A stretch of 37,159 nucleotides of DNA from Dehalococcoidia bacterium (lineage in GTDB: Bacteria > Chloroflexota > Dehalococcoidia > DSTF01 > JACRBR01), in contig JAJTXQ010000043.1 of NCBI GenBank assembly GCA_021462855.1, forward strand, positions 1 through 37,159. Direction: 5' to 3'. The translations under genes and the position numbers were made by a program. Below are positions 1 through 37,159 of this stretch, in pieces. Within the stretch, counting starts at the first letter, position 1. Each line of letters begins with the position of its first letter. The notes below the pieces were generated by a model. It was given only the letters and a program-made list of their open reading frames with translations, did no database searches and was not told where the DNA came from.

Positions 1-1
1 C

Positions 2-145
2 GCGGCGCCGCCCGCGCGCACCGCGGCGCCCCGCACTCCCGTGACCGCCGCGCCGCCACGCACACGCCGGCCGCCCGCGTCCAGCGCCCGGCCCGACGCC
101 AACGGCGGCAACCTCTGGGCGCCGCCTTCGCGCTACGACGGGTAG
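2..145 (+). CDS. C-terminal tail of an unknown protein (partial)
   Basis: This is an open frame from the window edge to a TAG, seven bases before the next gene. The peptide is rich in Pro, Ala and Arg and ends in a less biased stretch (NGGNLWAPPSRYDG). That looks like a disordered C-terminal tail of a longer protein that starts outside the window. No domain can be recognised. High GC allows chance open frames here, so the call rests mainly on position just ahead of the next gene. Confidence 0.4.
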   Translation, partial: AAPPARTAAPRTPVTAAPPRTRRPPASSARPDANGGNLWAPPSRYDG

Positions 146-151
146 CGAGGC

Positions 152-1024
152 GTGCCATCCGTCCGCGTCGACGACATCGACATCTGGTATGAGCTCGCGG
201 GCGATGGCCCGCTGCTCACGCTGACGCACGGCTTCGCCGGGCCGACATCGCACTGGGGCCCGATCATCGACGACTTCCGCGCGAAGTTCCGCCTGCTGCT
301 GTACGACGTGCGCGGCCACGGCCGCACGTCGCTGCCGGATGCGTCGACGTTCAGCCTGCCCCGCTTCGCCGCCGATCTGCGCGGGCTGCTCGACGCGCTC
401 GGCATCGCGCAGACGCACATCGGCGGCGTGTCGATGGGCGGGATGATCAGCGCGCAGTTCGCGTGCGACTACCCGGAGCGCACGCGGTCGCTGCTGTTGT
501 GCGATACCACGGCCGGCAACCAGGTCGGCGCCGGCACGGCGGCGGGCCGGGCCGACGCGCAGCTTGCCGTCGTGTTCGACACGTTCCAGGCGGTCGTGAA
601 GAAGCACGGTCTGCGCGGCCTGATCGAGCGCGAGAACCGCCACCGGCACGAGGACGACCCCTACGCCGCGCGCAGCACGCAATCGCTCGAGGAGCAGGAT
701 GCCGGCAACTGGCGCAAGCTCGAGACGATGACCGAAGCGGGATACCTCGCGGCGGCGGCGGCGATCCGCAACCGCCCGGACCTCACCTCGCGCACGCCGT
801 CGCTGACGATGCCGGCGCTCGTGTCGTGCGGCGAGTGGGACATGTTCTGGCCGTGCGCGGAGCGTGACCATGCGCTGATCCGCGGCTCGCGCCTGGCGAA
901 GGTGCCGGGCGCCGCGCACGCTACGCCGGACTACCAGCCTCGCCGCTGGCGCGACGCTGTCTTCTCGTTCATCGATGATGTTGAAGCCGGCCGTCCGGTC
1001 GCCGGCGAGGTGGTGGCCGGGTAA
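152..1024 (+). CDS. alpha/beta-hydrolase (enol-lactonase/esterase-like)
   Basis: The 290-residue protein has the normal length and layout of a soluble alpha/beta-hydrolase of the 3-oxoadipate enol-lactonase type. Visible are the oxyanion-hole HGF near residue 26, a nucleophile elbow GVSMGG with Ser94, an acid in CGEWD (Asp230) and a catalytic His in GAAHATP (His256). There is no signal peptide, so it should act in the cytoplasm. The start is GTG with GCGAGG just upstream, seven bases after the previous stop, which suggests co-transcription. The substrate cannot be told from sequence; ester, lactone or C-C hydrolases share this fold. The family assignment is firm, the specificity open. Confidence 0.85.
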   Translation: MPSVRVDDIDIWYELAGDGPLLTLTHGFAGPTSHWGPIIDDFRAKFRLLLYDVRGHGRTSLPDASTFSLPRFAADLRGLLDALGIAQTHIGGVSMGGMISAQFACDYPERTRSLLLCDTTAGNQVGAGTAAGRADAQLAVVFDTFQAVVKKHGLRGLIERENRHRHEDDPYAARSTQSLEEQDAGNWRKLETMTEAGYLAAAAAIRNRPDLTSRTPSLTMPALVSCGEWDMFWPCAERDHALIRGSRLAKVPGAAHATPDYQPRRWRDAVFSFIDDVEAGRPVAGEVVAG

Positions 1025-1069
1025 CGTCCCGCCGCCGTCCCCTCGACCGGCGCACCACCGGGACTGCCG

Positions 1070-2974
1070 TCATCGCGCGCTGAGGTCGAGGCCGCCGCGG
1101 CCTTCGCCGTCATTGATCGCGGTTTCGCGCGCGGGGGCGCCGTCGACCGTGAAGTCGATCGCCGCGCCGCGCGTGCAACCGGCGACTGACCCGGCGCCGG
1201 CGACGGCGATGATGTACCCCGCGTAGTTGCCCGTGCGCCGCGTCGTCGCGACGCCGCAGAGAGCGCCGCCGATGCGCGCCTCGACGCGCGTGCCGGGTGG
1301 CGCGTGCTCGCCGTCGCGCGTGTACACCTCGCCGTTGAACTCGGTGACGGGCTGACTTGCGCCACCGGGCGCCTCGCTCGAGAACGTGGCGTCGAAGGCC
1401 GCCGCGCCGCCGTCGCCCGGCCACGGCACGGTGTGTTCGCTCCACACGCGCTGCTCGCCAGCGTACGTCCACAGCGCCACCGCGCCGCCCGGGCCGCCGC
1501 AGCCCGCCGACTCCGCATCGGCGAGCACCGTGATCTCGTAGCGTCCGCCGACGACCGGCACGAGCGTGTACTGGCACGGCGTGACCATACCGTCGCGGAT
1601 CACGATGGCGCCGAGCCAGCGCGCGTCGAGCGGCGCGCCGTCGAGCGTCGCCGTGCCGCTGAGGCGGACGCGCCCCTCAGCCCCGGGCACGGCATCGGCG
1701 GCGGGCGTGCCGGGGCGCGGCTGCAGCAGGAATCGCGTGCCCGCCGCGCTGAGGTCGCGGACGCTGAGATCGTCGCCGTCAGGCCGGCGCCCATCCTCCA
1801 CCCAGGCGACGAGGGCGCGCAGGCCATCGACCCACTCGGGCGTGGTGAACCCGCAGTGAGACGCGTCCGCGTAGATGCGCTGCACGAGCAGGTCGCCGGC
1901 GCCCGCCGCATCGACGCGCTGGCGCAGGATTTGCGCCTGCGAGATCGGCACGGTGCCGTCGCCCGTCGTGTGCATCGTCAGCAGCGGCATCGCGAGCGCG
2001 CCGCTTGCCTCGTTGCCGGCGAAGAAGCGCGCCGCGATCTCGGCGTTCAGCGTCATGCGTACCGCCTCCCGGTTGAACGTATCCGAAGGCACGTCGCTGA
2101 CCGGCCCGAGCGCGTAGGTCACGCCGGCGTTGGACGCCAGTCCCGAGGCGATCTGCACGCGCGCGCTGTCCCACACCGCCTCCTCTTCGAGGTGCAGTCC
2201 CTCGCGCGCGTACGGCCGCGGGCCGCCGGTGAGGTCGATGACGATGTCCTCGAACCGCGCGTGCGCAGTTGCGTCTTGCAGCGCCGGCAGGATGCGCCCG
2301 TCGATGATGGCGGCGCGGTCGGGCGCGGCGTCGAACTCCGCCTGCGTGACGCCCGCGACGTATGCGCCGGCGACGATGAAGCTGGTCTGCCACGCGGCGC
2401 CCGCCTCGTTGCCCGCGGCGCCGCATAGCGCGAGCGCGCCATCGTAGCGGTCGGCGTAGCGCTCTGCGGCGATGTGCGCCGCCAGGCCGCCCATCGACAG
2501 GCCGCTGACGTACGACCGCGCTGGCCGCCCGTGCGTCCGGGCGAAGTGATCCCATAGCGCCGCCGTCTCGTCGGCCGCGCGGCCGGCGATGTGCGACGTG
2601 CTGCTGAAGCTCGACGCGCCCCACGCGTACCCGTGCGCGATGAGCCAGCGCCGGAAGTCCGGCGCGGTGACCGAGGCCTCGGGCCCAAACCACTCGAAGC
2701 CGTGCATGTACAGCACCAGCCGCCCGTTCCACTCGTCCGGCATCTCGATGCGGTAGACCGTGCCGCCCAGCCGTCCGTACTCAGCCGTCGCGCCGGGCAG
2801 CGCCTCGAACGCCGGGTCAGCGAGCGCGACGCCATCGGGCTCGGGGCGTATGGCGGCGGGCGAGGGTAGCGGGCGCGCGGCCGGCGTGGCGCGCGGCGAG
2901 CCGGCGTCGTCGCAAGCGGCGAGACTTGCGATCAGGACGGCGGCGCTGGCGAACGCGGCCGTGGCGAGGCGCAT
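1070..2974 (-). CDS. secreted lipoprotein alpha/beta-hydrolase
   Basis: The protein starts at an ATG with GAGGAGG six bases upstream; the same frame is open further upstream but carries no coding signal. Residues 1-20 form a lipoprotein signal ending in LAAC, so it should be exported and lipid-anchored. The hydrolase part has HGF near residue 91, the nucleophile elbow GLSMGG, an acid in TTGDGTVP and a His in DASHCGF. About 200 residues follow with paired cysteines and beta-rich, carboxypeptidase-regulatory-like character, perhaps for substrate or surface binding. It resembles secreted depolymerase or esterase proteins, but the natural substrate is unknown. It is convergent with the preceding hydrolase and divergent from the cupin gene. 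Confidence 0.75.
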   Translation of the reverse strand: MRLATAAFASAAVLIASLAACDDAGSPRATPAARPLPSPAAIRPEPDGVALADPAFEALPGATAEYGRLGGTVYRIEMPDEWNGRLVLYMHGFEWFGPEASVTAPDFRRWLIAHGYAWGASSFSSTSHIAGRAADETAALWDHFARTHGRPARSYVSGLSMGGLAAHIAAERYADRYDGALALCGAAGNEAGAAWQTSFIVAGAYVAGVTQAEFDAAPDRAAIIDGRILPALQDATAHARFEDIVIDLTGGPRPYAREGLHLEEEAVWDSARVQIASGLASNAGVTYALGPVSDVPSDTFNREAVRMTLNAEIAARFFAGNEASGALAMPLLTMHTTGDGTVPISQAQILRQRVDAAGAGDLLVQRIYADASHCGFTTPEWVDGLRALVAWVEDGRRPDGDDLSVRDLSAAGTRFLLQPRPGTPAADAVPGAEGRVRLSGTATLDGAPLDARWLGAIVIRDGMVTPCQYTLVPVVGGRYEITVLADAESAGCGGPGGAVALWTYAGEQRVWSEHTVPWPGDGGAAAFDATFSSEAPGGASQPVTEFNGEVYTRDGEHAPPGTRVEARIGGALCGVATTRRTGNYAGYIIAVAGAGSVAGCTRGAAIDFTVDGAPARETAINDGEGRGGLDLSAR

Positions 2975-3102
2975 CGGCTTCCTCCTCGACGGATCTGCGG
3001 TCCGCCCGCGCCGGCGGATCTCCGGCCCCGGCGCCGATCCGGCCATCGCTGACGATCGCCGACCCCGGTCCGTGTAACGCCAGAACTGTAATGGGCACGA
3101 TA

Positions 3103-3131
3103 TTGACGGTGCCGCTTCGCGGATCGATGAT
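3103..3131 (+). promoter_or_regulatory. candidate promoter for the cupin gene
   Basis: TTGACG at 3103-3108 is followed after 17 bases by GATGAT at 3126-3131, a good -35 and a four-of-six -10. It lies 40 bases before the cupin start, in the divergent gap shared with the lipoprotein gene. Confidence 0.4.
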
Positions 3132-3170
3132 CGCACTCCAGCGGTCTTCTTTGTAAGGGGAGGAGAACCC

Positions 3171-3545
3171 ATGACAAGCGTTGGTGTAGGGAAGCTCGAT
3201 CTCAAGAAGTTCGATTCGCCGGACGAGGTGCGGAAGTTCCCGAACGGGCAGATCGAAATCGCGAGCTTCGGCGGCGAGACGGTCGGCCGGGCGACGTTCA
3301 ACCCGGGCTGGAAGTGGTCGAAGGACGTGAAGCCGATCGCCGGCACCGAGCTGTGCGAGGCGCCGCACTTCGGCTACCAGGTGTCCGGCCGGATGCACAT
3401 CGTCATGGCCGACGGCTCGGAGCACGAGATGGGCCCGGGCGACGTCGCGGTGATCCCGTCGGGGCACGATGCGTGGGTGGTCGGCAACGAGCCGGTCGTG
3501 CTGATCGACTGGCACGGCGCCAGCAACTACGCGAAGAAGCGGTAG
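3171..3545 (+). CDS. cupin-domain protein
   Basis: This 124-residue protein is a single small cupin barrel. Residues from about 60 carry the first conserved half (PHFGYQVSGRMHIVM) and the turn MGPGDVAVIPSGHDAW carries the second. The metal-ligand pattern is not the textbook HxH form, so metal binding is uncertain. The start is ATG, well placed behind GGGGAGGAG. Related stand-alone cupins serve as small-molecule binding proteins or isomerases, and nothing nearby fixes the role. Its AAG-rich N-terminus is typical of a soluble, well-expressed protein. Confidence 0.8.
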   Translation: MTSVGVGKLDLKKFDSPDEVRKFPNGQIEIASFGGETVGRATFNPGWKWSKDVKPIAGTELCEAPHFGYQVSGRMHIVMADGSEHEMGPGDVAVIPSGHDAWVVGNEPVVLIDWHGASNYAKKR

Positions 3546-3554
3546 CGGCGGAAC

Positions 3555-4004
3555 CTACTCCGGCCCGCCGCGCGTCACCGGCAACCGCAGGAGGCGCGCG
3601 GCGGCCATCGCCGCGCCCCACACGATCATCGCCGTCAGCGCGCCGCCGGTGACGCCGAGGAACAGCGCGTCGGTGAGGTTCACCGCGCCGTCGCTGTCGC
3701 GCGCGTCGAAGGCGGCGGAGAGCCCAAACGCGCCGAACGCCGCGATGACGACCAGCATCGACGCCGTCGCGACGTCCGGGATATCGGCCTGTCGGACGAG
3801 CAGCAGCACGGCCACGGCCGACCACGGGATCGACGCGGCCCAACTCGCCGCGAGCGCGCCCGCGCTGGCATCGCCGGCGCCGGTGATCCGCGGCGCGACG
3901 TAGACCGCGGTGGCGATCTGCGCGAGGGCCATCGCCGCGCCGACGGCGACGAGCGCCTTGCGTCGTGTCGTCAGCGGCAGGTCCTTCGTTTCGGGGAACT
4001 GCAT
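3555..4004 (-). CDS. small integral membrane protein (4 TM)
   Basis: The 149-residue protein has about four hydrophobic segments: near residues 15-35, 50-70, 80-98 and 118-140. The ATG start overlaps the TGA of the gene upstream in the TGATG form, so the two are probably made together. The amphipathic N-terminus ends in KDLPLTTRRK, a positive stretch expected to stay in the cytoplasm. No family can be named. With its neighbour it may form a two-subunit membrane protein, an inference from overlap and similar topology only. Confidence 0.65.
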   Translation of the reverse strand: MQFPETKDLPLTTRRKALVAVGAAMALAQIATAVYVAPRITGAGDASAGALAASWAASIPWSAVAVLLLVRQADIPDVATASMLVVIAAFGAFGLSAAFDARDSDGAVNLTDALFLGVTGGALTAMIVWGAAMAAARLLRLPVTRGGPE

Positions 4005-4456
4005 CAACGGCCGAGCCGGCGTCGCAGCGCGCCCGCGTGCAAGAGCGCGCTGGCGACGATGCCCGTCGGCAGGCCGAGGAACAGCGCGTGCGCCGCGACC
4101 AGCGCGAGCGCCTGCGTTGGCTGCGGGCCGAAGCGCGGCGCGTCGAACCGTTCTCCGAGCGCGACGTGGATGAGCGCGTAGAGCGCCTGAGCCGCCCCCC
4201 ACGTCGCCACGCCGACGCCCGCCGCCACCAGCGCGGCGGCGATGCCGCGCCGCCCGTGCAGCGCCGCCGCCGATGTCCCGAGCGTGCCGAGCCCGCCGAT
4301 CAGCAGCAGCGCCATGCGCAGCTCGCGGAAGTCGAGCCACTGCGCCGCGCACCCCAGCGCGACAGCCGCGGCCGGAGAAGCGAGCAGCATGAGGCGGTCC
4401 ACGCGGCGCGGCGCCTCCGTCGCGGCGCGGTGATAGACGGGTGAGGTCGTGGCCAT
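4004..4456 (-). CDS. small integral membrane protein (3-4 TM)
   Basis: The protein is about 150 residues with hydrophobic stretches that would form three or four membrane helices, preceded by a short basic N-terminus. The chosen start is ATG at 4456; an in-frame GTG at 4474 is equally possible because neither has a clear Shine-Dalgarno sequence. It lies 36 bases after the WYL regulator and overlaps the next membrane gene by its stop codon, so regulator and two membrane proteins look like one transcription unit. I do not recognise the family. Confidence 0.6.
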   Translation of the reverse strand: MATTSPVYHRAATEAPRRVDRLMLLASPAAAVALGCAAQWLDFRELRMALLLIGGLGTLGTSAAALHGRRGIAAALVAAGVGVATWGAAQALYALIHVALGERFDAPRFGPQPTQALALVAAHALFLGLPTGIVASALLHAGALRRRLGR

Positions 4457-4492
4457 GGATGCAGTGTTTCGCACGGGCGGCGCGGCGGCAAC

Positions 4493-5179
4493 TCAGTGGC
4501 CGTCGGCGCGTTCGAGCGCAAAGTAGTCCTCCAGCGTCTTGCCGGGCTCGTCGGTGAATCGCGCGGGCAGGGGGTCGAGCGTGGCGATGCGGTCGAGGCG
4601 GAAGTTGCGAAACGCGTCGCGCAACTCGCACCAGGCCGTCATCGACCACGTGGCGCCCCAGAAGAACAGGCCGAGCGGCCGCACATCGCGCTCCGTGCGG
4701 GCGCCCTCGAGGTCGACGTATGCCAGCCGCAGCTTGCGGCGCGCGTCGATCGCCGCGCGGGAGGCGGCGAGCGCGGCGACGACCTGCCCCGGCACGTGGA
4801 AGCCGGGCGCGTACAGCCTCGTGTTGGCGAGCCGCGCGCGCAGACGGTCGGGCAGCGCTGACTCGACGCGCGCGAGCGCATCGCCCGCGGCCTTCGCCAG
4901 CGCCGGGTCACCCCAGCTCGTCACGACGCGGGTGCCGAGCACCAGCGCCTCGATCTCCTGCTCGCTGAACATCAGCGGCGGCAGGTCGAAGCCGCGGCGC
5001 AGCACGTAGCCCACGCCTGCCTCGCCCTCGATCGGCACGCCGGAGCGTTCGAGGTCGCGCACGTCGCGGTACACCGTCCGCTCCGAGACCTCGAGCTCGG
5101 CGGCGATCGCTGCCGCGGTGAGCAGGCGATGCCGCCGCAGCAGTTGGATGATCTGGAACAGCCGGTCGGCGCGGCGCAT
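4493..5179 (-). CDS. HTH-WYL transcriptional regulator (YafY-like)
   Basis: The 228-residue protein has the two-part build of YafY-type regulators. Residues 1-60 form a DeoR/HTH_11 winged helix (RADRLFQIIQLLRR, then SERTVYRDVRDLERSG). Residues from about 135 form a WYL-like ligand domain with the strands LRLAYVDLEG and RDVRPLGLFFWGATW. Such proteins bind DNA as dimers and respond to a small molecule or nucleic acid ligand. The VOC gene lies 19 bases upstream on the same strand, a common pairing for regulator and small metabolic or resistance enzyme. The ATG start places the HTH at the extreme N-terminus, as usual for the family. Confidence 0.85.
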   Translation of the reverse strand: MRRADRLFQIIQLLRRHRLLTAAAIAAELEVSERTVYRDVRDLERSGVPIEGEAGVGYVLRRGFDLPPLMFSEQEIEALVLGTRVVTSWGDPALAKAAGDALARVESALPDRLRARLANTRLYAPGFHVPGQVVAALAASRAAIDARRKLRLAYVDLEGARTERDVRPLGLFFWGATWSMTAWCELRDAFRNFRLDRIATLDPLPARFTDEPGKTLEDYFALERADGH

Positions 5180-5198
5180 CAGTTGCGGGCGCCGCGCG

Positions 5199-5558
5199 TC
5201 ACGGCGCCCGGTACTCGATGATCTGGCAGTAGTTGCCGTCCGGGTCGGTGAACGTCGAGATGATGCCGCCCCAGTACTCCTTGCCGAGCTTGCGGGTGAA
5301 GCTGACGCCCTTCGCCTCGAGCTCCTTCTGGGCGGACTCCACGTCGTCGACGAAGAGGTTGACCAGCACGCGCGCCGGCTCCTTCGTGGACCCCTGGACC
5401 TCGCTGTGGCCATCGAACACGAGCGTGATTGGCCCGGCGTGCAGCCCGGCATCGCCGACCCCGGGGTCCGGCTCCAGGCCGACCACATCGCGGTAGAACT
5501 CCAGGAGCCGCCCCGGCTGCTCGCTATTGATGTTGAGGATGAACCCGTTGACCTGCAT
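5199..5558 (-). CDS. VOC-family (glyoxalase/bleomycin-resistance fold) protein
   Basis: The 119-residue protein has two beta-alpha-beta-beta-beta halves typical of the vicinal oxygen chelate fold. The first opens with MQVNGFILNI and LLEFYRDVVGLE; the second has VLVNLFVDDVESAQKELEAKG and ends in the family signature TFTDPDGNYCQIIEY. The final glutamate fits a metal ligand, but the first-strand histidine of glyoxalase I is absent, so function is open. The ATG has GGGAGG seven bases upstream; a longer in-frame extension is not supported. It is first in a minus-strand unit with the WYL regulator. Confidence 0.85.
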   Translation of the reverse strand: MQVNGFILNINSEQPGRLLEFYRDVVGLEPDPGVGDAGLHAGPITLVFDGHSEVQGSTKEPARVLVNLFVDDVESAQKELEAKGVSFTRKLGKEYWGGIISTFTDPDGNYCQIIEYRAP

Positions 5559-5784
5559 GGCGTCCCTCCCGTGCGTGTCACGCGGCGCTCCGGCGGCGCT
5601 GCGTTCGGTGAGCATACACGGCAGCTGCTGACAGCATTGTGGCAGGAGCTTGAGCGAAATTACACCGATCTCGCCAGCATGGATGGCAGGAGCGCCGGCC
5701 GCCGGCGACGCGCGGGGCAAGCAGGCTCGGGCAGCCCCGCGCTTCAGCTGCGCGACGAGCGCGAAGCTGCTCGCGGTGCCTTCG

Positions 5785-6027
5785 CTACGCCAGTGCGGCC
5801 GTCGGGATCATGCCGTCGAGCACGCGCTCGAGGGCCATGGTGTGGGCGCAGGCGCCCCAGCCGCGGAAGAAGTCGCACGTGCACTTCCACCGGTCACCAT
5901 CGAGCGAGACGTGGTGGGAGTCATTCTCTCCCCGGAAGTCGACCTGCAGGCTGTTGACGTGCATGCGGTGCCGTTCCTGCGCGTACTTCTTTGCCTTCTC
6001 GATTTTGCCGATGAGCCCAGAGTTCAT
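5785..6027 (-). CDS. small SWIM zinc-finger protein
   Basis: The 80-residue protein carries a SWIM zinc-binding motif: Cys49-x-Cys51, eight residues, then Cys60-x-His62 (KCTCDFFRGWGACAHTMAL). A lysine-rich helix precedes it. SWIM domains bind nucleic acid or protein partners and usually form part of larger proteins such as Swi2/Snf2 or RecQ-associated factors; here the finger stands almost alone. The ATG is the first in the conserved part, with a weak purine run upstream. The leader contains a promoter, a tiny open frame and a terminator-like hairpin, suggesting regulated read-through. Confidence 0.7.
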   Translation of the reverse strand: MNSGLIGKIEKAKKYAQERHRMHVNSLQVDFRGENDSHHVSLDGDRWKCTCDFFRGWGACAHTMALERVLDGMIPTAALA

Positions 6028-6067
6028 GGTGCGGTGATCCCTTTCCTCTGACCTTGCCCGTAGCGAC

Positions 6068-6096
6068 AAAAAGACGCCACACGATCGCGTGCGGCG
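6068..6096 (-). terminator. intrinsic terminator / attenuator ahead of the SWIM gene
   Basis: Read on the minus strand, nine bases (6096-6088) pair with 6083-6075 around a CGAT loop with one A-C mismatch, followed by TCTTTTTGT. This is a canonical intrinsic terminator shape. It lies between a minus-strand promoter and the SWIM start, so it either ends a roughly 90-base RNA or attenuates the gene. Confidence 0.6.
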
Positions 6097-6107
6097 CCTG
6101 TTCTACC

Positions 6108-6140
6108 TCATGGAGTTGTAGCGGCGAAACGCATGTCCAA
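6108..6140 (-). CDS. possible 10-residue leader peptide
   Basis: A TTG (or the internal ATG at 6134) opens a frame of ten codons, MDMRFAATTP, ending in TGA. A perfect AGGAGG lies nine bases before the TTG. It sits between a promoter and the terminator at 6068-6096, as a leader peptide would. It has no obvious run of one amino acid, so what would stall the ribosome is unclear. Confidence 0.35.
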   Translation of the reverse strand: MDMRFAATTP

Positions 6141-6167
6141 GGGCGTGCGCCTCCTGACCGATCCACG

Positions 6168-6194
6168 ATAGTACGCCCGAAATCGGCCTGTCAA
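6168..6194 (-). promoter_or_regulatory. minus-strand promoter for the SWIM leader
   Basis: Read on the minus strand there is TTGACA (6194-6189), a 15-base spacer and TACTAT (6173-6168). The hexamers are strong; the spacer is two bases short of ideal. It would transcribe the leader peptide, terminator and SWIM gene. Confidence 0.5.
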
Positions 6195-6326
6195 CTGCCA
6201 CTTCGGGGGACATCCCGGACCGGCCGATTCGCGCCCTCGTGTGGTATCTCCGGTGCGGTCAAACGCGTCCGCGCCTGGCGCTTTGGCCGGCGATCCGGGG
6301 CGGGTAAGGCCGCCAACCTGCGTGGC

Positions 6327-6464
6327 TTACGCCCGCCGCACCGCGTACATCGCCGGGCGGAGCTTGCCGATCATCTGGTAGATGCCCCAGAGCTGGTCGG
6401 CGAGGGCGAAGTCGTACGCCGCATCGACGGCGCGCGCCCGGATCAACGCCTCGCTACGGACCAT
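6327..6464 (-). CDS. small conserved-looking protein, 45 residues
   Basis: An ATG-started frame encodes 45 residues beginning MVRSEALIRARAVDAAYDF and ending in a basic tail. Nearly every codon ends in G or C, matching real genes in this chromosome, and the peptide reads as two amphipathic helices (YDFALADQLWGIYQMIGKL). No good Shine-Dalgarno sequence precedes the ATG; the same frame is open for about 24 codons further upstream with poorer composition. It fills part of the gap between the SWIM gene and hemL, in which I see no other gene. Function unknown. Confidence 0.45.
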   Translation of the reverse strand: MVRSEALIRARAVDAAYDFALADQLWGIYQMIGKLRPAMYAVRRA

Positions 6465-6580
6465 GCGCGAGGCCGTAACGACGTTCGCGCTCGTCTTGCG
6501 CGATCCATCTGCCTCCCACCACTGCGCGTCGCAACATCGCTACGCCCCGTGCGTCGTTCGCCTGCCGCAGTGCGCTCGCC

Positions 6581-6586
6581 TACACT
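6581..6586 (+). promoter_or_regulatory. -10 element of a probable leaderless hemL promoter
   Basis: TACACT lies six bases before the hemL ATG, and there is no Shine-Dalgarno sequence between them. TTCGCC at 6557 is a weak -35 match with an 18-base spacer. The spacing suggests a leaderless transcript. Confidence 0.35.
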
Positions 6587-6592
6587 TTGGCG

Positions 6593-7882
6593 ATGGCGAC
6601 GCACGAACGCTCGCAGCAGATCCACACCCGGGCGCAGCAGTTGATGCCCGGGGGTGTGAACTCGCCCGTCCGCGCGTTCAAGGCCGTCGGCGGCGACCCC
6701 GTGGTCATCGCCTACGGCAAGGGCGCCCGCCTCTGGGACGCCGATGGCAACGAATACATCGACTACGTGGCGTCGTGGGGGCCGCTGATCCTCGGGCACG
6801 CGCACCCGGCGGTGGTCAGCGTGCTGCAGAAGGCGGCCGAGCGCGGCACAAGCTTCGGCGCGACGACCGAGGTCGAGGTCGAACTGGCGCGGATGGTCTG
6901 CGACTGCGTGCCGTCGATCGAGCGCGTGCGCTTCGTCAATTCCGGCACCGAGGCGACGATGTCGGCGCTGCGCGTGGCGCGCGCGTTCACCGGCCGCGAC
7001 AAGATCCTGAAGTTCGAAGGCTGCTACCACGGCCACTCCGACGCGCTGCTCGCGAAGGCCGGCTCTGGCATCGCGACGCTCGGGCTGCCGGACAGCGCGG
7101 GCGTGCCGGCGGCGTTCACGAACGAGACGCTGCTCGCGCCGTTCAACGACCGCGCGGCCGTCGAGGAGGTGTTCGAGAAGCACGCCGGCACGATCGCGGC
7201 GCTGATCGTCGAGCCGGTGCCGGCGAACATGGGGCTCGTGCTGCCGCAGCCGGGATTCCTGCAGTTCCTGCGCGACATCACGGCGCGCGAAGGCGCGCTC
7301 CTGATCTTCGATGAAGTGATCACCGGCTTCCGCCTCGCGGCGGGCGGCGCGCAGTTTTACTACGGCGTCATCCCCGACCTGACGTGCCTGGGAAAGATCA
7401 TCGGCGGCGGGCTGCCGGTGGGCGCCTACGGCGGGCGCGAGGACGTCATGTCGATGGTCGCGCCGAGCGGTCCGGTGTACCAGGCCGGCACGCTGTCCGG
7501 GAACCCGATGGCGATGGCGGCGGGCATCGTCACGCTGCGCATGCTCGCGAACGACGGCGTGTACCGCGGCCTCGACGCGATGGGCGCGTGGCTCGCCGGC
7601 GCGCTGCGCGACGCGGCGCGCGCGGCCGGGGCGCCCGTCACGATCACCCAACTCGGGTCAATGCTGACCGTCTTCTTCGCCGGCGAAGCGCCGGCCGACT
7701 ACGCGTCTGCGAAGCGCGCCGACACGGAGCGCTACGGCCGCTGGTTCCGCGCGATGCTCGGCGCCGGCGTGTACCTTCCGCCGGCGCAGTTCGAGGCGAT
7801 GTTCATCTCGCTCGCGCATATGCAGGAAGACCTCGAGCGCACCGCCGAGGCCGCGAAGGCGGCGTTCGCGGCGAGCCGGTAG
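6593..7882 (+). CDS. hemL: glutamate-1-semialdehyde 2,1-aminomutase
   Basis: This PLP enzyme converts glutamate-1-semialdehyde to 5-aminolevulinate, the last step of the C5 route to heme and other tetrapyrroles, in the cytoplasm. The 429-residue length is normal for the family. Diagnostic segments are the N-terminal PGGVNSPVRAFKAVGGDP, the cofactor-ring loop NSGTEATMSALRVAR, the aspartate in LIFDEVITGFR and the PLP lysine in LGKIIGGGLPVGAYGG (Lys268). The ATG at 6593 fits the family start; TTG six bases earlier is an alternative. No other heme gene is adjacent. Confidence 0.97.
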   Translation: MATHERSQQIHTRAQQLMPGGVNSPVRAFKAVGGDPVVIAYGKGARLWDADGNEYIDYVASWGPLILGHAHPAVVSVLQKAAERGTSFGATTEVEVELARMVCDCVPSIERVRFVNSGTEATMSALRVARAFTGRDKILKFEGCYHGHSDALLAKAGSGIATLGLPDSAGVPAAFTNETLLAPFNDRAAVEEVFEKHAGTIAALIVEPVPANMGLVLPQPGFLQFLRDITAREGALLIFDEVITGFRLAAGGAQFYYGVIPDLTCLGKIIGGGLPVGAYGGREDVMSMVAPSGPVYQAGTLSGNPMAMAAGIVTLRMLANDGVYRGLDAMGAWLAGALRDAARAAGAPVTITQLGSMLTVFFAGEAPADYASAKRADTERYGRWFRAMLGAGVYLPPAQFEAMFISLAHMQEDLERTAEAAKAAFAASR

Positions 7883-7997
7883 GCCGCGCACGGGCCGGGT
7901 GACGGGTCTGGATCGCAGGGCGCGCGCTGCTGTCCCGGGACCGTAACGTGGGCGTGGCCGCGTTCGCGCTGCGCCGCCGGCTACGGTTCTTCGTGCC

Positions 7998-8597
7998 CTA
8001 CCGGCCGCGCACGCACACGACCCGCTCCGTGTGGCTGGTGCTGCCTGCTTTCGGATGCGTGTACGCGTACCCGTCCACCGGATCGACAACCCAGGCGAAC
8101 GACGCGTCTCCTGTGTACTCCGTCGTCGTCCAGTAGCGCTGTGTGCCATCGCCATCAAAGCCAGTGAACGGGCTGTTCGCAGGCGGAAGATCGCGCGGGT
8201 CGGGTGAGTAGGGGACGGCCAGCGAAAGCAACTCATCGACCGTCGGCAAGCGCCAGCCGCGGCGTGGGCCGATCGTAGTCCCCTGGCAACCGGCGATGAT
8301 CCAGGTGCTGACTTCAAGGCTCCCGTCGCGCTGCCAGACGAGCCCGGTCTCCCGGTCGAGTACGGCCACATTGTTCAGCACGCAGTCAAACCGGGGCGTG
8401 TCGCACGGGTCGCTGCCGCCGCTGTCCAGCATGCGGTGCCAGGCGCCCGGGATGTCGTCGAGCGACTTCATCGTCTCGGCGGGCGCGCCCGGCGGGTCCA
8501 GCTCACCACCGCTCGCGATGCCCGCGACGGCCGCCGCGCAGTACAGCGCGGCGATGCCCGCTGCCATCCACGCGGCCCGTGCCAGCCACCGTCTCAT
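7998..8597 (-). CDS. exported DUF1566 (Lcl C-terminal) protein
   Basis: The 199-residue protein begins with a basic start and a hydrophobic segment (residues 8-30), a signal peptide or anchor. The rest is a DUF1566 domain, recognisable by LDRETGLVWQRDGS, the central GWRLPTVDELLSL, RYWTTTEY and the terminal VVCVRGR. Such domains are found in secreted or surface proteins of unknown biochemical role, often with C-type-lectin-like folds. GGAG precedes the ATG by eight bases. The four cysteines outside the signal could pair outside the cell. Confidence 0.85.
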   Translation of the reverse strand: MRRWLARAAWMAAGIAALYCAAAVAGIASGGELDPPGAPAETMKSLDDIPGAWHRMLDSGGSDPCDTPRFDCVLNNVAVLDRETGLVWQRDGSLEVSTWIIAGCQGTTIGPRRGWRLPTVDELLSLAVPYSPDPRDLPPANSPFTGFDGDGTQRYWTTTEYTGDASFAWVVDPVDGYAYTHPKAGSTSHTERVVCVRGR

Positions 8598-8892
8598 GTC
8601 GCCTGCTCCGCTGGACCGAACGATTGCCGGGTCGATGGTATGGCCCCAACGCCGGTGCCGTCTACCATGTGCCGGCGGTCGTCAAGTACGTTGCGGGTTC
8701 AGCGCGGCAGCCCTTCGAGTTGCGCCAACAGCGTCGTCCGCTGCTCCGGCGTCTTGCCCTCGAACAGCACCCCGGCGTCTCCTCAACGGGCTTTCGCGCC
8801 TCCCGCATGATGTGCGCCGGCGGGCATCGTCGGCGCTGCGCGGCCCCTGCGCTTGCCCCGCTATACTGCCGACGATCCATCAGGGAGGGGGC
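8598..8892. other. intergenic region with a short coding-like remnant
   Basis: This gap separates two divergent genes. On the minus strand, 8699-8770 is a GTG-started frame of 23 codons with high G/C at third positions (FEGKTPEQRTTLLAQLEGLPR at its end), which looks like the last part of a lost gene. TATACT at 8862-8867 is a good -10 hexamer for the following plus-strand gene, but no -35 at normal spacing is evident. Confidence 0.35.
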
Positions 8893-9390
8893 ATGCTCGG
8901 TTCGCTCGTCGGCACGGTGCGCCGCAACCACGCGCTCGAACACGCGACGATCGCCGTGCTGTTGCGGCGCCTCGGCCGCGACGTGCGCATGGTCGGCCGC
9001 GCGACGGGCGACGGCTACTATCTCTATGCCGACCTGCCGACGGACCTCGTCGAGGACTGTACGCGTGAGGCGCTCGCGCGGCTCAAGTCGGGCGAGGGGC
9101 ACCTGGCGGTGTCGGCGTTCTGCGGCACGAACATCACCGTCGCCGGCGCGCTCGCGGGCGCCGCATCGCTGCTGACGCTGGGGCAGGGGCGGCGGAGCGA
9201 CAGGTTCCCGAACGTCATGCTGGCGTCGATGCTTGCGGTGATCGCATCGCAGCCGGTCGGCCGGCTGCTGCAGAAGCACATCACGACGAGCCCGGACCTC
9301 GACGGCATCGAAGTGGTCGGGGTCGATGCCGGAGGCCATGGTGGCGCGCGGTACCACAAGGTGCGCACGGCCAGACGCCGGGCGATGTGA
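8893..9390 (+). CDS. DUF6391-like conserved membrane-associated protein
   Basis: The 165-residue protein starts at ATG behind GGGAGGGG. It has a conserved-looking opening (RRNHALEHATIAVLLRR), a glycine-rich hydrophobic stretch from about residue 80 to 95 and another near 110-123, then a C-terminal strand that may be cytoplasmic. The NHALEHATI element is typical of DUF6391-type proteins known to me mainly from Chloroflexota and cyanobacteria; function is unknown. I assign the family from memory of this motif, so it needs a profile search. It is the last chromosomal gene before the tRNA. Confidence 0.65.
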   Translation: MLGSLVGTVRRNHALEHATIAVLLRRLGRDVRMVGRATGDGYYLYADLPTDLVEDCTREALARLKSGEGHLAVSAFCGTNITVAGALAGAASLLTLGQGRRSDRFPNVMLASMLAVIASQPVGRLLQKHITTSPDLDGIEVVGVDAGGHGGARYHKVRTARRRAM

Positions 9391-9506
9391 CGCGCGGTCA
9401 CGCATCGTCGCTCGTCGCACCGCCCTGACCGTTTCAGCACGCGCCGCCGCCCGCGTCTCGCGACGCAGCGCAGCCGCAGGCGCGCCGCCGTTGGCGCCGA
9501 ATGCAC

Positions 9507-9582
9507 GCCCCCGTAGCTCAGTGGACAGAGCACCGGACTTCTAATCCGATGGTCGCAGGTTCGAATCCTGCCGGGGGTGCCA
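9507..9582 (+). tRNA. tRNA-Arg (anticodon TCT)
   Basis: The 76-base sequence folds as a full cloverleaf. Acceptor GCCCCCG pairs with CGGGGGT (first pair G-T); D-arm TAGCTCAGT...GAGC; anticodon arm CCGGA-CTTCTAA-TCCGA style with TCT; T-arm GCAGG-TTCGAAT-CCTGC; discriminator G and an encoded CCA end. The integrase lies just downstream, so this gene is the likely integration site. Confidence 0.97.
9555..9582 (+). other. presumed attachment site (tRNA 3' end)
   Basis: Tyrosine integrases of tRNA-borne islands usually recombine within the T-arm to 3' end of the tRNA. The composition change begins right after CCA and the integrase starts 163 bases on. No second copy of this segment is seen up to the window end, so the other attachment site should lie further right. 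The exact crossover core is inferred. Confidence 0.5.
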
Positions 9583-9644
9583 CGCCCTTCAATCCGAATC
9601 TGAAAACGAGGAGAGAACGCCCGCCAGACAAGCGCGGCGGCCAT

Positions 9645-9668
9645 TCGCAACCACCGGATTAGTTGCGA
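9645..9668. repeat. 7-bp inverted repeat between tRNA and integrase
   Basis: TCGCAAC at 9645-9651 and GTTGCGA at 9662-9668 are perfect inverted arms ten bases apart. Their place between the attachment site and the integrase fits an arm-type binding site or an operator. Confidence 0.4.
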
Positions 9669-9745
9669 TTGTCCTCCACGCACGAACGAATCTCGTGGTC
9701 TTCATGCTCGGCGGCCAAGGACGCCATAAGGAGGCATGAAGCATC

Positions 9746-10795
9746 ATGGTGAAACGAACGCGCTGGACGGACATGAACAAGCAGAACATTCCTTTCAGAC
9801 AGCTCAGAGAGGCCTACGGCGTCTTCAACAAGACGACGGGGAAGTCGCCCGCGACCGTGCGCTTCTATGACGAACGTCTCGAGGGCTTCGAGCGCTACAT
9901 CGGCCCAGACGCCACGCTCGCGGACGTGAACGTGCACGACGTGCGCGCGTTCATCGCCCATCTACAGGGGCGCACAGACCGCAACCCGAACAACCGGTAC
10001 GGCAAGCAGCCCGTCGGCCCCCTCTCGTCGTCTTACATCCAGGGCTTCGCGCGGACGCTCAGGGCGTTCGCTACGTGGCTCTTCGAGGACGGCTACACAA
10101 ACGACAACGTCCTGAAGGCGATCAGGCCGCCCAAGATTCAGCAGAAGGTCAAGGAGGTGCTCACAGACGACGAGGTGCAGCGTATCCTCGCGCTGTTCAA
10201 CCAGGACGAGCCGTATGGCGCCCGCGACTTCGCCATGCTCTGGACGCTCCTGGACTGCGGGCTTCGGGCGTCCGAGATCTGCAACCTCAAGATTGACGAT
10301 GCCCACCTGGAACAGGGTTACCTGAAGGTCCTCGGCAAGGGCAACAAGGAACGGCTAGTGCCCATCGGTCAACGGTGCCAAGAGGCGCTGATGAAGTGGC
10401 GTGACCGGCACCGCGCCTCGTTTGTCGTCGTCGATGTCCCCAACATGTTCTTGAACAGCAACGGGGATGCCATGACGGTGAACGCGCTCAAGCTCGTCCT
10501 CGCGCGCGCTGGTGCGCGCGCCGGCGTCCCCCGTGTTCACCTGCATCTTCTCCGGCATACGTTCGCCACGAACTATCTGGTGCGCGAGGTTGGTGACCCG
10601 CTCCGGCTTCAACAGATCCTCGGGCACACGAGCCTCGAAATGGTGCGGAGGTACGTCTCACAGGCGAATGTCCAGAAGAGCCTGCTCGAACGGCGAAGCT
10701 CTCCGATGGACCTGATAGCCGCAGGGAATGTGCTGCACCCGAAGGCCCGTCGCCTGCAGGCGCGACGGCCTGGGCGATTGCGCGTGGTGAAGTAG
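9746..10795 (+). CDS. tyrosine recombinase/integrase
   Basis: The 349-residue protein has an N-terminal SAM-like core-binding domain (about residues 17-125) and a catalytic domain with the full active site: Arg174 (GLRASE), Lys198 (LGKGNKERLVP), His267 and Arg270 (HLLRH), His294 (LGHTS) and Tyr303. It should catalyse integration and excision of the element at the tRNA-Arg gene. The ATG is 11 bases after AAGGAGG, a slightly long spacing; an overlapping frame starting at 9736 has no coding character. The C-terminal 25 residues are basic. Confidence 0.95.
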   Translation: MVKRTRWTDMNKQNIPFRQLREAYGVFNKTTGKSPATVRFYDERLEGFERYIGPDATLADVNVHDVRAFIAHLQGRTDRNPNNRYGKQPVGPLSSSYIQGFARTLRAFATWLFEDGYTNDNVLKAIRPPKIQQKVKEVLTDDEVQRILALFNQDEPYGARDFAMLWTLLDCGLRASEICNLKIDDAHLEQGYLKVLGKGNKERLVPIGQRCQEALMKWRDRHRASFVVVDVPNMFLNSNGDAMTVNALKLVLARAGARAGVPRVHLHLLRHTFATNYLVREVGDPLRLQQILGHTSLEMVRRYVSQANVQKSLLERRSSPMDLIAAGNVLHPKARRLQARRPGRLRVVK

Positions 10796-10829
10796 GAGGA
10801 GGGTGGCCCAGGCCAGCCTTAGCTGTCTG

Positions 10830-11114
10830 TCACCGAATCGTACGCAGTGGAACGATGGGGCGGTAATCCGCCGCGAGCAGAGCTTCGTCCGTGTCCTCAA
10901 CCGCGAGGCCCATCCCGTAACCGACTACAAGGATGACGACGTCACGGCTGGGGTTGGCCTTTTCTCCCGAGAAGAGTCTGGAGAGATAACTCTCGTCCAG
11001 CCAGCTGCCCCGGGAGATGTCCGCCTGCAACTTCCCGGACTTCGTCCGAAGACGCCTGAGAACCTCAGCCAGATTCTCCTGCTCGAACGCGTCCAGAGGA
11101 GAGCTATTCGTCAT
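10830..11114 (-). CDS. Cro/CI-type helix-turn-helix regulator
   Basis: The 94-residue protein has an XRE-like fold: LAEVLRRLRTKSGKLQADISRG, then SWLDESYLSRLFSGEKANPSRD as the recognition segment, then a short helical tail. The start is the ATG at 11114, which has GGAGGTGAT directly ahead; an in-frame ATG twelve bases upstream overlaps this ribosome site and is unlikely. It faces the integrase convergently, and probably controls element genes such as those to its right. Target sites are unknown. Confidence 0.75.
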   Translation of the reverse strand: MTNSSPLDAFEQENLAEVLRRLRTKSGKLQADISRGSWLDESYLSRLFSGEKANPSRDVVILVVGYGMGLAVEDTDEALLAADYRPIVPLRTIR

Positions 11115-11344
11115 GATCACCTCCAAGCATCATGTATTCGCTGAAGGCTGACCTGACGGACTCTCCGGATTACATCCACCCTCCTCTCCAAGTTCAGCAT
11201 ACCCAGTTGCGACGGAAGCATCCTTGCCTACGCGGCAAGGACTGGTACCGAGTAACGCTCTAGGCTAGTAGTGGATGCGGCTGGTCGGGACTGGAGGCAG
11301 GAGATACAACGACGCTCCTCACTCCGGAAAGGTGGTGATGACAG

Positions 11345-11533
11345 ATGGAATCAACTCCCCTTCCCGACGGCGATGGTTGCAGGCTTTCCCAAGAAGCCTT
11401 GGAACAGCTGGACGACGCGATCGAGAACATCGATGACATCGTGATGGACACCATCAACGTCGTGGATGAACTCATGAGCTCACTCAGCTCGATTCAGGAC
11501 AACGTGGAGAGCCTGCGCGAGCTGCGCGACTGA
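11345..11533 (+). CDS. small acidic coiled-coil protein
   Basis: The 62-residue peptide is strongly acidic and heptad-like from residue 14 on (SQEALEQLDDAIENIDDIV, then VVDELMSSLSSIQDNVESL), so it should form a helical coiled coil. AAAGGTGG ends ten bases before the ATG. No family is recognised. Small acidic proteins on mobile elements often act as DNA mimics or antitoxins, but nothing here shows that. It stands alone between the regulator and the next small gene. Confidence 0.55.
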   Translation: MESTPLPDGDGCRLSQEALEQLDDAIENIDDIVMDTINVVDELMSSLSSIQDNVESLRELRD

Positions 11534-11771
11534 TAACTCGTGCCGCGAGCCCGACCGCCGCTCCACCTGAACCATCCTCGCCATCCCCCGATCTACATCG
11601 ATACAGTAAGACCCTCTTGAAAAACGCCGGCGCCTGTTAGATAACTTCCGCGGGGTCGGCTTGTACCCGTCTATCGCGAAGAGGCGGTATAAGGCGCATC
11701 CGATTGCCCGGGTCGCCGGCGTCGTCGTCGCCCGGGGCAACCACACGGCCGACAACACGCTCCACGCCGGC

Positions 11772-11788
11772 CCTGTCTTATGGACAGG
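11772..11788 (+). promoter_or_regulatory. hairpin presenting a start codon in its loop
   Basis: CCTGTC (11772-11777) pairs perfectly with GACAGG (11783-11788) around TTATG, and the ATG of the next gene begins inside this loop. It could be a translational control structure or an operator. Confidence 0.35.
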
Positions 11789-12037
11789 ACCGTTAGCTAT
11801 TCCATCATCATCGTCCGCACGCGCATCGGCTACGAGGCCGTGAGTCCCGCGTTCCCTGACTTCATTGGTCGGGGTCGCGGATCTCGTGCGGCTTACGCGC
11901 AACTTCGCACAAAGATTAATGGCCACATCATGACGCTCGTATCGCGGGGCATGGCGCCGCCGCGCGATCCGGTCGTGCAGTCAAAGACATTGCGAGTGCA
12001 ACTCTGGTACCTACGACAACAGGAGGAATTGCAGTGA
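11780..12037 (+). CDS. HicB-like small protein
   Basis: The 85-residue protein resembles the HicB/UPF0150 fold: a first strand (YSIIIVRTRIGYEAVSPAF), the PDFIGRGRG turn in place of the usual PDLPGC-S-G, then an AYAQLRTKINGHI helix and a GMAPPRDP loop. HicB proteins are antitoxins of HicA, or stand-alone regulators. No HicA partner is adjacent, and the C-terminus has no obvious DNA-binding domain. There is no Shine-Dalgarno sequence, and the ATG sits in a hairpin loop. The family call is tentative. Confidence 0.5.
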   Translation: MDRTVSYSIIIVRTRIGYEAVSPAFPDFIGRGRGSRAAYAQLRTKINGHIMTLVSRGMAPPRDPVVQSKTLRVQLWYLRQQEELQ

Positions 12038-12485
12038 GCAGTTGGCTTTTAGTGTTGGCCAGAGCTGCGGGCTTTCCAAAGCCAACACCTGCGTCGCAGG
12101 CAAGGCGGGGGCCGCGCGCCAACGCGCGCCAGCGCCGGATAGCGGCAGACAAGGGGGAAGAGGCGGCCAGCGAGTTCAAATGTGCGGCACCAGAGCGCCG
12201 TTCGTCTCGTTGGCCGGGTTCGTCGTCGGGCTCGCGGTGCCTCCCTACGGGCTACCCCCCACGGACCCGACCCCGTCCGGTTTCGCTCGTTGCCGTGGGC
12301 AACGTCGCGAACGCGGCGGGCGACTCCCTCTGGCGAGGGGTGCCCTTGCTAACCGGCCGGGGTCGGCTCACGCCGACGACGAACTTGCGCGGCGGGAATT
12401 CCCCCTTGAACCCCCTTCCCTTGCGCAACGCGGCAGGCAGCCGCCGCCAAAAGACGCGCCGAGAGCGCGTGCCGCCGGAGGCGTC
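12038..12485. other. GC-rich hairpin-laden non-coding block (oriT or structured RNA candidate)
   Basis: About 450 bases hold no credible gene, although several frames are open by composition. The counted line at 12121 is 67% GC. Perfect short hairpins recur: GCGCG-CCAA-CGCGC near 12115, CGTTGCC-GTG-GGCAACG at 12288-12304, and GTCGGC-TCAC-GCCGAC near 12362-12377. It sits directly upstream of a replication-relaxation gene and a coupling ATPase, a plausible place for a transfer origin. Confidence 0.4.
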
Positions 12486-13400
12486 ATGAGCGGCGCCAGA
12501 CTGCCACGTCATCGGAGAGCCGAAACTCCGCCACCTATGCTGCTCACGGAGCGCGACATAGAGATCCTGCGGACGGTGGCAGAGTTTCGGTACATGACGC
12601 GCGAACAGGTAGAGAAGCTCTTCTTTTCTCCGTCAACCACGTCGTACTGCAAGCGGCGGCTCTCATTGCTGTATCACAACGGATATCTCGAACGGCGCTT
12701 TCTACCTCTTCGCCAGGCCTTCGGGGCAGCTCGCGCGTATTACGTCCTAGACCAGAAGGGAGCGGAAGTTGTCTGCGAAACTACTGGACGGACTCGACAG
12801 GAACTCGATTGGAGACCGCGTGACGGACGTCGCGAACCCCTCTATATGGAGCACACGCTCGCCATCAACGATGTCCGCGCCATAGCCGCCCTCACGGCGC
12901 AAAGACGCGGAATCGATCTCGCATGGACGGACGAGCGAGAGCTCAAGCGTCGAGTACGTGAGCATCGAGTGCCCGATCCCACCGCACCGGATAGGAAGAT
13001 CACCATCGTTCCAGACGGCTACTTTGTCATCCAACACCGCTGGGCGTTTGCCTTGGAACTGGATCGAGCCACGGTTGAGGAGCAGCCGTTCAAGCGCAAG
13101 GTGCGCGGCTACGGAGAGTGGAAGCGCAGCGGCGCGTACGCGCGTTCGCTCGGGACACACAGCCTGCGTGTCCTCTTTGTCGTTGCAGATGAACGCAGGG
13201 ATCCACGTCGGCTCGAACGCATCCGCGACTGGACCGTCGCCGCCGGAGGCGGCACGATGTTTTGGTTCGCGCGCCAGGCAGACTTGACCGGCTCGGACAT
13301 GTTCGCCAATGCTTCTTGGGCAGTCGCGCGGGCCGAAGGTCGCCGGCGCCTGTTTGGAGGCGAGATTGACGAACTGGGAGATCCTCGGCGAAACGCCTGA
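12486..13400 (+). CDS. replication-relaxation family protein
   Basis: The 304-residue protein opens with a winged helix (LLTERDIEILRTVAEFRYMTREQVEKLFF), then LSLLYHNGYLERRF, followed by a nuclease-like alpha/beta region with the run VPDGYFVIQHRWAFALELDRAT and FKRKVRGYGEWKRSGAY, typical of the Replic_Relax family on actinobacterial and Chloroflexota mobile elements. Its exact activity is not established; plasmid replication or DNA relaxation is the family's proposed role. The start is ATG with GGAGG five bases upstream; the open frame continues upstream without coding character. It overlaps the following ATPase gene. Confidence 0.8.
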   Translation: MSGARLPRHRRAETPPPMLLTERDIEILRTVAEFRYMTREQVEKLFFSPSTTSYCKRRLSLLYHNGYLERRFLPLRQAFGAARAYYVLDQKGAEVVCETTGRTRQELDWRPRDGRREPLYMEHTLAINDVRAIAALTAQRRGIDLAWTDERELKRRVREHRVPDPTAPDRKITIVPDGYFVIQHRWAFALELDRATVEEQPFKRKVRGYGEWKRSGAYARSLGTHSLRVLFVVADERRDPRRLERIRDWTVAAGGGTMFWFARQADLTGSDMFANASWAVARAEGRRRLFGGEIDELGDPRRNA

Positions 13401-14964
13401 CGGCGAATTCACAATCTCGCCAGAAGTCCGTCGCCAGCACCTCTACGTTCTCGGCCGCACTGGCACCGGCAAGTCAACTATGCTCGCCCGCTTGGCGCTT
13501 TCTGATATCGCTCGCGGTGATGGACTCTTGGTTCTCGACCCTCACGGTGATCTCGCGGAAGAGATCGTCGCTCACTGTCCCTCTGAACACCTTGAACGCG
13601 TCTTCTACCTAGACCCGTCGGATCGGCTCTATCCCGTTCCGCTGAACCTCTTTGAGTGCAGGCGTGAAGAGGATGCAGATACGGCCTGCGCCCAAGTCAT
13701 CGGCGTCTTCAAGCAGCTCTATGGAACGATGTGGGGGCCGCTCCTTGAAGACTTGCTGAGGAGCCTCACCCTCGCCATGCTCGATCATCAGCGTCTTGGG
13801 GATCTTTCGATCCCGGACGAGGCACACAATGCCACGCTCAAGGACGCCCACGACTTTCTCCTGAGCAAATCGATGCGGAACCGTTACTACAGTGCAGGGA
13901 TCATTGGGAACGACATGGTGCGCCGTTTCTGGGTCGACTTCTACGACAAGATCGGCATCACGAAGAAGAACGAGGAGGTCAACTGGCGCCAGGTCCAATA
14001 CGCGTCTTCGACGCTGAACAAGCTCCGCCGGTTCCTGCTCAATCCGCTGGTCTTCGACATTTTCTGCAACCCGAACCGTGTGAGCCCACTAGACTTCCGC
14101 GAAATCATCGACAAGCGGAAGGTTCTCATCGTCAATTTGTCGAAGGGCAAGCTCGGAGAGGAGAACACTGCGCTCATCGGCTCCGTGATTCTGAGTCAGT
14201 TGGCGGTCGCGGCACTATCGCGCGCCAACATGGCTCGGGACGCACGCAGGGCGGCGACGTTCCATGTCATTGCTGACGAGTTTCAGGCATTCGCGACGCC
14301 CAGCTTCCAGGTCCTGCTTGCCGAGGCGCGAAAATACGGAATCACCGTTACCATCGCTCATCAATACAGAACACAGTTGGAAAACGAAGCGCGCGGCGCG
14401 ACCCTCAATTGCGGTTCCATGATCTGTTTCCGCGTTGTTGGAACCGACGCCGATGATCTCGCGCTCGAATTCGACTCCACGCCAGACGAGTTCGGTTCGC
14501 GGTACGAGCGCGTAATGATCGCAAGGCCGGCGAGCGGCCTCTCACAAGAGGCTCGATTCGCGAGCAACGAGCGCACCGCCTATCGACGCGTCCCCGATTC
14601 GCTTTCGTTCGCTGAGACGGGTCGCGCGATCGCGAACGCTCTGACTCAGCTTCCGAACTACACAGCCATGACTCGCCTCGCGGATGGCACCAGCGCCGCA
14701 GCAAACATGAACGCCCTTCCGGCCCTCGATAACGACGAACTCAACGACAGGCTTCAAGTCCTTCGTGATCGGCGACGTGCGGTCGCCATACCGAAGGACG
14801 AGCGTCGCTCGGTTGTCGAGGCACACTGGGTGAGTCAAACCCGTGAACAAGAGGCACGAGAGGTCGTTTACAACGCGGAACTCCAGGATCAGGGAGTCGA
14901 AGACAGTGGCGAAGACGACAGCCACGCTGGTAACGACCTCCCCCAATCGAATGATGACGCATGA
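13366..14964 (+). CDS. TraG/TraD-like conjugative coupling ATPase
   Basis: I choose a TTG start at 13366, with GGAGG five bases upstream inside the end of the previous gene; the ATG at 13309 has no such signal. The resulting 532-residue protein begins with a strand region and Walker A GRTGTGKST (30-38), LLVLDPHGDLAEEI, a Walker B VIADEF with Asp304-Glu305, then LLAEARKYGITVTIAHQYR, all typical of VirD4/TraG/HerA-type DNA-pumping ATPases. No N-terminal membrane helices are present, so it resembles soluble coupling proteins. It would move element DNA in transfer or partition, working with the upstream relaxation protein. Confidence 0.85.
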   Translation: MTNWEILGETPDGEFTISPEVRRQHLYVLGRTGTGKSTMLARLALSDIARGDGLLVLDPHGDLAEEIVAHCPSEHLERVFYLDPSDRLYPVPLNLFECRREEDADTACAQVIGVFKQLYGTMWGPLLEDLLRSLTLAMLDHQRLGDLSIPDEAHNATLKDAHDFLLSKSMRNRYYSAGIIGNDMVRRFWVDFYDKIGITKKNEEVNWRQVQYASSTLNKLRRFLLNPLVFDIFCNPNRVSPLDFREIIDKRKVLIVNLSKGKLGEENTALIGSVILSQLAVAALSRANMARDARRAATFHVIADEFQAFATPSFQVLLAEARKYGITVTIAHQYRTQLENEARGATLNCGSMICFRVVGTDADDLALEFDSTPDEFGSRYERVMIARPASGLSQEARFASNERTAYRRVPDSLSFAETGRAIANALTQLPNYTAMTRLADGTSAAANMNALPALDNDELNDRLQVLRDRRRAVAIPKDERRSVVEAHWVSQTREQEAREVVYNAELQDQGVEDSGEDDSHAGNDLPQSNDDA

Positions 14965-14992
14965 CCGTTGACGCCCATGAGACAATCATCGT

Positions 14993-15517
14993 ATGGTTCA
15001 TCAATACGAATCGCTCTCTTACATGGCGCGCCTGGAGTTCAAGGACCCTTACGGCGTGGAAGCCCTCTTTCATTGCTATCAGCGACTCAGGATCATCGCT
15101 CCCGAAGTAAACTCCGTTGTCCACCATATGTGGGGCGATGGTGATCAGCTGAACGACTACGCGGCCCCAGGAACTCACGTACGAGGTATCTTCGGTGAAG
15201 ACGGACGCCGCCGAGTCATCTCATCGCTCGATGCGCCGGCCCGCTCCGGTGATATCATCGAGCTTCACTCGATTCGTCGCATTCATCATGGGTTCAAAGG
15301 CGATCGACAATACTGGGAATTTAGCCCCTACACGCCGACGACCGCGGCGCGTGTCGCGATCTCGTTCCCACTCGCTCGCGAACCCGAGAGGATCAGTGTG
15401 GGGACGTCAGCTGGAACTTCCGCGCCAATCGTGTCTCGTCCCGCGACCAAGGAGCTTATCCTAAAGGCCCACTTCCCCGATCTCAATTCGCTGTACCGGA
15501 TTGAATGGTCGTGGTGA
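14993..15517 (+). CDS. hypothetical protein
   Basis: The 174-residue protein starts at ATG 28 bases after the ATPase stop, without a clear ribosome site. It has mixed alpha/beta character: a first part with EALFHCYQRLRIIAPEVNS, then a middle with SGDIIELHSIRRIHHGF and a final stretch ending in the aromatic IEWSW. No motif or family is recognised. It is followed by two hairpins, the second a good terminator, so it probably ends the transcription unit that includes the coupling ATPase. Confidence 0.6.
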   Translation: MVHQYESLSYMARLEFKDPYGVEALFHCYQRLRIIAPEVNSVVHHMWGDGDQLNDYAAPGTHVRGIFGEDGRRRVISSLDAPARSGDIIELHSIRRIHHGFKGDRQYWEFSPYTPTTAARVAISFPLAREPERISVGTSAGTSAPIVSRPATKELILKAHFPDLNSLYRIEWSW

Positions 15518-15526
15518 TTTCGTGCT

Positions 15527-15550
15527 ACTTGAGGCGATAACGCCTCAAGT
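15527..15550. terminator. 10-bp hairpin after the hypothetical gene
   Basis: ACTTGAGGCG pairs perfectly with CGCCTCAAGT around ATAA. It lacks a T-run and begins ten bases past the stop codon, so it may stabilise the mRNA end. Confidence 0.45.
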
Positions 15551-15569
15551 GCGTGCTCACCGACAAGCA

Positions 15570-15594
15570 GAAAGCCGGGATCGTCCCGGCTTTC
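15570..15594. terminator. bidirectional intrinsic terminator
   Basis: GAAAGCCGGGA pairs perfectly with TCCCGGCTTTC around TCG. The arms carry A and T runs at their outer ends, so the site could stop transcription from both sides between convergent genes. Confidence 0.7.
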
Positions 15595-15689
15595 CTGCCT
15601 TCAGCCTCCGTGTCCGCCACCGCTCATGCGGCACCTCCTCGGTAGGCTCACGCGTGGCTTCTTACTCTATGCGATATCGCTGTTAGTAG

Positions 15690-15902
15690 TCAACTCTGTC
15701 TCCGCTTGTACTTCCAGGGATCCTTTGCCCGCTTCGCTTCGTCCCGGACGTACGCAAGTACCGCCAGCTTCGTCGTGACCCAGTTCCGGCCGATCTTCTG
15801 CGCCTTCAACCTTCGCTGATTAGCGAGAAGACGTAGGTGTCCGGCGCTAATTCCCGACATCGCAGCGGCTTCGGCCAGCGAGATTAAATCATCCTTGGCC
15901 AA
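15690..15902 (-). CDS. excisionase/MerR-like helix-turn-helix protein
   Basis: The 70-residue protein starts at TTG, five bases after AAGG. It has the MerR/excisionase (HTH_17) pattern: LISLAEAAAMSGISAGHLRLLANQ, then RRLKAQKIGRNWVTTKLAVLAYV and a basic tail. Such proteins bend DNA as integrase directionality factors or act as small regulators. It faces the terminator at 15570 and is divergent from the defence operon, so it could also regulate that operon's promoter. Confidence 0.75.
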   Translation of the reverse strand: MAKDDLISLAEAAAMSGISAGHLRLLANQRRLKAQKIGRNWVTTKLAVLAYVRDEAKRAKDPWKYKRRQS

Positions 15903-16003
15903 GTTGCCTTGAGGATCGACGCCTTCTATTCGCCGCGCAAGCCCATAGTCGCGGGCAAACGGCTCCCGACTTCATCCTGAGCGACCCCAGCAGACCTGTA
16001 GTT

Positions 16004-16032
16004 CGCGCCGTCGCCGGCCTTGCGACGGCGCG
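16004..16032. repeat. 11-bp perfect hairpin upstream of the defence operon
   Basis: CGCGCCGTCGC (16004-16014) pairs with GCGACGGCGCG (16022-16032) around CGGCCTT, 100 bases before the DUF499 start. No T-run follows on either strand, so it is not an obvious terminator. It may be a leader or binding structure. Confidence 0.45.
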
Positions 16033-16077
16033 TCAGCCCGCGAAGCTATACCCCGCACTATAGGCCCCTCGTTCGAT

Positions 16078-16090
16078 TACAATCGTTGTA
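16078..16090. promoter_or_regulatory. possible operator with overlapping -10
   Basis: TACAA-TCG-TTGTA is a perfect inverted repeat, overlapping the -10-like hexamer TACTAT (16089-16094), 38 bases before the DUF499 ATG. No clear -35 is found at the usual distance. A repressor bound here would block transcription of the operon. Confidence 0.35.
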
Positions 16091-16131
16091 CTATCCCGTC
16101 CCGCCCGGCGTCTCATTGACATGGGGGAGCG

Positions 16132-19100
16132 ATGAAAACTCTTGGCCAGGGCTGTAAGCCGCGCGCTTCGGTATTTGAGCAGCGCGGCAAGGACACTGTC
16201 TACAACATCGACGATCTGAACCAAATCGCCCCCGCCGAGTTCTTCGCGGAGAACTGGGTGACGGATGGAATGAAGGTGCTGCTTTCGGAGGCGTTCAAAC
16301 GCCTCGAAGGCAAGGGAGGCAGCGCCGCCGGAACGTTCCTCCTCAGCCAGTCGATGGGAGGTGGAAAGACCCACAACCTCGTTGCACTGGGACTGCTTGC
16401 CAAGCACCCGAACATCCGCACCAACGTCATGTCCGGCTTCTACGAGCCAGGCGAGCTAGGCGCAGTCCGGGTCGTCACGTTCAGTGGCCGCAAGAACACC
16501 GAGTTCGGCATTTGGGGTGAGGTGGCCGAACAGCTCGGGAAGCAGAAGGTTTTCGAGAAGCTCTACACACCTCTCCAGGCACCCGACGACGGCGACTGGG
16601 TAGAACTGCTCTCTGGCGAACCGCTTCTCATCATGCTCGACGAGCTGCCACCGTACTTCAAAGCCGCGGCCGGCGTGGCGGTCGGCGCAACCCACCTCGA
16701 CGAGCTCACCACCCGTGCCCTTGCGAACCTCGTGGTCGCCGTAAATGGCGGCAGTCTCCCCAACGTCTGCGTGGTGATGACTGACCTTAAAGGCACCGCC
16801 TACCAAAGCGACGCCCTGAGCGACCTGCAGAAAGAGATCAACCGGGCTGGCGGTCACGTCCAGATCGAGCCTGTGAAGATGACGTCGAACGAGCTCTATC
16901 ACATCCTCCGCACGCGGTTGTTCGAGAGCGTGCCAGAGTCGGGCGACATCGAGGAAGTTGCTGAGGGGTACCGTAAGGCACTCGACGAAGCCCGCCTGAT
17001 GGACGTCACCGCTGCTTCCCCCGATCAGTTGAAGTCCGACATCGTCAACGCCTATCCGTTCCATCCGGCTATCCGCGACCTCTTCGCAAGATTCAAGGAG
17101 AACGAAGGCTACCAACAAACGCGCGCGCTCATCCGGATCATGCGGATCAACGTGGCGATGCTGTGGGAGTCAGGCGAAGCCAACTACAAGTACTTGGTCG
17201 GGGCGCACGATTTCGATCTCCACGACGCAGAGATGCTTAGCGAGATCGCGATGATCAACAACCAGCTGTCAAACGCCATCGCGCACGACATTGCCTCACA
17301 GGGAGGGTCATCTGTTGCCGAACAGATTGACGCGCAGGCGGGCGGGACGGATGCACAAGATGTCGCGCGTCTTATCTTCCTCTCATCTCTGTCTCTTGCT
17401 GTTGAGCCCGTGCACGGTCTCAATCGATCTGAGATCGGTGCAGACCTAGCGGAACCAGGACGTGATCTCGGGCGACTGCGGCACGCCGTGGACGCGCTGC
17501 AGGAAGGCGCCACGGGAGCTTGGTATTTGCACCCGACGTTGGATGCAAAGCTCGTGTTCCGCAACGTGGAGAATCTTCGAGCCAAGCTCGATTCCTACAC
17601 GCGCGGCCAGCTCAAGGAGCAACGCGAAGGAGAACTGCGTGCGCGCCTGAACGACATGTTCAAGACCGTGCGCAAAGACTGTTATCAGGATCTAGCGGCA
17701 TTGCCCGCGCTGGATCAGGTCCAACTGACATCCGACCGGGTCACGCTTGTGGTGTTCCAACCGAGGCCCCAGGGCCTCCCAGGCGAGGTGCGTGAGTTTT
17801 GGGAGCATCAGCAATACAAGAACCGCGTGCTGTTCCTCAGCGGCGCGTCAGGCGCCTATGAGACCGTCCTACAACGTGCGGCACAGCTAAGCGCCTCACG
17901 CAAGATTCTGGACGAATTGAAGAACCAGAACCGCAGGCAAGACGACCCGCAACTCATCGAAGCGGAGCAGCTCCGGTCGAAGTCGGAGTCGCAGTTCTAT
18001 CAGTCGTGCCGGGAGACCTTCCAGACGATCTGGTACCCATCGAAGAACGGCCTAACGTCGTTCGACCTCGATCCGAAGTACGTGGCCAACGAATACAAGG
18101 GCGAGGAGCAGGTCATCCAGGCCCTACAGGAAGTCGCGAAGTTCCGCGAAGACACCGGCCCGGACACGACGTTCAAGACCACGCTGGAGAACAAGCTTTG
18201 GCCGCCGAATCAGAAGAGTGCGGCCTGGTCGGGCATTAAGCAGCGCGCGGCACAGGACTCGTCGTGGCTCTTGCATCATCCGCGAGCGCTTGATCTACTC
18301 AAACAGGAACTCGTGCGGCGCGACATCTGGCGGGAGGCCGGCGACTACGTCGAGAAGGGCCCCTTCGACAAGCCCGCGACGTCCGTCCAGGTGTTGCCGT
18401 TGAGCTACGATCCGACAACCGGCGAGGCGACCATTCGCGTGAAACCGCAGCACGGTGACGTCATTCACATGAGCGAGGACGGCGACGCGACGACCGCGTC
18501 TCCGCGTCTCGACCTTGGTTCCGACCTTAAGACGAAGGCGGTCAGGCTCTCGTTCCTCGCGGTCGATAGCACCGGCGAGCACGATGTTGGCGATCCCTTT
18601 CCGTGGGTCAACCAAATTGTCTTGAAGTACAAATTCTTCCAGGACGGTGACGAGCGCAGATGTGAACTTCGCGCGTACCCGTCGGGCCAGATCCGATACA
18701 CGACGGACGGATCAAACCCGACTGTGAACGGCCAAACGTACGCTGAACCGTTCGTTGTTCCGGGAGACGCGCGGTTTGTCCTAGCCGTGGCCGAGGAAAA
18801 GGAGGTCCGGTCGGACCAGCTTCGTGCGGACGTGCCCGCCAAGATTGGTGGCCCTGAAGGCGTGGACGTCGATCCCGCCAAATCGGCAATTTGGAAGCGG
18901 AAGCAACAGCAAGACTCCACCGGTGAGGTGTACGCTTTCCTCGAAGCGATTGGGAAGTACAACGCCCAGATCGGCGGCACGAAGATCACGGTTTCACGCG
19001 AACAACGCTGGGTCGAATTCCGGGCCGCCGATGAGGTTCTGCTTTCAGCAGCGAGGATCGTTGAGGAGTCCACTCGGCTTCAAGGACTTATACCCGAAGG

Positions 19101-19209
19101 CAACCTCGATCTGCGTGTTGAGCGCCTGAGACTCGAAAGTGGCAAGGATCTCGAAGACCTGGTGCGAGACTTGAAGACCGAACTGAAGCCCGGAGAGGTA
19201 ATCCAGTAG
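16132..19209 (+). CDS. DUF499-family AAA-type ATPase (defence operon gene 1)
   Basis: The 1025-residue protein has the DUF499 opening: KPRASVFEQRGKDTVYNIDDLN, AEFFAENWVTDGMK, then Walker A SMGGGKTH (Lys79) and Walker B LLIMLDELPPYF with Asp170-Glu171. A long helical part follows, with a charged coiled segment around residues 480-510. Near residues 850-890 there is a beta-sandwich signature (IRYTTDGSNPTVNGQTY) of the chitobiase C-terminal type. Proteins of this family sit beside DUF3780, DUF1156 and helicase genes and are thought to be the NTP-driven core of a defence system, acting in the cytoplasm. The ATG follows GGGGGAG. No transmembrane segments are seen. Confidence 0.9.
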   Translation: MKTLGQGCKPRASVFEQRGKDTVYNIDDLNQIAPAEFFAENWVTDGMKVLLSEAFKRLEGKGGSAAGTFLLSQSMGGGKTHNLVALGLLAKHPNIRTNVMSGFYEPGELGAVRVVTFSGRKNTEFGIWGEVAEQLGKQKVFEKLYTPLQAPDDGDWVELLSGEPLLIMLDELPPYFKAAAGVAVGATHLDELTTRALANLVVAVNGGSLPNVCVVMTDLKGTAYQSDALSDLQKEINRAGGHVQIEPVKMTSNELYHILRTRLFESVPESGDIEEVAEGYRKALDEARLMDVTAASPDQLKSDIVNAYPFHPAIRDLFARFKENEGYQQTRALIRIMRINVAMLWESGEANYKYLVGAHDFDLHDAEMLSEIAMINNQLSNAIAHDIASQGGSSVAEQIDAQAGGTDAQDVARLIFLSSLSLAVEPVHGLNRSEIGADLAEPGRDLGRLRHAVDALQEGATGAWYLHPTLDAKLVFRNVENLRAKLDSYTRGQLKEQREGELRARLNDMFKTVRKDCYQDLAALPALDQVQLTSDRVTLVVFQPRPQGLPGEVREFWEHQQYKNRVLFLSGASGAYETVLQRAAQLSASRKILDELKNQNRRQDDPQLIEAEQLRSKSESQFYQSCRETFQTIWYPSKNGLTSFDLDPKYVANEYKGEEQVIQALQEVAKFREDTGPDTTFKTTLENKLWPPNQKSAAWSGIKQRAAQDSSWLLHHPRALDLLKQELVRRDIWREAGDYVEKGPFDKPATSVQVLPLSYDPTTGEATIRVKPQHGDVIHMSEDGDATTASPRLDLGSDLKTKAVRLSFLAVDSTGEHDVGDPFPWVNQIVLKYKFFQDGDERRCELRAYPSGQIRYTTDGSNPTVNGQTYAEPFVVPGDARFVLAVAEEKEVRSDQLRADVPAKIGGPEGVDVDPAKSAIWKRKQQQDSTGEVYAFLEAIGKYNAQIGGTKITVSREQRWVEFRAADEVLLSAARIVEESTRLQGLIPEGNLDLRVERLRLESGKDLEDLVRDLKTELKPGEVIQ

Positions 19210-19910
19210 TGATGCCCGCGCGGAAGCACCCGACGCTAGGCTTTGGATTCGATCCCGTTGAGTCTCCGGCGCACTTTGCCGTCGTGATTCCGCGGAATGA
19301 CACCGATCACGTCGTCATCGAAGAGCGATACTCCTCGGAGAAGGTCGCGGGTGAGTCTCAACGCGCACCAACACCGAAGGCTTACCTCGACCTGTATCGC
19401 TGGTCGCGCATCGCGGATGTAACGCGCGCTCAGTTCAACAAGCGCCTTCGCGACGCCGGCAGTGAAACCGCGCAATGGAAAGCGGGTGGGGAGACTCCGT
19501 TGGCACCCTACTTCGGCAAGGAACTGACGCTCCTTGCCTGGGCCATCGAGGACGCCGACCCCACGCTCATTCCGAATATGGTTGCCAACTGGCTCGGCCT
19601 CGCGCCCGAGGAGCGGTGGTGGTTGTACACCACCATCAATGCGACGAGCGGTCATCCGGAGCATGGACGCAGCCGCGGCTGGAGGAAGGCAATCAAAATC
19701 GCTTTCGCCGAGAACCCTGCAGGCGCGCCCGCCGATTCTCTACCCGAGATTGGGTCTCAGCCAATACGGCTTCAGCTACCCGTAGACGTCGAACGTCGGA
19801 CGCCGTCTGAACTTGACGAGCCACCCGCAGAACTTCGCAAACCACGCACACGCAAGACTCGTGAAGTCCCTCACGCGCAGCTTGAGTTTTTACCCGAGGA
19901 CAAGAAGTGA
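19209..19910 (+). CDS. DUF3780 protein (defence operon gene 2)
   Basis: The 233-residue protein has the family's conserved blocks: GFGFDPVESPAHFAVVIPR at the start, a middle FNKRLRDAG with LAPYFGKELTLLAWAIEDADP, then PNMVANWLGLAPEERWWLYTT and SRGWRKAIKIAF. The tail (about residues 200-233) is charged and disordered. GTG at 19209 overlaps the previous TAG by one base; ATG at 19212 is an equal choice, and GGAGAGG lies nine to twelve bases ahead. Its biochemical role is unknown, but the family is found only in this type of cluster as far as I know. It is likely an adaptor of the ATPase or methylase. Confidence 0.9.
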   Translation: MMPARKHPTLGFGFDPVESPAHFAVVIPRNDTDHVVIEERYSSEKVAGESQRAPTPKAYLDLYRWSRIADVTRAQFNKRLRDAGSETAQWKAGGETPLAPYFGKELTLLAWAIEDADPTLIPNMVANWLGLAPEERWWLYTTINATSGHPEHGRSRGWRKAIKIAFAENPAGAPADSLPEIGSQPIRLQLPVDVERRTPSELDEPPAELRKPRTRKTREVPHAQLEFLPEDKK

Positions 19911-22882
19911 CAACACAAGAAGTTGTCCCCACCGCCGTCCCTCAAGCTTTATCCAGCGCCCCGACCTTCATCGAGACGCAGTTCCCCGTTAGCAAACTCT
20001 CAAAGGAGAGCTACAAGGAGCGCAAAGCGGGATCTGGGCAGACCCTCACGGGTTTGGGGAAATGGTGGGGACGCAAACCCCTGGTGGTTGTGAGAGCGGC
20101 AATACTCGGAATGCTTCTTCCGACTTCTCAGGATCCTCAACGAGACCGCGAGGTGTTCCTTTCGCTCATGACGATGGACGATGAAGGCTTGGAGAGTCGG
20201 CTCCGTGGAGCCATTTCTCCATCCGTCACTTTTCGGCACTGCACGCCGTCCGAAAGAGGCGAGTACTTTGACCTTGACGGAAAGACGGCGACCTGGAAGA
20301 AGGCTGTCGCCAAAGCCGATCGGGTTCACCTGCAGGCGCTCGCCTTTCGGCGCATGTCGTATGACGAGAAGCTGAAGTACTGCAAGAGGCCGGAAGAGGT
20401 TACCGGGCCGTCCAAGACAGCCTGGTCCCGGATCAATGCGCATCTAGGCACTAGCTGTGAAAGCATCCCACAGTTGATCCATGAACTCGGTCGAAGGCGA
20501 TTCGGCGAAATCCCGAAGGTGTCCGATCCATTCTGCGGCGGTGGGAGTATCCCGTTCGAGGCGGCCAGGATGGGCTGTGTGGCTTATGGAAGTGACCTTA
20601 ACCCGACGGCTGCCTTACTGACGTATGGCGCTCTCAACATTGTTGGTGGCGGTGCCGAGGTCGCCTCGCACTTGAAGGATGTCAGGAACGAGGTGCGCGA
20701 CGCTGTTCAAGCGAAGATCGATGCTTGGGGTATCGAGCGCAATGAAGACGGCTGGGTGGCTGAGGCTTATCTCTATTGCACGGAGGTCTTGGATCCTTCG
20801 ACTGGCTGGACCGTGCCCCTCGCAACGTCGTGGGTCGCCGCAGAGCGCCCGAGGGTCTTTGTTCGACTCATCCCGAATTCTGCCACGCGACGCTTTGCCT
20901 TCGAGGTTGTACAAGACGCAACGAGCGAAGAGCTTGAGGTGGCCCGCCTCGAAGGAACTTGGAGAAACGGCATCGCGTCCCCAGTGGATTCGCATGGAAA
21001 TTGGATCCCGCGAGAGCTGCGCGCCGTCACGCCGCTTAGTGAGGCGCGAGGCAAAGGAGGTGCTCAACGATGGGAACCTCGTCAGCTTGACTCACGTGAT
21101 GGCGTGTTTCGAGATCGGATCTATTGCATCAGGTGGCTCGATCCGGCAACGGGCGAACGACATTATCGAGCTCCTACCGAAGAGGACGAGGAACGCGAAA
21201 GGCAGGTTCTAGACCTGCTCGAAGCGAGACTCGACGAGTGGCAGTCGAAAGGGTTTGTACCAAGCGCTTCCATAGAACCCGGCCAGGCGAACATGCGGCC
21301 AACGAATGCTCGCGGTTGGACGTCCTGGATGCATTACTTCAATCCGCGCCAGCTCCTTCTGAACGGCGCTTTTGCCGAAACGGCTGCTCGATTCACGGGC
21401 CTTGACGCAGTCGCGCTTGTTCTCCTGATAAACCGCCTTGCTGACTGGAACTCACGACTTTGCATCTGGTTGACCCCGAAGAGCGGCGGTCTCGGCGGCG
21501 GAAACAACACCTTCTATGGACCGAGCATCAATACACCCGGCGCTGGCTACGTAGCGCGTACCATGCTCTCTCTGGAGTCTGCCTTCGATCTCGGAACTAG
21601 TGGCATTGACCTCGCTGGGCACGGCACTGTCGATCTTCGCGATGCGCGCACCGTGGTCGAACCCGCACATCTCTGGCTCACCGATCCCGGATACGGTGAC
21701 ACGGTGCCCTACGCGGAATTCTCTGAGTTCTTCTTGGCTTGGTCTCAGTCTCGCATCAAGGAGCTCTTTCCCGATTGGTACACAGACTCTAAGCGGGCAC
21801 TTTCGGTGGAAGTTGCAGGAGACCAGTTCAGGCGAGCGATGGTCGAGTGCTACCGGAACTTCGCTCGCCTTATGCCCGACGAAGGTCTCCAGCTCGTCAT
21901 GTTCACTCATCAAGATGCGGAGGTCTGGTCCGATCTTGCACTCATCCTTTGGGCCTCGGGGTTGCGGGTAACAGCCGCGTGGACGGTCGCGACCGAGACG
22001 AGCACTGGGAGCGTCAAGGGCGACAACTTCGTCCAGGGCACAGTCCTTCTCGTCTTACGTAAGCGGCTCACTGAGAAACAAGGCGATATGGCCGACATCT
22101 ACCCGGATCTCCAGGAAGAGGTTCAGCGGCAGATGCAGTCGATGCTCGACCTTGATCCGAAGGACGACCCCAATTTTAGCGACTCGGATTATCAGCTAGC
22201 GGCATATGCAGCTGCGCTCCGTGTCCTGACGGAGTACAGCTCCATCGACGAAATCGATGTCGAGCGCGAATTATTTCGGGAGCGATCCAAGCGAGAGCGA
22301 TCGCCGCTTACGCGACTCATTGAACGCGCAGTCAAGATTGCGTCCGACTATCTCGTTCCGGATGGCCTAGAAAGGGCTGTGTGGAAGAAGCTATCCGCGG
22401 AAGAGCGCCTCTACATGAAAGGGCTCGAGATCGAGTCGCACGGAGAGTACCGAGATGGCGTCTACCAGGAATTTGCGCGCGGCTTTGGAGTTGGTGAATA
22501 TCGTTGGATGCTTGGTAGTACGACAGCGAACCGGACAAGACTGAAGACTCCATCTGAATTCAAAGGCCGGGACTTAGGAGGAAAAGGTTTTGCGGGCTCA
22601 CTGGTGCGACAGCTTCTGTACGCCATCTGGATCACAGCAACGCACTCCGAACTGGATCCTCGACCAGCGCGTGCGTATCTGAAGCAAGAGCTTCCTGAAT
22701 ACTGGGATCAGCGCTCCACGCTAATGGAGCTATTACGCTACGTGGCCGAAAAACCACGGACCGCAGAACCGTCGCGGGTCGATGATCAAGGTGCAGGCGA
22801 GCTAGCGCCTATGGCGCATTGGGCGAAGGACTGCGAGGCGGCCCGCTTGCTGGCGGGTAGCATCGAAAATGACTCTGTATGA
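19907..22882 (+). CDS. DUF1156 adenine-specific DNA methyltransferase (defence operon gene 3)
   Basis: The 991-residue protein starts at GTG overlapping the preceding TGA by four bases (GTGA). The N-terminal block FIETQFPVSKLSKESYKERK and GKWWGRKPLVVVRAAILG is the DUF1156 signature. The AdoMet site is DPFCGGGSIPFEAA (from residue 207). The catalytic loop reads DPGY (593-596) rather than the usual DPPY, followed by YAEFSEFFLAW. The family methylates adenine in DNA, here presumably marking host DNA for self-recognition while the other operon products attack unmarked DNA. No separate target-recognition subunit is seen, so specificity must lie in this chain. Confidence 0.92.
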   Translation: MTTQEVVPTAVPQALSSAPTFIETQFPVSKLSKESYKERKAGSGQTLTGLGKWWGRKPLVVVRAAILGMLLPTSQDPQRDREVFLSLMTMDDEGLESRLRGAISPSVTFRHCTPSERGEYFDLDGKTATWKKAVAKADRVHLQALAFRRMSYDEKLKYCKRPEEVTGPSKTAWSRINAHLGTSCESIPQLIHELGRRRFGEIPKVSDPFCGGGSIPFEAARMGCVAYGSDLNPTAALLTYGALNIVGGGAEVASHLKDVRNEVRDAVQAKIDAWGIERNEDGWVAEAYLYCTEVLDPSTGWTVPLATSWVAAERPRVFVRLIPNSATRRFAFEVVQDATSEELEVARLEGTWRNGIASPVDSHGNWIPRELRAVTPLSEARGKGGAQRWEPRQLDSRDGVFRDRIYCIRWLDPATGERHYRAPTEEDEERERQVLDLLEARLDEWQSKGFVPSASIEPGQANMRPTNARGWTSWMHYFNPRQLLLNGAFAETAARFTGLDAVALVLLINRLADWNSRLCIWLTPKSGGLGGGNNTFYGPSINTPGAGYVARTMLSLESAFDLGTSGIDLAGHGTVDLRDARTVVEPAHLWLTDPGYGDTVPYAEFSEFFLAWSQSRIKELFPDWYTDSKRALSVEVAGDQFRRAMVECYRNFARLMPDEGLQLVMFTHQDAEVWSDLALILWASGLRVTAAWTVATETSTGSVKGDNFVQGTVLLVLRKRLTEKQGDMADIYPDLQEEVQRQMQSMLDLDPKDDPNFSDSDYQLAAYAAALRVLTEYSSIDEIDVERELFRERSKRERSPLTRLIERAVKIASDYLVPDGLERAVWKKLSAEERLYMKGLEIESHGEYRDGVYQEFARGFGVGEYRWMLGSTTANRTRLKTPSEFKGRDLGGKGFAGSLVRQLLYAIWITATHSELDPRPARAYLKQELPEYWDQRSTLMELLRYVAEKPRTAEPSRVDDQGAGELAPMAHWAKDCEAARLLAGSIENDSV

Positions 22883-25587
22883 TCGGGCGCTACTCATCGC
22901 GGGTCAGTCGTGAAGAGCTAGCGAACGTCCTCACTGGCGCGCTGAAGGGCGCCACGAAGTACGACAGAATCGCCGGGTACTTTCGCTCCTCAATCCTTGA
23001 AGTCGCGGGCGAAGCGCTCGAACAGATGGCGCCTGGCGCGGTCGCACGCGTCATCTGCAACTCCGAACTGAACGCGCTGGATGTGAGCACGGCACGCGCC
23101 GCGAAGCTGGCCATGTTTCGCGAGTGGAGCGATTCGCTGCCAAAGGACTTTCATCCCGCACTACGAGCGCGACTCGCACGCCTCTATCACCTGTTCAGCG
23201 ACGGTCGGCTTCAGGTTCGCGTGCTTCCGAACGAGACGTTCGGGCTAGTGCACGGGAAGGCCGGCGTCATCACCCGCGCCGACGGATCACGCATGTCCTT
23301 CATGGGGAGTGTGAATGAGTCGAGGTCAGGCTGGGCCATCAACTACGAGCTAGTCTGGACCGACGACAGCGACGAGGCAATCTCCTGGGTACAGGAGGAA
23401 TTCGAGGCTCTCTGGAACTCAAAGGACGCCTTCGAACTCGCGGACGCGGTGATCACGGACGTCGAACGTCTGACGCGTCGAGAGGTCATCCCATCCATTG
23501 AGAAGTGGACGAAGGAAGCTGATGCCGATCCCGCATCGCCTGTCGTAGAGCTTCCGGTCTATCGGCGCGAGAACGGTTTGTGGGCTCACCAGAAATACTT
23601 TGTGCGCAGAGCCTTTGATGAACATCAGCGTCAGGGTGCTCGCTTCGTGCTTGCTGACCAGGTCGGTCTCGGAAAGACAGTTCAGCTCGCACTCGCCGCG
23701 AAACTGATGGCGCTGTGGGGCAACAAGCCAGTGCTCGTGCTCGTTCCGAAATCGCTATTGCAACAGTGGCAGAGCGAGCTGTGGGACCTTCTTTCCTTAC
23801 CCTCAGCCGTCTGGAACGGGTGGCAGTGGATCGATGAGAATGGCGTCACCTATCCAAATCGTGGCATTGAGGAAATCCGCAAGTGCCCACGTCGAGTCGG
23901 AATCGTGTCGAGCGGACTCATTACCCAGGCCGGACGGGGCGCCGAACTACTCCTCGGAGTTGACTACGAGTGCGTGATTCTCGACGAGGCTCACCGTGCT
24001 CGCCGTAAGAATCTCGGTCAGGCGAAGAAGAACGAAAAAGCAGATCCCAACAACCTCTTGCGCTTCATGTTCGATATTGCGCCGAAAGCGCGCAGCGTCC
24101 TGCTTGCGACGGCGACGCCGGTGCAGCTTGATCCGATCGAGGCGTTCGATCTTCTGGACGTGCTGAATCGTGGCAAGGACACGGTGTTGGGTACGCCATA
24201 CAGCCCATGGCAGACACGAGCTCGCGATGGGCTTGGTCTTGTATTAGGCCGCACGCAAGCGCCCACCGACGACAGCGAAGCGTGGGAGTGGATGCGAGAT
24301 CCACTTCCGCAGGCTTCCGAGGACAGGGAGTTCCAGCTGCTCCGGGGAGAACTCGGCATCAGCGATGACGAGAACTACGCGGCGCCGGAGGCTATCCAGA
24401 CACTACGCGCGCCCGACCGCGACCGACTACGTGAACTCGCCTCGGACTTCTTCGCTGAGCACAACCCATACATCAGACACATCGTGCGCCGAACGCGCGA
24501 GTACTTAGAAACGGCGATCGACCCGCAGACGAACGAGCCGTACTTGAAACCGGTCGTCGTGAGGCTGTTCGGTGAGACCGACGACGAAGCGGTTACCCTC
24601 CCGGCCGCACTTGAAGACGCCTATGGGGACGCAGAGGAGTTCTGCCAGATCCTTGCGAAACGTCCCAACATGAACGCCGCGTTCCTTCGAAACGTCTTGT
24701 TGCGGCGCGTTGGCAGCACGATCTTCGCGGGCCAGCGTACGGCCACCAAGATGTTGCGTGGCGATGTCGATGATGAGGAAGAGGAGGACACTTCTCCACC
24801 TTCCGCCCTCGCTCCGCTAAGCGATGAAGAGCGGACTGTTCTCGAGCGCTTTCTGGCACGACTTGAGCCGCTCGTCGAGGCGGATCCAAAACTCCGCGAG
24901 GTCCTGCGTATTCTGCTCGAAGGCGCGAACGGCACGCAGCGTTGGCTGGATGAAGGATGCATCATCTTTTCTCAGTACTACGACTCGGCCTACTGGGTCG
25001 CCGAACGCCTGTCGCGCCGCCTTTCGGATTGGACGGTTGGTCTGTACGCCGGAACGTCAAAATCGGGCGTCTTTCGCGAAGGCCAATTCACGCGGCTTGA
25101 TCGTGAGGCGATCAAGCAAGGTGTGCGCAACGACGAGCTGAAGCTCGTTGTCGGCACCGACGCAGCGTCAGAGGGCTTGAACCTCCAGCGACTCGGTACG
25201 CTCATCAACCTCGACCTACCGTGGAACCCCACGCGGCTCGAACAGCGCAAAGGGCGGATCCAGCGAATCGGCCAAGTCCGGGACGAAGTGTTCGTCTACA
25301 ACCTCCGTTATCGCGGGTCGGTTGAGGATCGCGTACACCAGATGCTCTCGCATCGCCTTGAATCGATCCGCGACCTGTTCGGACAACTTCCCGACACGCT
25401 CGAAGACGTGTGGGTAGCCGTCGCAGAACACGACGTGGAGAAGGCGAGGCAAGTCATCGACGAAGTACCTGAAGCGCACCCGTTCTCGGTGAAGTACGAC
25501 CGAATCGAGCCGGTCGATTGGGAGTCGTGCGCTCAAGTGCTGGACACGCAGCCCCAGTTGGAACTGCTTCGCACCGGCTGGCGATGA
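22879..25587 (+). CDS. PLD-SNF2 family helicase/nuclease (defence operon gene 4)
   Basis: The 902-residue protein starts at ATG inside ATGA overlap with the methylase stop. The first 190 residues form a phospholipase-D-like domain with HGK at 125-127 and GSVNES at about 140; the usual aspartate of HKD is replaced by threonine. The helicase core follows: Walker A DQVGLGKT (260-267), DEAH (369-372), LLATATP, then GTDAASEGLNLQ and RKGRIQRIGQ (from about 789), as in SNF2/DrmD-type enzymes. It should translocate on invading DNA, with the PLD domain as the only visible nuclease candidate of the operon. An acidic insert (DVDDEEEED) lies near residue 630. Confidence 0.9.
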   Translation: MIGRYSSRVSREELANVLTGALKGATKYDRIAGYFRSSILEVAGEALEQMAPGAVARVICNSELNALDVSTARAAKLAMFREWSDSLPKDFHPALRARLARLYHLFSDGRLQVRVLPNETFGLVHGKAGVITRADGSRMSFMGSVNESRSGWAINYELVWTDDSDEAISWVQEEFEALWNSKDAFELADAVITDVERLTRREVIPSIEKWTKEADADPASPVVELPVYRRENGLWAHQKYFVRRAFDEHQRQGARFVLADQVGLGKTVQLALAAKLMALWGNKPVLVLVPKSLLQQWQSELWDLLSLPSAVWNGWQWIDENGVTYPNRGIEEIRKCPRRVGIVSSGLITQAGRGAELLLGVDYECVILDEAHRARRKNLGQAKKNEKADPNNLLRFMFDIAPKARSVLLATATPVQLDPIEAFDLLDVLNRGKDTVLGTPYSPWQTRARDGLGLVLGRTQAPTDDSEAWEWMRDPLPQASEDREFQLLRGELGISDDENYAAPEAIQTLRAPDRDRLRELASDFFAEHNPYIRHIVRRTREYLETAIDPQTNEPYLKPVVVRLFGETDDEAVTLPAALEDAYGDAEEFCQILAKRPNMNAAFLRNVLLRRVGSTIFAGQRTATKMLRGDVDDEEEEDTSPPSALAPLSDEERTVLERFLARLEPLVEADPKLREVLRILLEGANGTQRWLDEGCIIFSQYYDSAYWVAERLSRRLSDWTVGLYAGTSKSGVFREGQFTRLDREAIKQGVRNDELKLVVGTDAASEGLNLQRLGTLINLDLPWNPTRLEQRKGRIQRIGQVRDEVFVYNLRYRGSVEDRVHQMLSHRLESIRDLFGQLPDTLEDVWVAVAEHDVEKARQVIDEVPEAHPFSVKYDRIEPVDWESCAQVLDTQPQLELLRTGWR

Positions 25588-25633
25588 GATACATGTCTCG
25601 CCACGCAACGCACCTCCAGCGGCTCCACAAACG

Positions 25634-26860
25634 TCAGGTGCGCTTTAGCCTCGCCACCTTTGCAATGATCGAGCGCCCACCAGCGCGCGGGGTTTGATCC
25701 CATAGTCGAGGAATGTTGTCGCGGACTAGGTTAATGTAAACGTAGTCGGGGACATCTTCGTCCCCTCTCTTCGCGGCGCTAGCAGCCGCCAGAAACTGGT
25801 CGATGCCCCAATGTACTAGCGTTCGTTTCCAAAGTCCTTCGATCGCGTCTCGCGTCTGGTAAGGCCGGAACGCGTCTGCTATCACAGCTGGTCCGACAAA
25901 GTGCATTACGTCAGCAAAGTCCTCGGCGGGATCGCCGATCTCGGCATTGCCCCAACCTACGACACCGGTGGGGTGCAAAGCGTCGTCAAATAGCACGTGC
26001 CGGGAGAACGCCCCGTGCCTAACCGTTGGCCGAAAGTCGTAGATATCATCTTCTTCCAGCGCCAGGGTAAAGAAGTCTTCAAACGTCTTTTCGAATGCCT
26101 CGCCTTTGAAGGAGCCTTCAACTCTCGGAGTCATGCGATAGCGCTCATTGACAAACTCGTACACGTCTTCCGGCGTGCTTTGCTCCATTCCGAGTCGAGT
26201 TGCGTCGTCGAGTCTCGTAGCGTGTAGCTCGCTGAGGATTCCTCCGAGTGCGTGAACCATTTGCAGCGAGCCCGGATTGCGCTTCAGAAATGCACGCTTT
26301 TGGCGGTGACCAGGGATCGTACGGTAGCCGATGAATTGCTCGTACCACTCCGTCTCCGCCTGACGGTTGTCGTACTCGACCTTCGGTACTCGAACGTGAA
26401 GGCGCTCATTCAGTTGGGGCAGCAAGGCCAACTCGCGCCCCGTTTCTTCAGGCGTCCGCTCTACCATCGGAAAGCGGAATAGAATACCACTCACTTCGAG
26501 GAAGGAATGACTCTCGCCGTACCACAGCGTCATTGGGTTCTTCGCGTCACGGCCCTCGCCTTTGAGAGCCGGGTACGCTTCGATGACGGTCTTCCACCGT
26601 GCCTTCACGTCACCAAGGAACGCGTTGACTCCAGCTTCCAAAGTCTTGCGATCGACTTCGCCGGTTGCGACCGCATTCTCGATGTCTTGGCGACTAACTT
26701 GGCCGGTGACACGGCCTATCTCAGCTGCGGCATCCAGCAATCCATCGTCCACTGAGCCTTCCACAGTTTGACTCTTCCGGTCGTTCTGACTGATTTCGCT
26801 CCGAGTCGGCCCATCGTCTCGTGGCGAGGTTTCGCTAGCTTCGCCTAGTTCCGGCTCCAT
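25634..26860 (-). CDS. aminoglycoside-phosphotransferase-fold pseudokinase
   Basis: The 408-residue protein has a roughly 85-residue helical N-terminal extension followed by an APH-type kinase fold: GILFRFPMVER, a glutamate in GRELALLPQLNERL, LGGILSELHATRL, then the catalytic loop and GDPAEDFADV. The catalytic loop reads RHGAFSRHVLF, so the usual HGD aspartate is Ala284, and the metal-binding IDW is VGW (Gly302). Phosphotransfer is therefore unlikely; a binding or scaffold role is more plausible. The start is ATG at 26860 with GGAGGTG just upstream, and the TTG at 26884 is less likely. It converges on the defence operon 46 bases away, but membership in that system is only inferred. Confidence 0.8.
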   Translation of the reverse strand: MEPELGEASETSPRDDGPTRSEISQNDRKSQTVEGSVDDGLLDAAAEIGRVTGQVSRQDIENAVATGEVDRKTLEAGVNAFLGDVKARWKTVIEAYPALKGEGRDAKNPMTLWYGESHSFLEVSGILFRFPMVERTPEETGRELALLPQLNERLHVRVPKVEYDNRQAETEWYEQFIGYRTIPGHRQKRAFLKRNPGSLQMVHALGGILSELHATRLDDATRLGMEQSTPEDVYEFVNERYRMTPRVEGSFKGEAFEKTFEDFFTLALEEDDIYDFRPTVRHGAFSRHVLFDDALHPTGVVGWGNAEIGDPAEDFADVMHFVGPAVIADAFRPYQTRDAIEGLWKRTLVHWGIDQFLAAASAAKRGDEDVPDYVYINLVRDNIPRLWDQTPRAGGRSIIAKVARLKRT

Positions 26861-26884
26861 CTTCACCTCCGACTCAACTATCAA

Positions 26885-27348
26885 GCCAAGGGGTCAAAGC
26901 TCAACGTCGGTTCTTCCGCGTGCGCTGGCCGGGGCCGTCTCCGGCCATGGCAGTATCAGGGCGTTGCCGTCCTCGGCGTCGCACAATGTGCACTCTGCGA
27001 CGCGTACGTCTCGGTTCAACCGCGCACGGCTCCGACTGACCGCTGCTCCCCATTGCAGCCGATAGTCGCCCCTACAGGTGGCTATCGGTCACTCCCAGAG
27101 ACCCATAGTAGATCGGCATCGGGCTATTGCACGATAGGCGTATAATCGAGTTACCGAGAGAGAACAACCCGCCCAGCACCCTCCCAATCAGCACTTGGTT
27201 TCGCCCTCCCCGCACGTGCACACGCACGCGTTGTCAATGAGCTGCGGCTTTAGTCGGGCCGCCACGCGATCCGTTAGCCCCCAACCACCCCTGGGTTGGG
27301 ACATAAGTAACTTCCTCCGTACACGCGATGATCAGAAAGGAGCTGTCC
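26885..27348. other. intergenic region with hairpins and a TATAAT element
   Basis: No gene is visible. A strong hairpin pairs 27059-27070 with 27077-27088 (CCGATAG...CTATCGG outer arms, G-T pairs inside). TATAAT at 27141-27146 is a perfect -10 for the plus strand without a clear -35. CCCAACC (27280-27286) pairs with GGTTGGG (27294-27300) in the long leader of the next gene. TGGCCGG and CCGGCCA form a further 7-bp hairpin near 26925-26946. Confidence 0.45.
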
Positions 27349-27939
27349 ATGCAAAGTAGGGCAACCATTACGCACGCCAAAGTCTCGGGGAGCGAATACG
27401 GGCGCGAGAGCACGCTTACTCTCACGCTCGACGTCAAGCTGCCGACGCCGGTCGAAGTCAAGTCGCTGAACGAGTGGGCGGCCACAGAACTCGACTGGAA
27501 CACACGACAGGAAATCGCAAGCGCCCAGCGAAAGCGACGGGAAGGGAAGAAGGCGCCGAAGCTCAGCAAGGCCGAGAAGAAGGCACAGGCGCAAGCACAC
27601 GAGATGGAGATCGAATGTGACGTTGCCGAGTGCGAGGTCTGTCACGAGACGCAGCCCGAGGAGCAATTCACTTGCCTCGCGCACTCGTTGCCGTTGCTCG
27701 AGTGTTCGGAGTGCGACGAAGAGAGCCCGATCGTGCTCGACGCGGAAGATGCCGTGAAGTTGCGTGATCGCTACGAGCACTACGCCAGGGACCAACATCA
27801 GGCGAATCAAGAAGCTCTGATGGCGGCGCAGGAAGCCGCGCTCTTCCTACTGCTAATCAAGAAGCCAGTCCATGTGAGCATCGCGCCGGCACAGCAGGCG
27901 TTCGCCGATCTCCTACGGCTGGCGAGCCCAAGCGGATGA
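27349..27939 (+). CDS. hypothetical protein with a Cys-rich segment
   Basis: The 196-residue protein starts at ATG with AAAGGAG eight bases upstream; an ATG 21 bases earlier lies before this ribosome site. A first strand-rich part (ESTLTLTLDVKLPTPVEVKSLNEW) is followed by a lysine-rich helix (residues 60-83) and a segment with several CxxC or CxC-type cysteines (CDVAECEVC, ECSECDEE), which may bind zinc. A hydrophobic helix (EAALFLLLIKK) lies near the C-terminus. No family is recognised. The next two genes follow closely and probably share its transcript. Confidence 0.6.
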   Translation: MQSRATITHAKVSGSEYGRESTLTLTLDVKLPTPVEVKSLNEWAATELDWNTRQEIASAQRKRREGKKAPKLSKAEKKAQAQAHEMEIECDVAECEVCHETQPEEQFTCLAHSLPLLECSECDEESPIVLDAEDAVKLRDRYEHYARDQHQANQEALMAAQEAALFLLLIKKPVHVSIAPAQQAFADLLRLASPSG

Positions 27940-27960
27940 ATCATCGAAAGGAGAAGCACA

Positions 27961-28188
27961 TTGCCGAAGAACGACCACGACCGACGGGATGACGAGGGCG
28001 ACCCCGAGGCGGCAGCCAACGACCTGGGAAGCGCACTTGAGCAGCTGGATCGTGCGGCCGCGCGCGTGCGCCAACTCATCTATCGGGCTCGTGCTCTGCT
28101 ACGAGAGCGCAACGATGGGAAGGAGGAGGAAGAAAGTCGTGATGAACGGAAGCCCACGCGCGGACAGTTCCGACAACGACGCGGTTGA
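27961..28188 (+). CDS. small charged helical protein
   Basis: The 75-residue protein starts at TTG with GAAAGGAG eight bases upstream, 22 bases after the previous stop. It has an Asp/Glu-rich start, an alanine/arginine-rich helix (residues 22-46: GSALEQLDRAAARVRQLIYRA) and a basic end. No domain is recognised. The next gene begins within its last 47 bases, so the two are probably translated together. Confidence 0.55.
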   Translation: MPKNDHDRRDDEGDPEAAANDLGSALEQLDRAAARVRQLIYRARALLRERNDGKEEEESRDERKPTRGQFRQRRG

Positions 28189-28516
28189 GGGCTGGGTGCT
28201 GTCGTTCGCCTTTGCAACGTTTGACGAGGCCGGCCCCATCTATGAGCGAGTGAGAGACCTTGTTTTCAAGCACGACGTGGATGCAGGTGTGTTTCGCATC
28301 GTTCTGAATGGCCGCACTCACGTTGTTGCGCTGGGGCTTGTACCGATGCCGCCGGACATCGCAGTAGAGATCGAAGCGATCCTGTCAGCGGGAGAGGACG
28401 CGCTGCTGCCTGATCAAGTGCTTTTTGCGCTTGCGATCCGGCACGGACAGTTCAGCATCCCCGGCATGAAGTTCGAGCGGCGTGGAGAAAAAAGCCCAAC
28501 GATGACGTTCGAGTGA
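28142..28516 (+). CDS. hypothetical protein
   Basis: The 124-residue protein starts at ATG with AAGGAGGAGG in the preceding gene, about twelve bases away. The frame is open further upstream, but that part copies no sensible protein. The fold looks alpha/beta: WVLSFAFATFDEAGPIYERV, then VFRIVLNGRTHVVALG and PDIAVEIEAILSAGE. It resembles a small sensor or immunity-like domain only in general terms; no family is recognised. A terminator follows six bases after its stop and closes the three-gene unit. Confidence 0.6.
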   Translation: MNGSPRADSSDNDAVEGWVLSFAFATFDEAGPIYERVRDLVFKHDVDAGVFRIVLNGRTHVVALGLVPMPPDIAVEIEAILSAGEDALLPDQVLFALAIRHGQFSIPGMKFERRGEKSPTMTFE

Positions 28517-28521
28517 CCACC

Positions 28522-28559
28522 ACGCCCGTTGTAGATGCAGTGCATCAGGCGGGCGTTTT
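28522..28559 (+). terminator. intrinsic terminator
   Basis: Outer arms ACGCCCG (28522-28528) and CGGGCGT (28550-28556) pair, an inner GATGCA-G-TGCATC extends the stem beyond an internal loop, and TTTTC follows. It ends the three-gene unit. Confidence 0.75.
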
Positions 28560-28584
28560 CTATGCCGCACTTTTCAACTACCCG

Positions 28585-28613
28585 TTGACAAAGTGGACGA
28601 CTCTTGAGATATT
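28585..28613 (+). promoter_or_regulatory. sigma70-type promoter for the ATPase-Rep operon
   Basis: A perfect TTGACA at 28585-28590 is followed after 17 bases by GATATT at 28608-28613. It lies 37 bases before the ATPase start and just after a terminator. Confidence 0.6.
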
Positions 28614-28629
28614 GATCATACAAGTGATC
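28614..28629. promoter_or_regulatory. candidate operator overlapping the transcription start
   Basis: GATCA (28614-28618) and TGATC (28625-28629) are inverted arms six bases apart directly after the -10. A repressor here would block the ATPase-Rep operon; the operon's own small protein or winged-helix protein is a reasonable candidate. Confidence 0.45.
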
Positions 28630-28649
28630 TATTTCGACGAAGGAGGTCT

Positions 28650-29474
28650 ATGTATGAAGCGTTCTACGGCCTAAGGGAGAAGCCGTTCCGAATCTCTCCC
28701 GACCCAAGATTCCTCTTCCTCGCTCCACAACATCAGGAAGTGCTCTCGAAGTGCCAGTACATGATCGACGGCCGCATCGGTCCCGTCTACGTGTTTGGCC
28801 CCATCGGCTCCGGCAAGACGACCATCGCCCGTCGCCTCCATCAGCAGCTCAGTGAGGATCCTCGACACCAGGTTGCGATCCTCATCGCGCCTGATCTCAG
28901 AACACAGAATGCCTTGCTCCGAACGATTGCCAAGGAGTTCGGCGTCAAAACCGAGCGCTCCTTCGACGAGACGCTCCGGAACCTTGCGGCATTCCTCCGT
29001 GAACGGCGCGACATGAACGTTGTGCCTGTTCTGCTCATCGACGAAGCCCAGATGCTCCGTCGGCCCCTCCTCAAGCTCATTCATTTTCTGCTCAACTACG
29101 AGACCAACACCGAGAAGCTGTTGCAGGTTGTGCTGTTCGGCCAGAACGAACTCGCCTCGCGCATCGATGCCATTCCTGAACTCAAGAGCCGGATGTTTCC
29201 GAGCGCGCTCGCCGCGCTCGATGCGCGCGATACCGAGGACTTGATCGCGTTCCGCATGACCGTGGCCGGCGCCAACCTCAACCCGTTCACGCCAGAGGCC
29301 ACACAGGCGATTTTCAGGACCTCGTTGGGGCTTCCGCGTGCCATCTGCCAGCTGTGTGACATGGCGCTGCTCGCCGGTCTCTCTCGTAAGAATCCGGTGA
29401 TCGACGAGGCCGCGATCCGCGAAGCCGCGTCGAGCCTACGCTTCGAAGCCAAGGAGGCCGCGCATGCGCGATGA
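28650..29474 (+). CDS. ExeA/TniB-like AAA+ ATPase
   Basis: The 274-residue protein begins with the typical MYEAFYGLREKPFRISPDP of ExeA/GspA-type ATPases, then Walker A GPIGSGKTT (about 51-59), Walker B VLLIDEAQ (about 128-135) and the sensor region VVLFGQNELASRI. A C-terminal helical bundle follows. Related ATPases load or activate partner proteins on DNA in transposons, secretion and plasmid maintenance. AGGAGG ends only three bases before the ATG, an unusually tight spacing, but the family start leaves no other choice. The next gene begins in its last eleven bases, so the two should be made together. Confidence 0.9.
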   Translation: MYEAFYGLREKPFRISPDPRFLFLAPQHQEVLSKCQYMIDGRIGPVYVFGPIGSGKTTIARRLHQQLSEDPRHQVAILIAPDLRTQNALLRTIAKEFGVKTERSFDETLRNLAAFLRERRDMNVVPVLLIDEAQMLRRPLLKLIHFLLNYETNTEKLLQVVLFGQNELASRIDAIPELKSRMFPSALAALDARDTEDLIAFRMTVAGANLNPFTPEATQAIFRTSLGLPRAICQLCDMALLAGLSRKNPVIDEAAIREAASSLRFEAKEAAHAR

Positions 29475-29808
29475 CCGCATGTTCGCTCAGCTGATGAAGG
29501 ACTCCACCCGAGTGACGAACGCGCTATCCCAAGAGACAGCCGCACCAAAAAAGAAGGTCCTGCACCTGAGCGTGAACCTTCCCGAGGATCAGGCCGAGAT
29601 TGTCGATCGCTACTATTCGCTGCTGTACCCGACTGACCGTCGCGCAACCCGCAGCGCTATCATCGGTGTGGCCATCGTGATCCTCGACCGCATCCTTAAT
29701 GGATCGACACCAGAGGTACTCGATAGTTCGTTGCTGGATGCGTACGCGCGCACGAGCGTGGACACGCGCGCAGCCGCGCAGCAGCGTACGCGCTCAAGAG
29801 AACCATGA
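29464..29808 (+). CDS. small protein coupled to the ATPase (possible DNA-binding partner)
   Basis: The 114-residue protein starts at ATG with AAGGAGG inside the ATPase gene and overlaps it by eleven bases. It has a charged start, then HLSVNLPEDQAEIVDRYYSLL, RRATRSAIIGVAIVILDRIL and a variable tail. The LSVNLPED strand followed by two helices suggests a ribbon-helix-helix fold, as in small plasmid partition or copy-control proteins, though this is only a resemblance. It ends in an ATGA overlap with the replication-protein gene. Confidence 0.7.
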   Translation: MRDDRMFAQLMKDSTRVTNALSQETAAPKKKVLHLSVNLPEDQAEIVDRYYSLLYPTDRRATRSAIIGVAIVILDRILNGSTPEVLDSSLLDAYARTSVDTRAAAQQRTRSREP

Positions 29809-30527
29809 CCATAGACGACCAGGTACAGATCCGTCGGCGGAATCGCCTGCGGCACCACTACACGATGACACCGAACGTCCTTTTGTTCGGCTACCGGATG
29901 CTGTCTGACGCCGAGAAGCTAACGTACCAGGCCATCGATAGCTTCGACTGGAGCGATGGCACGGGACTGCGAAAGGGATTCGTCTATCCATCCCTGCGCA
30001 CGATTGCGTCGATGCGCGGCACCGTCGAGCGGACGATCAGACGGCACTTAGCCGCCCTCGAACGCGTAGGGCTCCTCACGCGGGAACTGCGCCCGAGTCG
30101 CACCAGCGTGCTTTGGATCGAGGAGCCTTCGGAGGAGGAGTCGAGAGCCTACCTGTCCCAGTTTCAAGACCCGGACACAAATGACCGGGTCAATCCGGAC
30201 ACGGATGTCCGCCCTCTTAAGAAAGACGAAACGGAAGAAAGACAAAACCACGTTAACGCCGCTAAGCCGCCGATGAGTCAAGACGCGCGTGCGCGCCGAG
30301 ATTGGCTGGCGCGTGAGATGCTCGACGTCCTCCATGACGAGCACAGCTTGGGCTTCTACCGGAAGGTGGCTCAAACCGTGCCCGAACATCGGGTGTTCGA
30401 GGCTCTTAGCGAAGTCCGACTGGCGGACCGGGAAGGCCGCGTCCGTACGTCGAAAGGCGCGCTGTTTGTCGGGCTGATCAGAAAGTACCAGGGGACCGCG
30501 AGGAAGGAGACGGCGACAACCGAATAG
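29805..30527 (+). CDS. winged-helix replication-initiator-like protein
   Basis: The 240-residue protein starts with RNRLRHHYTMTPNVLLFGYRML and FGYRMLSDAEKLTYQAIDS, then a winged helix at about 60-108 (YPSLRTIASMRGTVERTIRRHLAALERVGLLTRE). A polar linker (about 110-165) leads to a C-terminal helical part (RDWLAREMLDVLHDEHSLGFYRKVAQ). The layout fits Rep or regulator proteins of plasmids and integrative elements that bind DNA at an origin. The ATG overlaps the preceding stop (ATGA). With the ATPase and small protein it forms a probable replication or partition operon, closed by a hairpin. Confidence 0.75.
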   Translation: MTIDDQVQIRRRNRLRHHYTMTPNVLLFGYRMLSDAEKLTYQAIDSFDWSDGTGLRKGFVYPSLRTIASMRGTVERTIRRHLAALERVGLLTRELRPSRTSVLWIEEPSEEESRAYLSQFQDPDTNDRVNPDTDVRPLKKDETEERQNHVNAAKPPMSQDARARRDWLAREMLDVLHDEHSLGFYRKVAQTVPEHRVFEALSEVRLADREGRVRTSKGALFVGLIRKYQGTARKETATTE

Positions 30528-30548
30528 CCAGGCGCAAGCAGCGACGAG

Positions 30549-30584
30549 AAGGGAGAGAGATCGAGGAGATAGCTCTCCCTTTGT
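30549..30584 (+). terminator. terminator-like hairpin after the Rep gene
   Basis: AAGGGAGAG (30549-30557) pairs with CTCTCCCTT (30573-30581) around a 15-base loop, followed by a short T-rich stretch. It should reduce read-through into the next gene group. Confidence 0.55.
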
Positions 30585-30599
30585 GTTGCCCATGAGTCC

Positions 30600-30857
30600 A
30601 TGACCGGTAGCGAGGAGGGAAGGAGATTGAATGCGAGCCTAGACGTCTGCGAGATGTGCCTACAAGCCGCGAGCGAGGAGGCTCTCGCGGAGATCGACGA
30701 GTGCGAATTGCTCTGTGTCACGCTCGGCTCGGAGATCGGCGACCACTTGTGCGAAGAGATCGAGAACGAGGGAGCGACGTGCTGCCGATGTTCGTGCCAC
30801 AGGTCTGCAAAGAACAGGCTGCGAGGCACAGCACTCACAGAAGGGGGCTGGTCATGA
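30600..30857 (+). CDS. small cysteine-rich protein
   Basis: The 85-residue protein has ten cysteines or so arranged as CEMC, single cysteines in an acidic helix, and a tight CCRCSCH cluster near residues 61-67, suggesting a zinc-binding fold. The rest is strongly acidic. No Shine-Dalgarno is clear, but the TGA overlaps the DUF2958 ATG (ATGA), which supports a real, translationally coupled gene. No family is recognised. Confidence 0.6.
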   Translation: MTGSEEGRRLNASLDVCEMCLQAASEEALAEIDECELLCVTLGSEIGDHLCEEIENEGATCCRCSCHRSAKNRLRGTALTEGGWS

Positions 30858-31147
30858 ACCTCCTAACTGCGGAGATTCGGAGAGCGTTGCCACCGCTACG
30901 GAGCACCGAGACCTTGGGAATGGATGCGCCGATCATCGTCAAGTTCTTCACTCCCAGCTCGAACTGGACGTGGTACGCGACGGAGTTCGATGGCGAGGAC
31001 TTGTTCTTTGGTCTGGTGCACGGTTTCGAGAAGGAGCTTGGCTACTTCTCGCTTAGCGAGCTGGAATCTCTGCGGGGGCCGTACGGCCTCGGCGTGGAGC
31101 GGGACCTCTACTTCGGGTCTGACCACACGCTCAGAGAGTTCATCTAA
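30854..31147 (+). CDS. DUF2958 protein
   Basis: The 97-residue protein matches DUF2958 along its whole length: an opening MNLLTAEIRRALPPL, the signature KFFTPSSNWTWYATEFDGED, then FFGLVHGFEKELGYFSLSEL and ERDLYFG. The family is common on plasmids and integrative elements; its biochemical function is unknown. The ATG overlaps the preceding stop, and its own TAA overlaps the primase ATG (TAATG), so three genes form one tight unit. Confidence 0.9.
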   Translation: MNLLTAEIRRALPPLRSTETLGMDAPIIVKFFTPSSNWTWYATEFDGEDLFFGLVHGFEKELGYFSLSELESLRGPYGLGVERDLYFGSDHTLREFI

Positions 31148-32109
31148 TGGGCAATTGGAGACGGGTTACTCGACGCCATCCGTGCCCAATTTGTGGGCGC
31201 ACTGGTTGGTGCGCTGTGACGGACAACGGAGAGTTGTGCTTGTGCATGCGGGCGGAGAGTGATTGGCCGGCGAAGGATGGGATGGGCGGCCATTTCCACC
31301 GCCTGGCGGCCACGCTAAGCGTCGCGCGACCGCGACTACCTCGTCGGAAGGCGACCGCCTTTGATCCGAGGATGCGCGGGACCATCAGCGCTTGGATCCT
31401 CGACCGGCTCGCTCTTGAAGAACCGCACTACGAGCACCTCAAGGGCGCTCAGCGTCGCCTAACGATGGAGCAGATCGTGCGCCGCCGGTATCGCAGTTGG
31501 CCAGGAGCATCAGAGCGTGCCGAACTTGCCACGCAAGGGGTCAGGGAATTCGGAGCGATGATGCGCGAGTACCCCGGCTTCTACATTGACCGCAATGGCC
31601 TGCCAGCCCTCGCTGGCCCTGAAGGATTGTTGCTTCCCGTCGCCGACGATTCAGGACGGGTTGTTGCTTTCCAGATCCGGCCCGACGACGCGACCATCGG
31701 GAAGCGGCTCTGGCTTTCGTCAGCAGGACGTCGAAGCGGCACTGGCTCAGGTGCCCCAGCGCACTTCAGCTATCCGGCATTTGTTCGCGACCCTTTCACG
31801 GCTTATGTGGTCGAAGGCGTGCTCAGCGCGGACATCTGTTCCGACACTCTTGGCGCCCCGTGTATCGGGATCGCCGGCAAGACGAATTGGCGCACGCTGG
31901 ATCCGGAGCGTCTCGCAACTTCACTCGTGGAGCGGATTGTGATTGCGCTCGATCAGGACGATCCCAATGTCCAGATCAGCGAGGAAGCGCGCGACGCTGG
32001 CCAATTCCTCGGCAACCACGTACAGGTGCAGTTCGCCAGCTGGGATGGGAATCGTGCGAAGGGGTTCGACGATTGCTTGATCAAGAAGCTGCGCTTCGCA
32101 ATTAGTTAA
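31147..32109 (+). CDS. TOPRIM primase-like protein with zinc ribbon
   Basis: The 320-residue protein begins with a zinc ribbon of four cysteines (CPICGRTGWC, then CLC about residues 31-33) and a linker, followed by a domain typical of mobile-element primases (residues 75-190), and a TOPRIM domain with Glu223 (VVEGVLSADICSDTL) and the DxD pair Asp269/Asp271 (RIVIALDQDD). This is the DnaG-like arrangement without a helicase domain. It should make RNA primers for replication of the element or repair during transfer. It overlaps the DUF2958 gene by one base. Confidence 0.85.
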   Translation: MGNWRRVTRRHPCPICGRTGWCAVTDNGELCLCMRAESDWPAKDGMGGHFHRLAATLSVARPRLPRRKATAFDPRMRGTISAWILDRLALEEPHYEHLKGAQRRLTMEQIVRRRYRSWPGASERAELATQGVREFGAMMREYPGFYIDRNGLPALAGPEGLLLPVADDSGRVVAFQIRPDDATIGKRLWLSSAGRRSGTGSGAPAHFSYPAFVRDPFTAYVVEGVLSADICSDTLGAPCIGIAGKTNWRTLDPERLATSLVERIVIALDQDDPNVQISEEARDAGQFLGNHVQVQFASWDGNRAKGFDDCLIKKLRFAIS

Positions 32110-32240
32110 GGCAGTACGCCCGATCTCATCGGACACGGCTGCCTCCTTTTCTTTGCTGTCGCTACTGGCCCGTAGCGACGCGGCATGATCCAATGGCACT
32201 CCACGCGCGACGCCAGCTGCCACGACAGAAGGGAGATCAC

Positions 32241-32792
32241 GTGTTCGCAGAGACAGTCAATGCGCCAGTCGATCACCATATCGCGCCACTTGTTGACGCA
32301 ATAAACCGAACCGGTCAAGCGACGACATACAGCAGCTGCTCGGGACACATGCGGAGTTCGGGCTCCCCATTTGTTTCGTTCAAGACGAACGGCTGGGATT
32401 TCGTTGGTAAGTTGCGGCGAGTGATCACCGACCTGAACGAGGTCACCCGAGGACAAACTTTGCTTGAGCTCGGACCATTTGATTCTGAGGGATTAGTTAC
32501 CGCCGTAGTGAGGTTCCGCATGTATCCCTGGCTCTGGGCGCCGGAGATTAACCTAGCTCCGCTAGCGGCGCAGTTAGTGTTCCCGCCGCCACAGTTGGTG
32601 CGGTTGTGGTGGGCGGAGATAGCGGAACTCAGCCGAATGATCGCGCATGATGCGGTCGTTGGTGAAACCGCAATCGAGTTCTTCGCCGACCAACAGCGGA
32701 GTCGGAGAGGCTATCCACGGTGGGGAGACTCCGGCGTAGTGGTTGCCCGGCCCGACCTTGGAGGAGAATGCACTTCAAGGCTAGTCCACTAG
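32241..32792 (+). CDS. hypothetical protein with a CSGH motif
   Basis: A GTG at 32241 has AGGGAGAT just upstream, giving 183 residues; the longer frame from 32193 lacks a ribosome site. The protein has a motif region IAPLVDAINRTGQATTYSSCSGH, reminiscent of the SSCSGR element of the TYW3 fold and of similar plasmid proteins, then an alpha/beta part and a helix-rich end. I can only say a small nucleic-acid or nucleotide-related fold is possible; function is unknown. It lies alone between the primase and the HamA gene. Confidence 0.6.
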   Translation: MFAETVNAPVDHHIAPLVDAINRTGQATTYSSCSGHMRSSGSPFVSFKTNGWDFVGKLRRVITDLNEVTRGQTLLELGPFDSEGLVTAVVRFRMYPWLWAPEINLAPLAAQLVFPPPQLVRLWWAEIAELSRMIAHDAVVGETAIEFFADQQRSRRGYPRWGDSGVVVARPDLGGECTSRLVH

Positions 32793-32848
32793 ATGGCGCT
32801 ATGCGCGTATCATGCGTGCTAGTTCGGCGGCCCCGAGCATGACCATGA

Positions 32849-33760
32849 TTGGATTCGATGGAGTGGGCTGCCGACGGTAAGATCCGCACGGGGAGCCTTC
32901 TCTTGACCACCGAAACGCCTCCACCACCCTCTGTGTCAGCCTCGTTTACCTTCGAGCTACGCGACGAAGAGGGCGTCGGGGCGCTCTACTGTGCACTAGA
33001 TCCAGCGCTCGCGGAGCAGGCCGCCATGTGTGTGGCGAAGGGCATCGCGCAACGCCGGATCGGTGTTAACGCGCGGCTACATAGTGTTTGGCTGGAACAG
33101 CTTGATGCTGATGACGGGACGAAGCCCAAAGCCACCGATGCGACTGTCCTCGTGGCCGGGTTGTTACAAAATGTGGGCACTCCGGCCGAACCGGCCGACG
33201 TCAACCATCTCCACGGACTCGTCGCAGAAGAAATCTGGTTTCAATTGGTCTCGCAACGCGATGATCTTGGCATGGGCCTGCCTATTCACGTAGAGGGTCA
33301 TGATTGGTCAGCCACCGATCCTGGTGGTGATGGCCTTACCGTTTACGCGGTTAGCGCTACGTTCGCATTCCGGCTCTGGGAGTCGAAATTCCACGACAAC
33401 GCTGCCCCTGTCCGCGACACGGTGCACGGTGCCTGTCGACAAATGAGAGATCGGGCTACGAGCTACCTTGCGCGATTCTCACTCGTCGCTCAGCGGCTTA
33501 CTGACAATCCTCCGCTCGCCGACTTCTACAGTCGTCTTCCGGAAATGTGGGTCGATCGCACCGAAGCGGTCGGTGTAGGTGTGGTGGTCGCGGCTGGGGC
33601 AGATCCTGGCGCACCTTCCTTCTCCGGCATGCCCTCCTACTTCGGGCTAGTCGTGGAACGCCATCAAGGGCAGCTCAATTTACTCGGCGACTGCGCCGGA
33701 TTCTGTACGCGAGTTCAACAGATCTTGTGGAAGGGGTGCGGACTTTGGAACGCGCCATAG
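32849..33760 (+). CDS. hamA: DUF1837/HamA-like nuclease (Hachiman subunit A)
   Basis: The 303-residue protein has the DUF1837 layout: a beta-rich start, a central NHLHGLVAEEIWFQLVSQRDD, then the PD-(D/E)xK-type set GGDG (Asp161) and WESK (Glu178, Lys180). HamA is the nuclease half of the Hachiman anti-phage system and is held inactive by the helicase until activated by DNA. Start choice is unsure: TTG at 32849, ATG at 32858, or TTG at 32905, which has GGGGAG nine bases ahead. The downstream gene overlaps its end by 16 bases. The symbol is by fold and partner, not by close similarity I could measure. Confidence 0.82.
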   Translation: MDSMEWAADGKIRTGSLLLTTETPPPPSVSASFTFELRDEEGVGALYCALDPALAEQAAMCVAKGIAQRRIGVNARLHSVWLEQLDADDGTKPKATDATVLVAGLLQNVGTPAEPADVNHLHGLVAEEIWFQLVSQRDDLGMGLPIHVEGHDWSATDPGGDGLTVYAVSATFAFRLWESKFHDNAAPVRDTVHGACRQMRDRATSYLARFSLVAQRLTDNPPLADFYSRLPEMWVDRTEAVGVGVVVAAGADPGAPSFSGMPSYFGLVVERHQGQLNLLGDCAGFCTRVQQILWKGCGLWNAP

Positions 33761-36700
33761 ACCTCGAGAAGCTCACGACAGCCCTAGGTACACATGCGGG
33801 TCTTCCGAACCCGGTTCAACTCCAGCGTCTTCTCACCGATGTCGAGATCGGTTTGTTCACTCAACAAGCCAACATCGGAGATGGAATGCTCGATTGCGGC
33901 TGGTATTTGCAGTCCGCCGCAACGGCGCGGGCTGAACTACGGCAACGCGACCTTCGTGGAACGCGGTTGGCACATCAGGTTTCCGCGCATATCTTTGATC
34001 TCGCGCTTCAAGCCGCATCGTTGTCACACACGGAGCGGATGCGTTACACATTCGCGGCTCAGGTTGGCTACCTCGGAGGCGAACTCACGCCCAATGCGGC
34101 GGCACTCGCGCGGCGCGTGCAAGTTGCGCGTCCTCCATTTGAATGGACTACGCCCGCCGACGCTTCGTTGGAAGCCGGGATCCTTCTCCTTGCTTTAGAT
34201 CGCCGGTCGCTCTATCCGCTTCTCCAAACGCGCCGCCTCCAGCTCGATGGGTTTTATCAGTCGATGGGAGACGCAGCGCCAAGTGTCTATGAGGCGGTTG
34301 ACGGTGTCATACGTGGCATTTGGGAACTAACCAATTACCTCACCTATGGCGGTCCAGAACGACTTGACGCTGCTCGTCAACGCTTTCTAACTGCCATGGG
34401 AACCGCAGCGGCAGCTGCAGATCTCGATTCGCGTTGGGTGGCAGCCCACTTGGTGGATTTGTCAGATGCGCTTGGCGCAGCATCCGTCTGGTCCGTGATT
34501 CCGCCGGATCTCGCGGGTGCGGCGAAGGCCATGACGATGGGTGATCCACCAGTCCTAGTGCTTTGGCCACCTCAACTCAACTTCCTAAGTAGTCAGAACA
34601 ACACTGCTTCTCCGCTGAGCACGACGACGAAGCGGCTTGTGCTGTCCTTTCCAACGAGCGCGGGGAAAAGCCTGTTAGCGCAATTGCTGATTACTACACA
34701 CCTGGTGACGGCAGACAGCGGCGATGTCTGTGTGGTGGCGCCGACACATAGTCTCTGCAGAGAGTTGGCCTCCGCCCTTCAACCCAGGCTACGAACACTT
34801 GGTATCCAGTTGCATGACGACGGCCCGCTAGGAGGATTCGATACGCGACCCGCCAACGCTCGAGTGGTTGTGATGACTCCAGAGAAGCTGTCGGCACGGC
34901 TTCGTGGTGATCCGACAACCGTACTCGATGAATTTTCGCTCTTTGTGATCGATGAGGCTCATCTCGTTGGTGACGGCGAGAGAGGATGGCGGCTCGAAGA
35001 AACGATCTCGTTGCTGCATCATCTCACTCGGGGTACGCACCATCGCTTGCTCGTATTGTCGGCGGCGCTTGGCAATCAGGTTCACATCACCAATTGGATT
35101 GATGATGGTTCTGGCGTCGTGAGCAAACACGAAGACTGGCGTGGACCCCGTCGGCTAAATGCGGTGTACACGACTGAGCCACAGTGGGAGGCCGTCACCC
35201 TAGTCGAGGGCCAAGGCCAACGACGTCCGCGCCGCAAATGGCCGCTGAACGGGGTAATACGCCTGAAGACATCGTCTGATGCTACGGGCATCGTGAGCGG
35301 ACAGTTTACGGAACCAGTAGGCGAACTCGTACAGAAGTCACCGAAGAAGGGAGGCTGGGAACGTGATGGAGACCTCAGCACGCGCCAGCGTGCCCTCGTG
35401 GTGCCGCTCATCCAGCACGTGGCGGCGATGGGACCAGTACTGGTAGTGGAGGCGACTCGGGGTGAGGCGCAGAAGTTAGCTGAAGAGATTGCGTCAAGAT
35501 TCGATGAGCCCGCGGCGGTGCCGTTCTCGCTCCAGGAAACCGCCCGCGCTCGACTTGGCGAACAACACCTTCTACCGCGCGTCCTGGCGAAGGGCGTGGC
35601 CTTTCATCACGCGGCACTCCCAGTCGACATTCAAGCAGAGATTGAAGACGCAGTCAGGCGCGGTGAGATACGGTGCCTTGTGGCCACAACGACGCTCACG
35701 GAAGGAGTGAACCTTCCCTTCAAGACGGTAATCATCTCCAGCCGTGGCTATCAGAGCGCCGAGGGTTTTGTCGAGTTGGTTGACGCGCCAAAGCTGCTGA
35801 ACGCTATTGGACGGGCGGGCCGAGCGGGTCGCGAGACCGAGGGATGGTTGATTCTCGTTGAGCACTCAGCCTTCAGTAGCTCCATGTTTGAAGATCTCGA
35901 ACGCAGCGGATCTGATCTGAACATCAAGTCGACGTTGGTGAGCCAGGCTGCCCTAGAGGCGCTGGCGCAAGCTGAGGCCAGCGCGCACCTCGCGGAAGAT
36001 GCAATCCTCGCAAACGCAGATGCGATTGCGAGCGGGTTCATTAGCTACATTTGGTTCGTTGCAGACGCAGTGGAGGAGGTCCGGGGAAGCATCACGTCCG
36101 AGGCCGTAGCGGACGCCGTGCGTGACACACTTGCCTGGCAGCAACTCGATGAACATTCCCGCGCGCAAGTCCTTCGGGTCGGTGAGGTGGCGTACCAATC
36201 CTTCCAGACTCAACCAGTCGAGCGACGACGGCGCTGGTCCCGTTCCGGGGCCTCTCTTCCGTCGGCGCGAATCCTCGAGGAGATCTCTGAGGGAGTGATC
36301 TCACAGGTTGAATCCCAACAAGGGTTCCGCAGCCTGATGCAGACCCTCGAACTCTTGACCACCGACGGACGGCTATCCGCGCTCCTTGGTCTGGCTGAAA
36401 ACAAGAACAGAGGATTCAAAGCCCGTCGCAACGCACCCCGAGACCAGCTCTTAGATGTCGACGTTGCGAACCTTCTGAGGGACTGGGTGAGTGGCACAGC
36501 CATACAAGTCCTGGCTGACACACACCTGACAGACGTCGTCGATCAGGACTACCGCTATGAGCAGATGGCGGAGTTCAGCGCCAGTGTCTTCGAGCATCAC
36601 CTCCCATGGATGTTCGGAATACTCATCCGTTGGATCAATGGTCGACTTGAGGCCAGTGGCGGAGACCCGCAACTGAACGACGACCTACCCGCCGCTGTGC

Positions 36701-37159
36701 ATTTCGGCGTCGCGTCGCGCGACGCACTCGATCTCATGGGCGGCGGCGTTCGGTCTCGCCGCCTGGCAAGCAAGATCGCCGAGGTCTGGCGAGAATCTTC
36801 AACGGATGATGACGATCTGATGCTTCGCGAATGGCTAACGCGCCAGGGAATCGCCGACTGGCGCGAGACGTTGGAAGCGTCACCGACTGAACTCCTCGAC
36901 CTTCTCTCGTTCGTTCGTGCTCCCGAAGCAAGACTCGTCGCCGACGTGCTTTCAGGTGAACCATACGCGATTCCCTTCGTCTCACAGGTAGCCGTTGACG
37001 TGGGTAGTGATGCGACGATAGCCCTAGACACCGGTTCCATGCCACCCATGCGGCTTGCCGTCATGGTCGACGTGAGCTTACCCCGCTTTCCCGGACACCT
37101 AGACTGTTGGCTGAGCGCCACAGAGAAGGGAGTCCCGGATGGCCGCGAGGTATCCACGC
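33745..37159 (+). CDS. hamB: Ski2-like SF2 helicase, HamB-like (Hachiman subunit B), partial
   Basis: One frame is open without a stop from inside the end of hamA to the window edge (1138 codons). TTG at 33745 with GGAAGGGG nine bases earlier is the likely start; GTG at 33736 is an alternative. After a helical N-terminal region of about 290 residues come FPTSAGKS (302-309), IDEAH (402-406), LSAALGN (about 438), TTTLTEGVNLP (649-659) and GRAGRAGR (689-696), a complete Ski2/Hel308-type motor. The rest includes long helical and beta segments. In Hachiman the helicase scans DNA and releases HamA on unusual or damaged DNA. The C-terminus and stop lie outside the window. Confidence 0.88.
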   Translation, partial: MERAIDLEKLTTALGTHAGLPNPVQLQRLLTDVEIGLFTQQANIGDGMLDCGWYLQSAATARAELRQRDLRGTRLAHQVSAHIFDLALQAASLSHTERMRYTFAAQVGYLGGELTPNAAALARRVQVARPPFEWTTPADASLEAGILLLALDRRSLYPLLQTRRLQLDGFYQSMGDAAPSVYEAVDGVIRGIWELTNYLTYGGPERLDAARQRFLTAMGTAAAAADLDSRWVAAHLVDLSDALGAASVWSVIPPDLAGAAKAMTMGDPPVLVLWPPQLNFLSSQNNTASPLSTTTKRLVLSFPTSAGKSLLAQLLITTHLVTADSGDVCVVAPTHSLCRELASALQPRLRTLGIQLHDDGPLGGFDTRPANARVVVMTPEKLSARLRGDPTTVLDEFSLFVIDEAHLVGDGERGWRLEETISLLHHLTRGTHHRLLVLSAALGNQVHITNWIDDGSGVVSKHEDWRGPRRLNAVYTTEPQWEAVTLVEGQGQRRPRRKWPLNGVIRLKTSSDATGIVSGQFTEPVGELVQKSPKKGGWERDGDLSTRQRALVVPLIQHVAAMGPVLVVEATRGEAQKLAEEIASRFDEPAAVPFSLQETARARLGEQHLLPRVLAKGVAFHHAALPVDIQAEIEDAVRRGEIRCLVATTTLTEGVNLPFKTVIISSRGYQSAEGFVELVDAPKLLNAIGRAGRAGRETEGWLILVEHSAFSSSMFEDLERSGSDLNIKSTLVSQAALEALAQAEASAHLAEDAILANADAIASGFISYIWFVADAVEEVRGSITSEAVADAVRDTLAWQQLDEHSRAQVLRVGEVAYQSFQTQPVERRRRWSRSGASLPSARILEEISEGVISQVESQQGFRSLMQTLELLTTDGRLSALLGLAENKNRGFKARRNAPRDQLLDVDVANLLRDWVSGTAIQVLADTHLTDVVDQDYRYEQMAEFSASVFEHHLPWMFGILIRWINGRLEASGGDPQLNDDLPAAVHFGVASRDALDLMGGGVRSRRLASKIAEVWRESSTDDDDLMLREWLTRQGIADWRETLEASPTELLDLLSFVRAPEARLVADVLSGEPYAIPFVSQVAVDVGSDATIALDTGSMPPMRLAVMVDVSLPRFPGHLDCWLSATEKGVPDGREVST

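Follow-up and report, generated by a model that had tools for sequence, protein, structure and literature searches.

The closest described relatives of the operon studied here belong to the BREX-related (BR) systems, of which the Type-2 set was published by Rakesh and Krishnan in 2026 for 1120 taxa (PMC12839542). In that description the DUF499 protein carries a C-terminal RRM and, in about half of the Type-2 members, FnIII sandwiches (PMC12839542). We found no experimental study of a Type-2 BR system in the accessible literature. Type-1 BR, also called Hma, combines a DUF499 ATPase, a DUF1156-type N6-methylase and an SNF2 helicase, but is without DUF3780 and has a PD-(D/E)XK nuclease at the C-terminus of the helicase. 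BREX type 3 likewise joins a BrxC-like ATPase to an adenine methylase and an SNF2 helicase, and DISARM unites a methylase, an SNF2 helicase and a PLD protein, DrmC, which is encoded separately.

We analysed a stretch of 37,159 nucleotides from the genome of a Dehalococcoidia bacterium (contig JAJTXQ010000043.1), referred to below as the window. The initial annotation had described a tightly coupled operon of four large genes, and we confirmed four co-directional open reading frames at 16132-25587, overlapping by 1, 4 and 4 bases. The junctions read, in gene order, GTAGTGATG, AAGTGACA and GTATGATC. The genes and the segments discussed below are:

16132-19209, + strand: DUF499 AAA+ ATPase, BrxC-like, 1025 aa (Pfam, PADLOC, NCBIfam)
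18376-18831, + strand: two FnIII-like beta-sandwiches of DUF499, residues about 749-900, with a Fn3_assoc match at 846-887
18886-19170, + strand: C-terminal segment of the DUF499 gene, beyond the FnIII-like sandwiches
19209-19910, + strand: DUF3780 protein, 233 aa from GTG, with a folded core (about residues 1-172) and a disordered tail
19878-19892, + strand: QLEFL near the DUF3780 C-terminus, a weak clamp-motif variant
19907-22882, + strand: DUF1156 N6-adenine DNA methyltransferase, 991 aa (Pfam, PADLOC, NCBIfam)
21683-21694, + strand: methyltransferase motif IV, DPGY replacing DPPY
22879-25587, + strand: PLD-type nuclease fused to an SNF2 helicase, 902 aa (Pfam, PADLOC, NCBIfam)

The DUF3780 gene has an alternative start, ATG at 19212 instead of GTG at 19209, which would turn the 1-base overlap with DUF499 into a 2-base gap.

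Pfam identified DUF499 (PF04465, 84 bits), DUF3780 (PF12635, 145 bits) and DUF1156 (PF06634, 79 bits), as well as PLDc_2 and SNF2-rel/Helicase_C in the fourth protein; all Pfam matches in the operon exceed their cut-offs, except for a weak DEAD match. All four proteins match dedicated PADLOC models (PDLC02192/02191/02189/02193), with 680 bits for DUF499 against PDLC02192 and 800 bits for the helicase against its own PLD_Helicase model, and all four match NCBIfam models named "anti-phage" (NF042962/61/63/64). Most of these dedicated matches span nearly the whole protein. The methylase (NF042963, 1172 bits, cut-off 1000) and the helicase (NF042964, 1224 bits, cut-off 1100) surpass the NCBIfam equivalog cut-offs, and DUF499 (NF042962, 819 bits, cut-off 1200) and DUF3780 (NF042961, 137 bits, cut-off 200) fall below them because of sequence divergence. 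The earlier description of an adenine methylase, two NTP-driven proteins and a PLD domain in a defence-type operon on a mobile element was borne out by these domain matches and by the motifs described below.

All four genes of the published Type-2 BR system are present in the operon, and each of its distinguishing features was found: a BrxC-like DUF499 with FnIII and RRM modules, a DUF1156 methylase, an N-terminal HKD-type nuclease and a stand-alone DUF3780. As in the published system, the nuclease occupies the place on the helicase where a Tudor domain would sit; the operon differs from that system in methylase motif IV, which reads DPGY. It shares with Type-1 BR the ATPase, methylase and helicase, but matches to HmaC, HmaB and HmaA are far weaker (130, 82 and 113 bits, respectively). 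The same three activities are common to BREX type 3, but the DUF6079 of BREX differs from the DUF499 found here, and there was no PADLOC match to PglZ, BrxA, BrxB or BrxL among the proteins scanned around the operon. On the evidence of sequence, we conclude that the operon is a Type-2 BR system, and thus of a known kind, with a predicted function in phage defence.

The DUF499 protein has an atypical Walker A motif, QSMGGGKT (QSMGGGKTH; MGGGKT at 16354-16371), and LIMLDE as Walker B. Its predicted structure resembles BrxC, with 9zll_C giving the top TM-score in the list (probability 1.00, TM-score by target 0.50). It includes two FnIII sandwiches and a C-terminal RRM, in line with Type-2. In the fourth protein, PLDc_2 lies at residues 21-179, N-terminal to the SNF2 core. 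The PLD motifs are HGK (23251-23259; HGKAG) and GSVNE, and the helicase motifs are DQVGLGKT, DEAH and QRKGR. HGK and GSxNE are invariant, and the Asp of HxKx4D lies away from its usual place.

Operons with the same gene order were found at 28-61% identity in Chloroflexi, Methanoperedens, Vicinamibacteria, one proteobacterium, Leptospiraceae, Coprothermobacter and Tissierella, a conservation of order that is therefore far beyond chance. DUF499 lies upstream of DUF3780 in 68 of the 77 loci whose sequence extends far enough to judge, and the methylase directly downstream of DUF3780 in 59/68. The idea raised in the initial annotation that the four genes always co-occur is thus nearly true, the exceptions being mostly stand-alone DUF3780 genes on viral contigs. 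It had also asked whether homologous operons are widespread outside mobile or defence settings, which was not the case in seven annotated plasmid neighbourhoods, where integrases and numerous transposases, a Tn7-like element, a TIR protein and a Pycsar neighbour were found. On two Deinococcus plasmids (L026 and L058) a Phd/VapC toxin-antitoxin pair directly follows DUF3780; L026 also has a truncated methylase with transposases behind it. A similar stretch occurs in 32 of 5426 complete E. coli genomes, the listed rows being annotated as an anti-phage DUF1156 gene, and the four genes stand together in the one E. coli genome inspected. Searching phage records with the helicase returned only general SNF2 similarity, with at most 28% query coverage among the matches listed, and a scan of viral contigs with it returned no relative.

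The operon lies on an integrative element, as previously noted, for which an integrase beside a tRNA-Arg gene, lower GC content and a 48-bp repeat provide support:

9507-9582, + strand: tRNA-Arg(TCT), the integration site
9536-9583: attL, a 48-bp perfect repeat of positions 69598-69645 (minus strand) of contig C76, corresponding to the 3' half of the tRNA
9746-10795, + strand: tyrosine integrase (Phage_integrase, Xer-like; Pfam, NCBIfam)
12042-13400, + strand: replication-relaxation protein (Replic_Relax) of the element (Pfam)
13309-14964, + strand: TraD/VirD4-like DNA-transfer ATPase of the element (Pfam, NCBIfam)

GC content drops at the tRNA-Arg gene from 0.69-0.74 to 0.58-0.61. Contig C76 is from the same assembly, and its copy of the repeat lies 468 bases from the contig end, without a tRNA gene. 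We place the right end of the element there from the repeat, such that it probably bridges the break from contig C38 to C76, running from attL in the window to attR on C76.

In the AlphaFold model of the DUF3780 protein, pLDDT is about 90 for most of the core and falls to about 50 after residue 172 or so, as expected for a flexible tether. The PCNA-binding PIP box reads QxxhxxF, and the tail of the Methanoperedens DUF3780 protein, QGKLWQF, fits it. Across the family, tails vary greatly in length and sequence, with QLSLF, QLDLF, QTELF and TLDLF as frequent ends; QxxLF is the published consensus for binding to the bacterial beta sliding clamp (PMC12926913). We sampled DUF3780 proteins from archaeal and bacterial genomes, plasmids, other classes and viral contigs, and compared motif counts in the non-redundant tails (44 bacterial, 7 archaeal) with those expected from 10,000 rounds of shuffling. 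QxxLF is present in 10/44 bacterial tails (expected 0.29; maximum of 4 in 10,000 shuffles) and [LM]xLF in 15/44 (expected 0.43), and permuted control motifs occur in none of the 44. The PIP box, Qxx[LIM]xx[FYW], is present in six of the seven archaeal tails (expected 0.07; shuffle maximum 2), none of which has QxxLF. The two patterns overlap partly, and five of the 44 bacterial tails also fit the PIP pattern. The scoring was set after the first tails had been seen, the consensus itself being published, and a held-out set agreed: with scoring fixed beforehand, 8/17 tails passed (expected 0.40), and 0/17 did so when reversed. The C-terminal ends of DUF499 and of the methylase are not enriched in clamp motifs, and a C-terminal QLELL in 3/15 PLD/SNF2 proteins, all Chloroflexota-type members, only equals the shuffle maximum.

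We regard clamp binding as a strong prediction for the DUF3780 family, based on these tail sequences. Since the QLEFL of the window is a weak variant, the claim rests on the family, and clamp binding by this particular motif is uncertain. It scores 4 against a threshold of 6 and fails the relaxed pattern as well, as do 11 other operonic tails, including those of L010, L030 and L012 (which has no tail). At the same place, L008 has QLTLL and L015 has QLSLF. The nearest relative, L005 (G207:C127), has a DUF499 that is 82% identical over the available part; its DUF3780 gene, at about 1480-1893, is broken by an internal deletion or frameshift, and an AQLQF tail is found in another frame. Three gammaproteobacterial tails (L029, L057 and L060) contain two clamp-like motifs each, for example QTELF and TLGLF, a pairing that could let one tail contact the two subunits of the beta-clamp dimer. 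PMC12839542, which names DUF3780, does not mention clamps; an earlier description might exist elsewhere, in subscription papers or preprints outside our search.

Phylogenetic analysis of the DUF3780 core places archaea in three positions in the tree. Eight archaeal proteins form one clade, all with a PIP box, and the PIP box is carried by only two independent archaeal acquisitions. The protein of locus L039 ends in QQDIHSFF and is sister to the bacterial L031, which has EMPLF (support 99/93); nearby are the bacterial L089 (TLSLF), L091 (NLSLF) and L071 (QEDLF). We assign L039 to an archaeal host because genes for an archaeal MCM and for an S-adenosylmethionine synthase (methionine adenosyltransferase) of archaeal type lie on its 79-kb contig. 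Nested among bacterial copies, L039 has switched to a PIP box. If the tail binds the clamp, it should change from beta-clamp type to PCNA type along with the host; the switch in L039 is a natural experiment of this sort and is difficult to account for in other ways. The exception is L051 (G1006:C123): its 6.6-kb contig belongs to an archaeal bin, and the protein has a Desulfosarcina sister and carries the bacterial-like SYSLF; this bacterial-type tail may reflect contamination or recent transfer.

At eight loci on viral contigs, DUF3780 is found without the rest of the operon. Five of these copies were scanned with Pfam and matched DUF3780 at 78-191 bits. The following tail-less copies are candidate decoys against Type-2 BR systems:

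L090, 2989-3444: stand-alone tail-less DUF3780 core, IMG/VR contig
L094, 2935-3411: stand-alone tail-less DUF3780 core, IMG/VR contig, beside a DnaD-like replication protein
L096, 2995-3471: stand-alone tail-less DUF3780 core, IMG/VR contig, beside an exonuclease and an integrase
L097, 931-1407: stand-alone tail-less DUF3780 core, IMG/VR contig
L098, 2860-3333: stand-alone tail-less DUF3780 core, IMG/VR contig, beside Sak4 and an endolysin

The clamp motif is present in 0/8 stand-alone copies and 26/51 operonic copies (Fisher p 0.007), or 0/8 and 39/51 with the relaxed motif (p 6e-5), a difference that is partly one of tail absence, as in six of the eight little or nothing follows the folded core. 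We speculate that the stand-alone phage cores are decoys that take the place of DUF3780 in the complex. If true, such tail-less decoys would be a new anti-defence strategy.

Our best explanation for the window, to which we give a probability of roughly 0.68, is a Type-2 BR defence operon of restriction-modification-like character, carried as cargo of an integrative element, in which DUF3780 acts as a sliding-clamp adaptor. On balance we also favour the wider proposal that Type-2 BR is coupled to the replication fork by this adaptor, with a tail fitted to the clamp of the host domain, and that phages counter it with tail-less decoys. The DUF1156 enzyme would methylate adenine at a site in host DNA, and DUF499, with its FnIII, RRM and winged-helix modules, would serve to assemble a surveillance complex and to gate it. 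Movement along DNA would come from the SNF2 motor, and the single HGK-type PLD site would cut unmodified invading DNA. The folded core of DUF3780 may dock on the BR complex, with the methylase as its probable neighbour, as its gene is directly upstream of the methylase gene in nearly all loci. Its flexible tail would bind the host clamp, DnaN in bacteria and PCNA in archaea, and so bring the complex to the newly copied, hemimethylated DNA that trails replication forks, where the methylase could mark nascent host DNA before attack by the nuclease-helicase. The same tether could also put the effector onto replicating phage DNA. We think that maintenance marking is the main purpose and fork-coupled attack on phages the second, although the data are compatible with both. 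PCNA-tethered maintenance methylases and clamp-bound repair enzymes, such as DNMT1, MutS/MutL and Y-family polymerases, are recruited to the clamp by a short QxxLF or PIP motif. The proposed recruitment of DUF3780 is of the same kind, but these proteins are non-homologous to it, and DUF3780 would act in a defence system as an adaptor encoded as a subunit of its own. The tether provides a testable function for a protein previously without an assigned one. If true, it links a restriction-like system to replication and bears on how nascent DNA is located, and the host spared, by BREX-like systems.

The main competitor to the clamp adaptor is the proposal of Rakesh and Krishnan that DUF3780 is a reader of modified bases (PMC12839542), taking over from the Tudor domain that Type-2 BR helicases have lost; the tail motif would then serve another partner or be incidental. 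In favour of this role, RAMA or ASCH/PUA reader domains are found fused to some members of the DUF3780 family (PMC12839542). A fold search of the DUF3780 model against the PDB, however, gave no usable match (best Foldseek E 0.27; best VIA Z 3.2) and so lends no structural support to a reader core, and reading of bases predicts neither host-matched clamp motifs nor the switch in L039. We consider a reader in place of a tether unlikely, although the two can both hold, with the core as reader and the tail as tether. A different doubt concerns the methylase, whose activity is not certain, as motif IV is non-canonical: DPGY is found in the window, in the Chloroflexi MAG L008 and in Thermomicrobium roseum (L024), whereas 12 other relatives have DPPY. 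The enzyme of this branch might be inactive, with self discriminated in another way, such as by sensing through the clamp or DUF499 alone. However, three homologues retain DPGY despite their divergence (59% identity between the methylases of the window and L008), motif I (DPFCGGGS) is intact, and motif IV still has its D, first P and Y. In M.TaqI the second proline of motif IV, the one altered here, is not a direct catalytic contact. Because L008 and L024 share it, DPGY has the look of a variant typical of the lineage and not of decay, and loss of activity seems quite improbable.

Two further readings concern the operon as a whole. The initial annotation had called it DISARM-like, which would make DUF499 and DUF3780 stand-ins for DrmA and DrmB. 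A methylase, an SNF2 helicase and a PLD domain are common to both, and the helicase matches the PADLOC models of DrmD (124 bits) and DrmA (86 bits), but over the SNF2 core only and with scores similar to those of PbeA, HmaA and BrxH, so that this likeness is general to SNF2 proteins. The PLD domain is fused to the helicase, unlike the separate DrmC; the PADLOC scans of window proteins gave no DrmB match; and the methylase and ATPase are related to Hma/BREX-type proteins. The DISARM label therefore does not hold: BREX is the closest system, with a BrxC-like DUF499 and a methylase and helicase resembling those of BREX type 3, Type-2 BREX-related is the published name, and we regard a DISARM variant as extremely improbable. 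Alternatively, the operon may serve the integrative element itself, in maintenance or in the exclusion of other elements, rather than phage defence. Its position as cargo and the relatives on plasmids would fit such a role, but relatives also reside in chromosomes as well as plasmids of many phyla, next to Pycsar, Upx and TIR genes, and the matching NCBIfam models are named anti-phage. Exclusion of other elements is, moreover, defence in a broad sense, and we judge a purely element-serving role very unlikely.

The initial annotation had placed a Hachiman pair next to the operon. A HamB-like helicase is present downstream:

33547-37158, + strand, open at the contig end: HamB-like DEAD-box helicase (PADLOC PDC-M23B 206 bits, HamB 200 bits)

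Its best PADLOC model is PDC-M23B, and HamA was not found: the preceding open reading frame (32849-33760) matches no HamA/DUF1837 model. Together the two genes may represent a PDC-M23-type or a divergent Hachiman system. Between them and the operon, a gene for an APH-fold phosphotransferase (25634-26884, minus strand) converges on the operon end.
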